64,000 nt of DNA from Ruminococcus sp. YE71 (GTDB lineage: Bacteria > Bacillota > Clostridia > Oscillospirales > Ruminococcaceae), in assembly GCF_900119155.1 (NCBI RefSeq), contig NZ_FPIR01000002.1:186001-250000 (forward strand), in the 5' to 3' direction. The notes below the pieces were generated by a model, which ran no database searches, was not told the origin of the DNA, and worked only from the letters and a program-made list of their open reading frames with translations. The translations under genes were made by a program, and so were the position numbers. Positions 1-64,000 of the stretch are shown one piece after another (position 1 is the first letter of the stretch; each line of letters begins with the position of its first letter).

Positions 1-13
1 AGGACGTTTGCCG

Positions 14-877
14 ATGGCACACGGTAATATGAATTCGATCTCTACCCCTGATCTGAATAATCTGACAGACAAGCAAAGAAAAGAGATAAACCAGACAAAC
101 CGCGGCGGCGGTATGGATGATTTCAGCGCGAAACCCAAGGTCGATTTTGCGACCGCTACTCAGCACAGGGACATCGCGTTCACGGGTCACGACCCGACAC
201 TCGACCTGCCCCCCGACGGAAATCAGCTCTATGAAGAGTTCACAAAGACAAAGCGCGGACAGCAGACAGCCGTTAATATGCTCGACAGGGGCGTGAAGAT
301 AAACGGCACTTATGTTGCAAGACGCAGGATACTGACGGCGATCATCGCGGCGGTCATTGTGCTGCTGACGGTCATTTTCTTCGCACCGCCGATCTTTTCG
401 TCGAACAGCGAGGAGAGCAGCTGCCGCTCTGAGGACATATTCGCAAGGAAGGGCGTTGCCCAGTACAAGTCGGAGATAATCAGCAACTGCAACGTGTACA
501 ACATCAACGCGATGACCAGCGACCTCAGCAAGAGCTACCGCATCTGCACCGTGTCTTTCGATGTGAAGAACTACACCCCGTTCCCCATCGTGCTGGATGA
601 CTATGCCATCGCGAACGGCGGCGAACACAAGGATCATATCATATACTCGGACGCGGTGGATAACGAGCCAGTGAAGATCTCGGGCTTCTCATCGAGGACT
701 GTCAAGGTGGAGATACTCATTAATAAGGAAGGTCTCACCGACGAAGAGTTCGACAAGGCTATCACTTCGCTGGTGCTCTCCACAAAGGGCATGAAGAGAG
801 AGCTTTTCGGAAAGGTGAAGATACCCTCGATACCCGGACTGATGTTCGTTTCCGACGTTATCACCTTCGAGCCGTAA
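14..877 (+). CDS. Single-pass membrane protein, unknown function, in the division cluster
   Basis: I do not recognise this family. The 287-residue protein has a charged N-terminal half of about 105 residues, one hydrophobic segment at about residues 106-126 preceded by three arginines (stop-transfer, N-in), and a C-terminal extracytoplasmic domain of about 160 residues. That domain has alternating hydrophobic strands, as in small Ig-like (DUF4352-type) modules, which is only an analogy. The ATG at 14 has an AGGA nine bases upstream. A TTG at 8 lies too close to that site, and the frame is open to the window edge, so a longer gene cannot be fully excluded. It sits 47 bp before murA on the same strand, so a role in envelope growth is an inference from context only. 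Confidence 0.7.
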   Translation: MAHGNMNSISTPDLNNLTDKQRKEINQTNRGGGMDDFSAKPKVDFATATQHRDIAFTGHDPTLDLPPDGNQLYEEFTKTKRGQQTAVNMLDRGVKINGTYVARRRILTAIIAAVIVLLTVIFFAPPIFSSNSEESSCRSEDIFARKGVAQYKSEIISNCNVYNINAMTSDLSKSYRICTVSFDVKNYTPFPIVLDDYAIANGGEHKDHIIYSDAVDNEPVKISGFSSRTVKVEILINKEGLTDEEFDKAITSLVLSTKGMKRELFGKVKIPSIPGLMFVSDVITFEP

Positions 878-902
878 CGAAAAGGGAAAAAGCGGCATAA
901 AA

Positions 903-923
903 TGTACCATGTGAGGTGGTACA
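903..923 (+). promoter_or_regulatory. Hairpin around the murA ribosome-binding site
   Basis: TGTACCA (903-909) and TGGTACA (917-923) form a perfect 7-bp inverted repeat. The 7-nt loop carries GAGG, the start of the murA Shine-Dalgarno, and the start codon follows one base after the stem. In the folded state the initiation region would be partly occluded, which could modulate MurA translation. Confidence 0.45.
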
Positions 924-924
924 T

Positions 925-2178
925 ATGCAGGCTTTGAAAATAGAGGGCGGACGCAGACTCAGCGGCGAACTGACGATACAGGGCGCGAAAAACAGCGTTC
1001 TGCCGATACTCAGCGGGGCTGTGCTCTGCGGCGGCGAGACGGTGATACACCGCTGTCCGCAGCTTTCGGACGTTTACGCGGCGCTGAGGATAATGTCGGC
1101 GCTGGGCTGCAAATGCAGGCTTGAGGGCGGCAGCGCGTATATCGACGCGAGGCAGCTGAAGGGCTGCGCCGTTTCAGATGTGCTGATGCGGCTGATGCGC
1201 TCGTCGATTGTGTTTCTGGGCGCACTGCTCGGACGGGTCGGCGAATGTGAGCTGAGCTTCCCCGGCGGCTGTGAACTGGGGCCGAGACCGATAGATATGC
1301 ACCTTTCGGCGCTGCGCTCGATGGGTGCTGTCATAACCGAGCGTCACGGACGGCTCTGCTGCAAGTGCAGCGGCAGGCTCCGCGGAGAGCGGATAGCTCT
1401 TCCGTTCCCGTCGGTGGGCGCTACCGAGAATATCATGCTTGCCGCCTGCACAGCCGAGGGCGAGACAGTTATCTCGAACGCGGCGAGAGAGCCCGAGATA
1501 GCGGATCTGGCGGCGTTTCTCAACAGGTGCGGCGCGAAGATAAAGGGCGCAGGCAGCACGGCGGTGACTGTCAGCGGTGTGGATTCGCTCCGCGGGTGCG
1601 AGTATACCGTCATGCCCGACAGGATAGCGGCTGCGACCTATATGTGCGCGGCGGCGGCGACGGGCGGCGAGGTGTTCATCAGAGGGGCTTCGGGCAGCGA
1701 GCTTGAGGCAGTGATGAATGTGCTCGAACAGGCAGGCTGCAAGACCGCGGAGAGCGCTTCGGGGCTGTACTTTTCCGCTCCCGAACGGATGAGAGCGGTC
1801 AGGAGCATCCGCACGAGCCCCTACCCCGGATTCCCGACGGACGCTCAGGCGATAGTCATGGCGGCTATGACGCGGGCGAAGGGTACCTGCGTTTTCGTGG
1901 AGGACATCTTCGAGAACAGGTTCAGGCACGTTGACGAACTGGTGCGCATGGGCGCGGATATAAGGACGGAGGGCAGAGTTGCCGTCGTGAGAGGGGTGGA
2001 AAGCCTTTCGGGAGCGGCGGTGGTGGCTCCCGACCTGAGAGGCGGAGCGGCACTCTGCGCGGCGGCGTGCGCTGCCGAGGGCGAGACGCTCATCTCCAAC
2101 GCACACCTCATCGACAGAGGTTACGACTCGATAGAGACGGTGCTTTCGGCACTGGGCGCGAGGGTGTGCAGAGTGTGA
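925..2178 (+). CDS. murA: UDP-N-acetylglucosamine 1-carboxyvinyltransferase
   Basis: MurA transfers enolpyruvate from phosphoenolpyruvate to UDP-GlcNAc, the first committed step of peptidoglycan synthesis, in the cytoplasm. The 417-residue length fits the EPSP-synthase-like family. Lys22-Asn23 in QGAKNSVLPIL match the substrate-binding KN pair. The catalytic cysteine is Cys116 in PGGCELGPRPIDMHL, the fosfomycin-target loop, so a Cys-to-Asp resistant form is not present. The ATG at 925 is chosen because AGGTGG lies 5 nt upstream; a GTG at 916 overlaps that site. The gene is followed 19 bp later by ftsQ, in a typical division/cell-wall arrangement. Confidence 0.95.
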   Translation: MQALKIEGGRRLSGELTIQGAKNSVLPILSGAVLCGGETVIHRCPQLSDVYAALRIMSALGCKCRLEGGSAYIDARQLKGCAVSDVLMRLMRSSIVFLGALLGRVGECELSFPGGCELGPRPIDMHLSALRSMGAVITERHGRLCCKCSGRLRGERIALPFPSVGATENIMLAACTAEGETVISNAAREPEIADLAAFLNRCGAKIKGAGSTAVTVSGVDSLRGCEYTVMPDRIAAATYMCAAAATGGEVFIRGASGSELEAVMNVLEQAGCKTAESASGLYFSAPERMRAVRSIRTSPYPGFPTDAQAIVMAAMTRAKGTCVFVEDIFENRFRHVDELVRMGADIRTEGRVAVVRGVESLSGAAVVAPDLRGGAALCAAACAAEGETLISNAHLIDRGYDSIETVLSALGARVCRV

Positions 2179-2197
2179 AACAGGAAAGGCAAAAGGA

Positions 2198-3313
2198 ATG
2201 GAAGAGCAGAGGAAATACACTTCGACGGCTGTCAGGCAGATACGCCGCCGAAGTACGATAAATCTATATCTGACGCTGGGTGCCGCGGTCATCGCGGCGG
2301 TCGGGTCGCTGCTGAGCGTGAACGTGTTTTTCAACCTTTCACCGACGGGGCTTTCGATAAACGGTTCGAGCCTTTACGCGCCCGAGCAGATACAGCAGGT
2401 GGGCGGTCTCGTGCCTGGACAGAACCTCATAAGGCTCAACACCGACTTCATCGAACAGCGTCTGAAGGATAACCTTGTGTACATCGACAGCGTTGAGGTG
2501 GTCAAGGATTACCCCGACGGGCTGGTGATAAACATATCCGAAGCGAAGAAGATCGCACAGATCGAGTACGAGGGCGGCTACTGCACCCTTTCGGCTTCGG
2601 GCAGACTGCTGGAGATCGGGGCTTCGGAGCGGGACAAGAAACTGCCGCTTATAGCAGGCTTCGAGCTGGTGGGCGAAGAGAACACGAGCGTCGGAAAGGA
2701 CGAGAAAACGGGCGAATATCCGCGACTGCCGATCAGGGCGGGTGCGGAAGCGCTGTCCGCGGATAAACAGAAGGCGGTCATAATCACCGAGCTTTTCGAG
2801 GCGTTCAGCAAGCTGGATTTCGGGAAGATCGCGAAGATCGACATCACCGACCGCACCGACATAAAACTCGTGTACGACGGGCGCATACAGATAGACCTTG
2901 GAAGCGCGGTCGATCTCGACATCAAGCTGATGTATATTCAGGCGGTCATTGAGAAGAAACTGCCCGAGAACTATGAGGGTACCCTCTGGTTCAATTCCAA
3001 CGACAAGAGCGTGTCCACTCTGCCGAAGAAGACCGAGGTGCCGCAGTCGGCGAGCACGACCACTTCTTCCGACGCGGACAGCAGTTCCGAAACGGACAGC
3101 AGTCAGGCGGCATGGGACAACGGCGGTCAGGCTCAGGACAATGGTCAGGCTCAGGACAACGGTCAGACATGGGATAACGGCGGACAGACCTGGGACAACG
3201 GTCAGACGTGGGATAACGGCGAACAGACCTGGGACGGCGGTCAGACCTGGGATAACGGCTACACCGACTACGGGACATACGACAACGGCAATACCGATTA
3301 CGGCGGCTGGTGA
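2198..3313 (+). CDS. ftsQ: Cell division protein FtsQ/DivIB with an unusual repeat tail
   Basis: This divisome membrane protein is known in the family to bridge FtsL/FtsB and septal wall synthesis. There is a short basic cytoplasmic N-terminus, one membrane segment at about residues 22-45, a POTRA domain at about 48-119 (ending in a YPDGLVINISEAKK-like strand) and the FtsQ/DivIB beta domain to about residue 280. The last ~90 residues are low complexity: a Ser/Thr-rich linker, then repeats built on Q-T-W-D-N-G and Q-A-Q-D-N-G, ending in Tyr/Gly-rich sequence. The tail lies outside the membrane. An AAAGG sits just before the ATG. The position between murA and ftsZ supports the call. Confidence 0.88.
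   Translation: MEEQRKYTSTAVRQIRRRSTINLYLTLGAAVIAAVGSLLSVNVFFNLSPTGLSINGSSLYAPEQIQQVGGLVPGQNLIRLNTDFIEQRLKDNLVYIDSVEVVKDYPDGLVINISEAKKIAQIEYEGGYCTLSASGRLLEIGASERDKKLPLIAGFELVGEENTSVGKDEKTGEYPRLPIRAGAEALSADKQKAVIITELFEAFSKLDFGKIAKIDITDRTDIKLVYDGRIQIDLGSAVDLDIKLMYIQAVIEKKLPENYEGTLWFNSNDKSVSTLPKKTEVPQSASTTTSSDADSSSETDSSQAAWDNGGQAQDNGQAQDNGQTWDNGGQTWDNGQTWDNGEQTWDGGQTWDNGYTDYGTYDNGNTDYGGW
3115..3305 (+). repeat. In-frame hexapeptide repeats in the ftsQ 3' end
   Basis: About ten imperfect tandem units of 15-21 nt encode Q-(T/A)-(W/Q)-D-(N/G)-G. Units vary mostly by third-position changes and by an inserted glycine, so the array is likely to expand and contract by slippage or recombination. Confidence 0.8.
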
Positions 3314-3397
3314 TGTCTTATTGCACAAAAAGTTCTTCGGGATAACAGGGGCAAGTTGTGCGTTCGGCTAAAATTTAACGATTGGGATTTCTATGTC

Positions 3398-3426
3398 TTT
3401 ACAAGGGCGGAATTTTGTGATATTAT
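3398..3426 (+). promoter_or_regulatory. Sigma-A promoter for ftsZ
   Basis: TTTACA (3398-3403), a 17-nt spacer and TATTAT (3421-3426) lie about 110 nt before the ftsZ start. The 231-nt gap between ftsQ and ftsZ holds no other feature that I can support. Confidence 0.7.
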
Positions 3427-3544
3427 AGTAGTATATCTATTATAGCGCCTAAATTTGGACAGTTGTGTCCGATAATGGCGCAGACTTGTGAAAAAATACA
3501 TTTTACACAGTATAAAAAGCGGTAAAAACAGGAGGATGTTGAAC

Positions 3545-4699
3545 ATGGCTTACGAGTATGTTGAAGCCCCTATCGAGGGAGCTAAGATCAAGGTCATCGG
3601 AGTTGGCGGCGGCGGCGGAAACGCGCTGAACAGCATTGCCGATACAGGTATCATCGGAAACGTTGATTATATTGCGATAAATACCGATATACAGGCACTC
3701 AAGAACTCCAAGGCACAGGAAAAGATCCAGATTGGTCCAAAGCAGACTCACGGACTTGGCGCAGGCGCTAAGCCCGAGGTAGGCGAGGCTTCGGCTATAG
3801 AGAGTCAGGACGATATCACCGAGGTGATAAAGGATGCCGATATGGTATTCATCACCGCAGGTATGGGCGGCGGAACAGGTACGGGCGCAGCTCCCGTAGT
3901 TGCGAAGATCGCACACGATATGGAGAAGCTCACCATCGCGGTAGTTTCCAAGCCCTTCAGATTCGAGGGTGCAAAGAAGATGGAGAAGGCTGAGCAGGGT
4001 ATCGCTAAGATGCTGGAGAACGTTGACGCGCTCATCGTTATCCCGAACCAGAACCTGCTTGCTACAGGTCAGAAGCTCACCATGAAGCAGAGCTACGCTC
4101 TCTCGGATGAGGTTCTCAAGACCGACGTGATCTCCATCGCTGAGATCATCACCAGACACGACGAGATCAACGTTGACTTCGCTGATATCACTACCATCAT
4201 CAAGGACGCAGGCTTTGCTCACATGGCTATCGGTCATGGTCAGGGCAAGGATAAGGTGCCCGAGGTAGTTGCACAGGTGATCAAGAGCGACCTGCTGGAG
4301 ACTTCCGTTGCAGGTGCTAAGAGACTGCTCGTAAACATCACCATGAGCGAGGACATCGTTGTTGATGAGATCGACGAGCTGACACAGGCTATCACCGAGG
4401 CTGTTGATGAGGATGCTGAGATCATCTTCGGTAACGGCTACGACGGCAATATGAACGATGAGGTCTATGTGACCGTTATCGCTGCTGATTTCGACGGCTC
4501 GGCTCAGAGAAGAGCGGAGATCCAGGAGAAGGCTGCATCTCAGCCCCTCGCTGAGGCTCTTTCCGCTGCGGCTGCCGCAAGACCGAAGGCTGAGGAGAAC
4601 GCTAAGGAGCAGGCTGAGGCTAACCACAGAGCAGGCGTGAAGGCTGCGGATAACCCGACATACTACGACGATATCTTCAATATCTTCAAGTCTAAGTAA
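3545..4699 (+). CDS. ftsZ: Cell division GTPase FtsZ
   Basis: FtsZ is the tubulin homologue that forms the Z ring at midcell. The 384-residue protein carries the nucleotide-binding loop GVGGGGGNALN (residues 19-29), the tubulin signature GMGGGTGTGAAP (106-117) and the T7-loop region. An Ala/Glu-rich linker leads to the short C-terminal peptide YYDDIFNIFKSK, the expected position of the SepF/FtsA/ZipA-binding tail. AGGAGG at 3530-3535 is 9 nt before the ATG at 3545; an in-frame ATG at 3536 abuts the Shine-Dalgarno and an upstream GTG has none. It has its own promoter and is transcribed toward a DivIVA-like gene. Confidence 0.97.
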   Translation: MAYEYVEAPIEGAKIKVIGVGGGGGNALNSIADTGIIGNVDYIAINTDIQALKNSKAQEKIQIGPKQTHGLGAGAKPEVGEASAIESQDDITEVIKDADMVFITAGMGGGTGTGAAPVVAKIAHDMEKLTIAVVSKPFRFEGAKKMEKAEQGIAKMLENVDALIVIPNQNLLATGQKLTMKQSYALSDEVLKTDVISIAEIITRHDEINVDFADITTIIKDAGFAHMAIGHGQGKDKVPEVVAQVIKSDLLETSVAGAKRLLVNITMSEDIVVDEIDELTQAITEAVDEDAEIIFGNGYDGNMNDEVYVTVIAADFDGSAQRRAEIQEKAASQPLAEALSAAAAARPKAEENAKEQAEANHRAGVKAADNPTYYDDIFNIFKSK

Positions 4700-4707
4700 A
4701 AAAATGA

Positions 4708-4740
4708 AAGGGCGGACGGGATCAGTTCCTGTTCGTCCTT
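4708..4740 (+). terminator. Possible terminator after ftsZ
   Basis: AAGGGCGGACGGGA (4708-4721) pairs with the segment to 4740 using several G-T wobbles. There is no good T run afterwards, so the call is weak. Confidence 0.4.
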
Positions 4741-4905
4741 AATCCTTAAATATAGCAATCATCTACGAAAACGATTAAGAACGATTCAGCGCATTTGTGC
4801 AAAGGGCAACAATAATTCAGTTTTGTAACAAATGGTTGAAATAAACAAAAAAGCTGTTTTATATTTGTTCAAGCCGATGAAGTTTACAGAAATTCAAAAA
4901 TTCAG

Positions 4906-4934
4906 TTGAAAAAATAATTAAAGTATAGTATAAT
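4906..4934 (+). promoter_or_regulatory. Sigma-A promoter for the DivIVA-like gene
   Basis: TTGAAA (4906-4911), 17-nt spacer, TATAAT (4929-4934), about 40 nt before the gene start. It lies at the end of an AT-rich 270-nt gap after ftsZ. Confidence 0.8.
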
Positions 4935-4971
4935 TAATATATGAAACTACAGCTATTGGGAGGAAACGAAA

Positions 4972-5970
4972 ATGGCAAGCACAGGTTATTTAAGAACTGT
5001 CCGTATGGGCGGATTTGATAAGCAGGACGTTCTCACTTACGTTGACGATCTTAACTCGAAGATCTATACTCTTGAGAATAAGGTCAAGGATCTTGAAGAG
5101 ACCAACGAGCGTCTTGAGATACAGGTCGCTAACGGCGCAGGCAAGGGCGGCGATTTCGAGGGCAAGAAGGAACTCGAGAGCCAGGTTGAGGAGTCCAAGA
5201 AGAAGGTCGAAGAGGCTAAGAACAAGGTCGCAGAACTGATGGCTTCTACCGATTCGATGAATATGCGCATCGCTGACTATGAGCAGCAGATCGCTGAGAA
5301 GGACGCTACCATCAAGCAGCAGGCGGAGGAGATCGAGCAGCTCAAGGAAGACGTTGAGAACGCTAAGAAGGAAGGCGCAGCTTCTTCGAGCAGCACTTCG
5401 CAGGCATTCGACCTCGGAAACGTATTTATCGAGGCTCAGAACACCGCTAACAAGATCGTTCTCGCTGCTAAGGAGCAGGCTAAGAACACCACTGAAGAGG
5501 CTGAAACTCAGGCTAATCAGGTCATCGATGACGCTAACGCTCAGGCTGAGGCTACCGTTACTAAGGCAAACAATGAGGCTGCGGCTACCATGGCTCACGC
5601 TAATGAGGTGGCTGAGACCGTTATGTCCGACGCAAGAAGCGAGGCTGAGGAGATCACTTCTGGCGCTCAGGCTGAGGCTGACAGAGTTACCGAAGAGGCT
5701 AACGTTAAGGCTTACAAGGTCACTACCGAGGCTGAGGCTAAGGCTGCTAAGCTCATCGAGGACGCTCAGAATCAGGCAGCTTCCATCAAGTCCAGATCCG
5801 CTGACCTCAGAAAGGAAGTCAAGGATCAGTTCGAGGGTCTTAACGACGTTGTCAGCAAGCTGCTCGGTCAGATCAATGAACTCAGCTCTGAGAGCATGAG
5901 AATGGCTAACTCCGCAAGAGACCTCGTTGATGAGGGTCTTGACCTCGTAGACGACGGCGATGGCGAATGA
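4972..5970 (+). CDS. DivIVA-domain coiled-coil protein
   Basis: The N-terminus (RMGGFDKQDVLTYVDDL) resembles the DivIVA/GpsB membrane-targeting segment, which is followed in that family by a coiled coil that senses curved membrane at poles and septa. Residues about 30-110 are strongly heptad-like (Glu/Lys/Leu). After a Ser-rich break, residues about 145-285 form a long Ala/Glu/Gln-rich helical stretch with quasi-11-residue periodicity. The end is acidic. There is no signal peptide. GGGAGG lies 7 nt before the ATG. The position after ftsZ supports a role in division-site or polar organisation; which protein it recruits is unknown. Confidence 0.8.
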   Translation: MASTGYLRTVRMGGFDKQDVLTYVDDLNSKIYTLENKVKDLEETNERLEIQVANGAGKGGDFEGKKELESQVEESKKKVEEAKNKVAELMASTDSMNMRIADYEQQIAEKDATIKQQAEEIEQLKEDVENAKKEGAASSSSTSQAFDLGNVFIEAQNTANKIVLAAKEQAKNTTEEAETQANQVIDDANAQAEATVTKANNEAAATMAHANEVAETVMSDARSEAEEITSGAQAEADRVTEEANVKAYKVTTEAEAKAAKLIEDAQNQAASIKSRSADLRKEVKDQFEGLNDVVSKLLGQINELSSESMRMANSARDLVDEGLDLVDDGDGE

Positions 5971-6520
5971 ACCGATAAGGCTTGATGTCTCGCAGCTTCG
6001 TGAGGCTGCGCCGAAACTCAGGGCAGGCGACAAGGTACTGCTGACGGGTACGGTGTACACCTCGCGTGATGCCGCTCATAAGCGGATAACTGCGCTGCTT
6101 GACGAGGGCAAGGAACTGCCTTATGACCTGAAAGACGCTGTGATCTACTACGCGGGCCCGACTCCCTCCCCCGAGGGCAAGCCGATAGGTTCCTGCGGAC
6201 CGACTACCAGCGGACGAATGGATAAGTATGCCCCGAGATTCTTAGACCTCGGTCTTGTCGCGATGATCGGCAAGGGCGAACGCAGCGAGGCTGTCTGCGA
6301 TGCTATCGGGCGCAACGGTGCGGTGTATTTCTGCGCTGTCGGCGGCTGCGGAGCACTTGCGGCAAGCAGGATCAAGGAGTGCGAGGTCATCGCATTCGAG
6401 GATCTGGGCTGCGAATCTGTCAAGAAACTGTATATTGAAGATTTCCCGGTCGTAACCTGCATAGATTGCAGCGGCGGAAATGTTTTTAAGACGGGCAGGG
6501 CAGAGTTTGCACAGCTTTGA
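5960..6520 (+). CDS. Class I fumarate hydratase / L-tartrate dehydratase beta subunit
   Basis: The 186-residue protein matches the C-terminal (beta) part of iron-sulphur fumarases and tartrate dehydratases, including the segment GPTPSPEGKPIGSCGPTTSGRMD and the later KGERSEAVCDAI and VGGCGALAA motifs. The family hydrates fumarate to malate, or dehydrates tartrate, only with an alpha subunit that binds the 4Fe-4S cluster. No alpha gene lies in this window. The ATG at 5960 overlaps the stop of the DivIVA-like gene by 11 nt, so the two are probably translationally coupled, an unusual pairing. A strong terminator follows. Confidence 0.88.
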   Translation: MANEPIRLDVSQLREAAPKLRAGDKVLLTGTVYTSRDAAHKRITALLDEGKELPYDLKDAVIYYAGPTPSPEGKPIGSCGPTTSGRMDKYAPRFLDLGLVAMIGKGERSEAVCDAIGRNGAVYFCAVGGCGALAASRIKECEVIAFEDLGCESVKKLYIEDFPVVTCIDCSGGNVFKTGRAEFAQL

Positions 6521-6532
6521 TATGTGATTAAT

Positions 6533-6562
6533 GAAAGCAGCTGTAAGGGCTGCTTTCTTTTT
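6533..6562 (+). terminator. Intrinsic terminator after the fumarase beta gene
   Basis: GAAAGCAGC (6533-6541) and GCTGCTTTC (6549-6557) form a perfect 9-bp stem with a 7-nt loop, followed by T5. Confidence 0.88.
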
Positions 6563-6659
6563 CAATGGATTTTATGTTGTATTTATGTACAATTTATTAT
6601 GACGAAAATTGTAAAATGCTACGAAAATTACAGGTTCTTTGATAAAATTTTAATAGTGC

Positions 6660-6688
6660 TTGACTTTTTTGTTATGATGTGGTATGAT
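6660..6688 (+). promoter_or_regulatory. Sigma-A promoter for the sigma factor gene
   Basis: TTGACT (6660-6665), 17 nt, TATGAT (6683-6688). The -10 box contains the upstream in-frame ATG at 6684, so that ATG would not be in the transcript. This supports the GTG start at 6720. Confidence 0.8.
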
Positions 6689-6719
6689 TACTTATAGGCA
6701 TGATGCTCGGGAGGAAACT

Positions 6720-7259
6720 GTGGAACAGCAAGATTATAAGCTGCTCAGCGACGAGGAACTGACCCGCAGGGCGGCGATCGACGCGGCGGCAGCGACCGAG
6801 CTGATGATAAGACTGACACACTCGGTGTACGCTCTTGCGATCGAACTTGACCCTCTTATATGTGAGGATCTGTTGCAGGAGGGGCTGATGGGTGCGCTCG
6901 GCGCAGTGAACAGCTTTGACCCCGAAAAGGGCAGCGCGAGAACGTATCTCATCTCCTGTGCGAAAAACAGGATGTACGGGGCGCTCAAACGCAACAGCCT
7001 TATCGGCGGCGCAACTGACCCCGAAAGCGAACTCTCGAAGGTCGCGGATGAGGGGCAGTCACACAGCGAACAGCTCGAACGGCTGAGGGCGGCGATCAAG
7101 ACCTGCCTCACCGACTACGAGCGCGAGGTCGTGAGTCTTTATCTCGTGGGACACAGCTACTCGCAAATAGCTGAACGGCTCGGCAAAGACCTGAAATCGG
7201 TCGATAATGCGATGCAGAGAGCTCGCAAAAAGCTGAGGACAGAACTTCAACAGCATTGA
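6720..7259 (+). CDS. Sigma-70 family RNA polymerase sigma factor
   Basis: A 179-residue sigma factor of the SigH/ECF-like size class that directs RNA polymerase to an alternative promoter set. Region 2 spans about residues 25-90, with the core-binding segment ICEDLLQEGLMGALGAVNSF and the later TYLISCAKNRMYGALKR. Region 4 (about 130-175) has the helix-turn-helix YSQIAERLGKDLKSVDNAMQ. The start is GTG with GGGAGG five bases upstream. It resembles the sporulation and competence sigma factors of Firmicutes in size, but I cannot assign a named regulon. No anti-sigma gene adjoins it; the next gene is a zinc-ribbon protein. Confidence 0.88.
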   Translation: MEQQDYKLLSDEELTRRAAIDAAAATELMIRLTHSVYALAIELDPLICEDLLQEGLMGALGAVNSFDPEKGSARTYLISCAKNRMYGALKRNSLIGGATDPESELSKVADEGQSHSEQLERLRAAIKTCLTDYEREVVSLYLVGHSYSQIAERLGKDLKSVDNAMQRARKKLRTELQQH

Positions 7260-7349
7260 GCCTTGACGATGATCTGCGGTGAACGGGTGATCGGGAGAAA
7301 AATTTTCAATAGTGTATCGGGGTATCTCGATCGGAAAGGTTTGGTAATC

Positions 7350-7622
7350 ATGTACGAGGACAAGACGTTAGTATGCAAGGAATGTGGAAATGAATTCATT
7401 TTCACCGCAGGTGAACAGGAGTACTTCGCAGAAAAGGGTCTCACAAACGAGCCTAAGCGCTGCAAGGACTGCCGCGACAAGCGTAAGGCCAGCCGCCCTG
7501 ACGACAGACCGGTGTTCACTACCGTGTGCGCTGCCTGCGGCGGTGAGGCAAAGGTTCGCTTCCAGCCCAGAGAAGACAGACCCGTTTATTGCAGCGACTG
7601 CTTTGCAAAAATGAAGGGCTGA
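7350..7622 (+). CDS. Small zinc-ribbon protein (two CxxC pairs)
   Basis: A 90-residue protein with two zinc-binding knuckle pairs: CKEC and CKDC in the first half and CAAC and CSDC in the second. The second pair matches the CxxC-x17-CxxC family and the first the short zf-trcl type. Such proteins are common in Clostridia; a nucleic-acid or protein-binding role is assumed, not shown. The ATG at 7350 has AAAGG about 10 nt upstream. It follows the sigma factor by 90 nt with no terminator between, so they may be co-transcribed. Confidence 0.8.
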   Translation: MYEDKTLVCKECGNEFIFTAGEQEYFAEKGLTNEPKRCKDCRDKRKASRPDDRPVFTTVCAACGGEAKVRFQPREDRPVYCSDCFAKMKG

Positions 7623-7645
7623 TCGCCTTAATATCAAAACTATCA

Positions 7646-7675
7646 GGCACTTTCGTCTCGACGGAAGTGCCTTTT
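7646..7675 (+). terminator. Intrinsic terminator after the zinc-ribbon gene
   Basis: GGCACTTTCGTC (7646-7657) pairs with GACGGAAGTGCC (7660-7671) with one wobble, followed by TTTT. Confidence 0.88.
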
Positions 7676-7684
7676 GGCTTATAG

Positions 7685-7797
7685 AGTGCGGGTTTTGCTG
7701 GGGAAACCTTTCTGAAGAAAGGTTCTCCCCTTGCCGTGCGAAGCTAAGGCGGGGGTCTCCCTCAAGAAGGTACGGCACCCCCACAACCCGAGCAAAA
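7685..7797. repeat. Palindromic intergenic repeat, copy A
   Basis: The core is GGGGAAACCTTTC ... GAAAGGTTCTCCCC (7700-7730), preceded by GTGCGGGTTTTGCT and followed by a GC-rich segment ending in AACCCGAGCAAAA. The core is almost identical to the copy at 60331-60363. The repeat occupies the 338-nt gap before the lipoprotein gene, which otherwise holds only a terminator and a promoter. Confidence 0.7.
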
Positions 7798-7846
7798 TGA
7801 ACTGAAATCCCAAAAAAATGCATATTTTTTTCATGATGGTTGCTGA

Positions 7847-7875
7847 TTGACTTTTATAGTGAAATGATGTAGAAT
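7847..7875 (+). promoter_or_regulatory. Sigma-A promoter for the lipoprotein gene
   Basis: TTGACT (7847-7852), 17 nt, TAGAAT (7870-7875), 85 nt before the start codon. Confidence 0.78.
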
Positions 7876-7960
7876 AGAAGTGTACGAAGAAAGAATGCCT
7901 GACGGGTACGCTTGGCATCATCCGTACAGGCTAATACGAACACACAAAGGAGAATATATC

Positions 7961-8896
7961 ATGAAACTCAACGCAAAGGCTATCGCTGTTATCGCGGCTG
8001 CGCTTTGTCTTGCTTCCTGCGGCAAACTCGACGACCTCGGCAAGAAAAAAGACGGTGAGGTAAGCCTCGCTACCCTCAGGACTACTGCGACTTCCATCGA
8101 CGCATCCGTTCCCGATGCTGATGAAGCTGACACTGAGGTAGATTCGGTAGACGACGGCAGGGATGAGAACGGTGTTACGACTATCGTTCCCGACGCTGCT
8201 ACCAACACCGATTCGGGCGAGAATACCACCAAGAAGACATACAGCAGAAAGACTACGACCACCGCCAAGAAGGTGACCACCAAGATCCCTGCTACCACCA
8301 AGAAGGCGACCACCACAAAGTCTACGACCACCAAGGCGACCTCTGCTTCGACCTCGTCCTCGACTTCCGCGTCCACAACTCCTGCGACCGAGAAGCCGAC
8401 CGATTCCGAGAGCCAGACCACTCCTACCGAGAGTTCATCTACTCAGGAGCCCGAAACTCCAAAGGAGCTCACCGAATTCGAGCAGGATGTAAGAGTTCTC
8501 TACAGCGGTGTCGAGATCGGCATCGGCGATAAGATGAGCGAGATCGAGGGTTCGCTGGGCACTCAGGCTGCACCTTCCGCAAAGGTCCTCAGCTGCATCG
8601 ATGCTAACGATGTTGCTTATGAGTACTACTACTTCGGCATGACTCTTCAGGTGAAGGACGACAAGATCTTCTCCATCGAGATCATGGACAACCTCTACAC
8701 CGACCCGAGCGTTTATGTTTACACTGTTGTGAACATCAGCCTCAACTCCAACAAGTACGATGTTGAGAACGCTTACGGTTCGCCCAAGTCCTCTGACGAC
8801 AACAACTTCTACTACGAAGAGGGCGATACCAAGCTTCAGGTATCCTTCCTCGACGACGGTATGGTCAGCAGGATCTGGATCCACAGCGCTAAGTGA
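7961..8896 (+). CDS. Lipoprotein with Thr/Lys/Ser-rich linker and C-terminal globular domain
   Basis: The 311-residue protein begins with a signal peptide and lipobox (LASC; lipid-anchored Cys at about residue 21). Residues about 25-165 are low complexity, Thr/Lys then Ser/Thr/Pro, typical of a wall-spanning linker. The last ~140 residues form a compact domain rich in Tyr and Asp, beginning at LTEFEQDVRVLYSG. Its repeated alpha-beta pattern (GIGDKMSEIEGSLG, later YDVENAYGSPKSS) recalls SmpA/OmlA-like repeats, but I do not assign it. AAAGGAG lies before the ATG at 7961. It is monocistronic, with its own promoter and terminator. Function unknown. Confidence 0.82.
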   Translation: MKLNAKAIAVIAAALCLASCGKLDDLGKKKDGEVSLATLRTTATSIDASVPDADEADTEVDSVDDGRDENGVTTIVPDAATNTDSGENTTKKTYSRKTTTTAKKVTTKIPATTKKATTTKSTTTKATSASTSSSTSASTTPATEKPTDSESQTTPTESSSTQEPETPKELTEFEQDVRVLYSGVEIGIGDKMSEIEGSLGTQAAPSAKVLSCIDANDVAYEYYYFGMTLQVKDDKIFSIEIMDNLYTDPSVYVYTVVNISLNSNKYDVENAYGSPKSSDDNNFYYEEGDTKLQVSFLDDGMVSRIWIHSAK

Positions 8897-8911
8897 TAAT
8901 AAATTATGAAA

Positions 8912-8939
8912 GGCCCGTTAATGATAACGGGTCTTTTTT
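8912..8939 (+). terminator. Intrinsic terminator after the lipoprotein gene
   Basis: GGCCCGTTA (8912-8920), ATGA loop, TAACGGGTC (8925-8933), then T6. Confidence 0.9.
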
Positions 8940-8975
8940 AAGAATAATATAAGAATTTTTTTTGACAAAATCCCC

Positions 8976-9004
8976 TTGAAAATAATGGGAGTGTGTGTTA
9001 TAAT
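8976..9004 (+). promoter_or_regulatory. Sigma-A promoter for the FnIII-VanY gene
   Basis: TTGAAA (8976-8981), 17 nt, TATAAT (8999-9004). A second TTGACA at 8962 is 31 nt from the -10 box and is therefore not the partner. Confidence 0.78.
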
Positions 9005-9101
9005 AGATACATCGAAATAAAGCTCACGTCAGAGAGGGCAAAAGAAAGGATCAAAAACAGGCGGAGGAAACTCTGCCGCGAGACAGAAAGGCGGAAAAAA
9101 T

Positions 9102-12100
9102 ATGATGAAGAAGATCACGGCGGCGATGCTCGCACTCATGATGGCGGCTTCGGCGGCTACGACGGTATTTGCGGAAACGGGTCTGAATGCGGACTCCATG
9201 ATCGCATACACCTCGCTCAGCAGGGAACAGGCGGCTAAGATACCCGCAGGCGTCAAGAACGCTCCCAAGTTCACTACCACGAAGATCACCGACAAGGGCG
9301 CTCTCATAGAGTGGGAAAAGGTGCAGGGCGTTGACGGCTACCTGCTCTACCGTTACGGCGGCAAGAACGGCTATTCCCACTACATACTGAACGCAAACAT
9401 CACATCCTTCACATGGACTGACTTCGACCCCGACTACACCTACGCTCTGCTGAGTTACGTGAACGTTGACGGCGACACCATCAAGAGCCCGTCGGTCGAG
9501 AAGAAGGGTACCGACTTCGACAAGGATGACAATGTCTCTTCGGGCGAAAAGACAAAGGCTCCCGCTCCCACAAAGTTCGTCACCACCAAGGTCACCGACA
9601 AGGGCGCTCTTATCGAGTGGGAGAAGGTATCGGGCGTAGACGGCTATCTGCTTTACCGCTACGGCGGCAAGAACGGCTATTCTCACCGCATCCTCGGCGC
9701 AAATACGACTTCGTATCTGTGGGAGGACTTTGACCCCGAGTCTACATACGCTGTGCTGACTTATGTGAACGTTGACGGCGATACTCTCAAGAGCACTGCT
9801 GTTGAGAAAAAGGGCACCGACTTTGACGACGTTAAGGGCGAGGTCAAGGCTCCCGAAACTCCGAAGTACACGAAGAGCAGCTGCGAGGACAAGGCTATCA
9901 GGCTTTACTGGGAAGCGCTCCAGTGCGACGGCGTTGAGATATACAAGTCGGAGGGCTATGACTGGGAGCTGTACGGTACTGCCGCGAAGGGTGTGAACGA
10001 TTTCCTCGTTGACGGGCTCGTTTCTGGTACCGAGTATTATTTCAGGCTGAGGGCTTTCAACAAGAAGGCGGACGGCACTAAGGTCTACAGCGGCTATACA
10101 AGCACGATAACCGCGTCTGCCAAGGCAGAGATCAAAGCTCCCGATGTTCCCGAATTCACCAAGGCTGACAGCGGCAAGGACAACATCAGACTCTACTGGA
10201 AGTCGCTGGAGTGCGACGGCGTTGTCGTAAAGATGCTCGACAAGAACGGCGAGTGGAAAGAGGCAGGCAGGGTCGGAAAGAATGTGACAAATTACCTCGT
10301 TACGGGGCTTAAATCCGGCACATCCTATCAGTTCAGGCTATGTGCTTACAACAAGAAGACTGACGGTCAACTCGTTGAGGGCAAGGATTCGGAGATAATC
10401 AAGGTCTCTACCGCCGCTGAACCCGTTGAGGTCAAGGCTCCCGATGTACCGAAGTATATCAGAACGGGCAGGGGCAAGTTCGCTCTCAGACTTTACTGGG
10501 AAGAACTCCAGTGCGACGGCGTTGAGGTATGGATGGAGAAGAACGGCTCGTGGATTCTCAAAGATATCGCTGCTAAGGACGTTACCAATTACCGTATCGA
10601 GGGGCTTACTGAGGGTACCACCTACCGCTTCAAGCTGAGAGCGTTCAACACCAAGCCCGACGGAACTAAGGTGACAAGTAATTACACAAGCGTCATCGAG
10701 TCGAAGACTATGGGTATCGCACCCGTTGACGATGTAAAGGCTCCCGCTACTCCGAAGTACGTGAGGACGGGCGTCGGCAAGTACGCCCTCAGACTTTACT
10801 GGGAAGAGCTCAAGTGCGACGGCGTTCAGGTATGGATGAAGAAGAACGGTATGTGGACTCTCGTGGGTACTGCATCCAAGGGCGTTTACAACTACAGGAT
10901 CGAGAACCTGTCGGCGGGCACTTCCTATCAGTTCAGGATGAGAGCATTCAACACCAAGGCTGACGGCACAAGGCTGTTCAGCGGATATACCTCGGTCATC
11001 ACCTCTTCCACCAAGGCGGAGACCGTTGCGAAGCCCGCTCAGGCGAAGATCACGGGCATCAGCAAGACTTCCGACTCCGTGAAGGTGTACTGGCAGAAGC
11101 AGGTATGCTCGGGCTACGAGGTGTACATCTACAAGGATAACAAGTGGCTGTTCTGCGGCACCACGAACGGCGACGCAACCAGCATGAACATCACGGGTCT
11201 GACCCCGAACACCGTTTACTACGTGACTGTGAGAGCTTTCAACAAGAGCGGCTCGACTACCGTTTTCGGCGAATTCTCGGCTAACACGAAGGTCACCACG
11301 CTTCAGGTCAAGAAGGTCGAGGCTCCGCCTGCTGTCAATGTCATCAAGATTAGCAAGGGCAAGACCGCTGTCCGCCTTACATGGGAAAAGCTCGACTGCG
11401 ACGGCTACGAGGTATACCGCAAGATCAACGGCAAATTCGTGCTCAGCGATACCCTCGGCAAGGACGCGGACAACATCCGCTACGGCGGTCTGACCCCGAA
11501 TACCGCTTACTATTTCAGGATACGCGCGTTCAGACTGAGCGGCGACGGAAGCAAGGTTTTCGGCGAGTTCGGCAAGGACTACAAGGCTACCACCCTCAAA
11601 GACCCCAACGCAGGTCCGACTATCGAGGTCAAGAACGGCGTTACATACGTTAACGGCGTGCTCATCGCGAACAAGACCTACGCGCTCCCTGCGAGCTACA
11701 ACCCGGGCGGACTGACCGCTGAGACTGCGGCGGCGTTCGCGAAGCTACAGCAGGCGGCGAAGAAGGACGGTATTTATCTGTGGTGTGCTTCGGGATTCAG
11801 GAGCTATTCCTATCAGGCGTACCTCTACAACAACTACGTTGCGCGTGACGGAAAGGCTGCTGCCGACACCTATTCGGCGCGTCCCGGACACAGCGAGCAT
11901 CAGACGGGTCTCGCGCTGGACGTGAACAATCCTTCGTCCTCGTTCAATAACACAGCCGAGGCGAAGTGGCTGGCGGCGCACTGTGCGGAGTACGGATTCA
12001 TCATCCGCTATCCGTATGGCAAGCAGAATTCGACAGGTTTCATGTATGAGTCGTGGCACATCAGATATCTGGGTGTTGACCTCGCAAAGAAGGTAACTGC

Positions 12101-12155
12101 GAGCGGCAAGACGCTTGAAGAGTATCTCGGGATAACTTCGGTCTACAATTATTAA
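9102..12155 (+). CDS. Secreted protein: eight fibronectin III repeats and a VanY-type D,D-carboxypeptidase domain
   Basis: A 1017-residue exported protein predicted to trim D-Ala-D-Ala ends of peptidoglycan stem peptides. A signal peptide covers about residues 1-25. Eight fibronectin type III modules of about 95 residues follow to about residue 840; modules 1-2 resemble each other, as do 3-6. The M15B/VanY peptidase fills the end: zinc ligands are in SEHQTGLALDV (His and Asp) and in ESWHIRY, where the Glu is the likely catalytic base and the His the third ligand. SGFRSY precedes them as usual. There is no LPXTG or transmembrane anchor, so it is either released or held through the FnIII array. 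AAAGGCGG precedes the start. Confidence 0.9.
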   Translation: MMKKITAAMLALMMAASAATTVFAETGLNADSMIAYTSLSREQAAKIPAGVKNAPKFTTTKITDKGALIEWEKVQGVDGYLLYRYGGKNGYSHYILNANITSFTWTDFDPDYTYALLSYVNVDGDTIKSPSVEKKGTDFDKDDNVSSGEKTKAPAPTKFVTTKVTDKGALIEWEKVSGVDGYLLYRYGGKNGYSHRILGANTTSYLWEDFDPESTYAVLTYVNVDGDTLKSTAVEKKGTDFDDVKGEVKAPETPKYTKSSCEDKAIRLYWEALQCDGVEIYKSEGYDWELYGTAAKGVNDFLVDGLVSGTEYYFRLRAFNKKADGTKVYSGYTSTITASAKAEIKAPDVPEFTKADSGKDNIRLYWKSLECDGVVVKMLDKNGEWKEAGRVGKNVTNYLVTGLKSGTSYQFRLCAYNKKTDGQLVEGKDSEIIKVSTAAEPVEVKAPDVPKYIRTGRGKFALRLYWEELQCDGVEVWMEKNGSWILKDIAAKDVTNYRIEGLTEGTTYRFKLRAFNTKPDGTKVTSNYTSVIESKTMGIAPVDDVKAPATPKYVRTGVGKYALRLYWEELKCDGVQVWMKKNGMWTLVGTASKGVYNYRIENLSAGTSYQFRMRAFNTKADGTRLFSGYTSVITSSTKAETVAKPAQAKITGISKTSDSVKVYWQKQVCSGYEVYIYKDNKWLFCGTTNGDATSMNITGLTPNTVYYVTVRAFNKSGSTTVFGEFSANTKVTTLQVKKVEAPPAVNVIKISKGKTAVRLTWEKLDCDGYEVYRKINGKFVLSDTLGKDADNIRYGGLTPNTAYYFRIRAFRLSGDGSKVFGEFGKDYKATTLKDPNAGPTIEVKNGVTYVNGVLIANKTYALPASYNPGGLTAETAAAFAKLQQAAKKDGIYLWCASGFRSYSYQAYLYNNYVARDGKAAADTYSARPGHSEHQTGLALDVNNPSSSFNNTAEAKWLAAHCAEYGFIIRYPYGKQNSTGFMYESWHIRYLGVDLAKKVTASGKTLEEYLGITSVYNY
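10432..11030 (+). repeat. Near-duplicate FnIII-coding units 5 and 6
   Basis: Two adjacent ~300-nt units begin with the same GTCAAGGCTCCCG-type junction and encode nearly the same beta strands (LRLYWEEL, CDGV). Their similarity is much higher than that of the flanking modules, which points to recent tandem duplication. Confidence 0.65.
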
Positions 12156-12160
12156 CATTA

Positions 12161-12189
12161 AAAGGACGGATAATCTCCGTCCTTTTTTT
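12161..12189 (+). terminator. Intrinsic terminator after the FnIII-VanY gene
   Basis: AAAGGACGGA (12161-12170), loop TAATC, TCCGTCCTTT, then a T run. It just reaches the stop of the opposing gene. Confidence 0.92.
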
Positions 12190-12679
12190 ACAGGTTATTA
12201 AAATAATCATCAGCATCTTTGTCATATGCTGTTAATGTCCATTCATGGTTACAACTCAAACAACAAAAATTATGTAAAACTATTCCTTTTTTCTTAAACT
12301 CCGTTGTTTTCTTTTTTATATTGCTACTTTTGCAAGAGGGGCATTTTGTTTTTTTTAGAATAACACAATCTAAATATATTTTGTGCTTTTGATTTCTGCT
12401 GATTTTTTGGTTTGATTTTAATAGTAAACTTTGAGAATTTTTACTATACATCATTGAATACAAAAGTGCTAAAGGTTCTTCATATTTACCCTCTTTTAAA
12501 GAGCAAACATTTTTCATATACTGAGGACATCTTTCGTTGTAATAATATGATTTTTTATGATTACATATGTTCTTTGAACTTAAATAAATACAAGTGAGAG
12601 ATGAATAATCATTGTCTTTAGGTTCTTCTTTCTTATATTCATAATGCCACGGAGTACCTTGCATTTTAGAACGTCCCAT
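12188..12679 (-). CDS. AT-rich hypothetical protein with C-terminal zinc ribbon
   Basis: I do not recognise this 163-residue protein. Its middle contains several Cys/His residues (ICNHKKS, RCPQYMKNVC). The last 50 residues have a ribbon with CPSC and CCLSC ahead of NHEWT, as in short zinc-ribbon DNA-binding domains. It is rich in Lys, Asn and Tyr. Its DNA is far more AT-rich than either neighbour, and its codons favour A/T third positions, which suggests recent acquisition. The ATG at 12679 has AAAGG 9 nt upstream; an upstream in-frame ATG lies inside a hairpin. It is convergent with the FnIII-VanY gene. Confidence 0.65.
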   Translation of the reverse strand: MGRSKMQGTPWHYEYKKEEPKDNDYSSLTCIYLSSKNICNHKKSYYYNERCPQYMKNVCSLKEGKYEEPLALLYSMMYSKNSQSLLLKSNQKISRNQKHKIYLDCVILKKTKCPSCKSSNIKKKTTEFKKKGIVLHNFCCLSCNHEWTLTAYDKDADDYFNNL

Positions 12680-12704
12680 TATATTGTACCTTTCATTTAT
12701 AATT

Positions 12705-12735
12705 AGACCCGTTCGTATCAATTACGAACGGGTCT
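12705..12735 (-). terminator. Strong hairpin between the ACT gene and the AT-rich gene
   Basis: AGACCCGTTCGTA (12705-12717) and TACGAACGGGTCT (12723-12735) form a perfect 13-bp stem with a 5-nt loop. The T tract on the minus side is poor, but the position after the ACT-domain gene fits a terminator. Confidence 0.65.
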
Positions 12736-12752
12736 TTGGTTTGCGTGGTTTA

Positions 12753-13187
12753 TCAGAGCGATTTCAGCTCGGTATCGGAAACGAGCTTGAATCCGCCCTC
12801 GGTGAGCGCGGTAACAGCCTCGTCGGTCTTGTCGGCTCTGAGGATGAGATAAGCGGTCTCGTCGGTCTCGGAAATGAAAGCCGCGTACATATACTCGACG
12901 CTGATGTTGTCCTTGTAGAGACAAGCCATCGCGTCGGCAAGTCCGCCCGGACGGTCGGCGATGCGGAGCGCAAGAACGTTCGTGATGGTCACTGCAAAGC
13001 TGTTGTCTTTCAGTACCTGCATTGCCTTCTCGCTGTCGTTGACGATGAGGCGCAGGATGCCGAAATCCTTCGTGTCGGCGATGGACATGGCGCGGATGTT
13101 CACGCCGTTGTCGCCGAGAAGTCTTGTGATGTTCGAGAGCCTGCCTGCTCTGTTCTCAACAAATACCGATAACTGTTTTACTGTCAT
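12753..13187 (-). CDS. Tandem ACT-domain protein
   Basis: A 144-residue protein made of two ACT domains: residues about 1-70 (QLSVFVENRAGRLSNITRLL) and about 72-140 (ALRIADRPGGLADAM). ACT domains bind amino acids. This stand-alone double-ACT type is known to occur next to phenylacetate-CoA ligase and indolepyruvate oxidoreductase genes, as here, so a sensor of aromatic amino acids or acids is a reasonable inference. The start at 13187 has AGAAGG upstream. It is the last gene of the minus-strand cluster, separated from the DUF1877 gene by a palindromic repeat, so it may be transcribed separately. Confidence 0.85.
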   Translation of the reverse strand: MTVKQLSVFVENRAGRLSNITRLLGDNGVNIRAMSIADTKDFGILRLIVNDSEKAMQVLKDNSFAVTITNVLALRIADRPGGLADAMACLYKDNISVEYMYAAFISETDETAYLILRADKTDEAVTALTEGGFKLVSDTELKSL

Positions 13188-13270
13188 GATGACTACCTTC
13201 TTTCTAAATGATAGTATGTTTTTCCCTTTTTGCAAATGTGTTCCTGTGATAAATCATTATTTGTGCCGCT

Positions 13271-13351
13271 GACTGCGGGTTTTACAGGGGGAAACCTTTG
13301 CCTTGGCTGCGCACGGCTAAAAGAAAGGTTTCCCAGGTTAAACCCGCAGTC
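13271..13351. repeat. Palindromic intergenic repeat, copy B
   Basis: Outer arms GACTGCGGGTTTTA (13271-13284) and TTAAACCCGCAGTC (13338-13351) pair with one mismatch. Inner arms GGGGGAAACCTTT and AAAGGTTTCCC also pair. The inner arm matches copies A and D. The element lies between the ACT gene and the DUF1877 gene. Confidence 0.8.
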
Positions 13352-13393
13352 ACCACAAATCGGGATTACACAAAAGTAAAAGGGATTTATTTT

Positions 13394-13882
13394 TTATATT
13401 TCTGCTGTGAAAAGTACCCAGAGCCCGTGCTCTGCGGCGAAACGCCAGAAGGACAGGCTGTCTTTCAGGTATCCGAACGCTTCTTCACAGTCTTCTGCGC
13501 TCTTGTCGGGATAGTCGGCGGTGTCGATGGCGCTGTAACCTTTATCGAAATCGCTTTCGGTAAGGGACGCTATCTCGCCGCAGAGCTTCGAGACCTGCTC
13601 GGGCGGCTTGGCGCTCACGATATATCCGTCGTAGCTCAGAAGCTCGCCGCCGAGTATCACTTCCGACATCGGCTCGCTGCCGTCGAAGAGGAAATCCCCC
13701 GTCAGCGCACGGTGTATGGCTTCCCAGTACTCCTCGACCTCGAAGGTCTGCTCGGGAAACTCGTCGAAGTACAGCGGTTCGAGCTCTTGAATGATGTACT
13801 CCGCTGCACCTTTTGCACCCAGACTGCGAAGTTTTTTCACCGTCTGTCCGTCAACTGCGAAATAAACGCCGCTGCCGATCAT
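13394..13882 (-). CDS. DUF1877 (YfbM-like) protein
   Basis: A 162-residue cytoplasmic protein matching the DUF1877/YfbM pattern: an N-terminal strand MIGSGVYFAV, then YWEAIHRALTGD, then a segment with YDGYIVSAKPPEQV and a C-terminal helix ending in a Trp-Leu-Phe strand. No function is established for the family. It lies 12 nt downstream of another hypothetical gene, which is itself 19 nt after paaK, so all three are probably on one transcript. No link to aromatic-acid metabolism can be read from the sequence. Confidence 0.75.
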   Translation of the reverse strand: MIGSGVYFAVDGQTVKKLRSLGAKGAAEYIIQELEPLYFDEFPEQTFEVEEYWEAIHRALTGDFLFDGSEPMSEVILGGELLSYDGYIVSAKPPEQVSKLCGEIASLTESDFDKGYSAIDTADYPDKSAEDCEEAFGYLKDSLSFWRFAAEHGLWVLFTAEI

Positions 13883-13894
13883 GCCGTGACCTCC

Positions 13895-14338
13895 TTACAT
13901 AAAATCTTCGGGATCGAAGTCCTCTCCCATTTCGTCCTCGTAATAGGGGACGCCGTTTTTTATGCCCATCCTGATATGAACGGGGACGTCGGCGTAATCG
14001 CCCTCCCAGTCATAATCAGCAGGCTTTGCCGCTATAAGCAGGGCAGCGAGCTCTTTAGCCGCCGCGTTTGCCTCGATGGAGCTGCTGTCGCCGCCGATAG
14101 CAGGGCCGCTCGGGCCGTGGTATATCTCCAGATAAATCGGCTCGCAGCCTTCTCTTTCGGCAGAGACCACCATGGTGAACATCTGCTCATAGTCTTCGGT
14201 GAACTCATCGGGCTGTCCGAAAAGCGCTATTGCCTGACCCGGGAAAAGCTGTGCAGCCTGTATGGAACCATTCCCGACGTTCATTATGTTGCAGCCGCCC
14301 TGATATTTGCTGCTGTCAGCCCTTTTGAAGGTGAACAT
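13895..14338 (-). CDS. Hypothetical protein downstream of paaK
   Basis: I do not recognise this 147-residue protein. It is acidic, has no signal peptide or membrane segment, and contains a central segment with EPIYLEIYHGPSGPAIGG and an acidic C-terminus (YYEDEMGEDFDPEDFM). Start choice is uncertain: ATG at 14338 has only a weak GGCGG upstream, and ATG at 14284 is an alternative. It sits between paaK and the DUF1877 gene with short spacers, so it is likely co-transcribed. Confidence 0.6.
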   Translation of the reverse strand: MFTFKRADSSKYQGGCNIMNVGNGSIQAAQLFPGQAIALFGQPDEFTEDYEQMFTMVVSAEREGCEPIYLEIYHGPSGPAIGGDSSSIEANAAAKELAALLIAAKPADYDWEGDYADVPVHIRMGIKNGVPYYEDEMGEDFDPEDFM

Positions 14339-14357
14339 TATGCTGTACCGCCTTCGC

Positions 14358-15674
14358 TCAGACCAGCTTGCGCTTGTCGATCACGCGGACAGCCTTGCCC
14401 TCGGAACGGGGGATAGACTTGGGCTCGACAAGCTTGATCTTCGCACGGATGCCGAGAACGCTCTTGATGTCGTTGGAGATCTTCTTCTGGAGCTCCTCGT
14501 AGGTCTTGACGGTGTCGGAGAACATATCATCGCTGATCTCGACGAGTATCTCGAAGGTGTCGGTGGTGCCGACGCGGTCAACGACGATCTGGTAGTTCGG
14601 GGTGGCGTTCGCCATCTTGAGCAGAACGCTCTCGATCTGGGACGGGAATACGTTGACGCCCTTGATGATGAGCATATCGTCGCTTCTGCCCATAGGCTTA
14701 GCCATGCGGACTAATGTTCTGCCGCAGGAGCACTTCTCGCGGCTGAGCACGCAGATGTCGCGTGTGCGGTAGCGGATCATCGGGAACGCTTCCTTGTCGA
14801 TAGCGGTGAACACCAGCTCACCCTTTGTGCCGTCGGGGAGAACTTCGCCTGTCTCGGGATTGATGATCTCGGCGATGAAGTGATCCTCGTTTACGTGCAT
14901 ACCCTTCTGCTCGCAGCACTCGAAGGACACGCCGGGGCCGCTGAGCTCGGTAAGGCCGTAGATGTCATACGCCTTGAGTCCGAGGGAACTCTCGATCTCC
15001 TGACGCATTTCTTCTGTCCAGGGCTCGGCACCGAAGATGCCTGCCTTGAGCGACAGTTCGTCGGGTGAAATACCCATTTCCTTGACGACTTCGCCGATGT
15101 AAGCCGCATACGAAGGTGTGCAGCAGAGAATGGTAGCACCGAGATCCTGCATGAACTGTATCTGTCTTTCGGTGTTGCCCGAGGACATGGGCAGGGTAAG
15201 GCAGCCGACCTTGTGCGAACCGCCGTGCAGACCTGCGCCGCCCGTGAACAGACCGTAGCCGTAAGCGACCTGACAAACGTCATCCTCGGTTCCGCCTGCT
15301 GCTGTGATAGCTCTTGCAACGCAGTCTTCCCACAGGTCAACGTCGTGCTGAGTGTAGAACGCAACTACGCGCTTGCCTGTAGTGCCGCTGGTGGACTGGA
15401 TGCGCACGCACTCCGAGAGGGGCTTGCCCAGCAGACCGTAGGGGTAAGCGTCTCTGAGGTCGGCCTTCGAGAGGAAGGGGAGCTTGCAGAGGTCGTCAAC
15501 CGACTTGATGTCGTCGGGGGTGACGCCCTTTTCTTCCATCTTCTTTCTGTAGTAGGGAACGTTTTCCCATACGTGCTTCACCTGTGCCACGAGCTTCTCG
15601 CTTTGCAGTTTCTTCATGTCTTCGCGGGACATACATTCATGCTCTTCGTCCCAGTACTTTTTGGCTTGTTCCAT
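14358..15674 (-). CDS. paaK: Phenylacetate-CoA ligase
   Basis: This adenylate-forming enzyme converts phenylacetate (or indoleacetate-type acids), ATP and CoA to the acyl-CoA. The 438-residue length is typical. The phosphate-binding loop STSGTTGKRV, the adenylate motif YGLTELSGPG, the YRTRD hinge region and the C-terminal GKAVRV lysine loop are all present. A CSCG motif lies near the hinge, as in many PaaK proteins. It sits in one operon with iorA and iorB, the enzyme that interconverts aryl pyruvates and aryl-acetyl-CoA. In rumen ruminococci this pair is known to allow aromatic amino acids to be made from phenylacetate by reductive carboxylation; either direction is possible here. Confidence 0.93.
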   Translation of the reverse strand: MEQAKKYWDEEHECMSREDMKKLQSEKLVAQVKHVWENVPYYRKKMEEKGVTPDDIKSVDDLCKLPFLSKADLRDAYPYGLLGKPLSECVRIQSTSGTTGKRVVAFYTQHDVDLWEDCVARAITAAGGTEDDVCQVAYGYGLFTGGAGLHGGSHKVGCLTLPMSSGNTERQIQFMQDLGATILCCTPSYAAYIGEVVKEMGISPDELSLKAGIFGAEPWTEEMRQEIESSLGLKAYDIYGLTELSGPGVSFECCEQKGMHVNEDHFIAEIINPETGEVLPDGTKGELVFTAIDKEAFPMIRYRTRDICVLSREKCSCGRTLVRMAKPMGRSDDMLIIKGVNVFPSQIESVLLKMANATPNYQIVVDRVGTTDTFEILVEISDDMFSDTVKTYEELQKKISNDIKSVLGIRAKIKLVEPKSIPRSEGKAVRVIDKRKLV

Positions 15675-15691
15675 TGGATATTCCTCCTGAA

Positions 15692-15772
15692 AAAAAGATA
15701 AAGATGATCGATAATTGATGAAAGACAGAATAAAATCTCTTATCTCTTATCTCTCATCTATTATCTGTATTA
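15692..15772. repeat. Purine/pyrimidine-armed intergenic repeat (paaK-iorB gap)
   Basis: A purine-rich 5' arm (AAAAAAAGATAAAGATGATC) is followed by a pyrimidine-rich arm of repeated TCTCTTATC units. It resembles the tracts at 16740-16842, 27160-27208, 43436-43491 and 62198-62292. Confidence 0.5.
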
Positions 15773-16345
15773 CACCGCTTCTCTTCCGAGCGCGAATGCT
15801 TTCTTGTTCAGTTCGAGGAACTTTGCGGGGACGCACTGTTCGAGTGCGGTCTGCCATACGCTCTCCTCGAAAGGCAGCTTCTTCGATACCACGCCCATGA
15901 GCACCACGTTCGCAGCCTTTGCGGTGCCTGCCTGCTCCGCGAGTCCGAGTGCGTCAACGGAAGTTACCTCAACGCCCATCTTCCCGATCTTGGCGATGAT
16001 GTCCTCGGGGTAAACTGCCGCGCCTGTGATAACGGGCATGGGGTCGAGGGTCTGGTCGGAAGTGATGAGCTTGCCGCCCTTTTTGAGGTAGGGCAGCCAT
16101 CTTGCGCTTTCAAGCTGCTCGAAGCTGATGATAACGTCCGCCTCGCCCAGCTCGACTACGGGCGAGTACACCTTCTCGCCGTACTTGACGTAGGTCACCA
16201 CAGAACCGCCGCGCTGGCTCATTCCGTGAACCTCGCTGACCTTAACGTCATAGCCCTCGGCAAGAAACACGCTGCCGAGTATGCGCGATGCGAGCAGGGT
16301 GCCCTGTCCGCCCACGCCGACTATCATAATAGATTTAGTTTCCAT
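15770..16345 (-). CDS. iorB: Indolepyruvate:ferredoxin oxidoreductase, beta subunit
   Basis: The 191-residue beta (gamma-domain) subunit of the enzyme that oxidises aryl pyruvates to aryl-acetyl-CoA with ferredoxin, or runs in reverse. It begins with IMIVGVGGQGTLLASRIL, the characteristic glycine-rich start of this domain, followed by VHGMSQRGGSVVTYVKYG. It needs IorA for thiamine diphosphate and iron-sulphur chemistry; iorA is 0.5 kb upstream in the same operon with two small genes between. A 7-nt spacer separates it from the small membrane-protein gene. Confidence 0.93.
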   Translation of the reverse strand: METKSIMIVGVGGQGTLLASRILGSVFLAEGYDVKVSEVHGMSQRGGSVVTYVKYGEKVYSPVVELGEADVIISFEQLESARWLPYLKKGGKLITSDQTLDPMPVITGAAVYPEDIIAKIGKMGVEVTSVDALGLAEQAGTAKAANVVLMGVVSKKLPFEESVWQTALEQCVPAKFLELNKKAFALGREAV

Positions 16346-16351
16346 TATATA

Positions 16352-16525
16352 TTACTCCTTGTTTATTTCATTGTCTTGTTTTGCTTTCAGCTCCGCCTTT
16401 TCCTCGTCTGTCATGTAGAGGTCGGGGCGCACGCGCCTGAGAATAAATCCCACCGCCGCGATGACGAGCGCTATCAGTATAAACGGCACGCCCATGACAA
16501 CGGCGGCTTGAAGAAGGTTATTCAT
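16352..16525 (-). CDS. Small single-pass membrane protein
   Basis: A 57-residue protein with one hydrophobic helix at about residues 5-28 (AAVVMGVPFILIALVIAAVGF), then RRVRP and a charged tail. Its ATG at 16525 overlaps the end of the upstream zinc-knuckle gene by 8 nt, and it ends 7 nt before iorB. The coupling suggests it is a real gene, perhaps holding a complex at the membrane. Function unknown. Confidence 0.6.
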   Translation of the reverse strand: MNNLLQAAVVMGVPFILIALVIAAVGFILRRVRPDLYMTDEEKAELKAKQDNEINKE

Positions 16526-16724
16526 GCTTATTCCGCTGCTTTTCGCTGAGCAGGAAGAATTCGAGCTTGCGGCACTTCGGGCAGACAAGTATCATCACGG
16601 GCAGATACCCCGACATGATATTGTTAAGGTCCGGCAGCAGCCAGCTTGCCCCTCCGAGCTGTATTCTTTGGTTAAAAAGGTGCTTCATCGGGACTCCGCA
16701 CCGCAGGCAGTTGATCTTCTTCAT
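16518..16724 (-). CDS. Small two-knuckle protein between iorA and iorB
   Basis: A 68-residue protein with CLRCG near the N-terminus and CPKC after a hydrophobic middle, which could bind one zinc. Similar small zinc-ribbon proteins occur widely in Clostridia and have no known role. It begins 119 nt after iorA ends and overlaps the next small gene. Confidence 0.6.
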   Translation of the reverse strand: MKKINCLRCGVPMKHLFNQRIQLGGASWLLPDLNNIMSGYLPVMILVCPKCRKLEFFLLSEKQRNKHE

Positions 16725-16739
16725 TTCGTGTTATTCTCC

Positions 16740-16842
16740 TTGATCTATAAGAGATCAGAACCCCTGACCGTTTAACGCCGGTTTTGCCGACGGTCGGAAT
16801 GTGACCTCTTTCTTATTTCTTAACTCTTATTTCTTCTTTATA
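16740..16842. repeat. Purine/pyrimidine-armed intergenic repeat (after iorA)
   Basis: A GC-rich core (TGACCG ... CGGTCG) is followed by a run of TTTCTTATTTCT-type units. It lies between iorA and the small zinc-knuckle gene. Confidence 0.5.
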
Positions 16843-18567
16843 TCAGATGATCGCGTTGAGCTTGCAAAGCTCGGTGCAGATGCCGCAGCCTACGCACTGT
16901 GTATGGTCGATAACGCTCTTCTTGTTCTTGATCGAGATAGCGGGGCAGCCGACTTTCAGGCACTGCTTGCAGCCTACGCACTTGTCCTCGTCAACGTGCA
17001 GCGGAGGATTGTGCTTGACATACTTCAGCAGAGCACACGGACGGCGCGAGATGATAACAGACGGCTCGTCCTTTGCGAGCTCCTCCTCGATGACCTTCTT
17101 AGTCTCTGCCATGTGGTAGGGGTCAACTACGCGGACGCTCCTGATGCCGATAGCCTTGCAGAGCTCTTCGAGGTTTACAGCCGCAGCAGGGTCGCCCTTG
17201 AGGTTCTTGCCTGTGGTCGGGTTCTGCTGGTGACCTGTCATGCCCGTGATGGAGTTGTCGAGGATGATGGTGGTGGAGTTGGAAGCGTTGTAGGCAACGT
17301 TCACGAGACCTGTCATACCGCTGTGCATGAAGGTCGAGTCGCCGATAACAGCAACGCTCTTCTTCTCGGCGTCAGCGCCGAGAGCCTTGTTGTAGCCGTG
17401 AAGTGCGCTGATGGATGCGCCCATGCAGATGGTGGTGTCCATAGCGCAGAGCGGAGCTGCCGAACCGAGCGTGTAGCAGCCGATGTCACCCGAAACGTAA
17501 ACGCCCAGCTGCGACAGGCAGTAGAACAGACCTCTGTGAGGACATCCGGCGCACATTACAGGCGGACGAACAGGCACGTCCTCGCCGAAGGTCATGACTT
17601 CGGCAGTCTCGCCGAGGATAGCCTTGCGGACGATCGACTGGGATATCTCGCCGATGCCCGAGAATACCTCGCGGCCGATAACGCTTACGCCGTTTTTCTT
17701 GCAGTGGGTCTCGATGATGTCGTCAAGCTCTTCGATGACGTATACCTTGCCGCACTTCTCGGCGAAATCGCGGATGATGTTGACGGGCAGGGGATTTACC
17801 ATACCGAGCTTCAAGTAGCTCGCCTTGTCGCCGAGGGCTTCCTTAGCGTAAACGTAGCAGTCGCCTGCCGCGATGATACCGATGGAAGTATCGTTGTACT
17901 CAACGCGGTTGAGGGGGCTGGTCTCGGCGTATTCGGCAGCGTCGCGGAGCTTCTGCTCAACGACGGGGTGACGGCGCTTTGCGTTGCCCGGCACCATAAC
18001 GAACTTGCCGGGGTTCTTCTCGTAGGGCTTAGCGTCGGGAACGACTCTGTCGAGCAGTTCCACCGACGACTGGGAGTGTGCGATACGGGTAGTCATGCGC
18101 ACGATAACGGGGCAGTCGAACTTCTCGCTCAGCTCGAACGCGGTCTTGGTGAAGTCCTTGCATTCCTGCGAGTCGGAGGGCTCGACCATCAGCACCTTGG
18201 AAGCGATAGCGTGGTGACGGGAGTCCTGCTCGTTCTGGGAGGAGTGCATACCCGGGTCGTCGGCAACGCAAACGACCATGCCGCCGTTAACGCCCGTATA
18301 TCCTGCGGTGTAGAGGGGGTCGGCGGCAACGTTGAGACCGACGTGCTTCATTCCGCAGAAGCTTCTTTTACCTGCTATGGACGCACCGAGAGCCGCTTCC
18401 ATAGCGACCTTCTCATTGGGAGCCCATTCAGCGTACATTTCATCGTATTTTGCGGCAAACTCAGTGACCTCGGTCGAGGGAGTTCCCGGATAGGAGGAAA
18501 CGAATTCGCAGCCTGCTTCGTACAGTCCGCGTGCAAATGCTTCGTTTCCGAGCATAAGTTTTTTCAT
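16843..18567 (-). CDS. iorA: Indolepyruvate:ferredoxin oxidoreductase, alpha subunit
   Basis: The 574-residue catalytic subunit. The N-terminal pyrimidine-binding domain carries SSYPGTPSTEV. The thiamine-diphosphate domain carries MCAGCPHRGLFY and SGDIGCYTLG, then GDSTFMHSGM. The C-terminus is a 2x4Fe-4S ferredoxin domain with CVGCKQCLKVGCP and CVGCGICTELC. The protein starts MKKLMLGNEAFARG with AAGGAAGG upstream. It is the first gene of the minus-strand aromatic-acid operon and has a clear promoter. The reaction links aryl pyruvate + CoA + oxidised ferredoxin with aryl-acetyl-CoA + CO2 + reduced ferredoxin. Confidence 0.95.
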   Translation of the reverse strand: MKKLMLGNEAFARGLYEAGCEFVSSYPGTPSTEVTEFAAKYDEMYAEWAPNEKVAMEAALGASIAGKRSFCGMKHVGLNVAADPLYTAGYTGVNGGMVVCVADDPGMHSSQNEQDSRHHAIASKVLMVEPSDSQECKDFTKTAFELSEKFDCPVIVRMTTRIAHSQSSVELLDRVVPDAKPYEKNPGKFVMVPGNAKRRHPVVEQKLRDAAEYAETSPLNRVEYNDTSIGIIAAGDCYVYAKEALGDKASYLKLGMVNPLPVNIIRDFAEKCGKVYVIEELDDIIETHCKKNGVSVIGREVFSGIGEISQSIVRKAILGETAEVMTFGEDVPVRPPVMCAGCPHRGLFYCLSQLGVYVSGDIGCYTLGSAAPLCAMDTTICMGASISALHGYNKALGADAEKKSVAVIGDSTFMHSGMTGLVNVAYNASNSTTIILDNSITGMTGHQQNPTTGKNLKGDPAAAVNLEELCKAIGIRSVRVVDPYHMAETKKVIEEELAKDEPSVIISRRPCALLKYVKHNPPLHVDEDKCVGCKQCLKVGCPAISIKNKKSVIDHTQCVGCGICTELCKLNAII

Positions 18568-18600
18568 TGAAAAACCTTCCTTTCAAGTCTTAATATTACT

Positions 18601-18629
18601 ATTATACCACAGTCTGTACAAAAAAGCAA
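18601..18629 (-). promoter_or_regulatory. Sigma-A promoter for the iorA operon
   Basis: On the minus strand TTGCTT (18624-18629), 17-nt spacer, TATAAT (18601-18606), about 35 nt before iorA. Confidence 0.75.
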
Positions 18630-18770
18630 TATTTTTTGTGCATCTTTTTGAAAAATATCTTCGTGCTTTAAATCAGTGAGATACAGAACGTAAATTATAC
18701 TGATTTTGTATAAATCAGTATAATTTTCCCCCGCGCTATTGTGAGAACAGACAAATCTTGTCAGAGATCA

Positions 18771-18799
18771 TTGACTTTGGGTGTGGGATATGCTATAAT
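18771..18799 (+). promoter_or_regulatory. Sigma-A promoter for the regulator-hydE-nitrogenase-like cluster
   Basis: TTGACT (18771-18776), 17 nt, TATAAT (18794-18799), 32 nt before the regulator gene. It is the only good promoter I see before the long plus-strand gene run. Confidence 0.82.
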
Positions 18800-18831
18800 A
18801 TAAGTGTAATAACAGCAAAGGAGTGTGCCTT

Positions 18832-19080
18832 ATGGAAACACGTATAGCCGTTATTGCTATAATCGTAAAAGACCCCGAATCGGCGGCGGACATAAACGCC
18901 CTGCTCCACGAATACGACAAGTTCGTGATTGGCAGGATGGGCGTCCCCTACCGAACTAAGGGCGTGAGCGTCATAAGCATCGCTATCGACGCTCCGCAGG
19001 ACAAGATAAGCTCTCTGACGGGCAGGATAGGCAGACTCAGCGGCGTCAGCGCCAAAACGGTCTATGCACCTGCCGGATGA
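18832..19080 (+). CDS. TM1266-like iron-only hydrogenase system regulator
   Basis: An 82-residue protein with a ferredoxin-like beta-alpha-beta fold pattern (ETRIAVIAIIVKDPESAADINALL ... GVSVISIAIDAP). It matches the small NikR-C/ACT-like family usually annotated as a putative regulator of [FeFe]-hydrogenase maturation genes. It has no DNA-binding domain, so it may act as a ligand-binding subunit. AAAGGAG lies 7 nt before the ATG at 18832. Its usual partner genes are hydE, hydF and hydG; here only hydE follows. Confidence 0.8.
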   Translation: METRIAVIAIIVKDPESAADINALLHEYDKFVIGRMGVPYRTKGVSVISIAIDAPQDKISSLTGRIGRLSGVSAKTVYAPAG

Positions 19081-19169
19081 AAATATCAGCCGCTTTTTCC
19101 CCTGATGTCAAAGCCGCTCACGCGCCTGAGACAGAAGCATGATGATGCGCACCCCATATGTGAATCAAC

Positions 19170-19213
19170 GGGACAGCCATATCTGCTTGCACAGGGATGG
19201 GCTGTCCCTTTTT
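19170..19213 (+). terminator. Terminator-like hairpin directly before hydE
   Basis: GGGACAGCC (19170-19178) and GGCTGTCCC (19200-19208) form a perfect 9-bp stem with a 21-nt loop, followed by T5. Only 20 nt separate it from the hydE start, which leaves no room for a promoter, so hydE and the genes after it must be reached by read-through or from a promoter I cannot see in 19081-19169. Confidence 0.75.
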
Positions 19214-19233
19214 CGATTTTTGCATGAGGTGAA

Positions 19234-20289
19234 ATGATGAACGAAATACTGAAAGGTCTTATCGACAAGCTCGACCGCGAAAAGAAACTCCCGCACGGGG
19301 AGTGGGTGACGCTGTTTGACGGTTTCACGGACGAGGAACGCGAGTACGCGGCTTCGGTCGCAAGAAAGATCGCAGACGAAAAATACGGCAAGAAGATCTA
19401 TATAAGAGGTATAGTCGAATTCTCCAACTACTGCAAGAACGACTGCCTTTACTGCGGTATCCGCCGCTCGAACAGGAACGCTCAGCGCTACCGCCTGACC
19501 GACGACGAGATACTCGCCTGCTGTGACGAGGGCTACGAGACGGGTTTCCGCACCTTCGTGTTGCAGAGCGGCGAAGACCCTGCCTACACCACCGACAGGC
19601 TCGTGGAGATAGTCCGCAGGATAAAGGCGGCGCATCCCGACTGTGCGGTGACGCTGTCGCTGGGTGAGCTGGAGCGCGAAGATCTGGCGAGGCTCCGTGA
19701 GGCGGGGGCGGACAGATACCTGCTCCGACACGAGACAGCCACAAAGTGCCACTACGAACAGCTCCACCCCGACTTCATGTCCTTCGAGCACCGCATGAAA
19801 TGTCTGCAAGACCTGAAAGAGCTGGGCTATCAGACGGGTACGGGCATGATGATCGGCGCACCCTTCGCGAATTCGGACACCCTCGCTTCGGATCTGGAGT
19901 TCCTCTGCGAGTTCAAACCCCACATGGTGGGGACGGGGCCGTTCCTGCCCCATAAGGACACGCCGTTCCGTGACGAGCCGAAGGGTTCATATGAACTGAC
20001 GCTGTTCGTGCTGAGCCTTGTGCGCATCATGCTGCCGAACGTGCTGCTGCCAGCCACCACGGCTCTCGGGACGATCAGACCCAACGGCAGGGAACAGGGA
20101 GTGCTCCACGGGGCGAACGTCATCATGCCGAACCTTTCGCCGACGGCTGTGCGGAAGAAGTATATGCTTTACGACAACAAGATCTGCACCGAGGATTCCA
20201 CCACCGAATGCCGCTTCTGCTTGCAGCGGCGCATGGAGTCGATAGGTTACGAGATCGAGATCACGAGAGGAGATTACTGCGATGATTAA
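19234..20289 (+). CDS. hydE: [FeFe]-hydrogenase maturase-type radical SAM protein HydE
   Basis: A 351-residue radical SAM enzyme. The SAM cluster motif is CKNDCLYC (C-x3-C-x2-C) after RGIVEFSNYC, and the next GIRRSN segment is typical of HydE. A C-terminal C-x7-C-x2-C triad matches the optional second cluster site of HydE. In known systems HydE acts on the cysteine-bound Fe(CO)2CN synthon during assembly of the hydrogenase H-cluster. GAGGTG precedes ATG 19234; ATG 19237 is an alternative. Its stop overlaps the start of the nitrogenase-like reductase gene by 8 nt, and no hydF, hydG or hydrogenase gene is present, so it may serve the nitrogenase-like system instead of, or as well as, hydrogenase. 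Confidence 0.9.
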   Translation: MMNEILKGLIDKLDREKKLPHGEWVTLFDGFTDEEREYAASVARKIADEKYGKKIYIRGIVEFSNYCKNDCLYCGIRRSNRNAQRYRLTDDEILACCDEGYETGFRTFVLQSGEDPAYTTDRLVEIVRRIKAAHPDCAVTLSLGELEREDLARLREAGADRYLLRHETATKCHYEQLHPDFMSFEHRMKCLQDLKELGYQTGTGMMIGAPFANSDTLASDLEFLCEFKPHMVGTGPFLPHKDTPFRDEPKGSYELTLFVLSLVRIMLPNVLLPATTALGTIRPNGREQGVLHGANVIMPNLSPTAVRKKYMLYDNKICTEDSTTECRFCLQRRMESIGYEIEITRGDYCDD

Positions 20290-21037
20290 AATAGCGATCT
20301 ACGGCAAGGGCGGTATCGGAAAATCCACCGTTTCGTCAAACGTTTCCGCGGCACTGGCTCAGAAGGGCATGAAGGTCATGCAGATAGGCTGCGACCCGAA
20401 GGCCGACTCGACTTCGCTGCTGCACGGCGGCAAGCGCATCCCCACTGTTCTCGACCTCACCCGTCAGAAGGGCAATAAGCTCACCCTCGAAGAGGTGGTC
20501 TTTGAGGGCGAGTTCGGCGTGAAGTGCGTCGAAGCGGGCGGCCCCGTTCCGGGTATCGGGTGTGCGGGACGCGGCATCATCAACGCCCTCGAAACGCTCA
20601 AAAAGCTCGGCGCTTATGAGGTCTATCAGCCTGACGTTGTGATATACGATGTGCTGGGTGACGTTGTGTGCGGCGGCTTCTCGATGCCCATGAGAAAGGG
20701 CTACGCAGACAAGGTGTTCGTCGTGACCAGCGGCGAGAAGATGTCGAGATATGCGGCGGCGAATATCTGCATGGCGGTGGAGAACTTCAAGGGCAGGGGC
20801 TATGCTTCCCTCGGCGGCATCATCCTCAACCGACGCGGCGTGAGGGGCGAGAACGAGGGCACGGAAGAACTGGCGGCTGACTTCAACACCACCGTCATCG
20901 GTTCGCTCGACCGCAGCGAGGAGATAACCTTCGCAGAGGAGAGGGGCAAGCCCGTTTCGGTGGTCTGTCCAGAAAGCCGCGCCGTGACACAGCTCGACGC
21001 TATCGCTCAGGCTCTGCTCGACAGCTTTAAGGAGTGA
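20282..21037 (+). CDS. Nitrogenase iron protein-like reductase 1
   Basis: A 251-residue NifH/BchL-family ATPase expected to pass electrons to its partner component-1 complex using ATP hydrolysis. The P-loop is GKGGIGKST (residues 9-17), and [11 protein letters not shown] is the switch-proximal segment. Both 4Fe-4S ligand cysteines are present, in [10 protein letters not shown] and [11 protein letters not shown]. It is shorter than true NifH (about 270-297). AGAGGAG lies before the start, which overlaps the end of hydE by 8 nt. The D-like gene follows after 4 nt. True nitrogen fixation is unlikely from the partner sequences. Confidence 0.9.
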   Translation: MIKIAIYGKGGIGKSTVSSNVSAALAQKGMKVMQIGCDPKADSTSLLHGGKRIPTVLDLTRQKGNKLTLEEVVFEGEFGVKCVEAGGPVPGIGCAGRGIINALETLKKLGAYEVYQPDVVIYDVLGDVVCGGFSMPMRKGYADKVFVVTSGEKMSRYAAANICMAVENFKGRGYASLGGIILNRRGVRGENEGTEELAADFNTTVIGSLDRSEEITFAEERGKPVSVVCPESRAVTQLDAIAQALLDSFKE

Positions 21038-21041
21038 CAGT

Positions 21042-22358
21042 ATGCTTAAAGATATACGCTATGAAAAGCCCCCCTGCAAGCAGATCGCTGACACCGACCG
21101 CGACTGTTTCTTCGAGTCGGGGCTTGAATACAACACCCCTGCAAGGGGTATGTGGAACATCGTCCACTCGGGTATGCTGCTCCCCGAAGCGCACGAGATA
21201 TTCTGCTGTGCGCAGGGCTGTCTGAGGGGCGTTATCCTCACGGCGGCGGAGATGCTGACCCTTGACCGCATGAGCTGGATATCCGTTTCGGAAGAGGATA
21301 TGTTCGACGGCACGATCGAGACCGACGTTATCGACGGCGTGACCGAGATAATCGAAAAGCTCGGCAAGAGACCGCCTGTGGTGCTGCTGTACCTGAGCTG
21401 CATCCACCTGTTCGCGGGCGTGGATTTTGAGGCGATAATCAACGAGCTTCATGAGCGTTTCCCCGACATATGGTTCTCCGACTGCTACATGACCCCGACC
21501 ATGCGCACCACCGTTTCGCCCGTTGCGAAGATGGCGGCACAGCTCTACGACGCGCTGAAGCCGATGCCACTCGACCCGAAGTCGGTGAACATCATCGGCA
21601 ACGACCGCGCCACCGACGAGGGTTCGGAGCTTGTGAAGACCATCCGCGGAGCAGGCTTTACGCTCCGTGACATAACTCTCTGCAAGACCTTTGACGAGTA
21701 CCTTGAAATGGCGAAGGGCTCGCTGAATATCACATACATCCCGACGGCTGTCCTCGCAGGCGGCACGCTTGAAGAGCGGTTCGGGGCAAGGCATCTTTAC
21801 CTGCCCAACAGCTTCGTTTATGACACCATCGAGGAAAACCACCGCACCCTCTGTGAGGCTCTCGGCATCGGTCAGACAGACCTCTCGGCGGAAAGAGCCG
21901 CCGCAGATTCGGCGCTCGAAGCGGCTCACGAGGTCATCGGCGACACGGCTGTGGCGATAGATTTCACGGCGGTCACCCGACCCTTTGAGCTTGCCGAACT
22001 GCTCATCGCGCACGGCTTCAACGTCAGGTACGTTATCGCTGACGGCGCGGGTGAGGAGGGCGACGCTTTCGAACGTCTGAAAGCCGCACGCCCCGACCTT
22101 GAGATATACGCCGCCGCCAACGTCAATATGCTGAATATGCGCTATGAGCCCCATGAGAAGGTGCTGGCTGTGGGTCAGAAGGCGGCTTACTACTTCGCCA
22201 CCGACAACTTCGTGAATATCATCCTGAACGGCGGTTATTACGGCTATTCGGGTATCGTGAAGCTCGCGGAGCTGATGACTGACGCATATCGGAACGAGAA
22301 GGACAGAAAGCGCGTCATAAGCCTGAAAGGCTACGGCTGTGCGAGCTGTCTTGCGTAA
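21042..22358 (+). CDS. Nitrogenase component 1-like (NifD-like) subunit, module 1
   Basis: A 438-residue protein of the nitrogenase component-1/oxidoreductase superfamily. Three cysteines align by eye with the P-cluster-side ligands of NifD: DRDCFFESG (residue about 24), CCAQGCLRGV and LLYLSCIHLF. The FeMo-cofactor Cys and His ligands of true NifD are not recognisable. The first two Rossmann-like domains can be followed through NIIGNDRATDEGSEL and later GHFINVRYV-type strands. It ends with GYGCASCLA, an extra Cys pair at the C-terminus. The gene sits between its reductase and K-like gene with 4 and 12-nt gaps. Substrate unknown. Confidence 0.82.
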   Translation: MLKDIRYEKPPCKQIADTDRDCFFESGLEYNTPARGMWNIVHSGMLLPEAHEIFCCAQGCLRGVILTAAEMLTLDRMSWISVSEEDMFDGTIETDVIDGVTEIIEKLGKRPPVVLLYLSCIHLFAGVDFEAIINELHERFPDIWFSDCYMTPTMRTTVSPVAKMAAQLYDALKPMPLDPKSVNIIGNDRATDEGSELVKTIRGAGFTLRDITLCKTFDEYLEMAKGSLNITYIPTAVLAGGTLEERFGARHLYLPNSFVYDTIEENHRTLCEALGIGQTDLSAERAAADSALEAAHEVIGDTAVAIDFTAVTRPFELAELLIAHGFNVRYVIADGAGEEGDAFERLKAARPDLEIYAAANVNMLNMRYEPHEKVLAVGQKAAYYFATDNFVNIILNGGYYGYSGIVKLAELMTDAYRNEKDRKRVISLKGYGCASCLA

Positions 22359-22370
22359 GGAGGGCAGGCT

Positions 22371-23495
22371 ATGAAGAACGTTTCAAAGATAATACCCTGC
22401 TACTCGGCTGACACGGCAGGGGTCTGTTCGGCGCTGTACGAGCTGGGCGGAATGGTGGTCACCCACGACGCTTCGGGGTGCAATTCCACCTACGCCACCC
22501 ACGACGAGCCGCGCTGGTACGACATCCAGTCGAAAATGTATATTTCGGCGCTGACCGAAATGGACGCCATCATGGGCAACGACGAAAAGCTCATTTCCGA
22601 CATCGTGTCGGCGGCGAATGACCAGAAGCCCGAGTTCATCGCGGTGTGCGGTTCGCCGATGCCGATGATGACGGGCGTGGATTTCGACGCGATAGCCGCC
22701 GAGATAGAATCCCGCACCGATATCCCGACCTTCGGGATGCACACCAACGGTACGCACTCCTACATCGAGGGGGCGTCGGAAGCGTTTGACTACATCGTGA
22801 AGCAGTACGTCCGTGAGTGTCCGAAGACCGAGGGCTCTGGCGTGAACATCATCGGCATGACCCCCCTCGACTTCAAGTGGCGCGGCACGATGGACGCGGT
22901 GAAAGGCTGGCTCGCAGAGAACGGTCTGGAGTACGTTTCCTGCATTGCGATGGGAAGTTCTCTTGACGAGATACGCCGTGCGGCATCCGCGAGCGTGAAC
23001 CTTGTGGTGAGCAGCTCGGGACTTGCGGCGGCGAAGTATATGGAAGAGCGTTTCGGGATACCCTACGTTTGCGGCGTTCCCTATGGCAGGGCTTACGCGA
23101 AGGCGTTTGCGGAACAGCTGAAGGGTGAAAACGGCGGCGCTGTCCGCACCGCTGACGATGCCGACACGGTCATCATCGGCGAGGGGATAGGTTCGGTATC
23201 GCTGGCGGCGGCGCTGTCTGCCGATCTCGGCATCAGTGCAAAGGTCATCTGTCCGCTGACCTGCGGAGATGGCATCCTTGCCGACACCGATCTCGACCTT
23301 TACGCTGAGGAGGACATCGAAGCGGCGCTTTCGGACATGGATCCGAAAACGGTCATCGCCGACCCTCTGTACAAATACATCGTCCCCGACGGTACGCGGT
23401 TCATCGAACTGCCGCATTTTGCCTTCTCGGGAAGATGCTTCGAGAGGGACATGAAAGACCTCATAAATACCGACATCAAGGAGTATTTTAAATGA
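22371..23495 (+). CDS. Nitrogenase component 1-like (NifK-like) subunit, module 1
   Basis: A 374-residue partner of the preceding D-like protein. Cysteines in [16 protein letters not shown], in HDASGCNST and in [13 protein letters not shown] match the spacing of the three cluster ligands of NifK-type subunits, so this module could hold a full interface cluster. The motif HDEPRWYDI follows the second site. It is shorter than NifK. The stop overlaps the start of the second reductase gene by 4 nt (ATGA), which joins the two modules. Confidence 0.82.
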
Positions 23496-24250
23496 TAAAA
23501 CTTGCACTCTACGGCAAGGGCGGCATAGGCAAATCGACCTGTACCGCGAATCTTGCCGCCGCGTTTGCGATGCTGGGCAAGCGCGTGATACAGATAGGCT
23601 GCGACCCGAAAGCCGACTCGACCATAAATCTGCTGGGCGGCGAACCTTTGCAGCCTGTTATGGATTACCTGCGCGAGCATGACGACGACCCGAACAGCAT
23701 CGGGGAAATATCGAAGATAGGCTTCGGGGATATCCTCTGCATCGAGACGGGCGGTCCTACCCCCGGGCTCGGATGCGCGGGTCGAGGGATAATCACCACC
23801 TTCAACCTTCTCGAACAGCTGGAGCTTTTCGAGAAGCACAAGCCCGACGTGGTGCTGTACGACGTCCTCGGGGACGTGGTCTGCGGAGGGTTCGCAGCGC
23901 CGATACGTGAGGGCTACGCCGAGCAGGTGCTCATCGTCACCTCGGGCGAGAAGATGGCGCTCTACGCCGCGAACAACATCAACAGCGCGGTGAAGAACTT
24001 CGAGGACAGAAGCTACGCGAAAGTCCGCGGCGTCATCATGAACCGCCGCAACGTCGAGAACGAGGAAGAGAAGGTCCGCGCCTTCGCTGAGGGCGCAGGG
24101 CTTGAAGTCGCCGCAGACATCCCGCGCTCGGCTGACATCATCAAGTACGAGGACATGGGCAAGACGGTCATCGAGGGCGACCCCGAATGTGAGACCTCGA
24201 AGCGGTTCTTCGCGCTGGCACAGAAACTTATCGACGAGGAAAAAGTATGA
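23492..24250 (+). CDS. Nitrogenase iron protein-like reductase 2
   Basis: A 252-residue second NifH-like ATPase, clearly paralogous to the first: P-loop [20 protein letters not shown], and cluster cysteines in [10 protein letters not shown] and [11 protein letters not shown]. It differs in the region after GG(E)[16 protein letters not shown], the part that contacts component 1, so each reductase may be matched to its own partner. It is coupled by 4-nt overlaps on both sides. Confidence 0.9.
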
Positions 24251-25545
24251 ACAAGGGCTTTTACGTAACTGCCGCGGAGCTTGCCGCATCGGGGTTCGAG
24301 AACATCCCCGACGAGCTGGTCTCCTCGAAGCACATGATATATTCATCCCCCGCGACCCTCGACTTCAACTCGCCGGGTGCCAAGGGCTTCGGCGTGAAGC
24401 GTGCGGGACTGGTCGTGCCCGAGTCGGTGATGCTGCTGGTGGCTCCGGGCTGCTGCGGCCGAAACACCGCGCTGCTCAACGAGCTGGGCTACAACGACAA
24501 GTTCTTTTACCTGATGCTGGACGACACCGACATCGTGACGGGACGCTACCTCAAGAAGATACCGAAGGCCTGCGCCGAGATAGTCGAAGAGCTCGACTAC
24601 ACGCCGTCTGCTATCATGATATGTGTGACCTGCGTGGACGCGCTGCTCGGCACCGACATGGAGCGCGTCTGTCGAAGCTGTGCCGAGACAAGCGGCGTGC
24701 CCTGCGTGCCTGCGTATATGTACGCGCTCACGCGTGAAAAGCGCCTGCCGCCGATGGGTCTTGCGAGAAAGTCGATATATTCGCTGCTCGAACCGCAGAA
24801 GCGACGCTCCAACGAGTGCGCTCTGATGGGCTTTTTCTCGGCGCTGGAGGACGGGTGCGAGATATACGAGCTGCTCCGCCGCGCGGGCATCAAAAAGATA
24901 CACGAGATAGGCCGCTGCAAGACCTTCGAGGAGTACAGGCAGATCTCCCGTGCGAATTTCGCGCTGGTGCTCAACTCGGAAGCGAGGGCGGCGGCACAGG
25001 ACATGGAAAAGCGGCTCGGCATCCCGTTCATCGAGCTGACGCGGCTGTACAGGCTCGGGAAGATACACAACCAGTACAAGCTGCTGGGTCAGGCGATAGG
25101 CGCGGAGTTCGACGACAGCGAGTTCTACGACGAGGCGTTCGACACCGTGACCGCGTTTAAGGCGAAGCACGGCGAGGTGAGCTTCGCGGTGGGCGAGTGC
25201 ATGAACGCGGACAGCTTCGAGCTGGCGCTGGCGCTCTGCGAGTACGGTTTCAGGGTGGCGGAGATATACGGCACTATCGGCGAGCGCAACTTCCTGTTCC
25301 TCAGAAAGCTCGCCGAAGTCTCGCCCGAGACACGCGTATACTCGAACCTGTCGCCGACGATGATGGGTTACGAGCGCGACTGCGAGATAAACGCCTGCAT
25401 CGGCACCGACGCGGCGTACTACCACAAAGACCTGCCGTCGGTGAGCTGGAGCGGCGAGGAACAGCCCTTCGGCTACAGGGCTGTGACCCTGCTCTTTGAA
25501 CAGCTCGACACGGCGCTTACCGAGGGAAAGGCGGTGAAGATATGA
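24247..25545 (+). CDS. Nitrogenase component 1-like (NifD-like) subunit, module 2
   Basis: A 432-residue D-like paralogue. The cysteines of VAPGCCGRN and [13 protein letters not shown] align with the second and third ligand positions of module 1, but the first position (DRDC in module 1) falls in a segment without Cys ([15 protein letters not shown]). It has many other cysteines, including [14 protein letters not shown]. This suggests a different cluster ligation, or a scaffold role like NifEN relative to NifDK; both are inferences. It overlaps both neighbours by 4 nt. Confidence 0.78.
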
Positions 25546-26573
25546 GCACGTTACTGAAACACATCTCCCCCCTCGCCCCCGACGATTCGGGAGCCTGCTC
25601 GGTGCTGTACGAGATGGGCGGCATCGTGGTCATCTGTGACGCGGGCGGCTGTGCAGGAAACGTCTGCGGCTTCGACGAGCCGAGGTGGCACTGCAAGCGT
25701 TCGGCGCTGTTCAGCGCGGGGCTCCGCGACATGGACGCTATCCTCGGGCGCGACGACAGGCTGGTGGAAAAGCTCGTGAAGGTGACGGGGCAGGTGGAGG
25801 CGGACTTCACCGCGATAATCGGCACCCCCGTGCCTGCGGTCATCGCCACCGACTACCACGCGCTGGAACGCATGAGCGAGCGGCGTTCGGGACTGCCCTG
25901 CATCGCGCTCCCGACCGACGGCACGCGGCTGTACGACTACGGCGAGGAGCTTGCCTACACCGAACTGTTCAGGCGGTTCGCGGAGGAGGGCATCGAGCCG
26001 AAGAAGGGAAAACTCGGCATCATCGGTGCGACTCCGCTGAACACGGGGCTGATGTTCGCCGAAAAGCTCATCGCCGCAGGAAAGGCTATGGGCTTTGACG
26101 AGGTGGTCTGCTTCGGTCTGGACAGCGGACTTGACGAGGTGAAACGCGCCGCCGAGTGTGAGCGTCTGCTGGTCATCTCGCCCTCGGGCGTGAAGGCGGC
26201 GGAGTACCTGAACAAGCGTTTCGGAACGCCGTTCGAGGCGGGCTATCCCTGTCTGCCCGAAGCCGTCTGCGAGAGTGCGGACGGACTGTCGGGGAAGAAA
26301 GTGCTTGTGATAAATCAGCAGTTCGCGGCGAACACTCTGCGCGAGAAGCTGAAGGGCTGTGAGGTCGATTGTGCGACCTGGTTCGCCCTTGACAAGAGAT
26401 ACGCGCATGAAAACGATTTCCGAATAAAGGACGAGGGCACGCTCCGCGAGCGCATAGAGCAGGGCGGCTACGATGTGATCTTCGCAGACCGCGACCTGTG
26501 GCGTGCGATGAAGTACTTCGGCGGCGAGCTGATTGATTTTCCGCATTATGCGGTAAGTGCGACGCTTGCTTAA
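25542..26573 (+). CDS. Nitrogenase component 1-like (NifK-like) subunit, module 2
   Basis: A 343-residue K-like paralogue, the shortest of the four component-1-like proteins. GACSVLYEMGG and DAGGCAGNVCGFDEPRW keep two cysteine sites seen in the module-1 K protein. The third, VCGSPMP in module 1, is IIGTPVP here and so lacks the Cys, and the N-terminal PCYS is ISPLAP. An extra Cys follows the second site. It is the last of the tightly coupled set; the next gene begins 21 nt later. Confidence 0.78.
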   Translation: MSTLLKHISPLAPDDSGACSVLYEMGGIVVICDAGGCAGNVCGFDEPRWHCKRSALFSAGLRDMDAILGRDDRLVEKLVKVTGQVEADFTAIIGTPVPAVIATDYHALERMSERRSGLPCIALPTDGTRLYDYGEELAYTELFRRFAEEGIEPKKGKLGIIGATPLNTGLMFAEKLIAAGKAMGFDEVVCFGLDSGLDEVKRAAECERLLVISPSGVKAAEYLNKRFGTPFEAGYPCLPEAVCESADGLSGKKVLVINQQFAANTLREKLKGCEVDCATWFALDKRYAHENDFRIKDEGTLRERIEQGGYDVIFADRDLWRAMKYFGGELIDFPHYAVSATLA

Positions 26574-26594
26574 AACAGCTTAGGAGCAAAAGCA

Positions 26595-27152
26595 ATGGTT
26601 CTCACCTACGGTTATCTGCAAATGCTTTCGGCGGTACAAGATGAAAAGGTCACTGCTGACGAAATAAAAATGATCGAAAAGAAAAGCGGAGAAAAGACTC
26701 TGAAAATATTCTTAACTGCTGTCATGGTCATAAGCCTTATCGCAGGCATTTATACGCTGCTTGCCGAGAAAGAATTTCCTGTCTTTTACAGCCTTGTATT
26801 TGCATTTTTCGGTATGTTGTCAGCACCGTCATCCAAACGCCGTGAAACATCTGCCTGCTATGCAGCGGTAGTTGACAAGACCGTCCGATGTGCTAATTCC
26901 TCGGGAAAATGCTCTGTTTATCTTCCGTATGAAAAAACCGTTGAAGCAGGAACTTACAAGCACAGATATACACTGTTTGAGACCGTTTATGACTATTACT
27001 ACTGCACTGTCGAGATAAACGGAGAGATATATGAAAACGTATGCTGTCTGAGCAGGGATTTCCCGAAAATTGAGACAGGAGACAGAGTGATAGTCGCAAA
27101 TGAGGACAGCTATTTTTGTCCTGTTGTATATAAAATAGGTAAGAAAGAATAG
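26595..27152 (+). CDS. Membrane protein, unknown, between the nitrogenase-like and hyp genes
   Basis: I do not recognise this 185-residue protein. Two hydrophobic helices lie at about residues 35-54 and 62-78, after a charged N-terminus, and a C-terminal domain of about 100 residues follows with alternating strands, many Tyr, and Cys pairs (RCANSSGKCSV, YYYCTVEI, ENVCCLS). The DNA is more AT-rich than the flanking genes. TTAGGAG lies 11 nt upstream. Its place inside the gene run suggests co-transcription rather than a known role. Confidence 0.65.
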   Translation: MVLTYGYLQMLSAVQDEKVTADEIKMIEKKSGEKTLKIFLTAVMVISLIAGIYTLLAEKEFPVFYSLVFAFFGMLSAPSSKRRETSACYAAVVDKTVRCANSSGKCSVYLPYEKTVEAGTYKHRYTLFETVYDYYYCTVEINGEIYENVCCLSRDFPKIETGDRVIVANEDSYFCPVVYKIGKKE

Positions 27153-27159
27153 GGTGTAT

Positions 27160-27208
27160 TCTCTTTAAAAGAAAAATTCTTTCTGATTTCTGATTTCTTA
27201 TTTCTACT
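27160..27208. repeat. Pyrimidine-rich intergenic tract before hypF
   Basis: Short AAAGAAAAA segment followed by TTTCTGATTTCTGATTTCTTATTTCT-like units, of the same type as the other dispersed tracts. It ends just before the hypF ribosome-binding site. No clear terminator is formed. Confidence 0.45.
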
Positions 27209-27228
27209 TTAACAAGGAGGTGCGTGAT

Positions 27229-29553
27229 TTGGCGTTAAAGACCGTTCGCATGAAAATTTTCGGCATAGTTCAGGGCGTGGGATTTCGTCCGTTTATGGCT
27301 GTTTCGGCTGAAAAAACAGGCGTTTGCGGCACGGTGGCGAACAAGGGCTCGTATGTCGAGGCGATAGTGCAGGGGAGCGGCGAGCAGATAGACCGCTACG
27401 CCGACATCGTGCGCAATTCGCCGCCCGAACGCTCGGTGATACTGGGGCTGGACATCGACCCCTGCGAGGACGGTGAGTTCCCCGAATTTGCGGATTTTCG
27501 CATAATCGAGAGCAAGAAGGAGTACGGCGATATTTTCGTTTCGCCCGACATCGCCACCTGCGACAAGTGCCGCACCGAGCTGTTCGATAAGAACGACAGG
27601 CGCTATCTCCACCCGTTCATCAACTGCACCCAGTGCGGTCCGCGGCTGACGATCCTCGACACCATGCCCTACGACCGCGTGCGCACCAGCATGGGCGAGT
27701 TCCCCATGTGCTCCGAGTGCGACAGCGAATATCACGACCCCGCCACCCGACGCTACGACGCTCAGCCCGTCTGCTGCAACGACTGCGGTCCGAGGGTTCG
27801 GATACTCGGCACCGACATTTTCGACGGCGACGCGATTCGGCTGATACGGCGCGAGATAATGGCTGGCAAGGTCGCGGCGGTCAAGGGCATCGGAGGTTTC
27901 CATCTTTGCTGCGACGCTCACAATGCGGCGGCAGTGGCAAGGCTCCGCGAGCTGAAACGCCGCCCGATGAAGCCATTCGCGGTAATGATGCGCGACTTTG
28001 AGACCACCGAGCGCGAGTGCTTCGTCGCCGAGGGTCAGCGCGAGTACCTCACGGGCTGGCAGAAGCCGATACTTCTGCTCGAACGCCGCCCCGACAGCAC
28101 CCTCTCGGAGCAGATAGCCCCCGACAACGACACGGTGGGCGTGATGCTGCCATACGCGCCCGTGCAGATGCTGCTGTTCGACTACCCCGACGGGCTTGAC
28201 TTCACCGACTGTCTCGTCATGACCAGCGGCAACGCGAGGGGCGCACCCATCTGCCGCAGTGACGAGGATGCACTCGCCGAGATACCGGGCTTCTGCGACT
28301 ATATCCTCACCCACGACCGAAAGATACGCATCCGCGCTGACGACTCGGTCTGCGACTGGCTGTTCGGGAAGCCGTATATGATACGCCGTTCGAGGGGCTT
28401 TGCGCCGCTGCCCGTAATGCTTCACGGCGGCGAGGGTCGGCAGGCGATAGGCATCGGCGGCGAGCTGAAAAACACCTTCTGCATCGCGCGGAACGGTCTG
28501 CTGTACGCGTCGCCCTACGTGGGCGACATGGCGGACATCCGCACGGTGAGGGCGCTGAAAGAGTCGGTTCACCGCATGATCGGTCTGCTGGAAGCAGAGC
28601 CCGAGGTCATCGTCTGCGACACGCACCCGATGTACAACACGGTGACGGTGGCGGAGGAGCTTGCCGAAGAGATGGGCTTGCCCCTCGTGAAGATTCAGCA
28701 CCATTTCGCGCACATCCTGTCCTGCATGGCTGAGAACCGCCTTGCCCCCGACAGCCGCGTGATAGGCGTGAGCTTCGACGGCACGGGTTACGGCGACGAC
28801 GGCACGATCTGGGGCGGCGAACTGATGATCTGCGGCTACGGCAGCTACGAGCGCGTCGGGAGCGTGGCGCCCTTCATGCAGTGCGGCGGCGACCTCTCCT
28901 CGAAGGAGGGCTGGCGCATCGCCGTTCAGCTGATTCGGCAGGGGTTCGGCGAGGACGCGCAGGCGGTCTGCGAACGGCTCGGGCTGTGCGACGCAAAGAC
29001 CTTCAAGATACAGTCGGCGATGGCTGACAAGAGGGTCAACAGCGTGCTTTCGACCAGCTGCGGACGCATTTTCGACGCGGTGTCGGCGATACTCGGCATC
29101 AGGCAGGCTTCGACATTCGAGGGCGAGGCTTCGACCGCGCTGATGACCGCCGCCGAGCGCTACGTAAAACAAAACGGTGAAACGAAGCTGACGCTGCCGA
29201 TAGAAATGACTGCCGACACCGAGTCGGGCAGCGGCTTCATCACCCTCGGCAGTTCGGCACTCGCGGCTGAGATAGCGCGGCGCTTCATGGACGGCGGCGA
29301 CGCGGGACAGCTCGCCTTCGAGTTCCATGCGGCGCTTTCCGAGCTGATTCGCATCGCCTGCATCGAGCTGCGCGAAAAGCACGGACTGAACGAGGTCGCA
29401 CTCAGCGGCGGCGTTTTCCAGAACCGTCTGCTGGTGAAGCTGACAAAAGCCGCCCTCGAAAAGGCAGGCTTCACCGTTCTGCTCCACACCCTCATCCCGC
29501 CCAACGACGGCGGCATCTGCGTGGGTCAGGCAGCGCACGGGGTCCTGAAATAA
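27229..29553 (+). CDS. hypF: Carbamoyltransferase HypF
   Basis: HypF makes the thiocarboxamide on HypE that becomes the cyanide ligands of the Fe(CN)2CO unit. The 774-residue protein has the N-terminal acylphosphatase domain (FGIVQGVGFRPF), two CxxC zinc fingers with CDKC/CTQC and CSEC/CNDC, a YrdC-like domain, and a C-terminal Kae1-like carbamoyltransferase domain with IQHHFAH and SFDGTGYGDDG. The TTG at 27229 has AGGAGG 8 nt upstream; the GTG at 27220 overlaps that site. A 31-nt gap leads to hypC. Confidence 0.95.
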   Translation: MALKTVRMKIFGIVQGVGFRPFMAVSAEKTGVCGTVANKGSYVEAIVQGSGEQIDRYADIVRNSPPERSVILGLDIDPCEDGEFPEFADFRIIESKKEYGDIFVSPDIATCDKCRTELFDKNDRRYLHPFINCTQCGPRLTILDTMPYDRVRTSMGEFPMCSECDSEYHDPATRRYDAQPVCCNDCGPRVRILGTDIFDGDAIRLIRREIMAGKVAAVKGIGGFHLCCDAHNAAAVARLRELKRRPMKPFAVMMRDFETTERECFVAEGQREYLTGWQKPILLLERRPDSTLSEQIAPDNDTVGVMLPYAPVQMLLFDYPDGLDFTDCLVMTSGNARGAPICRSDEDALAEIPGFCDYILTHDRKIRIRADDSVCDWLFGKPYMIRRSRGFAPLPVMLHGGEGRQAIGIGGELKNTFCIARNGLLYASPYVGDMADIRTVRALKESVHRMIGLLEAEPEVIVCDTHPMYNTVTVAEELAEEMGLPLVKIQHHFAHILSCMAENRLAPDSRVIGVSFDGTGYGDDGTIWGGELMICGYGSYERVGSVAPFMQCGGDLSSKEGWRIAVQLIRQGFGEDAQAVCERLGLCDAKTFKIQSAMADKRVNSVLSTSCGRIFDAVSAILGIRQASTFEGEASTALMTAAERYVKQNGETKLTLPIEMTADTESGSGFITLGSSALAAEIARRFMDGGDAGQLAFEFHAALSELIRIACIELREKHGLNEVALSGGVFQNRLLVKLTKAALEKAGFTVLLHTLIPPNDGGICVGQAAHGVLK

Positions 29554-29584
29554 TAGATAAAAAATACTACGGAGGTATATTGTT

Positions 29585-29794
29585 ATGTGTGTTGGATTAT
29601 CTGCAAGAGTTGTTAATGTTAAGGACGGAACGGCTGTTATTGATGCGAGCGGTGCAAAGCGCGAGGTCAGCGCGGGCATCCTTGAGGATCTGGAGCCGGG
29701 CGATTTCGTGATGGTACACGCAGGCGTGGCTATCGCGAAGATCACGCAGGACGAGGCCGAAGAAGCCGACGAGCTGATGGAGGATCTGCTATGA
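29585..29794 (+). CDS. hypC: Hydrogenase assembly chaperone HypC
   Basis: A 69-residue protein that begins MCVGLSARV; Cys2 is the residue known to hold the Fe unit together with HypD. The small OB-fold pattern (VVNVKDGTAVIDASG ... GDFVMVHAGVAIAKI) is complete. It ends with a short acidic helix. GGAGG precedes the ATG, and its stop overlaps hypD by 4 nt. Confidence 0.95.
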   Translation: MCVGLSARVVNVKDGTAVIDASGAKREVSAGILEDLEPGDFVMVHAGVAIAKITQDEAEEADELMEDLL

Positions 29795-30843
29795 CCGAGA
29801 GCGTAAAAAAAGCAAGAGACATTATCACGGGTTACAGCGGCAGACCGCTGCGCATCATGGAGGTCTGCGGCACGCACACCCATGAGATATTCCGCATCGG
29901 ACTGAGAAAGCTGCTGCCCGAAAGCATCGACCTTATCTCGGGCCCGGGATGTCCCGTGTGCGTAACGGCGGTGGGCTTCATCGACGAGGCGTGCTGGCTG
30001 GCGCTGGAAAAGGGATGTCTTATATGCACCTTCGGCGACCTCATCCGCGTGCCGGGCACCGAGATGAGCCTTGCGGGGGCGAGGGCAAAGGGCGCGGACA
30101 TCCGTCCCGTTTACTCGCCGCTCGACGCGGTGGAGATAGCCAAGGAAAACCCCGACAGACAGGTTGTTTTCCTCGCGGTCGGGTTTGAGACGACTACCCC
30201 GTCGGCGTGTCTCGCGGCTGAGCAGGCTAAGGCGGCAGGGCTGAAAAACTTCTCGCTGCTGACTGCGAACAAGACCATGCCGAACGCCTACAATGCGCTG
30301 GTGGGCAGCGCGGACGCGTTCCTCTATCCCGGTCATGTGAACGCCATCACGGGAAATTCCGCCTGCATAAAGCTGTGCGAGGAGAAGGGCGTGTCGGGCG
30401 TTGTGGCAGGATTCACGGCGAGCGAACTCATCACGGCGATGGCGGTGACTGTGCGTCTGCTTGAAAAGGGCGAGCCGTTCTTCCGCAACTGCTACACCCG
30501 CGTCGTGAAGGACGAGGGCAACAAGTCGGCGATGGAGCTGATGGAGCGCGTTATGGAGCCGTGCGACAGCGAGTGGCGCGGACTTGGGCTGATACCCATG
30601 TCGGGCATGAAGCTCAGAGCCGAGTACGCCGATTACGACGCTCGCCTGAAATACGCGATGCCCGAGATAAAGGGCAGACCGAACCCCGCCTGCCGCTGCG
30701 GCGACGTTCTGCAAGGCAAGTGCAAGCCGTCAGACTGCAAGGTATTCGGCAAGGGCTGCACACCGCTCCACCCGGTCGGCGCGTGCATGGTGTCGGATGA
30801 AGGGGCTTGTGCGGCGTACTATCAGTACAGCGAGATAGAATAA
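29791..30843 (+). CDS. hypD: Fe(CN)2CO assembly scaffold HypD
   Basis: A 350-residue iron-sulphur scaffold that, with HypC, assembles Fe(CN)2CO. Conserved segments are EVCGTHTHEIFRIG, GPGCPVCVTA and VAVGFETTTPSA. The C-terminal cysteine cluster (CRCGDVLQGKCKPSDC, GKGCTPLHPVGAC) holds the 4Fe-4S cluster and redox cysteines. It overlaps hypC by 4 nt. In usual hyp operons hypE follows directly; here a GNAT gene lies between. Confidence 0.95.
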   Translation: MTESVKKARDIITGYSGRPLRIMEVCGTHTHEIFRIGLRKLLPESIDLISGPGCPVCVTAVGFIDEACWLALEKGCLICTFGDLIRVPGTEMSLAGARAKGADIRPVYSPLDAVEIAKENPDRQVVFLAVGFETTTPSACLAAEQAKAAGLKNFSLLTANKTMPNAYNALVGSADAFLYPGHVNAITGNSACIKLCEEKGVSGVVAGFTASELITAMAVTVRLLEKGEPFFRNCYTRVVKDEGNKSAMELMERVMEPCDSEWRGLGLIPMSGMKLRAEYADYDARLKYAMPEIKGRPNPACRCGDVLQGKCKPSDCKVFGKGCTPLHPVGACMVSDEGACAAYYQYSEIE

Positions 30844-30883
30844 AGAAAACATGATAAATCGGGATTTAGAGGTGTAATTACAA

Positions 30884-31336
30884 TTGGAAGTAATCAGCTT
30901 TTATGAAAACGAAAGGCAAAGGCATTGGCTTGATGAAATCGGAAAAAGTGACTGGAGCGCCGGAGCATACCTATATCAACTGTTAAGTGATGGCACCTTT
31001 TTTAATACTGTGGGTGAAGGCTCTAAACTGCTTTTGCTTACGGACGAAGATAAACTGATTTCTTTCTGTACATTCGCAAAGAAAGACGAAATTCTATCAA
31101 CAGACTATTCCCCTTGGTGCGGATTTATATATACTTTCCCACAATATCGGGGGCATAGGTATATTGGACTGCTGTTTCAGAAAATTGAATCTCTGGCTAA
31201 AGAATATAATATACCTAAAATATATTTATCAACAGATCACATTGGTCTATATGAAAAATACGGATTTGAGTATATAACGCAAATGGAAAGCATTTACGGT
31301 GGAGTGTCAAGAGTATATGTAAAACAGATCAAATGA
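30884..31336 (+). CDS. GNAT-family acetyltransferase inserted between hypD and hypE
   Basis: A 150-residue protein with the GNAT pattern: strands LLLLTDEDKLISFCTF, the acetyl-CoA-binding turn FPQYRGHRYIGLLF (Q/R-x-x-G-x-G/A variant RGHRYIG) and the C-terminal DHIGLYEKYGFEYI. Substrate unknown. The likely start is TTG at 30884 with GAGGTG about 10 nt upstream. The gene is AT-rich compared with hypD and hypE, which suggests a later insertion into the operon. Confidence 0.8.
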   Translation: MEVISFYENERQRHWLDEIGKSDWSAGAYLYQLLSDGTFFNTVGEGSKLLLLTDEDKLISFCTFAKKDEILSTDYSPWCGFIYTFPQYRGHRYIGLLFQKIESLAKEYNIPKIYLSTDHIGLYEKYGFEYITQMESIYGGVSRVYVKQIK

Positions 31337-31373
31337 TAAATTCTGATCTATCTTAAAAACGGAGGAAAAAACA

Positions 31374-32381
31374 ATGTCAAACAATACAGTAACTTTAGCT
31401 CACGGTGCGGGCGGAAAGCAGACAAGTGAACTTATCGAGCGTGTGTTCAAGGCACACTTTGACAGTCCCGAATTTACCGCCGATGATGCGGCAGTGCTTC
31501 CTGCGATAAGCGGCAGGCTTGCCATGACCACTGACGGATTCATCGTTTCGCCCTGGAAATTCAACGGCGGAAACATCGGAAAGCTGTCTATCTGCGGAAC
31601 GGTCAACGACCTGTCCTGCATGGGTGCAAAGCCGCTCTACATGACCTGCGGATTCGTTATCGAGGAGGGTTTTCCCCTCGACGACCTGGAGCAGATCGCC
31701 GCTGCGATGGAAAAGACCGCCGCTGAGGTGGGCGTGCGCATCGTCGCAGGCGACACCAAGGTGACGGGCAAGGGTCAGTGCGACGGCGTGTTCATCAACA
31801 CCACCGGTGTCGGGCAGATCATGGAGAATGCCCACACTTCGGGCAGTCTCGCGAAGCCCGGGGACGCGGTCATCGTGACGGGCGACGTGGGCAGGCACGG
31901 CTGCACCATCCTTATCGCGCGCGACGACTACGGCATCGAGTCGGACGTTGACAGCGACTGCGCACCGCTGTGGCACACTGTCGAAAGTATGTTCGAGGTC
32001 ACGAACGACATACACGTTATCCGCGACGCAACACGCGGCGGCGTTGGTACGGTGCTTTACGAGATCGCGTCGCAGAGCAGTGTCGGCATCACCCTCGACC
32101 GCGAGGCTATACCTGTTGACGACCGTGTGAAGGGCGTCTGCGGAATGCTGGGACTTGAGCCGCTGTATCTCGCCTGCGAGGGAAGGCTGGTCATTTTCGC
32201 GCCTGCCGAGCACGCGGACGCGCTGGTGGCGAAGCTCCGCGAGGGCAAGTACTCGGCAAATGCGGCGGTCATTGGGCACGTCACCGCGGACAATGTCGGC
32301 AAGGTCATCATGGAGACCGAGATCGGCACGCAGACCATGCTCCCGCAGCCGAAGGGCGAGCTCCTGCCGAGGATCTGCTGA
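31374..32381 (+). CDS. hypE: Carbamoyl dehydratase HypE
   Basis: A 335-residue PurM-like ATPase that dehydrates the HypF-made carbamoyl group to thiocyanate. It has the N-terminal LAHGAGGKQTSELIERVF, the metal-nucleotide segment NDLSCMGAKPLYMT, RDATRGGVGTVLYEIA, and the C-terminal PRIC, whose terminal Cys carries the cyanide. All essential features are therefore present. GGAGG precedes the ATG. It is the last gene of the plus-strand run and is followed by repeat DNA and a bidirectional terminator. Confidence 0.95.
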   Translation: MSNNTVTLAHGAGGKQTSELIERVFKAHFDSPEFTADDAAVLPAISGRLAMTTDGFIVSPWKFNGGNIGKLSICGTVNDLSCMGAKPLYMTCGFVIEEGFPLDDLEQIAAAMEKTAAEVGVRIVAGDTKVTGKGQCDGVFINTTGVGQIMENAHTSGSLAKPGDAVIVTGDVGRHGCTILIARDDYGIESDVDSDCAPLWHTVESMFEVTNDIHVIRDATRGGVGTVLYEIASQSSVGITLDREAIPVDDRVKGVCGMLGLEPLYLACEGRLVIFAPAEHADALVAKLREGKYSANAAVIGHVTADNVGKVIMETEIGTQTMLPQPKGELLPRIC

Positions 32382-32385
32382 GTGC

Positions 32386-32473
32386 GATTTCTACAGGGGG
32401 AGAACCTCCGCCTTTGCTTTGCACGGCTACAAAGAGTCCCTGCTGAGGGAAGGTCGCTCTTACCCGTAAGAGA
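32386..32473. repeat. Palindromic intergenic repeat, copy C (degenerate)
   Basis: GTGCGATTTCTACAGGGGGAGAACCTC resembles the left half of copy B, and CTTTGCTTTGCACGGCTACAAAGAG resembles its core. The right arm is degraded. It lies directly after the hypE stop. Confidence 0.5.
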
Positions 32474-32505
32474 GCCAAATGAGCAGCCCACACATAAAAT
32501 CGGCA

Positions 32506-32545
32506 TCAAAAAAGCTCGGAAGCGTGAAACTTCCGAGCTTTTTAT
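32506..32545. terminator. Bidirectional terminator between hypE and the surface-protein gene
   Basis: AAGCTCGGAAG (32512-32522) and CTTCCGAGCTT (32530-32540) form a perfect 11-bp stem with a 7-nt loop. T runs follow on the plus strand and A runs precede it, so it can end both convergent transcripts. Confidence 0.92.
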
Positions 32546-32562
32546 ATTGCTGTCTGAAAAAA

Positions 32563-33942
32563 TCAGTCCTTGCGCTTCTTGTTTACCACGATGACGGCCG
32601 CCGCTGCGGATGCGAGCAGGAAAGCCTGTGCTGCGGTGTTTGCAGCGCCTGTCTCGGTGTTGGCAGTCGAATCGGCGGCTGCGGAACTTGTCGAGCCGCC
32701 GCCCGCCGCGGTGCTTGTGGTTGACTTGGCTGTGCTGCTGCCCGAACTGCTCGAAGAAGAGGTGCTGCCCGAACCCGAAGCAGGGTCATATCCGCCGTCC
32801 TTGACTTCGATGTTGTCGAGAGCGAACCACGCGTCAGCCGCCAGGTCGCCGAAGAACTCGACCTCGTAGTCGCCCTCTTCGGTGATGGTGAACTTGTCGG
32901 ACGCGCACTTTTTCCACTTCTCCCAGCCTTCGCCCTTGGGAAAAGCGGTGGTCACAAGACTGCCGACTCTGACCTTAACGCCGGTGTCGAAATTCTCGTT
33001 GGCGTCGAGGCTGTAGGCTATCTTGTAGTCGCCCGGGGTGAAGTGAACGGTCTGCTTGAGGGAGAAGGGAACAGCCTTCTCAGCCCATACGTTCAGGTAG
33101 TTGTTCGCGAGGTCGGCTCTGCCCTTTTTCTGCTCGTCGGTCGCGTACCAGCACTTGAGCTCGTCCTTCCAGTCAACGGTCCAGCCCACGAGGTCGGTCT
33201 CGCTGACCTTCTCGAAGTTGCCGTTGTAGATGGTGTTGTTCTGAGTGGTGTTAGTTGGCTTGGAAGAAGTCGTGTCGGAAGAAGAGTCGGGCACGCTCGA
33301 AGAATTGTCTTCGTACTCCGATTCGCTGTCATCGGGGACAGACGAGCTTGACGTATCGCCCGAGCTGTTTGAAGACGAGTCGGAATAAAGGCTGATGACA
33401 TCAACGGTCACGCCGTCGAGGTATATCCAGCCGCCGGGCTTGCAGTCTGCGATTATCCTTATCTCCACATCGCCTGCGCTCAGGCAGCTGAATTCGGTGG
33501 AAGCCTCATTCCAGACGTTCCAGCCGTTCATGCCAACGTTGCCGCTCTCGCAGTCGCCCATCGAAACTCTGAGGTCGCAGTTCTCGCCCATGCCCTGTGC
33601 TTTGATGGCATACTCGCCTGCGGGCACGGAAACGGTCTGGGTCAGTACAGCCTCGCCGCCGTCACAGTCGGAGGGGAACCACACGTTCACGCCGTTTGCG
33701 GAACCCGTCGAGGGAGCGTCCGCGCCCTTGTCGGCATAGCTTATGTAGGAAACGGTAGCGCCCGTGTCCCAATCGACAGAGACAGCCCATGCGCCGCCGT
33801 CGCCCCAGATGTCGGTCTCAAATAATGCGTTCTTGACTTCAACGCCGTCAGCCACCGCGAATATCGAACCCGAGACCGCAGCGGTAACAGCAAGAGCCGC
33901 AGCCGCAAATCCTGCCGCAGTTCTTTTTATAATGCTTTTCAT
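32563..33942 (-). CDS. Exported surface protein with two carbohydrate-binding-like modules
   Basis: A 459-residue protein with a signal peptide (about residues 1-32) and two beta-sandwich modules of about 145 residues. The first is at about 35-185. The second (about 235-385) follows the NGNFE ... WTVDW ... WFALDNIEV pattern of CBM61/CBM4-like modules. Ser/Thr/Asp-rich linkers separate them. The C-terminus has ANTETGAANT, a hydrophobic helix and NKKRKD, like a non-canonical sortase signal, so wall attachment is possible. It has its own promoter with a LacI-type operator also found before the exported GH53 gene, so a galactan-binding role in that regulon is likely. The start at 33942 has GGAGG 11 nt upstream. 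Confidence 0.75.
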   Translation of the reverse strand: MKSIIKRTAAGFAAAALAVTAAVSGSIFAVADGVEVKNALFETDIWGDGGAWAVSVDWDTGATVSYISYADKGADAPSTGSANGVNVWFPSDCDGGEAVLTQTVSVPAGEYAIKAQGMGENCDLRVSMGDCESGNVGMNGWNVWNEASTEFSCLSAGDVEIRIIADCKPGGWIYLDGVTVDVISLYSDSSSNSSGDTSSSSVPDDSESEYEDNSSSVPDSSSDTTSSKPTNTTQNNTIYNGNFEKVSETDLVGWTVDWKDELKCWYATDEQKKGRADLANNYLNVWAEKAVPFSLKQTVHFTPGDYKIAYSLDANENFDTGVKVRVGSLVTTAFPKGEGWEKWKKCASDKFTITEEGDYEVEFFGDLAADAWFALDNIEVKDGGYDPASGSGSTSSSSSSGSSTAKSTTSTAAGGGSTSSAAADSTANTETGAANTAAQAFLLASAAAAVIVVNKKRKD

Positions 33943-33971
33943 TTCTTTCTTGTCCTCCAAAATCAAGTCAG

Positions 33972-33987
33972 GCGCAATCGCTTGCGC
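33972..33987 (-). promoter_or_regulatory. LacI-type operator before the surface-protein gene
   Basis: GCGCAATCGCTTGCGC is a near-perfect palindrome lying just after the expected transcription start. Its core GCAATCGCTTGC differs by one base from the core at 46176-46187. Confidence 0.75.
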
Positions 33988-34001
33988 ATATACATATTAA
34001 T

Positions 34002-34030
34002 ATTATAGCATATTTTATGAAAATTTACAA
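34002..34030 (-). promoter_or_regulatory. Sigma-A promoter for the surface-protein gene
   Basis: On the minus strand TTGTAA (34025-34030), 17 nt, TATAAT (34002-34007). Confidence 0.78.
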
Positions 34031-34085
34031 GGTGCTTTTCAGACAATTCTGCCATTTGATTATGTACATTTCTGACAAAAAGCAC

Positions 34086-34119
34086 AAAAACAGCACCGCA
34101 AAGCAGTCTGCGGTGCTGT
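34086..34119 (-). terminator. Terminator at the end of the galactan operon
   Basis: On the minus strand ACAGCACCGCA, 8-nt loop, TGCGGTGCTGT, then TTTTTG. It lies 5 nt after the LacI-family gene. Confidence 0.92.
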
Positions 34120-34123
34120 CGGT

Positions 34124-35143
34124 TCAGACCTGTTGTGTAGACCTGCGCACGAGCATCTCGTAGCTGAGCAGCGCGGATTCGTTCGAGCTGCTGCTGCCGA
34201 GCATCTCGATTATCTTTGCCGCGGCCACAGACCCCAGCTCTTCCGAGTCGTAGATGAGCGAGGTTATCGGCGGCTGATACACGTCCAGCAGGGAGCTGTT
34301 GTAGAAGGACGCGACCCTTATGTCATCGGGGATGCGCCTGCCCATCTCGTTGAGGATGTTGAGCAGCTTGATGCAGAGCACGTCGTCGCCGCAGATTATG
34401 CAGTCGGGCTCGTTTTTGAGCAGCGCCGCCGCCGCCTTCGAGAATTGCAGGTCGCTGTCGATGCCTGTGAATATCATCTGCTGGGAGGGTGCCCGATGCA
34501 CCGCCTCGAACGCCTTCATGAAGCCTGCAAAGCGGCTCTTGTTGACCGTGTGCTCCATGCTTCCGATGATGAGCCCTATCTTGTCGGCGGGGCTCGACAT
34601 CAGCAGGTAGGATGTCAGTTCGCGGCAGCCGTCCTTGTGGTTGCTGTCCACCGTCACCGCCGAGCTGTCAACGCTCTGACCCACAGTGACGAAGGGCAGT
34701 CCGCTCTCTCTCAGCAGCTTTTCCATCTCGCCGTTCGCAACGGGGCGCATGATGATAAATCCGTCCGCCTTGCGGTTGCCGACCACGCGTTTCAGCTGTG
34801 AGAGGTCGTTCTTGTCGGTGCCGACGATTATGGCGTCGTAGTCCCTGATAGCGCACTCCTTCGAGATGCCCATGAGACAGGTCTGGAAGAAGGGCGCTTC
34901 GGTCTCGCTGCTGTCCATCGGGATCACCACGCCGATGTTGTAAGTCTTGCTTTCCGAGAGGCTTTTTGCGATCATATTCGGGGTATAGTGCATTTCCTCG
35001 ATGCAGCGCATGACCCTCTCGCGGGTCTCTGCGCTGACCCTGCCCTTGCCCGAGATAGCCCTTGAAACGGTAGATTTTGAAAGACCGAGTGCTTCCGCGA
35101 TATCTTCGAGCTGGGTCTTTTTATTCTTCATTTCGGTATCCAT
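34124..35143 (-). CDS. LacI-family transcriptional regulator of the galactan locus
   Basis: A 339-residue repressor with an N-terminal helix-turn-helix (LEDIAEALGLSKSTVSRAISG), hinge helix (NMIAKSLSESKT) and a periplasmic-binding-protein-like effector domain. It is the last gene of the ABC-transporter operon, 33 nt after the ATPase gene. I chose ATG 35143, which has AGGTG 9 nt upstream and places the HTH at the usual distance; ATG 35170 lacks a ribosome-binding site. It probably binds the two GCGCAATCG-type palindromes at 33972 and 46174. The inducer is likely a galacto-oligosaccharide, by context. Confidence 0.88.
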   Translation of the reverse strand: MDTEMKNKKTQLEDIAEALGLSKSTVSRAISGKGRVSAETRERVMRCIEEMHYTPNMIAKSLSESKTYNIGVVIPMDSSETEAPFFQTCLMGISKECAIRDYDAIIVGTDKNDLSQLKRVVGNRKADGFIIMRPVANGEMEKLLRESGLPFVTVGQSVDSSAVTVDSNHKDGCRELTSYLLMSSPADKIGLIIGSMEHTVNKSRFAGFMKAFEAVHRAPSQQMIFTGIDSDLQFSKAAAALLKNEPDCIICGDDVLCIKLLNILNEMGRRIPDDIRVASFYNSSLLDVYQPPITSLIYDSEELGSVAAAKIIEMLGSSSSNESALLSYEMLVRRSTQQV

Positions 35144-35176
35144 GCTTTGCAACACCTGATCCTTTGTCATTTGTCA

Positions 35177-36325
35177 TTATTCGTTCGTCGGGACAGCCGC
35201 CGCGTCGCTCACGGCGAGATTTCTGCCGTCCTCGGGGTCGAAGAGGTTGATAGTGCGTTCGCGGATCCTGAAGGCGATGCCGTGTCTTGTGAGCATCTCA
35301 TTCTGCTGGTCGTCGTCAAGGTCGGCTATCTGCACCTTGATGATGACGTTCTTTCCGTCGGGAAGTTCAGCGTGGATGTGTATCTCGCTGCCCATCATTT
35401 CGGTGACCTTAATGCTTGCGCCGATGCTTTCGCCGCTGTCGGTGAGGATAAGGTTCTCGGGTCGCACGCCGAGGAGCACCTTTTCGGGAACGCTCTCGCG
35501 CTTGTCAAGCGCATCCGCGATATGTTTCGGGACTTTCACGTTCAGACCCTCGACCTTGGCGGTGTAGCCGTTTCTGTCCTTTTTCAGTTCCGCGTCGAAG
35601 AAGTTCATCTGGGGCGTGCCGATGAAGCCTGCCACGAACAGGTTCGCGGGGTGGTTGAAGAGTTCCTGCGGCGTACCTACCTGCATCACGTAGCCGTCCT
35701 TCATGATAACGATGCGGTCGCCGAGGGTCATAGCCTCGGTCTGGTCGTGAGTTACGTACACGAAGGTGGTGCGGATCTTTTCGCGGAGCAGGATTATCTC
35801 GGCGCGCATCTGGTTCCTGAGTTTCGCGTCGAGGTTCGAGAGCGGCTCGTCCATGAGGAACACCTTGGGGACTCTGACGATAGCGCGGCCGATAGCAACA
35901 CGCTGTCTCTGACCGCCCGAGAGCTGTTTCGGCTTCCGTCCGAGGAGTTCGGTGATGCCGAGTATCTCCGCCGCCTCGGTGACCTTCTTGTGTATCTCCT
36001 TGTTCGGGACTTTTCTGAGCCTGAGGCCGAAAGCGATATTCTCGTAAACGCTCATATGCGGATACAGCGCGTAGTTCTGGAAAACCATCGCGATGTCGCG
36101 GTCCTTCGGCTCCATATCGTTCACGACGGTGCCGTCTATCTCGATCGTTCCGTCGGTGATGTCCTCAAGTCCTGCTATCATACGAAGGGTCGTGGACTTG
36201 CCGCATCCCGACGGTCCTACCAGCACGATGAACTCCTCGTGCTTTATCTCCAGGTTAAAATCATGCACCGCGACAAAACCGTTGTCGTACTGCTTTTTGA
36301 CATTTGTCAGTTTTACGTCAGCCAT
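35177..36325 (-). CDS. Sugar ABC transporter ATP-binding protein (MsmX/UgpC type)
   Basis: A 382-residue ATPase of the carbohydrate-uptake-1 family. It has Walker A GPSGCGKST, Q-loop, signature LSGGQRQRVAIGRA, Walker B VFLMDEPLSNLD, and the C-terminal regulatory OB domains. It energises import through the two permeases encoded upstream. Many Firmicutes use one shared ATPase for several importers; here it is encoded with its permeases. An 85-nt gap separates it from the permease gene. Confidence 0.92.
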   Translation of the reverse strand: MADVKLTNVKKQYDNGFVAVHDFNLEIKHEEFIVLVGPSGCGKSTTLRMIAGLEDITDGTIEIDGTVVNDMEPKDRDIAMVFQNYALYPHMSVYENIAFGLRLRKVPNKEIHKKVTEAAEILGITELLGRKPKQLSGGQRQRVAIGRAIVRVPKVFLMDEPLSNLDAKLRNQMRAEIILLREKIRTTFVYVTHDQTEAMTLGDRIVIMKDGYVMQVGTPQELFNHPANLFVAGFIGTPQMNFFDAELKKDRNGYTAKVEGLNVKVPKHIADALDKRESVPEKVLLGVRPENLILTDSGESIGASIKVTEMMGSEIHIHAELPDGKNVIIKVQIADLDDDQQNEMLTRHGIAFRIRERTINLFDPEDGRNLAVSDAAAVPTNE

Positions 36326-36410
36326 ATATATTCCTCCGAATGTTTCTTCGCTGTTGGTTTGTGTGTTTTGGGTTTTTTGAGGGGTTGCCGCTCTGCGAGC
36401 GGCCTGGGGG

Positions 36411-37280
36411 TCAGCCCTTTACTGCTCCGCCTGTTACGCCTTCTACATAGTACTTCTGGAGTCCTAAAAACAGCGCGGTCACGGGGACTGATACGAACAG
36501 TCCGCCTGCACAGAATACCGTGAAATAATTGCTCAGATGCTCCTTGTCCAGCCACTTGTATAATCCTACCGCAACATTGTAGGCTTTCTCATGACCGAAG
36601 GTTATCAGCGACGCATACATGAAATCGCCCCACGGCGCGATGAACGCCATCATTATCGTGTAGATGATTATCGGCTTCGCCATCGGCATGATGATGCGGA
36701 AGAATACTCTGCTCCTCGATGCGCCGTCGATACGCGCCGCTTCGTCCAGCGACTTCGGTATCGTGTCGAAAAAGCCCTTCGCGATGTAGTATCCCATGCC
36801 CGAGCTTGCCGCGTACACAAGGATAAGTCCCGGCACACTGTTCTCGCTCGTCAGACCGATGAGCTTTAAGATGAAATAGGTCGCTATCATCGAGAGAAAC
36901 CCCGGGAACATCCCCAGTATCAGCATAAGGTTCATCAGCAGTTTTCTGCCCTTGAATCTCATTCTCGAAAGCGCGTATGCCACACAAAGCACGATGACCG
37001 TCTGCAATACCGCGTTGAAAAGCGCGATGATGAGCGTGTTCAGATACCAGTGACCGAACTCCGTTTCCCTGAACAGGATGCGGAAATTCTCCAGCGACCA
37101 CTGCTTCGGGAAGAAGTAGGTCACCATCGACCGCGATTCGCCGCGGAACGCCTGACATATCAGGTAGAAAAAGGGTATCATCCAAATGATGCTGAGCGCC
37201 GTCAGAAAGACGTAGATGAGTATGCGTGAGGTGCGCTCTCTGCCCGATTTGCTCGCATACTTTTTCGTTGTGTCTGCCAT
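36411..37280 (-). CDS. Sugar ABC transporter permease (MalG/GanQ type)
   Basis: A 289-residue inner-membrane permease with six hydrophobic segments and the EAA loop EAARIDGASRSRVFFRIIMPM that contacts the ATPase. It pairs with the MalF-type permease, whose stop shares one base with this ATG. By context it imports galacto-oligosaccharides, so it corresponds to GanQ of bacilli. Confidence 0.9.
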   Translation of the reverse strand: MADTTKKYASKSGRERTSRILIYVFLTALSIIWMIPFFYLICQAFRGESRSMVTYFFPKQWSLENFRILFRETEFGHWYLNTLIIALFNAVLQTVIVLCVAYALSRMRFKGRKLLMNLMLILGMFPGFLSMIATYFILKLIGLTSENSVPGLILVYAASSGMGYYIAKGFFDTIPKSLDEAARIDGASRSRVFFRIIMPMAKPIIIYTIMMAFIAPWGDFMYASLITFGHEKAYNVAVGLYKWLDKEHLSNYFTVFCAGGLFVSVPVTALFLGLQKYYVEGVTGGAVKG

Positions 37281-38794
37281 TACTGGAAATCCTCCTCATT
37301 CTTCATCGCAGGGGACAGGTTGTAGACGATGAGCGATATCACCGCTACCACCACGAACACAAGGATACCGATGACCGCCGCCATTTTGTAGTCGTTGTTG
37401 GTCATGGTCAGGGTGTAGAGCCATGTTATCAGCAGGTCGGTCTGACCTGCGCCGCCCTCGTAGGACATGGTCTTGGGGGCGCCTGCGGTCAGCAGGTAGA
37501 TGACGTTGAAGTTGTTGATGTTCGCCGTGAAGCTTGTGAGCAGGTAGGGACCCGTCACGAACAGCATATACGGCAGGGTTATCTTCGTGAACTGCTTCAT
37601 GCCCGAAGCGCCGTCGATGCGTGCGCTCTCGTAGAGGTCGGAAGGTATATTCATCAGCACGCCCGTGGTTATGAGCATCAGGTAGGGTATGCCTATCCAG
37701 AGGTTGATGATGAGCACCATTATCTTTGCGAGGGTGGGGGTGGTCATGAAGCCGATCTTCGAGCTTATCCAGCCGAGATCCATCAGCATACTGTTGACGA
37801 TGCCCTCATCCGCAAACATCTTCGACACGAGCAGCAGCGAAACGAACTGCGGCACAGCGATGGTCATAACGAGTATAGTTCTGAAGCCCTTCTTGAAGCG
37901 GATGCCCTTCTTGTTGATGCAGATAGCCACGAACATTCCGAGGAAGTAGTTGGAGAAGGTCGCGACCAGCGCCCATATCATCGTCCATATCAGTATCTCC
38001 CTGAAGGTGAAGGCGAATTTTGAGCCGCCCGAAACGTCGGTGGAGAGTATGGTGCGGAAGTTCTCGAAGCCCACCCAAGAGAACAGCTTTTCGGGGGGCA
38101 GGTGGGAGTAGTCGTAGTTGGTGAAGGCTATGAGTATCATGAAGAATATCGGGATTACGGTGAACACCGTGATGCCGAGAAGCGGGACAGCCAGCAGGGT
38201 CTTGTAATACTGCTCGTCCGCGATGCTTTTCAGGTCGTCCTTGAAGGACTTGGGGCGTATGCCCTCGGCGATTAGCTCCTGTGCGGTGTAGTTCTGTTTC
38301 ACGTTCGTGTACCAGGTCCACAGGAAACCGAGGATGATGAAGATGGTGAGCACGCCGTACAGCAGTATTTTCAGGCTGTTGTCCTTGTAGACGGTTATCT
38401 CAAGGCCGTAGTCGTTAAGCGTCTTTTCGACGGCGACAGTTCCGAGTGTGCTCATGTCCGAGAGGTATCCGAGGCCGAACCCTGCCATGAACCAGACAAA
38501 CAGCGCCTCCATGATGAGGAAGATGATGCCGCGCCCTGTCTGTCTGCGGAAAAACTGTCCGAAGCCCATGATGAAAAACGAGAGCTTCGTCTTAACGTCG
38601 CCGTTTACGAACATCGAGCCGAGGTCAGAGAAGAATCTTCCGACCGCCGCGAAGAAGCGTCCGATGCCGCTCGGTATTTTTTTCAGTCCGCAGAGCAGTT
38701 TCTTCGGAAGCTCCGCGAAGAAAAGCCTGACATCATACAGCTTTTGCTGCGCAGGCGGAAGCCCTAAGTATTCGAGCTCGGGTAGTCTTTTCAT
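37280..38794 (-). CDS. Sugar ABC transporter permease (MalF/GanP type)
   Basis: A 504-residue permease. A long N-terminal part (about residues 1-220) with three to four membrane helices and a cytoplasmic stretch precedes the conserved C-terminal six-helix domain, as in MalF/GanP. The EAA loop is ESARIDGASGMKQFTKITLPY. The reading frame is open further upstream into a strong hairpin, but ATG 38794 with AAAGGATAG upstream is the natural start. It begins 170 nt after the binding-protein gene. Confidence 0.9.
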   Translation of the reverse strand: MKRLPELEYLGLPPAQQKLYDVRLFFAELPKKLLCGLKKIPSGIGRFFAAVGRFFSDLGSMFVNGDVKTKLSFFIMGFGQFFRRQTGRGIIFLIMEALFVWFMAGFGLGYLSDMSTLGTVAVEKTLNDYGLEITVYKDNSLKILLYGVLTIFIILGFLWTWYTNVKQNYTAQELIAEGIRPKSFKDDLKSIADEQYYKTLLAVPLLGITVFTVIPIFFMILIAFTNYDYSHLPPEKLFSWVGFENFRTILSTDVSGGSKFAFTFREILIWTMIWALVATFSNYFLGMFVAICINKKGIRFKKGFRTILVMTIAVPQFVSLLLVSKMFADEGIVNSMLMDLGWISSKIGFMTTPTLAKIMVLIINLWIGIPYLMLITTGVLMNIPSDLYESARIDGASGMKQFTKITLPYMLFVTGPYLLTSFTANINNFNVIYLLTAGAPKTMSYEGGAGQTDLLITWLYTLTMTNNDYKMAAVIGILVFVVVAVISLIVYNLSPAMKNEEDFQ

Positions 38795-38834
38795 TGAACA
38801 TCTATCCTTTCGTGGTAGTGGTTTGTCTGATGTA

Positions 38835-38884
38835 TCTGCCGTTTCCGAAGCGTATGAAGTTCCATGCACTTCGGAAGCGGCAGA
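38835..38884 (-). promoter_or_regulatory. Intercistronic hairpin between binding protein and permease genes
   Basis: CTGCCGTTTCCGAAG (38836-38850) and CTTCGGAAGCGGCAG (38869-38883) form a 15-bp stem with one wobble and an 18-nt loop. It has no T run after it on the minus strand. In sugar ABC operons such hairpins stabilise the upstream binding-protein mRNA and lower permease expression. Confidence 0.7.
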
Positions 38885-38963
38885 CACCGCCGTTTCAGCA
38901 CGGCGCTGCCGCTCCTCTTTTTATAGTGGAGAAATAATTATGGGTAGTGTTATCGTGAGAGCA

Positions 38964-40253
38964 TCACTTTGCGTCCTTGATAGCCGCTTCGAGCTCGGTG
39001 AGAGCTGCGGTCAGGTCTGCGTCGGATGCGTCCTTGTACTTGCCGCTGTTGATGTCGGTGCCGAAAGCCTCGGTCAGCGTCCAGTAAGCGTTCGGGTACT
39101 GACCCTGAGCAGGGCAGAACTGGAGCTGTTCCGCGAGTGCCGACAGCGCTTCGTTGGACTTGACGGAATCCGACTGCTGAGCGTTCTTGTTGGAAGGACC
39201 CCAGCCGTTTGCCTCGAAACGTGCCAGCTGCATATCCTCGCTCGTGAGGTAGTCCGCGACAGCGTGGCAGAAGGTCAGCTTGTCCGAATCGGTCTGGGGC
39301 TTGACGCCCACCAGCTTGAAGCCGCCGAAGCCGCTCATCTGATAGGTGTGGCCGTCAACGGTGAAGGTCGGCATCTTGGCGGCGCCGAAGTTGTCGCCGA
39401 GAAGTTCCTTGACAGTGGCGGAATCCCATGTGCCCGAAACGATGGCGCCTGCCGTGCCGCCGTTGGGGTCGAACAGAGAAGCCGCGCCGTCGGGAGACTG
39501 TCCGAACCCGGGGTTCTGAGCCATGTCGTTCATCGCCTTGAACGCGGTGAGACCGTTGACGCCGCTGTAGTCGCAGACTGCGTCGGTAACGTTGCCCTCA
39601 GTGTCGTAGTTGTAGTAGCACTGAGCGCCTGTCGCGAAGAAGAACGCCACGTTGTACCAGCCCGACTGGATGTCCATGTAGAACTTCTTGCCTGCCGCGC
39701 TGCAATCGCTGAGTATGCCTTCCAGTGTGGACGGGTCGGAGACTACCGACTTGTCATAGTACAGGAAGAAGCCGTTATCGGAAGTCTCGGGGTAAGCGTA
39801 GACCTTTCCGTCAAGGGTAGCCGCGCCGATGGAGCCCGAGTCGTTATTGTTGTTGACATTGTCGAGGAACACGCCGCCCGGAGCGGAAAGCGCACCTGCC
39901 GCAACGAGTCGTGCCAGCTGATCCTGTGCGAAGCCGTAAACATCCGCGCCTGCCTCAACGTCGGTAAGCATCTGAGTTGCAGCGTCGCCCTCGCCCATGG
40001 CAGAAACGGTGATGGTGTACTGACCTGCCCAGTCGGACGAATCCACCCACGCCGAGAGCTTCTGCTGGGTCAGCTCGCTGATCTCCTCGGGAGCCCATAC
40101 GGTTATCTCCTGAGCCGCGCCGCCCGACTTCTTGCCCGAGCCGCCGCCTGTGCCGCCCGAACCGCTGTCGGAATCCGAACCGCCGCAGCCCGAAAGACCT
40201 GCCGCGATCATCGTGAGTGCCATTGCTGCCGAAAGGAATCTTTTGATTTTCAT
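38964..40253 (-). CDS. Sugar-binding lipoprotein of the ABC transporter (GanS type)
   Basis: A 429-residue solute-binding protein with a signal peptide and lipobox (LSGC; Cys about residue 23), a Gly/Ser linker, then a type 1 extracellular solute-binding domain (ITVWAPEEISELTQQ ... ASLFDPNGGTAGAIVSGTWD). It delivers oligosaccharide to the GanPQ-like permeases. It lies 31 nt after the cytoplasmic GH53 gene, and AGGTAAC precedes the start. Specificity for beta-1,4-galacto-oligosaccharides is inferred from the neighbours. Confidence 0.9.
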   Translation of the reverse strand: MKIKRFLSAAMALTMIAAGLSGCGGSDSDSGSGGTGGGSGKKSGGAAQEITVWAPEEISELTQQKLSAWVDSSDWAGQYTITVSAMGEGDAATQMLTDVEAGADVYGFAQDQLARLVAAGALSAPGGVFLDNVNNNNDSGSIGAATLDGKVYAYPETSDNGFFLYYDKSVVSDPSTLEGILSDCSAAGKKFYMDIQSGWYNVAFFFATGAQCYYNYDTEGNVTDAVCDYSGVNGLTAFKAMNDMAQNPGFGQSPDGAASLFDPNGGTAGAIVSGTWDSATVKELLGDNFGAAKMPTFTVDGHTYQMSGFGGFKLVGVKPQTDSDKLTFCHAVADYLTSEDMQLARFEANGWGPSNKNAQQSDSVKSNEALSALAEQLQFCPAQGQYPNAYWTLTEAFGTDINSGKYKDASDADLTAALTELEAAIKDAK

Positions 40254-40284
40254 ATGAGTTACCTCCGTATCTTAGTAAATTGCC

Positions 40285-41400
40285 CTAAATGTCAAGCGCG
40301 GGCAGCGCATTTCCGTCGTAATCGAACAGGCACTGGTTCGCCCATTCGTTGCCTGTATCCTTTTCTTCCTCGCCGATGTCCGCGAGGGCTTCACGGGTCG
40401 CCCAGGTGGAATTCGGGGTCGGTATCCATGCGGGCTCCCACCAGTAGATGCCGAGACATCTTCCGCCGCCGATGGTCTTCGCAGTCCCGACCAGGTCGCG
40501 CAGGTACTGCGCCTGCCCCTCGGGTGTGAAGCTCCAGGCGGGCTTCGAGCCGTCATCGGGGGTGAAGCTGTCGTTTATCATCAGCTGTCGGCTGTTCGGG
40601 TCGAAGTGCCTGTCGGTGAAGGGGTAAGCGGTCTCGACTATCATCACGTCTTTGCCGTAGCGGCTCACCATGTCGTCGAGGTTCGCTTTCATGGTGGCGA
40701 GGCTGCCGTGCCACAGGGGGTAGTAGGACGCCCCGATGATGTCGAAGTCGATGCCGTGCTTTACCGCCTCGTCGAACCACTCGCGCCACATGGCGTTCCT
40801 GCCGCTCTGTTCAAGGTGGAGTATTATCTTCGCGTCCGAGACTCTGCGCACCGCTTCGCAGCCTGATTTCAGCAGCTTTGCGAGCCTTGCAAAGCTCTCC
40901 TCGAACGCTTCGGGTGTGCTCCTGTCGAGCTTTGCGGTGTCCCAGAGCATACCATTTGTGATCTCGTTTCCCACCTGAACGTACTCGGGAGCTGCCCCCG
41001 CGCTCATGAAGGCGCTGACCGTCCTCTCGGTGAACTCGCCGAGGGCGGAGCACATCTCATCGAGGTTCATATCCTGCCACGCTTTCGGGGTGCCCTGTCT
41101 TGCAGGGTCGCACCAGAAATCGGAGTAGTGCAGGTCGAGCATGAAGCTCATGCCCTTGTTTTTGAGCCTGACTGCGGTGCGTATCATCTTTTCGGTGTCG
41201 CAGGTGCCGCCGCCGTAGGGCTTGCCGCTGCGGTCGTAGGGGTCGTTCCAGACCCTGAGCCTGACCGAGCTGTAGCCGTGGCTGATGAGAATATCGTCGC
41301 ACAGCCCCTCTTTGCCGCCGTCGAAGAATCTTCCGCCGTCGGCTTCGACGTCCTCAAGGGTCGAGAGGTCGCAGCCCATTATGAGCCTGTCAGTCGTCAT
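40285..41400 (-). CDS. Cytoplasmic GH53 beta-1,4-galactanase
   Basis: A 371-residue glycoside hydrolase family 53 protein without a signal peptide, expected to cut imported galacto-oligosaccharides. It has the N-terminal MGCDLSTLEDVE, SVRLRVWNDPYDRSGKPYGGG, DLHYSDFWCDPARQ, the acid/base Glu in VQVGNEITNG, and the nucleophile Glu in MIVETAYPF. The YYPLWHG strand is also present. The start overlaps the upstream small gene by 11 nt. Having one exported and one internal GH53 fits stepwise breakdown. Confidence 0.9.
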   Translation of the reverse strand: MTTDRLIMGCDLSTLEDVEADGGRFFDGGKEGLCDDILISHGYSSVRLRVWNDPYDRSGKPYGGGTCDTEKMIRTAVRLKNKGMSFMLDLHYSDFWCDPARQGTPKAWQDMNLDEMCSALGEFTERTVSAFMSAGAAPEYVQVGNEITNGMLWDTAKLDRSTPEAFEESFARLAKLLKSGCEAVRRVSDAKIILHLEQSGRNAMWREWFDEAVKHGIDFDIIGASYYPLWHGSLATMKANLDDMVSRYGKDVMIVETAYPFTDRHFDPNSRQLMINDSFTPDDGSKPAWSFTPEGQAQYLRDLVGTAKTIGGGRCLGIYWWEPAWIPTPNSTWATREALADIGEEEKDTGNEWANQCLFDYDGNALPALDI

Positions 41401-41611
41401 AATCGTCCACCGTGATGCGCTTCATCATGTCGCGGTAGCGGAACCTTGCCATCTCGTTTTTCGCGAGAACGTCCGCCTCGCTTCCGTGATAGCAGCAGCG
41501 GATGCAGTAGTATTCCTTCATGTCCTTGTCGTAGAACATATCGATGTCGATGTCACGCATGAAGCAGGACGGACATCTGAAATTCAGTTTTCCTTTTGCA
41601 GACTGAGCCAT
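41390..41611 (-). CDS. Small zinc-ribbon protein in the galactan operon
   Basis: A 73-residue protein with CPSCFMRD and CIRCCYHG pairs, which can form one zinc ribbon. It overlaps the upstream 613-residue gene by 28 nt and the GH53 gene by 11 nt, so its translation is coupled to both. No function can be assigned. Confidence 0.6.
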   Translation of the reverse strand: MAQSAKGKLNFRCPSCFMRDIDIDMFYDKDMKEYYCIRCCYHGSEADVLAKNEMARFRYRDMMKRITVDDYDD

Positions 41612-43425
41612 GTGTTCAGCACATCTCCTTTCCCGAGCGGTTTTTTGATGCCGAGTGTGAACATCGGCGAGAAGGCGTAGCCCTCGTGGATATATCCGAC
41701 CGCGTCCTCTTTGCTGCCGAAAGCGACCTTAGTCTCGATGGGCGGTATCACAGCCGTGAGAGCCTTTGCTCCCTCGACCGTTTCGGTGCGGTCCTTGTAT
41801 GCGTAGCTGATGGTCTTTGTGCCGTCCCTGCCCTCGGCGGTGAGCACGACCTCGGTCATGTCCTCAGGGTACTCGGTGGTGCCGTAGCAGGCGGTGATGT
41901 ACTCGGTGATGCCGAGCTTTTCGTTCTCGTCGGAAATTTCGAGTATCTCGCGTCTGTAGTCGATGCGTGAGCTGCCTTCCTCAAAGGTGATGACCGTCTG
42001 TATCTTCGCGCTCAGTCCGTCGAACACGATGTCCACAGGGTCGAGGGTCAGCATACGCTTGTTCCCCTCCTGCGAGAAGTGCGCCTTTGTGCGGCAGAGG
42101 CACATATCCGTCTCCTGCCCCTTCCAGCTTATCTTGCAGCTGCGGATGGTGCCCTCGCCTGCGTAGTGGGTGAAGTATCCTGCACGGTAGTTCATCTGGA
42201 TGAGGAACGGATAGGACACATCCTGAACCCTCTTCGTACCGATGCCGAACTTCCAGTCCAGCTTCGAGACATAGGGTCTCAGGTCAAACAGCGCACCGCC
42301 CTGATTCATGTCTATGCCTGCCCTCATGAACGGGTCGCAGTACCAGAACACCTGCTTTTTGCTGCCGTAGAGAATGTCCTTCCAGAGCGCACATTCAGGC
42401 TGGGTGTAGTGCTTGTTCTCGCGGTAGAAGTGTGCGAACTCCTCCATCGTCATGTCGATGAGCCTGCCCTGCTTTTTCAGCTCACCGTAGTATGCGAGTC
42501 CGTCCTCGTAGCTTTTTGCCAGCAGCTCATAGGGCGACTCCCAGCGGCCCAGCTTGTTGAGCCATCCCGGTCCCACGAACATCATGTTGTATGCGATGCC
42601 GTCGTTGTACTTCGCAAGGTGCCTGTACTGGTCGATGAGGTTGAACAGGTAGGGGTACTTGCCGTCGTGATATATCATTCCGCGGAGCACGTTCTGCGGA
42701 TGGGTGCCGAAGTTCGAGCCGTTGCCGTCGTAGCAGGCGAGCAGGTCACGGGACAGATGCGGAATCGCGACGATGCCGCTGTCCTCCTCTTCGTTCGCCG
42801 CGGGAGCGTGGGTGTTCTGCTTCGAGGGTATCCACGGAGCCCACGGGCCGCCGTCCATGAGGGTGTACCAGCTGTTGTTGCAGGTGTGGTAAGCCTTCGG
42901 CCCCTCCTCCCAGCAGGTCGCCACCGCGCACACTACCGAGGGGTACTTCTCCTTGATGTAGTTGGTGAGCTCCGCGTCCATGTAGTAGGAGCCCGTAGAC
43001 GCAGGGTAGAACCCGAAGCACTCGTAGAACTTTCCGAACACATCGTCAACGATGGCACGCTTGTCCTCGCTCGAAAACATCCATATGCAGAAGTCATGGG
43101 TCTTGTACTTGTCGCGGAACTCCTTGCAGGGGAGTCCCAGCAGCGAGAGCCCTATCTCGTCGCCGTACTTCTCGTGGTGTTCCTTAGCGAGCCTTACCGC
43201 TTCTTCCGAGAACAGCGAAGCGTAGGTCATCTCGATGGTGGTTTTCAGCCCGTTCTTGTGGGCTGTCTCCTGCTGAAAGATGAATATATCCAGCGATTCG
43301 TCCCTGAGATCGGAACGCGTGATATCCTTCTTCTTTCCCTGCCCCATGACCGTCTCCGCGTATTCGGGAGCAAGCTCGGGACGATGGATCAGGTTTAGCA
43401 CGAATTTTTCTTCCAAATCAGTCAC
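41584..43425 (-). CDS. Unrecognised 613-residue cytoplasmic enzyme of the galactan locus
   Basis: I do not recognise a named family. The first ~400 residues look like an alpha/beta barrel of the polysaccharide-deacetylase/GH type, with ETAHKNGLKTTIEMTYASLF, FGFYPASTGSYYMDAELTNYIKE and HLSRDLLACYDG. The last ~200 residues are beta-rich, like a C-terminal sandwich domain (GTIRSCKISWKG, SSRIDYRREILEI). There is no signal peptide. The GTG at 43425 directly abuts its Shine-Dalgarno, so TTG 43416 may be the true start. By context it acts on imported galactan fragments or side chains. Confidence 0.6.
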   Translation of the reverse strand: MTDLEEKFVLNLIHRPELAPEYAETVMGQGKKKDITRSDLRDESLDIFIFQQETAHKNGLKTTIEMTYASLFSEEAVRLAKEHHEKYGDEIGLSLLGLPCKEFRDKYKTHDFCIWMFSSEDKRAIVDDVFGKFYECFGFYPASTGSYYMDAELTNYIKEKYPSVVCAVATCWEEGPKAYHTCNNSWYTLMDGGPWAPWIPSKQNTHAPAANEEEDSGIVAIPHLSRDLLACYDGNGSNFGTHPQNVLRGMIYHDGKYPYLFNLIDQYRHLAKYNDGIAYNMMFVGPGWLNKLGRWESPYELLAKSYEDGLAYYGELKKQGRLIDMTMEEFAHFYRENKHYTQPECALWKDILYGSKKQVFWYCDPFMRAGIDMNQGGALFDLRPYVSKLDWKFGIGTKRVQDVSYPFLIQMNYRAGYFTHYAGEGTIRSCKISWKGQETDMCLCRTKAHFSQEGNKRMLTLDPVDIVFDGLSAKIQTVITFEEGSSRIDYRREILEISDENEKLGITEYITACYGTTEYPEDMTEVVLTAEGRDGTKTISYAYKDRTETVEGAKALTAVIPPIETKVAFGSKEDAVGYIHEGYAFSPMFTLGIKKPLGKGDVLNTWLSLQKEN

Positions 43426-43435
43426 TTCCTTTATT

Positions 43436-43491
43436 TTATAGAGATAAGAAATGCTCTTTCCTCTTTCTTATTTCTGATTTCTTCATTAAGA
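43436..43491. repeat. Pyrimidine-rich intergenic tract after the exported GH53 gene
   Basis: A short purine segment (TAGAGATAAGAAATG) is followed by CTCTTTCTTATTTCTGATTTC, the same units as before hypF. No terminator is formed, so the operon probably continues through it. Confidence 0.5.
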
Positions 43492-46086
43492 TCAAGCCGG
43501 TGTGAGTGCGAAGTCGTCCACAGTGCCCCATGACTGAGCGCCTGCTTCGACGTAGATCCCGATGATGACTTCCGCGCCCTCGGGGACGACGATGCCGCTT
43601 ATTACGGGTGACTGCCATACGCTCCAGCCCGAGAGGGTCACGGGGCAGGTGTACTCGGTGCCGTTGACCGAGCAGTAGATGTATAAGTTCTGCGAGTTGT
43701 CATCGCCGCTGAATCCGCCCTGCACGAACGCCGCCAGGTCGTAGGTGCCAGCCGCCGCCGCCACCTTCTGATAAGCCCTGAACTTAGTGCCGTTCTCGCC
43801 CCAGAAGTGCAGTGCGTTCTCGCCGCTGTAGGCGTCGTCGGCTTTCTGCTGGATGTCTATCTGAGTGGTGGTGTTGTCGATATTCTCGAACGTCCAGCTG
43901 CTCTCACCGTCCTCAAAGCCCGCGTTCGCGACCTCTGCCGAACCGCCCGAAGGACTGCTGTCGGTCTTGGAGTCGTCGGTCTTTGATTCGTCCTTATTGT
44001 CCTTGTTATCCTTGCCGTCGGACTTTTTCTCGTCGGAAGGCTTGCTCTCGTCCACGGGATTGAGCAGGAAATCGTCGATGGTTCCCCAGGATTCCTTGCC
44101 TGCCTCGACGTGGATGCCGACGGTGACTTCCGCGCCCTCGGGTATATCCACTGCTTCGGTCTTAGCGGTGTCCCAGACAGCCCACTCGGTTATCTCCGCC
44201 TTTGCGGTGGTCTCCTCGCCGTTGACCCTGAGGTAAACGTAGATGTTCTGCGGTTCGCCGTCCTTGTTGAAGCCACCCTGTACCGAAGCCGCCAGCGTGT
44301 ACTTGCCTGCGGGGATGTCCTTTATCTCCTGATACAGCTCGAAGTCAGTGCCTGTCTCGCCCCAGAAGTGTACCGACCATTCGCCCGTCACAGCGTCCAT
44401 CTGCTTCTGCTGGAAGTCCAGCTCGGTGGTCTTGTCGTCCTTGTTTTCGAGCACCCACATGGAGCGGTCTTCGTCCTCGAAGCTGTAGTTGGTAACGTAG
44501 TTCGCCTCGACCATCGAGATGCGGCAGACGGTCTCCATGCCGTCCGCGACGCCCTTGACCGTGTAGGTCGCCGCCTCGCCTGCGCTCATGGCTTCGAGGT
44601 CTGCGTCCTCCCACTTGACGGCGACTTCCTTCTCACTGCCGTCGGTGTATATGGCAGGCACGGTGTCGGGAAGCACTACCTTCTCGCCGAGCCTTACTAT
44701 CATGTCGGTGTCCTTTATCGCGTCGGGAACGGGGTCGAGGACGTTGCCCTCTCTCACCAGTGCGAAGGTCTTGAGCGATTCGAGGGGCTTGCCCTCAAAG
44801 TCGAACATCGCCTGATTTTCCCACGAGCATCCGCCGTAGTAGAGCCCTGCGTCGTCGGGGTCGTACTCCACCGAGTAGCTTGCCGCCCAGCCTGCGCCGT
44901 TTTCCTCCCACAGCGCCGACTTTTCTTCCCAGCTGTCCCCCGGGACGGGAAGCCATGCGGGCTCCCAGTAGAACACGCCGATGCCTGCGTCGCCCACGTT
45001 CGCTATCGCCTCGATAACGTCCCGAAGCTCACGCGACTGTCCCTGCACCGTGAAGGGGTAGGGCTTCTCGTAGGTGACAGCGTCGCCGATGTTGTTGGTA
45101 CTGCCGTCGCCGTCTTCGAGGGTGTAAGCCCAGGAAGTCTCGGCGCACATCACCTTCTTGCCGTAGGTGTCGGAGATCTCTTTCAGGATGCTCGTCAGGT
45201 TTTCGGGTGTGCCGTGCCAGTAGGGGTAGTAGGATGACGCGAACACATCGTAGTCAAGGTGGTAGTAGTCGAGTTTTGATGCGTAGTTGAGCAGTCTGTC
45301 GGTGGATTCGGGGTTGGTGAAATGCACCGCGATGAGCGCGTCGGGGTTGCTCTCGCGGACCGCACGCGAACCTGCGTCCATCAGGTAGTAGATGTTCATC
45401 CATATCTTCTCGCCGCACATGGCGCCGTTGGTCTCGTTTCCGAGCTGTACCATGCCCACGTCAACGCCAGCGTCGTTGAGCTTCTTCATGCAGTCGGCGG
45501 TGTAGTCGTACAGCGCCTGCTTTTTCTCCTCGATCTCCATGTCCTTCCACGCCTTAGGGCACATCTGCTTGGCAGGGTCTGCCCAGAAGTCCGAGTAGTG
45601 GAAGTCCACCAGAAGTCTCAGTCCTGCCGCGGTGGCGCGCTTGCCGATCTCCACAGCCGTGTCGATGTCGCAGTTGCCGCCGCCGTAGCCGTTGCCGTCG
45701 GAGTCCTTCGGGTCGTTCCAGACGCGGACTCTGATGTAGTTGACGCCCGAAGCCTTCAGCACCTCGAAGATGTCGGCTTCCTTGCCGTCGTAGTCGTAGT
45801 ATTTGACCCCCGACTTTTCCAGCGAGATGACGCTTGAGATATCCGCGCCCATGATGAAGCTGTCGGTCAGCCCGTCCACCTTTTTGACGTACAGCGAGTC
45901 GCTTGTCTGGGTCACAGTTTCGAGGGCGGGCATCTTGATGTCCTTAGCGAGCGTTTCCGCCGCCGAGCTGTCCTCTGCCGTGCCCGAAGTACCGCCTGCG
46001 GACTTGTCCTTCTTTCCGCAGCCTGCCGACATAAGCATCGTGAGTGCCACCGTGCAGGCGGCGAGCCTTTTGAGTAGTGTGTTCAT
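43492..46086 (-). CDS. Exported GH53 endo-beta-1,4-galactanase lipoprotein with two CBM61-like modules
   Basis: An 864-residue surface enzyme. A signal peptide ends in SAGC (lipidated Cys about residue 23). The GH53 catalytic domain (about 70-450) has SFIMGADISSV, YIRVRVWNDPKDSDG, DFHYSDFWADPAKQM, the acid/base Glu in VQLGNETNG and the nucleophile Glu in CAETSWAY. A bacterial Ig-like domain follows (about 455-520), then a module with NYSFEDEDRSMW ... HFWGETGTDF ... WGTIDDFLLN, a Ser/Asp/Lys linker, and a second similar module to the end. Both modules fit CBM61, a galactan-binding family. It is the first gene of the operon, with promoter and LacI-type operator upstream. Confidence 0.9.
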   Translation of the reverse strand: MNTLLKRLAACTVALTMLMSAGCGKKDKSAGGTSGTAEDSSAAETLAKDIKMPALETVTQTSDSLYVKKVDGLTDSFIMGADISSVISLEKSGVKYYDYDGKEADIFEVLKASGVNYIRVRVWNDPKDSDGNGYGGGNCDIDTAVEIGKRATAAGLRLLVDFHYSDFWADPAKQMCPKAWKDMEIEEKKQALYDYTADCMKKLNDAGVDVGMVQLGNETNGAMCGEKIWMNIYYLMDAGSRAVRESNPDALIAVHFTNPESTDRLLNYASKLDYYHLDYDVFASSYYPYWHGTPENLTSILKEISDTYGKKVMCAETSWAYTLEDGDGSTNNIGDAVTYEKPYPFTVQGQSRELRDVIEAIANVGDAGIGVFYWEPAWLPVPGDSWEEKSALWEENGAGWAASYSVEYDPDDAGLYYGGCSWENQAMFDFEGKPLESLKTFALVREGNVLDPVPDAIKDTDMIVRLGEKVVLPDTVPAIYTDGSEKEVAVKWEDADLEAMSAGEAATYTVKGVADGMETVCRISMVEANYVTNYSFEDEDRSMWVLENKDDKTTELDFQQKQMDAVTGEWSVHFWGETGTDFELYQEIKDIPAGKYTLAASVQGGFNKDGEPQNIYVYLRVNGEETTAKAEITEWAVWDTAKTEAVDIPEGAEVTVGIHVEAGKESWGTIDDFLLNPVDESKPSDEKKSDGKDNKDNKDESKTDDSKTDSSPSGGSAEVANAGFEDGESSWTFENIDNTTTQIDIQQKADDAYSGENALHFWGENGTKFRAYQKVAAAAGTYDLAAFVQGGFSGDDNSQNLYIYCSVNGTEYTCPVTLSGWSVWQSPVISGIVVPEGAEVIIGIYVEAGAQSWGTVDDFALTPA

Positions 46087-46175
46087 CTTCGCACCTTTCG
46101 CTTTCTTTGCTATCAGTCTGTATTATTTCGATCGTCCCGTTTCACCGATCGGGCGCAGGAACAGACTGCTCTTGC

Positions 46176-46187
46176 GCAATCGGTTGC
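46176..46187 (-). promoter_or_regulatory. LacI-type operator before the exported GH53 gene
   Basis: GCGCAATCGGTTGC (46174-46187) lies just after the expected transcription start and nearly repeats the site at 33972-33987. Confidence 0.75.
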
Positions 46188-46198
46188 TTTTAAATGAA

Positions 46199-46227
46199 AT
46201 GATACCATACATATCCTGTTATGTCAA
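46199..46227 (-). promoter_or_regulatory. Sigma-A promoter for the galactan operon
   Basis: On the minus strand TTGACA (46222-46227), 17 nt, TATCAT (46199-46204). Confidence 0.82.
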
Positions 46228-46292
46228 CGGCAATTTTCAACTAAATTCAGAGTACATAACTGTGCATTATTCACGAATTTTTGTATCGAATT

Positions 46293-46308
46293 GCGAAAAC
46301 GTTTGCGC
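46293..46308 (-). promoter_or_regulatory. Second operator-like palindrome upstream of the galactan promoter
   Basis: GCGAAAACGTTTGCGC is a near-perfect palindrome with the central CG typical of LacI/CcpA-family sites, 66 nt above the -35 box. It could be an auxiliary site or a catabolite-control site. The rest of the 469-nt gap (46087-46555) holds no gene. Confidence 0.55.
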
Positions 46309-46555
46309 ACCTGTTGCGCTCAGCCTGCCGATTATTGCGCAAATCGGCGCGTTTGTTGCCTTCTTCGGCGGTAAATATCAGCATTTTATCCGTAAAATGA
46401 CACAAATAACGTTTTCGTATATCTCATTATCCGAGCGATGCGAATGCATAACGGCTGATATTCACAATTTGCTCGGCACATGACATCCTGCATGAAATAT
46501 CTATCTGTTAAATTCATACGCAAAAAGAGCTGTCCTTTCGGACAGCTCCGGGCTA

Positions 46556-48511
46556 TCAGATATTCTTTTCTATCCAGTCGGTGATACTGCTTATGGCATC
46601 GGCACGCTTGCCGAGGAAATCCTTGATGCACTGCACCGAGCCGTAGCCGCCGTTTATGGCGTTGTCGGTGTCGCCCGAGCCCGGATACCTCGCGAAGAAC
46701 TGGTCGAACAGCGGAGAGTACGCCGCCGTGAACCCGTCGAGCACCTCGTTCGCGTGGCCTTCTTCGTAGATGCCGCTTCCCATCGCGTTCAGCCGCTCGC
46801 AGAAATCGGCTCGGAAAGCGTCGTTTGTCATCGCCAGCGCGAAGCTCTTGACCGCGGGGTTGTTCGTGCCCTGATCGAGCAGACCCTTCGGCTTGTAGTT
46901 GTCCTCCTTGACGGTGTTGGTGTAGGCGTCGCCCATGCCGCTGACTCCGCCGAACTCCATGTCGTAGAACATGAACCGCCATCTTCCGTCGCCGTACTCA
47001 CTGCCGTCATTCTCGGCGGTGCGCCACATGGACCAGTTCTTGCCCGGCCAGTCCCACTTGTTGTTTATCCAGACCTCCGCGAGGAAGTAGTCGCGCAGGC
47101 TGTCGGTGTCCACAAGCTTCGCCAGCTCGTCGAAATCGGACTGGTCGGCAAGGCTGTTGTGACTGCTGAGGAAGGTGTTCAGCTCCTTGATGAAGTAGTC
47201 CTCGTCGGTCACGCCGTCGGGGAGCTTGCCCTCGTCCAGCTTGTAGCCCTTCTGATATGTCTCGGCGTCGCCCTTGTAGATGACCACGCTGCCGTTATCC
47301 ACGCAGTAGTGGGACTCCATGAAGTTGTCCGAGTAATCCTCTTCGAGGATGTACACGCCCCAGTATTCGCCGTTGAGGTAGACCACGCAGGGACGGGAAG
47401 CCTTTGTGGCGCAGTCGAGCTCGGCGGACATCACCTGCCAGTAGATGTCGTTGAACTTGGGCAGGAAAGCGCAGTTTCCGCCTGCGCGGAGTTCGAGGGT
47501 CTTGTAGCTGTCGATAGTGTCGCCGTCGATGTCCTTGTTCTCCTCGCCGAAAACGGGGGAGTAGAACTGCTTTGTGCCGTAGTCCTTTCTCGCGTAGAGG
47601 CGAAAGCCCTTCTGCCAGTCGGAGCGCGAGTAGTTGCCCTGTATGCGGATGCCGCAGGTCTGCGAGAAGGCGGTGGTCACGCCGTCCGCCGAGACTTCGA
47701 GCATCTCCGCCGAGCAGGTGCGTTCCCAGTCCTTGCCGCGCTGATTGTAGTTGGCAGGCATTTTCCTCGCGCTCTCCTCGTCGAGGTTTTCGCCGCCTGC
47801 GACGCGCTGCTCCAACGCTTCGTCGAAGATCTTGCCCTTGACGTAGATGCCCTTCTCGTAGTCGAAAAGGTCGTTGTAGTCCATGCTGATGCTGATGACC
47901 GCCAGCGGCTTGCCCGAGGCTTCGGCAGCGGCTGCCGCCCCGGGGATGTGGGACGACATATCGCCGATGAAATATGTGCGCGTGCTGACCACCGAATCAG
48001 CCCCGTCGAGTGCCGCCCTTATGACGGTACACTTGTCCACGGCGCTGTCGGCAGGCGCGGAAACGGTGGGGGAGTAGGTGTGCTCCCTGCGGTCGTACTT
48101 GGTGAAGTTGCCCGAGATGAGACCTACGTCAACTGCCGAAACTATGTTCGCATCGGAGCTGCGGTCGGTTATCTCCACGGGGGAATCGTACCTGATGCGG
48201 GTGCTGCTTGTACGGGGGTCGCTGCCGTCGAGGGTATAGTAGATGTCCCCCGACTGACCGTCTTTCGGGGAGATGGTCAGCTCGAATCCCGAAGCGTAAG
48301 TGCCGCTCTCCTGTGAAAGTTCGAGGGTCTCCTCGGCGATGATCTTTTCTTTCTGTTTCTTTTCTTTTTTCTCCTGAGTGCCTGCCTGTTCTTCGCTCTG
48401 TGAAGCGGTGGCTGAGGAAGCGCTGCTGCTGTTCTTGCCGCCGCCCGAAGCGCAGCCCGTAAGTGCGAGAACGAGTGCCGCCATGCAGCAGGCGAGTTTC
48501 TTTCTGTTCAT
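46556..48511 (-). CDS. CotH-kinase-family lipoprotein
   Basis: A 651-residue lipoprotein (lipobox LTGC, Cys about residue 20). After a Ser/Lys-rich linker, residues about 55-110 match the chitobiase/beta-hexosaminidase C-terminal-like domain (GDIYYTLDGSDPRTSS). The CotH domain fills about 190-640, with YLNGEYWGVYILEEDYSDNF, the catalytic-region WINNKWDWPGKNWSMWR and FYDMEFGG. CotH proteins are atypical protein kinases, first known from spore coats and also found on ruminococcal surface and cellulosomal proteins. It is transcribed alone toward the galactan promoter; a link to galactan use is possible but not shown. Confidence 0.88.
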   Translation of the reverse strand: MNRKKLACCMAALVLALTGCASGGGKNSSSASSATASQSEEQAGTQEKKEKKQKEKIIAEETLELSQESGTYASGFELTISPKDGQSGDIYYTLDGSDPRTSSTRIRYDSPVEITDRSSDANIVSAVDVGLISGNFTKYDRREHTYSPTVSAPADSAVDKCTVIRAALDGADSVVSTRTYFIGDMSSHIPGAAAAAEASGKPLAVISISMDYNDLFDYEKGIYVKGKIFDEALEQRVAGGENLDEESARKMPANYNQRGKDWERTCSAEMLEVSADGVTTAFSQTCGIRIQGNYSRSDWQKGFRLYARKDYGTKQFYSPVFGEENKDIDGDTIDSYKTLELRAGGNCAFLPKFNDIYWQVMSAELDCATKASRPCVVYLNGEYWGVYILEEDYSDNFMESHYCVDNGSVVIYKGDAETYQKGYKLDEGKLPDGVTDEDYFIKELNTFLSSHNSLADQSDFDELAKLVDTDSLRDYFLAEVWINNKWDWPGKNWSMWRTAENDGSEYGDGRWRFMFYDMEFGGVSGMGDAYTNTVKEDNYKPKGLLDQGTNNPAVKSFALAMTNDAFRADFCERLNAMGSGIYEEGHANEVLDGFTAAYSPLFDQFFARYPGSGDTDNAINGGYGSVQCIKDFLGKRADAISSITDWIEKNI

Positions 48512-48727
48512 ATCTATGACCTCCGTTATAATTGTCCGAAAGAGTAACTGTTATATAAAAGTTTATCACATTCTGCCGTGTTTTTGGTTAATAATGTATG
48601 ACTTATATATAAAAATATGAACGCCTTTCCACACAGCGAACCAACGCTATTTCAAAGCTCATGCCACTCCGACCCCTCTGCCGTACAAAAATACACGCAT
48701 ATATTCTTATAAGCTAAAATGCTCGCA

Positions 48728-48785
48728 GAGGGGGGCGGGTATTCTTGGGGGAGACCCCCTCACTAAAACTTTTAATACTTTTTGG
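48728..48785. repeat. Palindromic intergenic repeat, copy E (degenerate)
   Basis: GGGGGGCGGGTATTCTTGGGGGAGACCCCC and the following ACTTTTAATACTTTTTGGCTT resemble parts of copy D. The 559-nt gap 48512-49070 otherwise holds a weak 78-codon frame with no supporting features, and the ATPase terminator. Confidence 0.45.
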
Positions 48786-49027
48786 CTTGTGGTGCTTCTT
48801 CCTGATTATGTTCAGGTCGGGAAGTTTGCAGTTCTTCTCTTCAATAGCTTGCCCCTTGCCAAAAAGCCGTTCATGAGAGAGTAACGCTTCATTTGCGGTA
48901 TTTATAAGATGGCCACTCTTGAAACGGTGAGAGTCTATCTTTCCGACCACACCAAACGAGCGACATATTAAAAGTCTTTGGAATGGGGGCCGCCTTAGCT
49001 TCCTCCGGTTAAACCAGCAGGCAGTAA

Positions 49028-49063
49028 TAAAAACGCCCCTGAGTGTTTGGGACGCTCAGGGGC
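49028..49063 (-). terminator. Terminator after the P-type ATPase gene
   Basis: On the minus strand GCCCCTGAGCG, loop TCCCAAA, CACTCAGGGGC, then GTTTTTATT. Confidence 0.88.
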
Positions 49064-49070
49064 AGATGTA

Positions 49071-51671
49071 TTATGCCTTGTTTTTGTTCATGGTCATGAG
49101 CAGGAACTTGAAGCCCTGTACAACGAGCATGGAGCAGATCGAAAGACCGTAGATAACGAGGAGGCCCGAGGTGTCGAGATCCTTCGAGATCTTGAACAGG
49201 CTGTGGAGACCGGGCACGAGAAGCACGAGGTTCAGGAAGATCATGCCTGCGACGAACGCCAGCAGACCGAACTTGTTGTTGAAGAACTTGTTCGTGAAGA
49301 TGACGGGTTCGTCGTCCTTGGCGGAGAAGCCGTGGAACAGTCTCGACATACAGAGGGTCGCGAACGCCATGGTCATGCCGAGCTCGTTGCTGGTCTGCTT
49401 GCCGATGATGAAGGCGATTATCGTAGCGATTGCGATGATGATACCGCTGTAGCTGACGCCGAAGAGGAACTGCTTGGTCATTATCGACTCGTTTGCGGGG
49501 CGGGGCTTGCGCTTCATTACCTCATCCGAGTGGGGCTCAAGACCCAGCGCGATAGCGGGGAGCGAGTCGGTCAGCAGGTTGATGAACAGCAGGTGGATAG
49601 CCGCGAAGGGTGCCGCAAAGCCTGCGATGGAGTTGAACAGCACCGCGATGATGCCTGCCAGGTTGCCCGACAGCAGGAAGAGGATGGACTTCTTGATGTT
49701 GTCGTAGATGTTTCTGCCGTTCTTGACAGCCTTAACGATGGTCGCGAAGTTGTCGTCCGCGAGTACCATAGCCGCCGCGTCCTTCGAGACCTCGGTACCC
49801 GTGATACCCATCGCAACGCCGACGTCAGCCTGTTTGAGGGCGGGAGCGTCGTTGACGCCGTCACCTGTCATGGCAACGATGTTGTTGCGGGTCTGCCATG
49901 CCTTTACTATACGTATCTTGTGTTCGGGAGTTACACGCGCATAAACGCTCTTGTCAACTACGAAGTCAACGAGCTGTTCGTCGGTGTACTGGTCGAGAGC
50001 GCTGCCCTCGACTGCCTCGTCGAAGCTCTCCAGGATGCCTATCTCCTTCGCGATAGCCGAAGCGGTGATGAGGTGGTCGCCTGTTATCATTACGGGCTTG
50101 ATGCCTGCACTCTTACATTCGGCGACTGCCTGCTTGGATTCCTCACGCGGCGGGTCCATCATGGCGATAAGACCCATGTATTCGAGGTCGTTCTCGTCGG
50201 GAATGTCGATGGTGTCGCCGTCAAACTCCTTGTAAGCGAAGCAGAGGATACGCAGACCCTTCTTGGACATATGCTCCACCTGATGACGGATGTCGTTCTT
50301 CTCGCTCTCGGTGACGTTCATGCGGTCGATGAGGACGTCGGTAGCGCCCTTGGTGTACATGATGTGCTTGCCGTTGACCACGTTGAGGGTGGACATGAGC
50401 TTTCTGTCGGAGTCGAAGGGTATTTCGCTGATACGGGGATAATTCTCGCGTATCTCCTCATCCGAAAGACCTACCTTGTGAGCGAAGTGGATGAGTGCGG
50501 TCTCGGTGGGGTCGCCGATGTCAACGCCGTCCTTGCAGGAGGAGTCGTTGCAGAGCACCGACGAGATGATGAGGTCTTTTTCGTGTACGTTGCTGACATC
50601 AACGCTGGTGTCAACTATTCTGTGGCCGTCACAGACGATGCGGCGGACGGTCATCTTGTTCTGGGTCAGGGTGCCTGTCTTATCCGAGCAGATGACCGAT
50701 ACCGAGCCGAGTCCTTCTACTGCCTGGAGCTTTCTCATGATGGCGTTCTCCTTGGACATCTTCTGTGTACCGAAGGAGAGAACGATGGTGACGATGGAGC
50801 TGAGCGCTTCGGGGATAGCCGCAACTGCAAGGGCAATCGCGAACATCAGGGAAGCCATCACCGACTCGAAGTTGATGGTCTTTGCTCTCATGAGGGAGAG
50901 ACCGAAGACGAGTGCGCAGATGAAGAGTATCGCGACGGACAGTTTCTTGCCGAAGTTGTCGAGGGTATTCTGGAGGGGAGTCTTGCGCTCGTCGGCGTTC
51001 TGGATGAGGGTGGCTATCTTGCCGACCTCGGTGTTCATGCCGATGTCGGTAACTATGTAGCTTCCGCGTCCGTAGGTGACGAAGCTGCCCGAAAATACCA
51101 TGTTCTTTCTGTCTGCGAGGGGGACTTCGCGGTCGATGTTGTCAACGCTCTTGTCGATGTTGAGCGATTCGCCCGTCAGCGCCGACTCGTTGGTCTGCAA
51201 GGATGCCGACTCGATAAGTCTGCCGTCAGCGGGGATGCTGTCGCCCGCTTCGAGGATAACGACGTCACCGACGGTGACTTCCTCGGAGGGAACGATGAGC
51301 TTTTCGCCGTTGCGGACGACCTTCGCGTTCGGGGAGTTGAGCTTTTTGAGGTTGTCAAGGCTGCGCTCTGCTTTGAGTGTCTGGATAGTACCGATTATCG
51401 CGTTCATGGTGATAACTGCCACGATAACGATAGTGCTCTCGACATCGTGAGTGAAAGCCGAGACTATCGCGGCGATGATAAGGATGATAACGAGGAAATC
51501 CGCGAACTGGGAGAGGAAGATCTGAAGGGGAGTCTTCTTTTTGCCCTGAGTGAGTTCGTTCCTGCCGTATTTGGCGGCATTTTCCTTCGCACCCTCTGAG
51601 GTCAGTCCTGTAGCGGATGAGTTCAGCTCGTCGTAGAGCTGTTCGGGGGTCTGTCTGTAGCGGTCTGCCAT
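49071..51671 (-). CDS. P-type cation ATPase (PMCA/SERCA-like), likely Mn2+/Ca2+ export
   Basis: An 866-residue P2-type ATPase. The actuator motif is TGES, the phosphorylation site DKTGTLTQNK, the hinge TGDGVNDAPALKQADVGVAMG. Ten membrane helices are predicted, with IPEAL in helix M4 where calcium pumps usually have PEGL, so the ion site differs slightly. The gene lies behind a yybP-ykoY-like Mn2+-sensing leader, and related ATPases under that riboswitch export Mn2+, so manganese (or Mn/Ca) export is the best guess. AAAGGAC precedes the start. Confidence 0.92.
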   Translation of the reverse strand: MADRYRQTPEQLYDELNSSATGLTSEGAKENAAKYGRNELTQGKKKTPLQIFLSQFADFLVIILIIAAIVSAFTHDVESTIVIVAVITMNAIIGTIQTLKAERSLDNLKKLNSPNAKVVRNGEKLIVPSEEVTVGDVVILEAGDSIPADGRLIESASLQTNESALTGESLNIDKSVDNIDREVPLADRKNMVFSGSFVTYGRGSYIVTDIGMNTEVGKIATLIQNADERKTPLQNTLDNFGKKLSVAILFICALVFGLSLMRAKTINFESVMASLMFAIALAVAAIPEALSSIVTIVLSFGTQKMSKENAIMRKLQAVEGLGSVSVICSDKTGTLTQNKMTVRRIVCDGHRIVDTSVDVSNVHEKDLIISSVLCNDSSCKDGVDIGDPTETALIHFAHKVGLSDEEIRENYPRISEIPFDSDRKLMSTLNVVNGKHIMYTKGATDVLIDRMNVTESEKNDIRHQVEHMSKKGLRILCFAYKEFDGDTIDIPDENDLEYMGLIAMMDPPREESKQAVAECKSAGIKPVMITGDHLITASAIAKEIGILESFDEAVEGSALDQYTDEQLVDFVVDKSVYARVTPEHKIRIVKAWQTRNNIVAMTGDGVNDAPALKQADVGVAMGITGTEVSKDAAAMVLADDNFATIVKAVKNGRNIYDNIKKSILFLLSGNLAGIIAVLFNSIAGFAAPFAAIHLLFINLLTDSLPAIALGLEPHSDEVMKRKPRPANESIMTKQFLFGVSYSGIIIAIATIIAFIIGKQTSNELGMTMAFATLCMSRLFHGFSAKDDEPVIFTNKFFNNKFGLLAFVAGMIFLNLVLLVPGLHSLFKISKDLDTSGLLVIYGLSICSMLVVQGFKFLLMTMNKNKA

Positions 51672-51708
51672 AGTGCTTGTCCTTTCTGCAAAAAACTTGA
51701 GTAATCAT

Positions 51709-51812
51709 AAAAAAACGAGGCTTTTATTAAAACAGAAAAAACGCAAAACAATATAGCCCTCCGACACGGAAGCCGCTATGCCGACTGCATTTCTGTTCTA
51801 ATAAAAGTCTCG
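51709..51812 (-). terminator. Riboswitch-controlled terminator
   Basis: On the minus strand the 20-nt arm at 51793-51812 (CGAGACTTTTATTAGAACAG) pairs with CTGTTTTAATAAAAGCCTCG at 51716-51735 with two mismatches, followed by T7. The long loop has its own small hairpin. The 5' arm includes the aptamer's closing strand, so aptamer and terminator are mutually exclusive. Confidence 0.8.
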
Positions 51813-51917
51813 TCATTTGAGTGGACAGCGGATGGCGGTCAACAGGCTTTCGACCCTGCCGCTATCGTGATTGACGCCGTTCACGCAAGCTGTGTGCTTG
51901 CCGACTACTCTCTTTTA
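51802..51917 (-). promoter_or_regulatory. yybP-ykoY-like (Mn2+) riboswitch aptamer
   Basis: The minus strand starts TAAAAGAGAGTAGTCGGC and ends AAATGACGAGACTTTTA; the ends TAAAAG and CTTTTA form the closing stem P1. The GAGTAG near the 5' end and TGACGAGACTTT at the 3' end fit the conserved loop and junction of the yybP-ykoY class, which senses Mn2+. Two internal hairpins lie between. Mn2+ binding should hold P1 closed, block the terminator arm and turn the ATPase gene on. Confidence 0.8.
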
Positions 51918-51925
51918 CGGAATAT

Positions 51926-51954
51926 ATTATACATTATAATGCGTTTTTTGTCAA
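51926..51954 (-). promoter_or_regulatory. Sigma-A promoter for the riboswitch-ATPase transcript
   Basis: Consensus TTGACA (51949-51954), 17 nt, TATAAT (51926-51931) on the minus strand. Confidence 0.9.
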
Positions 51955-52082
51955 GCGTTTTTCATGAGTTTTTACAAATTGCACGTTACGGGGCAAATTT
52001 CGGAGCTGTTTTTTCACGAACACGTAAAAAACGTTCATAATTAAGGTTCGTGAGCGCCGCGTCACACCTGCCGATAAGTTCA

Positions 52083-52112
52083 GCCCCGAAGCGTCTGACG
52101 GCACTTCGGGGC
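52083..52112 (-). terminator. Hairpin after the small gene at 52144
   Basis: GCCCCGAAG (52083-52091) and CTTCGGGGC (52104-52112) pair perfectly, but no T run follows on the minus strand. Confidence 0.4.
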
Positions 52113-52143
52113 ACTGTACTTATCCGACTGCACCGAACAAATG

Positions 52144-52347
52144 TCAGTGCGTCCACATTATCGCTGTCGCGGCAAGTATTTTTTCTACGTCGTCGATACT
52201 GCAATTTTCCATTTCGGCGATCTCCTCGCAGGTATAGTACTCCCGCGGTACGCTGTTCTTTAAGATGTTCATTCTGTAACTGACGATCTTCTTGATGAAC
52301 TCGTCGGAGTATTCCGTCAATCCGAAATCTTCTCCCAAAGTAGTCAT
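52144..52347 (-). CDS. Small hypothetical protein downstream of the FGGY kinase
   Basis: A 67-residue, helix-rich protein. The second half (YYTCEEIAEMENCSIDDVEKIL) has the shape of a helix-turn-helix, but it is too short to be sure. GGAGATAG lies before the ATG. It starts 46 nt after the kinase gene and may be co-transcribed. Confidence 0.55.
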   Translation of the reverse strand: MTTLGEDFGLTEYSDEFIKKIVSYRMNILKNSVPREYYTCEEIAEMENCSIDDVEKILAATAIMWTH

Positions 52348-52393
52348 GATGCTCTATCTCCTTCGTGTATTTTGGATGCTCCGTCCGCGGAGG

Positions 52394-53980
52394 TCAGACC
52401 CGTGCGGCGGCACGTTCGGCGGCAAGCCCCTTCTTGTAAAGCTCCATGTAAGCCGCAAGACCCTCGGTGTCGGAAGGCTTCGGCGAAACGGTGCTTCCCT
52501 CGGTATCCGCGAAGACATCGTCGGACAGGAACTGCGCGAGGGTCTGCTGTCTGTCCTCACGGGTCATGTACTTCGCAAGGAGCGCGATGCCCCATGCGCC
52601 GCCTTCGCCTGCGGTCTTCATCAGGGTCACATCGCACCCCAGCGCCGCCGCAAGGATGTTCTGCGTCGGGACGGGGGTCTTGAAAAGGCCGCCGTGGGCG
52701 TAGATGCGGTCTAATCCGACCTGCTCCTGCCCCGTCAGGATGTCCATGCCAAGTTTCAGGGTGGCGACGGTGGAGTAAACAAGGCTTCGGGCGAAATTCG
52801 CGGGGGTGAAAGCCGAGTCGGGCTGACGGAACACGAGGGGTCTGCCTTCTTCGAGCTCGGTCACCTGCTCGCCTGCGTAGTAGTTGTAGGCGATGACCGA
52901 ACCGCAGTCGGGGTCGCCGCTGTCAGCCAGAGAGTAGAACAGGTCGTACAGCTCGGGCTTCGTCTTCTCACATCCTGCCGCCGAGAGGAAACCGCCCAGC
53001 ATCTTCACCCACGCGTCCAGGTCGGAGGAACAGTTGTTGCAGTGTACCATGGCGACGGGTGCGCCGTCGGGGGTGGTGACTATGTCTATCTCGCGGTGAA
53101 CGGCTTTCAGGGCTTTTTCAAGGACTATCATCGCGAAAATCGAAGTGCCTGCCGAAACGTTGCCCGTCTTCGGGGTGATGCTGTTGGTGGCGGCCATGCC
53201 AGTCTGTGCGTCGCCCTCGGGAGGACAGAAGGGGACTCCCGCTCTGAAAGTGCCTGTCGGGTCGAGGAGCGCCGCGCCTTCGTCGGTGAGGACGCCCGCA
53301 CATTCGCCGACGGGGACTATCTCGGGGAGAACGTCCGCCAGGGAGCGCGTGAACGCCGTGCCTGCCGTCAGCTCGTCAAAGCGCTTTATCATCTTCGAGT
53401 CGTAGTTGCAGGACGAGGGGTCGATGGGCATGATGCCCGACGCATCACCTGCGCCGATGACTTTTCTGCCCGTCAGCAGCATATGCACATAGCCTGCCAG
53501 CGTGGTGATGAACGACACCTGCCCGATGTGCTCTTCCTTGTTCAGGATCGCCTGATAAAGGTGGGCGATGCTCCAGCGCTGGGGGATGTTGAAGCCCAGC
53601 TCGGCAGTGAGTCTGTCGGCGGCTTCGCCTGTGATGGTGTTGCGCCATGTGCGGAAGGGGACGAGCAGTCTGCCCTCTGCGTCAAAGGCGAGGTAGCCGT
53701 GCATCATGGCGGAGATGCCGAAGCCCTTCGCCGATGTGAGCTCGGTAGCGAACTTTTCGCGGACGTCCCGCATAAGCTCCGCGAAGCTCACGCGCAGACC
53801 CTCGTGTATCTGTTCGAGGGGGTAGCTCCAGATGCCGTCGGTCAGGCGGCTCTCCCAGTCGTACGCTCCCGATGCGAGGGGTGTGCAGTCCTCGCCGATG
53901 AGGACGGCTTTTATCCTTGTTGACCCGAACTCGATGCCGATGACGCATCTGCCGTTTTTGATATACTCGATAGTGCTCAT
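52394..53980 (-). CDS. FGGY-family carbohydrate kinase (ribulokinase-like)
   Basis: A 528-residue sugar kinase of the actin-like ATPase fold. It has GIEFGSTRIKAVLIG (phosphate 1), a second phosphate motif SAGTSIFAMIV, and an adenosine loop AGEGGAWGIALLAKYM. The segment NKEEHIGQVSFITTLAGYVHMLLTG is typical of the FGGY family. Beside an AraR-like regulator and an AraR-like operator it probably phosphorylates L-ribulose or a related pentulose; araA and araD are not in the window. The leader carries a hairpin (54029-54069). Confidence 0.88.
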   Translation of the reverse strand: MSTIEYIKNGRCVIGIEFGSTRIKAVLIGEDCTPLASGAYDWESRLTDGIWSYPLEQIHEGLRVSFAELMRDVREKFATELTSAKGFGISAMMHGYLAFDAEGRLLVPFRTWRNTITGEAADRLTAELGFNIPQRWSIAHLYQAILNKEEHIGQVSFITTLAGYVHMLLTGRKVIGAGDASGIMPIDPSSCNYDSKMIKRFDELTAGTAFTRSLADVLPEIVPVGECAGVLTDEGAALLDPTGTFRAGVPFCPPEGDAQTGMAATNSITPKTGNVSAGTSIFAMIVLEKALKAVHREIDIVTTPDGAPVAMVHCNNCSSDLDAWVKMLGGFLSAAGCEKTKPELYDLFYSLADSGDPDCGSVIAYNYYAGEQVTELEEGRPLVFRQPDSAFTPANFARSLVYSTVATLKLGMDILTGQEQVGLDRIYAHGGLFKTPVPTQNILAAALGCDVTLMKTAGEGGAWGIALLAKYMTREDRQQTLAQFLSDDVFADTEGSTVSPKPSDTEGLAAYMELYKKGLAAERAAARV

Positions 53981-54028
53981 GTGAGAGCCTCCTTTATTAT
54001 AAATGAATGCCGATGTGTTTTCAGAACA

Positions 54029-54069
54029 AGTGCGGTGGGCACATCGCAGCCGACACGCTTCACCGCACT
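54029..54069 (-). promoter_or_regulatory. Leader hairpin before the FGGY kinase
   Basis: AGTGCGGTG (54029-54037) and CACCGCACT (54061-54069) form a perfect 9-bp stem with a 23-nt loop. No T run, so more likely mRNA stability or translation control than termination. The rest of the 268-nt gap 53981-54248 contains the operator below. Confidence 0.5.
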
Positions 54070-54193
54070 CATTTCTATATGGAATTTATTACAGCCGTGT
54101 TTTTTTTGGGGGCATATTGCGGAAGATGCCCATTTATTGCAGTCGGATGCCGACGGAAGAACGCTTTTGCCCGAGTTGTATGCTATGTTTGAA

Positions 54194-54207
54194 AATGTAC
54201 GTACAAC
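54194..54207 (-). promoter_or_regulatory. AraR-like operator
   Basis: TGTACGTACA (54196-54205) is a perfect palindrome. On the minus strand it reads TTGTACGTACA, close to the TTGTACGTACAA core known for Bacillus AraR. It overlaps a possible -35 (TTGTAC) of the kinase gene. Confidence 0.75.
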
Positions 54208-54248
54208 TTTGGTGCGTCGTCCGTTCGGTCATCTTTGGTCATAATGCC

Positions 54249-55355
54249 CTAAACGCTCTGTAGAACTGGCGGACACACCGAGCGGCGTATCATCAGCTCG
54301 GGGGTGAACAGCCTGTCCTCGGGCTGACAGTCTCGGTCGCGCACGATTTTCAGCAGCAGCTCGGCAGCGGCTTCGCCCAGCTGTCTGTGAGGGTGTCGGG
54401 CGGAGGTCAGCGGTACTTCGCAGACCGAGGCGTAGCGCGAGTCGTCGATGCTGACCACCGAGAGTTGTTCGTGGACTCTGATGCCGTTCTCGCTGCACAG
54501 CCGCAGCACCCGCAGAGCGAGCTTGTCGTTGTAGCTGACCACACCCGTCGCACCGCTGAAAAGCTCCAGCAGGCGGTCTTTTGCGTAGCGGAACATATCG
54601 CTCCGTTCGCTCGTCGCGAACCAGAACACGTTCTTCTCGGCGTTGGTGACATCGTGGGCGAGGGAGCTTTTCATGTAGCCGCTGTAGCGCAGATGCCCCT
54701 GAATGTCGTCCCCTGCGAACAGCGCCGCGATGCGCGTGTGACCGTTGTCGAAGAGGTGGTCGGTGACTATCCTGCCGGCGGCTTCGTCGTCCATCGAGAC
54801 GCAGGGCGCGTCCGACCAGGGGTAGCGCGCGTTGAAGAAAACGTAGGGGATATTCTCGCGCCGAAGCCTTGCGTAAAGCTCGGTATTCGGGTTGGGAAGG
54901 GCGCTTTTTGAGGGTTCGATTATGAGCCCGAGTACGTCGTTCGACAGCATTTTTTCCAGCGCCAGCGCCTCCTCGGAGACCTGATCGTGGGTGATGGCGA
55001 GCTGCATGGTGCAGCCGTTTTCGGCGAGCACGCTCTCGATGCCCGTGACGATATGAGGAAAGATGTAGTCGCTGAAATAGGTCGAGATGACGCCGATGCA
55101 GCCTTTCACTGGGGCGGTGCGCGTCTCGTTCTGGCGGCCGTTCCTGCCTGCGACGAAGGTGCCGCTGCCCCTCATGCGGACGAGCATTCCCTCGCTTTCG
55201 AGCCTGAGGAGAGCCTGACGCACGGTCTGGCGGCTGACCCCGTGGATCTCGCAGAGCTGTTTTTCGGTCAGGAACCTGTCATTTGCGCCGAGATTTTCCC
55301 TGCGGATGTAGTCCTTCGCCCAGTCAACTATCATCAGATATTTAAAATTGTCCAT
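54249..55355 (-). CDS. araR: AraR-like regulator (GntR helix-turn-helix fused to LacI-type effector domain)
   Basis: A 368-residue repressor. The N-terminal winged helix (FLTEKQLCEIHGVSRQTVRQALLRLESEGMLVRMRGSGTF, residues about 26-65) is GntR-type; the rest is a LacI/PBP-like sugar-binding domain ending in TPELMIRRS. This domain pairing is the AraR type, which responds to L-arabinose. AAGGAG lies before ATG 55355; an upstream in-frame start lacks one and lies inside the promoter. It probably represses the FGGY kinase through the site at 54194 and perhaps itself. Confidence 0.85.
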   Translation of the reverse strand: MDNFKYLMIVDWAKDYIRRENLGANDRFLTEKQLCEIHGVSRQTVRQALLRLESEGMLVRMRGSGTFVAGRNGRQNETRTAPVKGCIGVISTYFSDYIFPHIVTGIESVLAENGCTMQLAITHDQVSEEALALEKMLSNDVLGLIIEPSKSALPNPNTELYARLRRENIPYVFFNARYPWSDAPCVSMDDEAAGRIVTDHLFDNGHTRIAALFAGDDIQGHLRYSGYMKSSLAHDVTNAEKNVFWFATSERSDMFRYAKDRLLELFSGATGVVSYNDKLALRVLRLCSENGIRVHEQLSVVSIDDSRYASVCEVPLTSARHPHRQLGEAAAELLLKIVRDRDCQPEDRLFTPELMIRRSVCPPVLQSV

Positions 55356-55401
55356 GCTCTGTTTCTCCTTAAAGGCGGCGGCGATGTCTGTGTCTGTACA
55401 A

Positions 55402-55430
55402 ATTATATCATGTGATATGCGGATTGTAAA
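55402..55430 (-). promoter_or_regulatory. Sigma-A promoter for araR
   Basis: TTTACA (55425-55430), 17 nt, TATAAT (55402-55407) on the minus strand, followed at once by TTTGTACAGACA, a possible AraR half-site for autoregulation. Confidence 0.75.
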
Positions 55431-55668
55431 TATTTTTCCGCGATTTGTCCGCAAAATTTGTTGATACAATTAATTCGCCGTCGGGTTTATTGTGCATTTC
55501 CACGAAATCATATTGTAAAACATTTGCCTAAATCGGGGGCGTTCAGACGGGGTCACGAAATGCGACGAAAACCGTGTATTTTCAACGGTCACAGAGTTGT
55601 CAGCTGTCACGACCGCAATTTTTGAAAAATGCAAATATGAACTTTTTGTAAAAAATGTGGCCTCTTCC

Positions 55669-55697
55669 TTGCATTTTAAGAAATATTATGATATTAT
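55669..55697 (+). promoter_or_regulatory. Promoter for the deaminase-like gene
   Basis: TTGCAT (55669-55674), 17 nt, TATTAT (55692-55697), giving a 5' leader of about 170 nt. Within the 521-nt gap 55356-55876 I see only this promoter, the araR promoter, and a repeated GGGGTCTGT (55844 and 55864) just before the gene. Confidence 0.6.
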
Positions 55698-55876
55698 TAA
55701 TATACGGAAATTTATACAAAAACGTACACGGATTTTTAATTAAATTTGTTTCTTATATCTTGAACGAGAAGTTTTGTTAATTTGCCGTACATATTAAGGA
55801 AAAAATAAAGGAATATTTTGGCATTGTCAATTTATTGCCGAGAGGGGTCTGTATGCAATGAAGGGGGTCTGTTCAG

Positions 55877-56452
55877 ATGACATTTGATGCGATCTATGCA
55901 GCAGCGGTCGATACCGTCAACAGGATCGCCGCAGGCGGTGAGGTTATCACTCCCGATAAAACGGTGTGCGTTATCTGTACGCCGCAGGGGAGGATATACT
56001 ACGGCGTGAGCCGTGCCGAGCCTGTAAACGGGGTAATGACCGAAAAACACGCCGAGATCGACGCGGTGATGAATATGCAGTCATACGGCGATACGGCGAT
56101 AGGGGAGCTCATCCTTATCAATGCGATGAGCGGAACGGCACTGCTGCCTTGCAGCGGCTGCGTGAACTACATTTTGTCTCAGGGGCCGGAGAACGCGGGA
56201 GCGCTCGTGGCTATGCCCGACAGGATGATACCGCTCCAGGAAGTTGCCAGATTCGCAGGGGGAGGTCAGATGCCGCCGCCTGTGCAGAATTCGGCTCCGC
56301 TGAGGAATATCAGCGCAAAGGGCGACCTGCTCAAAGACAGGCTGAGCAGCATCATGGACGGCGTCGATGACGACGACGATGATGACGAGTTCCTCGAAGA
56401 ACTCGATCAGCCGAAGGGGAAGAAGAAAAAGCTGTTCGGTTTGTTCGGCTAA
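55877..56452 (+). CDS. Cytidine-deaminase-like protein with charged C-terminal extension
   Basis: A 191-residue protein. The first ~130 residues follow the cytidine deaminase fold, with the zinc motif KHAEIDAVMNM (His and catalytic Glu) and LPCSGCVNYI (PCxxC). The C-terminal 60 residues are unusual: a linker, a run of seven Asp and an end KKKKLFGLFG that could bind membrane or protein. The deaminase core lacks many residues of the nucleoside site, so the substrate is uncertain. GGGGG precedes the ATG. The next gene, a dCACHE-GGDEF protein, follows after 45 nt. Confidence 0.72.
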   Translation: MTFDAIYAAAVDTVNRIAAGGEVITPDKTVCVICTPQGRIYYGVSRAEPVNGVMTEKHAEIDAVMNMQSYGDTAIGELILINAMSGTALLPCSGCVNYILSQGPENAGALVAMPDRMIPLQEVARFAGGGQMPPPVQNSAPLRNISAKGDLLKDRLSSIMDGVDDDDDDDEFLEELDQPKGKKKKLFGLFG

Positions 56453-56497
56453 GGGAAAATTTAACAAAAATCTAATGAAACAGAGAGGTAATCCGAC

Positions 56498-58096
56498 ATG
56501 AGTAAAAATAAAAAGAAAGATGCGGGTAAGGGCTTCAATACCCTTAATACTGTGCTGATAGTCCAGCTGATCGTCATGCTTGGACTGTCACTGTTCATCA
56601 CTAAGACGATTAGTATGAAGACTCACGAGAATGCTGTTCAGCACATGGGTGCTATCACCGATGAGCGTGCGAACATAATCGAGAGCTATATCGAGAACGC
56701 CGAGGGAACGCTCCGCGCATTCAGTAAGGCTTCTCAGGTAAAGGATCTGCTGGAATACGGCAAGGTCTACGACTACCACGACCTCGTTGACAAGGAACTG
56801 AAGAAGGACGTTGCCGACCCGAAGGCGGCTGAATTACAGGCTGCGGCTCAGGATTATACCGTGGAGTTCGGCAAGAACATCGATAATCTTGAGGGCGTGT
56901 GGATCGGTACCTGGGAGACCCTCGTTCTTACCCAGACCAACCCCGACGTTGTCGGCATCACCACCCGTAAGGATCCCGATAAGTTGAAGCAGCTCCAGGA
57001 CGCTATGCTCAACGGCGAAGGCGGCCTCTATGACGCGGGCATCATCATTTCTCCTGCCAGCGGCAAGCAGTGTATCTCCATGTACATCGCGGTATACGAC
57101 GATTACGATAAGCCTATCGGCCTTGTTGGTCTCGGTATTTACACCAGCGGTCTGGTAGATACCCTCGACAAGATCCCCGTAAGAGGTATCGAGCACTCCT
57201 TCTACAGCATGGTAAATGTTGAGAACAACAAGTACATCTTCAACAAGGACGCCATGAACATCGACATCGAGGCTACAAACCCCGAGATCGTAAAGCTCTG
57301 CGCTGACCTCAGCGGAAGCAGCGAGTCCAAGACGGGCGAATTCGAGTACAAGGACGGAAAGACCAAGTACATTTCGAGCTACGCTTATATCCCCAAGCAC
57401 GGCTGGATCATAATGATCGACGACGAGACAAGCGAAGTTTTCGCACTTACCACCACCATGAGGATCTACCTCGGTATCTTCGCGGTAGTTATCATCGGTC
57501 TGATCGTAGTATTCAACCTTATCACCAGACGTCAGCAGATGATCAACCAGAAGCTCGTTTCCACCATTGCAAAGAACAAGATGACAAAGAAGTCCCTCGA
57601 CACCGCAATGTTCAAGGACGTTCTTACAGGCGTAAACAACCGTATCAGCTTCTCGGTCAACAGTGAGAAGGCTTCCGAGGCTGCGGGCAAACACTTCTTC
57701 GCGATGTTCAACATCAGCGATTTCAGCAGCATAAACTCCCAGTTCGGTAACGACTCGGGCGACCAGATGCTTGTCCGCACAGTTGACAACCTCAAGGAAA
57801 CATTCGGCGAGGACAACGTATACCGTACAGGTTCGGATGAGTTCGTAGTCATGGTCAAGGGCGAAGGCGAGTTCTGGGATGCAGACGCCATGCTCGACAA
57901 GGTCAACACCGTTCTCCGTCAGCTTCTCGTTCCCATGGACACCGAGAGTTACGGCACTATCTACCCGAAGTACAAGGTAGCTGTAGTCAAGAAGTCGGGT
58001 ACTCTCGATACGTCGGTCATCACCGCTCTGAAGGACATGACCAACCAGACGGGCGAGGCTACATACGGCATGATAGACTACAAGTCGCTTAATTAA
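56498..58096 (+). CDS. dCACHE sensor with a GGDEF-type domain
   Basis: A 532-residue membrane receptor. An N-terminal helix (about residues 18-37), an extracytoplasmic double-CACHE ligand domain (about 40-320), a second helix (about 325-345) and a cytoplasmic GGDEF domain (about 375-530). The GGDEF domain keeps KDVLTGVNNR, but the signature is GSDEF, not GGDEF, so diguanylate cyclase activity is uncertain. GAGAGG precedes the ATG. Whether it signals with the upstream deaminase-like protein is unknown. Confidence 0.85.
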   Translation: MSKNKKKDAGKGFNTLNTVLIVQLIVMLGLSLFITKTISMKTHENAVQHMGAITDERANIIESYIENAEGTLRAFSKASQVKDLLEYGKVYDYHDLVDKELKKDVADPKAAELQAAAQDYTVEFGKNIDNLEGVWIGTWETLVLTQTNPDVVGITTRKDPDKLKQLQDAMLNGEGGLYDAGIIISPASGKQCISMYIAVYDDYDKPIGLVGLGIYTSGLVDTLDKIPVRGIEHSFYSMVNVENNKYIFNKDAMNIDIEATNPEIVKLCADLSGSSESKTGEFEYKDGKTKYISSYAYIPKHGWIIMIDDETSEVFALTTTMRIYLGIFAVVIIGLIVVFNLITRRQQMINQKLVSTIAKNKMTKKSLDTAMFKDVLTGVNNRISFSVNSEKASEAAGKHFFAMFNISDFSSINSQFGNDSGDQMLVRTVDNLKETFGEDNVYRTGSDEFVVMVKGEGEFWDADAMLDKVNTVLRQLLVPMDTESYGTIYPKYKVAVVKKSGTLDTSVITALKDMTNQTGEATYGMIDYKSLN

Positions 58097-58150
58097 CAGA
58101 CTTCTTCCATCGTTCATTTCTCCTATTATGTTTCTCCTATTTTTAAAGAG

Positions 58151-58181
58151 GGCGCAGTCGTAAGGCTGCGCCTTTCTTTTT
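58151..58181 (+). terminator. Terminator after the GGDEF gene
   Basis: GGCGCAG (58151-58157), 8-nt loop, CTGCGCC (58166-58172), then TTTCTTTTT. Confidence 0.85.
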
Positions 58182-58189
58182 GGGCTGCC

Positions 58190-58218
58190 TTGACTTTGCG
58201 GGGCGGATGTGGTAGAAT
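58190..58218 (+). promoter_or_regulatory. Sigma-A promoter for the ECF sigma operon
   Basis: TTGACT (58190-58195), 17 nt, TAGAAT (58213-58218), about 140 nt before the sigma gene. Confidence 0.72.
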
Positions 58219-58360
58219 TAAGGCAGATGCGCAGAAGAGTATTACAGCGTGTTTACAAAATGTTTACAAACGCAGCGTAATAATATCGGTCTGTTCTGCG
58301 TCAATATAAGTGAACGGTTCAGGGCTCACAATGTGGGCCGCACCCCTCGGGAGGTACAAA

Positions 58361-58930
58361 ATGTTGGAAGACTCCGAGATAATCGCTCTGTACTTTGAAA
58401 GGAATGAAAGGGCGATATCCGAAACGGAATCGAAGTACGGCGCACTCTGCCGCAGCATTTCGGTGCGGATAGTCGGCGACAGCCGCGACGCGGAGGAATG
58501 CGTGAGCGATACTTATTTAAAGGTATGGAACAGCATACCGCCGCAGAAGCCTGACTCTCTGGCGGCGTTCCTGTCGAAGATAGTGCGCAATCTTTCGCTC
58601 GATGTGTTCAGGAGAAAAGGTGCGCAGAAGCGCGGCGGCGATGAGGATATCCCCTTTGAGGAACTCAGCGAATGCATACCAGACCGCGCAGAGGAAGCGG
58701 AGAATGACGCTGTTCGTGAGGTGCTTGAGAAATTTCTTGAGACACTGCCGAAGGAACAGAGAGTGTTCTTCATGCGCAGATATTATTTCGGGGAGCCGCT
58801 TGCCGAGATAGCCGCACGTTACGGCGTTTCGGCGAACAGTCTGGGCGTTACCATGCACAGGCTTCGCAAGCGGTTCGGAAAGATGCTGACCGACTCGGGA
58901 GTCTACGGAGTGGGGAGGGAGAGCAGATGA
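58361..58930 (+). CDS. ECF-type sigma factor
   Basis: A 189-residue sigma factor with only regions 2 and 4. Region 2 contains DAEECVSDTYLKVWNSIP and a DNA-binding segment ending in LSLDVFRRKGAQKR; region 4 contains LPKEQRVFFMRRYYFGEPLAEIAARYGVSAN. GGGAGG lies 7 nt before ATG 58361; an earlier in-frame ATG lacks one. It overlaps the next gene by 4 nt, the usual arrangement with an anti-sigma factor, so release by an outside signal is likely. Confidence 0.92.
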   Translation: MLEDSEIIALYFERNERAISETESKYGALCRSISVRIVGDSRDAEECVSDTYLKVWNSIPPQKPDSLAAFLSKIVRNLSLDVFRRKGAQKRGGDEDIPFEELSECIPDRAEEAENDAVREVLEKFLETLPKEQRVFFMRRYYFGEPLAEIAARYGVSANSLGVTMHRLRKRFGKMLTDSGVYGVGRESR

Positions 58931-60006
58931 AAGACATTACAAATAACAGAGGTTTTGAGCTGTATTCGCTGCTGTCCGAGACAAATGAGCGGTATGTGGC
59001 GGAGGCGCTCGACGACGATTTTGCGGAGGAGATCCGCGCTAAGAACCGCCGCAGAAAGATAACCATGCGGTCGGCACTCTCAGCGTGTGCGGCTGTCATG
59101 GTGCTCGTGATAGGCGTGTCGGCGATGCAGATGCAGAACGGCGGTATCGAGAAGGACAGCGCCGAACTTACAGTGACCGACGAAGCTATCGCACGGGAGA
59201 ACAGCGAAGAGGCTGCGCAGGGTATCTCGGCGGATGCACCTTCGGGCGGAGACGGCGCGGCGGCAGGCGACAGAAAGACCGCCGATGCAGACGGACAGCA
59301 GGACAATATCGGTACGGTAAAGGATAAGTCGGATAACGGCATCAAAAACGACGACATAACGGAAGAGACACATAATGATGACGCGGTAATGCCCTCGGAC
59401 GGGATCACAGCCGCGGCTGAGGACGCTGAAACGGCGGACGTAAAACCGACCTTTACCGCGGACGACGGCACGACCTACAGGATAGAGGGTCAGTCGAGTG
59501 CGGTACACAAGGGCAAGTTCGCAGGGACGGCTTCGGGTGAGGGCATCGTGCTTTACGGGTTCGACAACTTCCCGGCGAGGGCGATAGCGCTTGCGGAGTC
59601 GGACGGCAATTTCGAGATCGTGGTGAACGAGAATTACAGTTCGGACACGTTCATGGGGATGTTCAGGGACTTCGGGTTCAGGCATTATCTGCACAGCGAC
59701 CGCGTGGGCGTGGTCGGACAGGAGATAAAGTCTTACGGCGACCTTGATTTCCAGTCGGACGTGTGGGGAATGCTTTTCGCCGATCCCGACAGCTGCAAGG
59801 CGGTGGACATGGCTGAACTTCCGCAGAGCGCGAAGATAAACGCCGTGACTTTTTACCTGCATCTCGGGGACGATAACGAGACTTACTGCAATATAGAGAT
59901 ATCACTGAACAAAGAAGGATATATGTACGTTTCGACGGGGGACGGCAGTCTGCTGTGCTTCACGAACGATTCGGCGGCGGCGATAACAGATATGTTCGGC
60001 GCGTGA
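58927..60006 (+). CDS. Putative anti-sigma factor, single-pass membrane protein
   Basis: A 359-residue protein with a cytoplasmic N-terminus of about 45 residues, one membrane helix (about residues 48-65, after KNRRRKITM), an acidic linker rich in Asp, Ala and Glu, and an extracytoplasmic C-terminal domain. No zinc anti-sigma motif (HxxxCxxC) is visible. Overlap with the sigma gene (ATGA) and topology support the role; sequence similarity to known anti-sigma families is not evident to me. Confidence 0.7.
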   Translation: MKDITNNRGFELYSLLSETNERYVAEALDDDFAEEIRAKNRRRKITMRSALSACAAVMVLVIGVSAMQMQNGGIEKDSAELTVTDEAIARENSEEAAQGISADAPSGGDGAAAGDRKTADADGQQDNIGTVKDKSDNGIKNDDITEETHNDDAVMPSDGITAAAEDAETADVKPTFTADDGTTYRIEGQSSAVHKGKFAGTASGEGIVLYGFDNFPARAIALAESDGNFEIVVNENYSSDTFMGMFRDFGFRHYLHSDRVGVVGQEIKSYGDLDFQSDVWGMLFADPDSCKAVDMAELPQSAKINAVTFYLHLGDDNETYCNIEISLNKEGYMYVSTGDGSLLCFTNDSAAAITDMFGA

Positions 60007-60030
60007 CGAAAAAAGAAAGGGGAGAACATT

Positions 60031-60387
60031 ATGAAATATTTACCGATACTTGAGGAGCTTTTCCGATCGGACAGCTGTTGGTTTTTGCTGATAGGTTTCG
60101 CGGTGGGTTTCGCGGCGAGCGGAGCTGTAAGGCTAAAGAGGTCGGCGGTGAGAGCGGCGGCTGTTTCGGCGGTGGTATACGGGCTGTGTGAGGTACTGCT
60201 GAACGTTGTGGGGCATAATTACATGGCGGAGCTGATGGGGCTGTTTATCGGAACGACGGCGCTGGGAGCAGGCATCGCGTTTGCGGTGCGGGTGTTTGTG
60301 CTGAGGACGGAAGGGAGTGCGGGTCTTGACGGGGGAAACCTTTCTGAAGAAAGGTTCTCCCCCGTACCCCCTTCCGAAGACTTTTAA
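60031..60387 (+). CDS. Small membrane protein with repeat-derived C-terminus
   Basis: A 118-residue protein with three or four hydrophobic helices (about residues 15-33, 40-58, 65-92). The last ~20 residues (GGNLSEERFSPVPPSEDF) are read from the palindromic repeat copy D, so the original stop was probably lost when the repeat arrived. Similar to VanZ-type or DUF2809-like small membrane proteins only in length and topology. AAAGGGGAG precedes the start; it follows the anti-sigma gene by 24 nt. Confidence 0.65.
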   Translation: MKYLPILEELFRSDSCWFLLIGFAVGFAASGAVRLKRSAVRAAAVSAVVYGLCEVLLNVVGHNYMAELMGLFIGTTALGAGIAFAVRVFVLRTEGSAGLDGGNLSEERFSPVPPSEDF

Positions 60388-60520
60388 TTTTTTTGACAAG
60401 AACCACCGTCTTGTGTTCGCCAGAGTCTCAAAAAGTTTAGGAGGGAGGGAGCCCCCCGAGAAGGTCGCTCTGACCTGTAAGCGATTCGAGCGAAACACCC
60501 CCAAAATCGCGAAGCGATTT
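60317..60520. repeat. Palindromic intergenic repeat, copy D, overlapping a gene end
   Basis: GGGGGAAACCTTTC ... GAAAGGTTCTCCCCC (60331-60363) is almost identical to copy A. A second part follows (CCTTCCGAAGACTTTTAATTTTTT, then AGTCTCAAAAAGTTTAGGAGG and GGTCGCTCTGACC). It covers the last codons of the small membrane-protein gene. Confidence 0.75.
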
Positions 60521-60550
60521 CAACAACACACACCATAAAAAATAAATAAA

Positions 60551-60597
60551 AACAACAAAGCCGTACCGCTCTGACACAAAAAGAGCGATACGGCTTT
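60551..60597 (-). terminator. Terminator after tyrA
   Basis: AAAGCCGTACCGCTCT (60557-60572) and AGAGCGATACGGCTTT (60582-60597) pair with one mismatch. On the minus strand T-rich sequence follows (GTTGTTTTTATTT); it may also stop the plus-strand transcript. Confidence 0.88.
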
Positions 60598-60629
60598 AAT
60601 AACAGACAAGTTAATAGCGAAACCCAAGA

Positions 60630-61469
60630 TCAGTACATATTGTTGCTCTTCTCTTTAAGGCGTGTGCCTTCTTCGAGGAGCTGGTGCAGACGCTCGGAGT
60701 CGTGGGCTTTGATGCTGTCACGATAGTCGGTCAGCGCACTGATGATGCTGTCAAGCTCGTTGGTCAGAGCCTTGGAGTTCATCTCGAAAAGGACTGTCCA
60801 CATATCGGCGTTCAGCTTCGCAACTCGGGTGAGGTCCTTGAAACTGCCAGCCGAGAAACCCGATTTCTTGTCGAGGGTCGGGCTCTTGATGTAGGCGCTC
60901 GATACAACGTGGGCGAGCTGGCTCGTGAACGCGATTATCTCGTCGTGCTCGGACGGCGATGATACCACGCACTTCGCAAAGCCGATCTTGTACGCGAATG
61001 CCGAGACTTCCTTGACCGCGCTTATCGGGGTGTTGTCGGTGGGGGTCATGATGAAGCTTGCTTTCTCGAAGAGGTTGTCCAGCGAGTACGCAAATCCCGA
61101 AAATTCACGGCCTGCCATCGGGTGACAGCCCAGAAAACGCACGCCCTCGTCCGCAAGCGGCTGCTCGACAGCGTTAACTATCGTCTCCTTGACGCCGCAG
61201 CAGTCGATGACGATGCCGCCCTTCTTGAAATTCTGCTTGTTGCTGAGGATGAAGTCGATGGTCTCGTTCGGGTGAAGAGCCACGATCACGATGTCGCAGA
61301 TGTTCAGACGCTCGGTCTCGATGGGGTAGTCGATGGCTTCCTCGGAAAGAGCGGATGCGACCGTTGTTCCCGAGATGTCGATGCCGTATACCGTGTCATC
61401 GGTGTTTTTCTTTATCGCCTTTGCCAGCGAACCGCCTATCAGTCCGAGTCCGACTATAGCTATTTTCAT
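60630..61469 (-). CDS. tyrA: Prephenate dehydrogenase
   Basis: A 279-residue TyrA-family enzyme that oxidatively decarboxylates prephenate to 4-hydroxyphenylpyruvate for tyrosine synthesis. The Rossmann motif is AIVGLGLIGGSLAKAI. Catalytic-region segments are ALHPNETIDF, GCHPMAGREFSGF (the conserved His of HPMAG) and SSPSEHDEIIAFTSQLAHVVSSAY. There is no C-terminal ACT domain, so feedback control through that route is absent. AGGAG lies 11 nt before ATG 61469. It stands alone with its own promoter and a terminator-like leader. Confidence 0.92.
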   Translation of the reverse strand: MKIAIVGLGLIGGSLAKAIKKNTDDTVYGIDISGTTVASALSEEAIDYPIETERLNICDIVIVALHPNETIDFILSNKQNFKKGGIVIDCCGVKETIVNAVEQPLADEGVRFLGCHPMAGREFSGFAYSLDNLFEKASFIMTPTDNTPISAVKEVSAFAYKIGFAKCVVSSPSEHDEIIAFTSQLAHVVSSAYIKSPTLDKKSGFSAGSFKDLTRVAKLNADMWTVLFEMNSKALTNELDSIISALTDYRDSIKAHDSERLHQLLEEGTRLKEKSNNMY

Positions 61470-61486
61470 GTTTGAATGCACTCCTT

Positions 61487-61510
61487 AAAAAAGCGCAGTC
61501 TGTGCGCTTT
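61487..61510 (-). terminator. Terminator-like hairpin in the tyrA leader
   Basis: On the minus strand AAAGCGCA, loop CAGAC, TGCGCTTT with T6, lying between the promoter and the tyrA ribosome-binding site (AGGAG at 61481-61485). A candidate attenuator; no leader peptide fits. Confidence 0.65.
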
Positions 61511-61528
61511 AATGTTTTTGTCCTTTAA

Positions 61529-61557
61529 AGTATAGCACCAAAAAGCGGAAATGTCAA
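61529..61557 (-). promoter_or_regulatory. Sigma-A promoter for tyrA
   Basis: TTGACA (61552-61557), 17 nt, TATACT (61529-61534) on the minus strand. Confidence 0.85.
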
Positions 61558-61564
61558 CAGCAAA

Positions 61565-61598
61565 AACAGGGCAGGACGAAATTTCTCCGTCCTGCCTA
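61565..61598 (-). terminator. Terminator after the DUF4830 gene
   Basis: GGCAGGACG (61570-61578) and CGTCCTGCC (61588-61596) pair perfectly; on the minus strand CTGTTTTTGC follows. The hairpin sits just upstream of the tyrA promoter. Confidence 0.8.
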
Positions 61599-61627
61599 AA
61601 AAAAGAGGAAATATCGCGGCGGTTTTC

Positions 61628-62086
61628 TCACTCGCAGGGAAGAAGCCCCTGCATGAAGCCGTCGAGCTCGGTGCAGCAGACATCTCCGCCGATGAGTACG
61701 CCGCCGACACTTATGAGGGTGAGCTGCATGGAGTCCTTGCGGTCGGGGTAGTTGAGGATGGGGTAGGTGTAGACTTCGGCTTTCTGACCCTTGAAGTCCT
61801 CAAGGTCGAAGCCCTGTTCCTTCTGGAGGGAGTTGTAGCTCTTGTACACCTCGTCGAATTCTTCGGGGATGGTGATGGTCTTGTGCTCGGAGGGTTCGGC
61901 GGAGGTCTCCCAGCCGAGCTCGCTAATGAGCGACTGACGCTGCTGCTCGGTGGACGTGCGATAAACGTTCTTGTCCTTGCCGAGCCGAAGCGCGGTCAGC
62001 ACCCCGACGAGCAGCACAGCGGCGGCAACGGTCAGTATCAGCACGACAAGTACGGGCTTTTTCAGCTTAACGGTCTTGATATACAT
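61628..62086 (-). CDS. DUF4830-like membrane-anchored protein
   Basis: A 152-residue protein with one N-terminal helix (about residues 10-32, after KTVKLKK) and an extracytoplasmic domain. The segment LISELGWETSAEPSEHKTITIPEEF matches the DUF4830 pattern as I know it from Clostridia. No function is known. GAGGAG precedes ATG 62086. Confidence 0.7.
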   Translation of the reverse strand: MYIKTVKLKKPVLVVLILTVAAAVLLVGVLTALRLGKDKNVYRTSTEQQRQSLISELGWETSAEPSEHKTITIPEEFDEVYKSYNSLQKEQGFDLEDFKGQKAEVYTYPILNYPDRKDSMQLTLISVGGVLIGGDVCCTELDGFMQGLLPCE

Positions 62087-62165
62087 ATGTATCTCCTCGC
62101 TTAAATGGATTTGCTGTAATATATGCGCCGAAGCGGACAAATAGAACAAGCCCGACGGAGCAAGA

Positions 62166-62194
62166 TTGACAAACCCATGACCGTGTGGTAGAAT
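62166..62194 (+). promoter_or_regulatory. Sigma-A promoter for the small gene at 62301
   Basis: TTGACA (62166-62171), 17 nt, TAGAAT (62189-62194). Confidence 0.8.
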
Positions 62195-62197
62195 AGT

Positions 62198-62292
62198 AAA
62201 TAATAAATAAGAGAGAATAAATAAGAAATAAGGTGTCCGCTGCGCGGATGCTGCCTTCTTTCTTATCGCTTATTCTTATTTCATATTTTTGG
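62198..62292. repeat. Purine/pyrimidine-armed intergenic repeat (before 62301)
   Basis: The clearest example: a purine arm of AATAAATAAGAAATAAGG units, a GC core (TCCGCTGCGCGGA) and a pyrimidine arm CTTCTTTCTTATCGCTTATTC that pairs imperfectly with the first. It lies in the 5' leader of the small gene. Confidence 0.65.
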
Positions 62293-62300
62293 AGGTTTAT

Positions 62301-62600
62301 ATGAAGATCGAGATAGAGCTTGATGATATTGACTACGGCAGCGTGGCGGCGGCGCTCATGCCCGTGGTGGGGGAGAAGCTGAAGGACGCTCAGAACCCCA
62401 TGATACGGATGCTGGCTGCAAGGGCAGGGGACAGCGATTTCATCGTCAGGACGGTGAACGCTTTGCCCCAGGATTTCAAGGATAAGCTCATCGTCAGCCT
62501 GCTCAATAAGAACGAGGAGCGGATGAGGGCTTCGGTCACTAAATTTGCACTCTCTAAGGGCATGAGATTCAGGATACGCTCCGTCAGGGCTTCCCTCTGA
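62301..62600 (+). CDS. Small hypothetical protein
   Basis: A 99-residue, probably helical cytoplasmic protein starting MKIEIELDDIDYGS. GGAGG lies 5 nt before the ATG. Basic C-terminus (MRFRIRSVRASL). No family recognised and no partner evident; MinD-like gene follows 312 nt later behind its own promoter. Confidence 0.65.
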   Translation: MKIEIELDDIDYGSVAAALMPVVGEKLKDAQNPMIRMLAARAGDSDFIVRTVNALPQDFKDKLIVSLLNKNEERMRASVTKFALSKGMRFRIRSVRASL

Positions 62601-62748
62601 GTACCTCGGAAATACTTCTGTAAAAGGGTAATAATATTTTTGCTTATTTTGGCACATTTTCACTCGGTTTTCTTCGTGAAAGTTGCACAAAAAGGTATGT
62701 GGGAATTTTATTAAACTAACGAAATTCAATTTTTTGGTCAAAATCTCT

Positions 62749-62776
62749 TTGACAATTTCAAATTATGTGGTAAAAT
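62749..62776 (+). promoter_or_regulatory. Promoter for the MinD-like gene
   Basis: TTGACA (62749-62754), 16 nt, TAAAAT (62771-62776). The ~130-nt leader contains a hairpin CCGCAGA/TCTGCGG at 62836-62857. The gap 62601-62912 holds nothing else. Confidence 0.65.
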
Positions 62777-62912
62777 ATATATTAGGTAACACTGTGCGGT
62801 GGGGTGCGCCCTGCTGTTTCAGTCGTCATAATACCCCGCAGAAAGATTCCTCTGCGGACGGTACTTGCCATGTATGGCATTGATGCCGTATACGAAAGGG
62901 GCAGATCTATAT

Positions 62913-63650
62913 ATGTCGAAAATCATCGCTGTTACTTCCGGCAAGGGAGGAACCGGCAAGTCCTCTATCAGCGCGTGCCTCGGTTACGCACTCGCTAAGC
63001 AGGGCAACCGTACTCTTATCATCGAGCTCGACTTCGGTCTGAGATGTATGGATATAATGCTCGGTATGCAGGGAAATATCACCTACGATCTCGGTGACGT
63101 TATCGAAGGCACCTGCGACGTTTACAAGGCTACTACTACTGTTAAGCTCGCATCGAACCTGTCGGTGCTCTGCGCTCCGTCAGACCCGTTCGTTGAGCTG
63201 AGAGCTGAGGATATCGAGAATATCACTACCGAGATGAGAAAGTACTTTGACTACATCATCGTTGACACCTCGGCGGGTATCAACGGCTCGGTATTCAACA
63301 TTGTTACGAATTCCGACCTCATCCTTATCGTTACGACTCCCGACCCTGTCTGCGTAAGAGACGCACGCATGATGTCGGATGAGTTCTACAAGAGAGGCAA
63401 CCAGAAGCAGAGACTTCTTATAAATAAAGCAAACAAGCGCATTTTCGAGTATGAGGATATGGACGACCTCGATGCTATCATCGACACCGTAGGCGTTCAG
63501 CTTCTCGGCGTTATCCCCGAGGATTCGGCGATCCCGCTGGCAACAGGAAAGGGCGCACCGCTGTCGTCGAGCTCGATGGGTTTCATCGCATTCTCGGCGA
63601 TCTCAAGAAGAATTAAGGGCGAGCACATCCCGCTCTCCATCAAAGCATAA
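62913..63650 (+). CDS. minD: MinD-like ParA-family ATPase
   Basis: A 245-residue deviant-Walker ATPase: [18 protein letters not shown] (P-loop with signature Lys), [18 protein letters not shown] and [11 protein letters not shown] (Walker B). In the family MinD binds membrane as a dimer through a C-terminal amphipathic helix; here the end ([18 protein letters not shown]) is only weakly amphipathic. No minC or minE adjoins. AAAGGGG precedes ATG 62913. The mgsA gene follows, an order known from clostridial min clusters. Confidence 0.85.
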
Positions 63651-63718
63651 TTATAGAACATCACCGCGGCTTACGGGTCGCGAAATTACCTGTGAAGAAC
63701 ATTGAGGGGGTATCGACA

Positions 63719-64000
63719 TTGAATATAGCATTGATCGCTCATGATACCAAAAAGGAGCTTATGGTACAGTTCTGCATCGCATACTGCGGAGTTCTGAGCC
63801 GAAACACTCTTTGCGCTACCGGTACAACGGGCAAGCTCGTTTCTGAAGCTACTGGGCTCAGGATACAGCGTTATATGAGCGGAGTACAGGGCGGCGCACA
63901 GCAGATAGCGGCACGTATCTCCTGCAACGAGATCGACCTTCTGCTGTTCTTCAGAGACCCTATAAGCGCAAAGCCGCACGAGCCGAGCGAGGCTGACCTT
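63719..64000 (+). CDS. mgsA: Methylglyoxal synthase (partial, runs off the window)
   Basis: The first 94 residues of MgsA, which converts dihydroxyacetone phosphate to methylglyoxal and phosphate as a glycolytic overflow route. Visible are [14 protein letters not shown], the phosphate loop [24 protein letters not shown] and [13 protein letters not shown], with the catalytic Asp in FFRDP. The start is TTG 63719 with GAGGGGG 8 nt upstream. The C-terminus lies beyond 64000. Confidence 0.9.

Follow-up and report, generated by a model that had tools for sequence, protein, structure and literature searches.

A hydE operon with two nitrogenase-like modules and HypFCDE in Ruminococcus sp. YE71 suggests a second, HydG-independent route to the H-cluster of [FeFe]-hydrogenases

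The window (the whole stretch of DNA that was analysed, 64,000 nucleotides of Ruminococcus sp. YE71) contains an operon in which the gene of a TM1266-family protein and hydE precede two nitrogenase-like modules, each comprising a NifH-like reductase (H) and two component 1-like proteins (D and K). The two modules (20282-26573), whose genes overlap or are narrowly spaced, are followed on the same strand by an intact hypF-hypC-hypD-hypE set (27220-32381). The features are, in order:

18771..18799, + strand: predicted strong sigma-70-like promoter, TTGACT-17-TATAAT with TG before the -10, just 5' of the operon
18823..19080, + strand: TM1266-family putative regulator of iron-only hydrogenase systems (TIGR03959, 114 bits, cut-off 61; PF21699)
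19234..20289, + strand: HydE, radical SAM H-cluster maturase (TIGR03956, 542 bits, cut-off 255)
20282..21037, + strand: H1, NifH-like ATP-dependent reductase (PF00142, 8e-86)
21042..22358, + strand: D1, nitrogenase component 1-like (PF00148, 6e-20; alignment; predicted fold)
22371..23495, + strand: K1, nitrogenase component 1-like partner (PF00148, 1e-38)
23492..24250, + strand: H2, second NifH-like reductase (PF00142, 1e-85; 4-base overlap with K1)
24247..25545, + strand: D2, component 1-like (PF00148, 3e-23; alignment; predicted fold)
25542..26573, + strand: K2, component 1-like partner of D2 (PF00148, 3e-16)
26595..27152, + strand: 185-aa open reading frame of no known family (no Pfam or NCBIfam match; absent from related loci)
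27220..29553, + strand: HypF, carbamoyltransferase for the first half of cyanide synthesis (TIGR00143, 726 bits, cut-off 466)
29585..29794, + strand: HypC, chaperone/carrier (TIGR00074, 60.7 bits, cut-off 48)
29791..30843, + strand: HypD, [4Fe-4S] scaffold for Fe(CN)2CO (TIGR00075, 412 bits, cut-off 193)
30884..31336, + strand: inserted GNAT acetyltransferase (PF00583; not kept in relatives)
31374..32381, + strand: HypE, thiocyanate-forming dehydratase with a C-terminal PRIC (TIGR02124, 420 bits, cut-off 252)

The composition of this operon is far beyond chance, since the same gene order recurs in dozens of species. The 185-aa reading frame is not kept in relatives and probably lies outside the system. 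The promoter is a prediction by consensus match only (11 of the 12 positions), and no RNA elements were found by Rfam between 15 and 36 kb in the window. HydE carries its CX3CX2C motif as YCKNDCLYC. HydF was not found within the window; many relatives have its gene within their operon (TIGR03918, 550 bits).

As the preliminary description had stated, the four hyp genes lie downstream of the nitrogenase-like genes and in the same direction. All four give profile matches over cut-off. By sequence, HypFCDE form a complete and catalytically intact set, with all catalytic residues examined kept. These are the zinc-finger cysteines of HypF (76/76), Cys2 of HypC (77/77) together with its invariant His45, Cys26, Cys54 and Cys57 of HypD (73/73), and the C-terminal PRIC of HypE (60/60 relatives). 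In the HypD tree, the Hyp proteins of loci with H-D-K modules form a clade apart from NiFe-linked Hyp, which spans Bacillota, Lentisphaerota, and Spirochaetota, and their operon order holds across phyla. The co-occurrence that had been anticipated between hyp genes and H-D-K modules is perfect in the family sample: all eight genomes with this hypD clade, including that of the window, have tandem modules and no PF00374 match for a [NiFe] large subunit, whereas a NiFe-type large subunit is present in 9/9 of the other hypD genomes.

It had also been claimed that neither hypB nor any hydrogenase accompanies these genes. Across the whole genome that contains the window (G000; 4.07 Mb, 99.96% complete), no PF00374 match was obtained and nothing for hypB rose above its cut-off (best 26 bits), which leaves the claim standing for hypB and for [NiFe]-hydrogenases. 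It does not stand for hydrogenases in general, as four PF02906 matches reveal [FeFe]-hydrogenases, with a group A6 enzyme (841 bits vs a cut-off of 765) and a group B1 enzyme (588 vs 450). In the A6 enzyme, the motifs of the H-cluster (TSCCPGW, IPCTAKKFE, and EIMACPGGC) are intact. HydG gave no match over cut-off in this genome, the best being a ThiH-like protein (178 bits). The HydE of the window is the sole HydE of the genome and must, therefore, serve HydA too.

The nitrogenase-like proteins resemble cofactor scaffolds. H1 is a NifH-like reductase by PF00142 and by its motifs, with a P-loop and both [4Fe-4S] cysteines, and it falls below every characterised-family cut-off; the values for H1/H2 are 303/297 vs 402 for CfbC, 189/195 vs 345 for BchL, and 186/197 vs 331 for BchX. 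Alignment reveals conserved cysteines in D1 (Cys56, Cys60, Cys120, and Cys148), D2 (Cys69, 70, 109, 126, 129, 142, 191, and 224), and K2 (Cys32, 37, 42, and 120), and K1 has an invariant stretch of 17 residues. The cysteine that binds FeMoco in nitrogenase (alpha Cys275) is found neither in D1 nor in D2, the latter having Asn/Ser where nitrogenase has CHRS. Among PDB sequences, the nearest to D1 is NifE and the nearest to D2 are nitrogenase alpha/NifE; in profile comparisons of D1, K1, and D2 with solved structures, NifE, a cofactor scaffold, comes at or near the top. The predicted fold of D1 matches nitrogenase/NifEN, and the structure models (mean pLDDT 77 and 81) confirm the nitrogenase fold and nothing beyond it. 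D2 and K2 are apparently fused in three relatives, as single open frames of 794-876 aa.

The distribution of the modules is complementary to that of HydG. In a family sample of 198 genomes, 16 carry an H-D-K module, and every one of them has HydE, lacks HydG, and encodes [FeFe]-hydrogenases, while the module occurs in none of the 87 genomes with HydG. Just two other genomes of the sample have HydE without HydG, and these are 55% and 75% complete. Among HydE-containing genomes, the mutual exclusion of module and HydG has a Fisher p of 1e-16, with relatedness ignored. The swap is seen within three genera (G000/G035 vs G143, G071 vs G163, and G093 vs G180). HydG loci have the order TM1266-HydE-HydG(-HydF), as in G143 (TM1266-HydE-HydG), which belongs to the same genus as the window genome, and module loci have the order TM1266(-HydF)-HydE-H1D1K1. 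By gene content and gene order, the H-D-K module occupies the slot of HydG, which it replaces genomically and often positionally. Nevertheless, some genomes have [FeFe]-hydrogenase genes, yet neither HydG, HydE, nor the module, so a lack of HydG does not go with the H-D-K system in every case.

Outside this sample, 50 more module genomes were surveyed, and 49 of them are without HydG, among them C. ljungdahlii and two strains of R. albus. Over the 66 module genomes of the two main surveys this leaves one exception, C. thailandense, which has the module and HydG together. For C. drakei and C. scatologenes, HydG has been reported alongside hypCDEF (PMC9431212). In a phylum sample of 398 genomes, all ten with modules linked to HydE/F or Hyp lack HydG. 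Broader K1 relatives do occur with HydG in this sample (seven at E 1e-71 to 1e-108, plus 2/3 weak ones at about 1e-26), but they were rejected as rule-breakers, because their loci are without HydE, HydF, or Hyp and the ones included in the tree lie apart from the K1 clade (100*).

Two forms of the system can be distinguished, and they never occur together: form A consists of module 1, module 2, and HypFCDE, and form B of module 1 with a Fec-type importer. Eight genomes of the family have module 1 without Hyp (hypD absent), and HydG is absent from them too. Hyp is thus not required in every form, and what accompanies the loss of HydG throughout is H1D1K1 rather than Hyp. Module 2 (H2D2K2) goes together with HypFCDE also where it is not linked to module 1 (genome G565) and in other gene orders (loci L187 and L195).

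In the general view, HydG supplies every CO and CN ligand of [FeFe]-hydrogenases. The operon is conserved in gut and rumen bacteria without HydG, and it probably encodes a pathway by which the [2Fe] subsite of these enzymes is matured independently of HydG. In such a pathway, HypF and HypE would produce cyanide from carbamoyl phosphate, and HypC and HypD would assemble an iron unit bearing cyanide and CO, which HypC would hand over to D2K2 instead of to a [NiFe] large subunit. H2 and H1 would supply ATP-driven electrons, so that the unit may be reduced and remodelled on D2K2 and D1K1, the scaffolds resembling NifEN. The resulting low-valent Fe-CO-CN unit could then pass to HydE, from there to HydF, and finally to apo-HydA. 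The H-D-K proteins would, in other words, convert the CN/CO-iron unit supplied by Hyp into the substrate of HydE, and the Hyp and H-D-K machinery together would do the job that HydG does from tyrosine. The Hyp product, Fe(CN)2CO, has two cyanides on one iron; in the H-cluster each iron carries a single cyanide, and the ligands would therefore have to be redistributed on the way. In the form without Hyp, module 1 would be fed through the Fec-type importer. If the operon replaces HydG in this manner, H1D1K1 would be the shared core, with HypFCDE plus H2D2K2 or the importer as alternative feeds. A wider proposal, offered tentatively, is that this constitutes a second H-cluster biosynthesis: the CO/CN-iron unit of Hyp would be remodelled by an ATP-driven complex of the nitrogenase-like kind, and in a sister form a dedicated Fec-type transporter would import an iron complex, so that the organometallic precursor or its parts may come from the community.

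From the hyp genes together with hydE, the preliminary description had proposed a cofactor with CO/CN-type iron ligands, handled by a nitrogenase-like machine. The two checks set for this idea, on [NiFe] genes elsewhere in the genome and on co-occurrence, left it standing. The handling of such a unit fits all findings, but its destination is most likely the H-cluster and not a standalone cofactor on D1K1, because the operon includes TM1266, HydE, and, in many relatives, HydF, because the genomes encode [FeFe]-hydrogenases, and because HydG is lacking wherever the module occurs, with the one exception given above. One alternative is that Hyp and the nitrogenase-like pairs build a new cofactor with CO/CN-iron, retained on D1K1 or D2K2 to form a standalone enzyme, and that HydE acts on it and not on the H-cluster. 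In its favour, HydE, H-D-K, and Hyp share one operon, component 1 homologues are mostly enzymes, and no NiFe enzyme is present as a recipient. However, a strict swap with HydG would not be expected for a product that has nothing to do with the H-cluster. Nor would the linkage to HydF and TM1266, or the finding that all module genomes of the family sample encode [FeFe]-hydrogenases, and the sole HydE of the window genome must also serve HydA. This alternative is disfavoured by the HydG swap and is considered unlikely. Somewhat less probable again is a division of labour in which HypFCDE alone would take over the supply of CN and CO from HydG, with a secondary role for the nitrogenase-like pairs, such as holding iron in the reduced state or mending damaged H-clusters. 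The intact catalytic residues of HypFCDE would suit it, but single-module genomes lack hypD as well as HydG, and no genome was seen with HydE, HydF, and HypFCDE but without NiFe, HydG, and H-D-K.

It is more doubtful still that the place of HydG is taken by another radical SAM protein, either a divergent HydG or one like ThiH, and that the module is incidental, a substitution that has been suggested for acetogens (PMC9431212). ThiH-like matches (170-217 bits) do occur in about 20 of the 50 further module genomes, but in about 30 of the 50 no match reaches E 1e-40, and the same proteins are found beside true HydG (G005, G010, and G143), so a ThiH-like protein was rejected as a general hidden HydG. 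Finally, although HypFCDE are known solely from [NiFe] maturation, the idea that the genes found here are left over from, or spares for, a [NiFe]-hydrogenase elsewhere is highly improbable, given the missing large subunit in 8/8 genomes, the separate Hyp clade, the fully kept active-site residues, and the operon order that is stable across phyla.

Compared with known systems, the operon shares HydE, the TM1266 factor, often HydF, its locus position, and its client enzymes with the HydE-HydF-HydG system, but has, instead of HydG, H1D1K1 with either H2D2K2-HypFCDE or the Fec importer. With HypABCDEF [NiFe] maturation it has HypF, HypC, HypD, and HypE in common, with all examined catalytic residues, but not hypB (above cut-off), a NiFe large subunit, or the HypD clade. 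The likeness to NifEN, the FeMoco scaffold, with NifH lies in the fold, the nearest solved sequences, the NifH-like partner, and a proposed role in maturation rather than catalysis; unlike there, the FeMoco cysteine is missing and the pairs are in tandem with HydE and Hyp. CfbCD, DPOR/COR, methylthio-alkane reductase, and NflHDK (isethionate) are likewise nitrogenase-like two-component reductases, but H1 and H2 score under the CfbC and BchL/X cut-offs and their neighbourhood is that of H-cluster maturation.

No report of a HydG replacement was found in the literature searched, the closest being PMC3464626 and PMC9431212. Dos Santos et al. (2012) noted two closely linked NifHEN-like copies beside hydrogenase maturation genes in Coprococcus catus and Dorea longicatena, and suggested a role in active-site assembly for these pairs (PMC3464626), which very likely belong to the same system as the operon of the window. 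The earlier statement that no such system had been described, thus, holds for the relation to HydG but not for the association with hydrogenase maturation; the 2012 work reports no HydG relation, no two forms, and no Hyp clade. The missing HydG and HypAB of C. ljungdahlii have been published without explanation; for the acetogens, the lack of HydG and that of hypAB beside hypCDEF were described as two unrelated puzzles (PMC9431212). The main text of a C. autoethanogenum transposon paper gives no gene-level data for H-D-K/Hyp loci (PMC9004356).

If the operon does replace HydG, the H-cluster could be built by another logic, which borrows from [NiFe] maturation and from nitrogenase-type reductases. 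This would account for two features of industrial acetogens like C. ljungdahlii and of rumen Ruminococcus, whose [FeFe]-hydrogenases occur in the absence of HydG and whose hypCDEF occur in that of hypAB. It would also offer new parts for hydrogenase production in other hosts and a testable system for the anaerobic source of CO, which is described as unresolved (PMC12134894). Moreover, many nitrogenase-like proteins that are still uncharacterised would gain a function, 549 relatives of K1 having appeared in one scan of genome contigs.

In the window, two nitrogenase-like modules, each consisting of a NifH-like protein (H) and two component 1-like proteins (D, K), lie between hydE and the hyp genes in one forward-strand operon, in which most adjacent genes overlap or are separated by a few tens of bases:

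18771-18799: strong promoter-like site, directly 5' of the operon
18823-19080, +: TM1266, exceeds curated cut-off
19234-20289, +: hydE, exceeds curated cut-off
20282-23495, +: H1-D1-K1 (H1 NifH-like; D1 and K1 component 1-like)
23492-26573, +: H2-D2-K2 (H2 NifH-like; D2 and K2 component 1-like)
between K2 and hypF, +: orphan 185-aa ORF
27220-29553, +: hypF, exceeds curated cut-off
29585-29794, +: hypC, exceeds curated cut-off
29791-30843, +: hypD, exceeds curated cut-off
between hypD and hypE, +: GNAT gene
31374-32381, +: hypE, exceeds curated cut-off

None of the H, D, or K proteins reaches the cut-off of any characterised nitrogenase-like family tested. On the minus strand 5' of the operon (14358-18567) are divergent indolepyruvate ferredoxin oxidoreductase genes and a phenylacetate-CoA ligase-like gene; some relatives (L049, L234) also keep the oxidoreductase gene close to the module.

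Whole-genome searches of the window's genome (G000; 4.07 Mb, 99.96% complete) returned no [NiFe] large subunit, no hypB over the cut-off, and no HydG; HydE is present in one copy. The preliminary description, of a hypFCDE set without hypB or any hydrogenase, is thus upheld for hypB and the [NiFe] enzyme, also elsewhere in the genome, but not for hydrogenases in general, as G000 has [FeFe]-hydrogenases. Among its four PF02906 matches are an NADH-dependent enzyme of group A6 (841 bits, for a cut-off of 765) and one of group B1, with H-cluster motifs. Contigs C15, C25, and C30 carry six more PF00148 proteins, probably from nif/anf-type nitrogenase genes, one pair being about 2 kb from a group B1 [FeFe]-hydrogenase.

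Among the 198 genomes of the same family, all 16 module genomes, eight of which carry a single module without Hyp, have HydE and lack HydG, and the module occurs in none of the 87 HydG genomes. Only two other family genomes are HydE-positive and HydG-negative, and these are 55% and 75% complete. Module and HydG are swapped within one genus three times (G000 and G035 versus G143; G071 versus G163; G093 versus G180). HydG loci are ordered TM1266-HydE-HydG-HydF (L082, L083, L086, L089), or TM1266-HydE-HydG in G143, from the window's genus, and module loci TM1266(-HydF)-HydE-H1D1K1; the module therefore occupies HydG's position. HydE proteins from both kinds of loci are intermixed in the HydE tree, which fits a common HydE function. 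Six genomes (G008, G018, G054, G057, G151, G186) have [FeFe]-hydrogenase domain proteins (PF02906) without HydE (at 1e-60), HydG, or H-D-K.

HydG is absent from 49 of 50 further module genomes reached via K1 loci, including Clostridium ljungdahlii, C. luticellarii, Ruminococcus albus 8 and KH2T6 (the latter apparently identical to G159 of the family sample), Lentisphaerota, and a spirochaete. The sole exception is Clostridium thailandense (G200; L192, L200), where the module coexists with a HydG above the cut-off (683 bits). In a phylum sample of 398 genomes, 213 of them with HydG, all ten with a module linked to HydE/HydF or Hyp lack HydG. H-D-K sets that are more distant, and whose only linkage is to a Fec transporter, do co-occur with HydG; they have no HydE/HydF at the locus, and all that were tested lie outside the K1 clade. 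In the same sample, a related H-D-K group adjoins FecBCDE transporter genes, without HydE/HydF, in HydG-positive genomes (L238, L240, L241, L243, L244, and L245). The within-genus swaps and cross-phylum spread are a better argument than Fisher tests, which ignore relatedness.

The hypD gene is present in 17 of the 198 family genomes, eight of which have tandem H-D-K modules, at the same locus as hyp in seven and on separate contigs in G178. Neither a [NiFe] large subunit nor hypB over the cut-off was found in any of these eight, and all nine others have a [NiFe]-type large subunit, so that the association suggested earlier between [NiFe]-free hyp sets and H-D-K modules is borne out on both sides (8/8 and 9/9). 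The HypD tree separates module-linked from [NiFe]-linked sets with high support and groups the module-linked HypD of Bacillota, Lentisphaerota, and Spirochaetota together. Judging by their sequences, module-linked Hyp proteins retain the residues of Fe(CN)2CO synthesis: the C-terminal PRIC of HypE (60/60), Cys2 and His45 of HypC (77/77), Cys26, Cys54, and Cys57 of HypD (73/73), and the zinc-finger cysteines of HypF (76/76).

Gene content, residue conservation, and the lack of both HydG and a [NiFe] client are directly observed. The association of HypFCDE with H-D-K is real, recurs widely, and is under selection. It most likely represents an alternative H-cluster maturation pathway replacing HydG. 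Normally, HydG provides Fe(CO)2CN to HydE, and HydF delivers the [2Fe] unit; in the Hyp system, HypF/HypE make cyanide from carbamoyl phosphate and HypCD build Fe(CN)2CO (PMC12134894, PMC9431212). A flow from HypFCDE to D2K2 and D1K1, and on to HydE, is less certain than the replacement itself but still reasonably probable. In the steps that we infer, HypC would hand its iron unit to D2K2; on D2K2 and D1K1 this unit would be reduced and its ligands redistributed, driven by the NifH-like proteins, and D1K1 would pass HydE its substrate. Fe(CN)2CO carries more cyanide than the one per iron of the H-cluster, a mismatch that is a problem for this flow. In profile searches of solved structures, NifE, a cofactor scaffold, ranked top or near top for D1, K1, and D2; fold models are consistent with component 1, and the FeMoco cysteine is absent.

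In Coprococcus catus and Dorea longicatena, Dos Santos et al. 2012 described a pair of linked NifHEN-like copies that go with hydrogenase maturation proteins (PMC3464626). Di Leonardo et al. 2022 described acetogens without HydG and with hypCDEF but no hypAB, leaving both unexplained (PMC9431212). [FeFe]-hydrogenases are known to be used by R. albus 7, which is related to the R. albus strains compared here (PMC6776011). No published report of HydG replacement was found in a search without bioRxiv preprints and thin on subscription papers.

Loci with K1/D1 relatives number 112. Hyp without a Fec importer is found in 78 of them, the importer without either Hyp or module 2 in 18, and Hyp together with the importer in none; most of the unclassed rest are truncated by contig ends. 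Module 2 therefore accompanies Hyp, with module 1 as the constant core. Arrangements differ: C. ljungdahlii and relatives have H2D2K2-HypFCDE-H1D1K1 (H2 of C. ljungdahlii lying beyond the stretch examined), and G565 has the H2D2K2-Hyp and module 1 parts on different contigs. The same gene company kept across them argues for a common function. D2 and K2 are apparently fused in one open frame of 794-876 aa in G391 (L247), G471 (L248), and G565 (L237); one of the three shows an apparent in-frame stop. The fusions speak for a D2K2 complex. In the Fec form, the genes for the importer are interspersed among hydE and H1D1K1, and its ATPase can bear a TM1266 domain. This domain is C-terminal on the Fec-type ABC ATPase of three single-module loci (L057, 1770-2858; L059, 11728-12783; L060, 12268-13320), a fusion hinting that TM1266 senses something tied to the imported compound.
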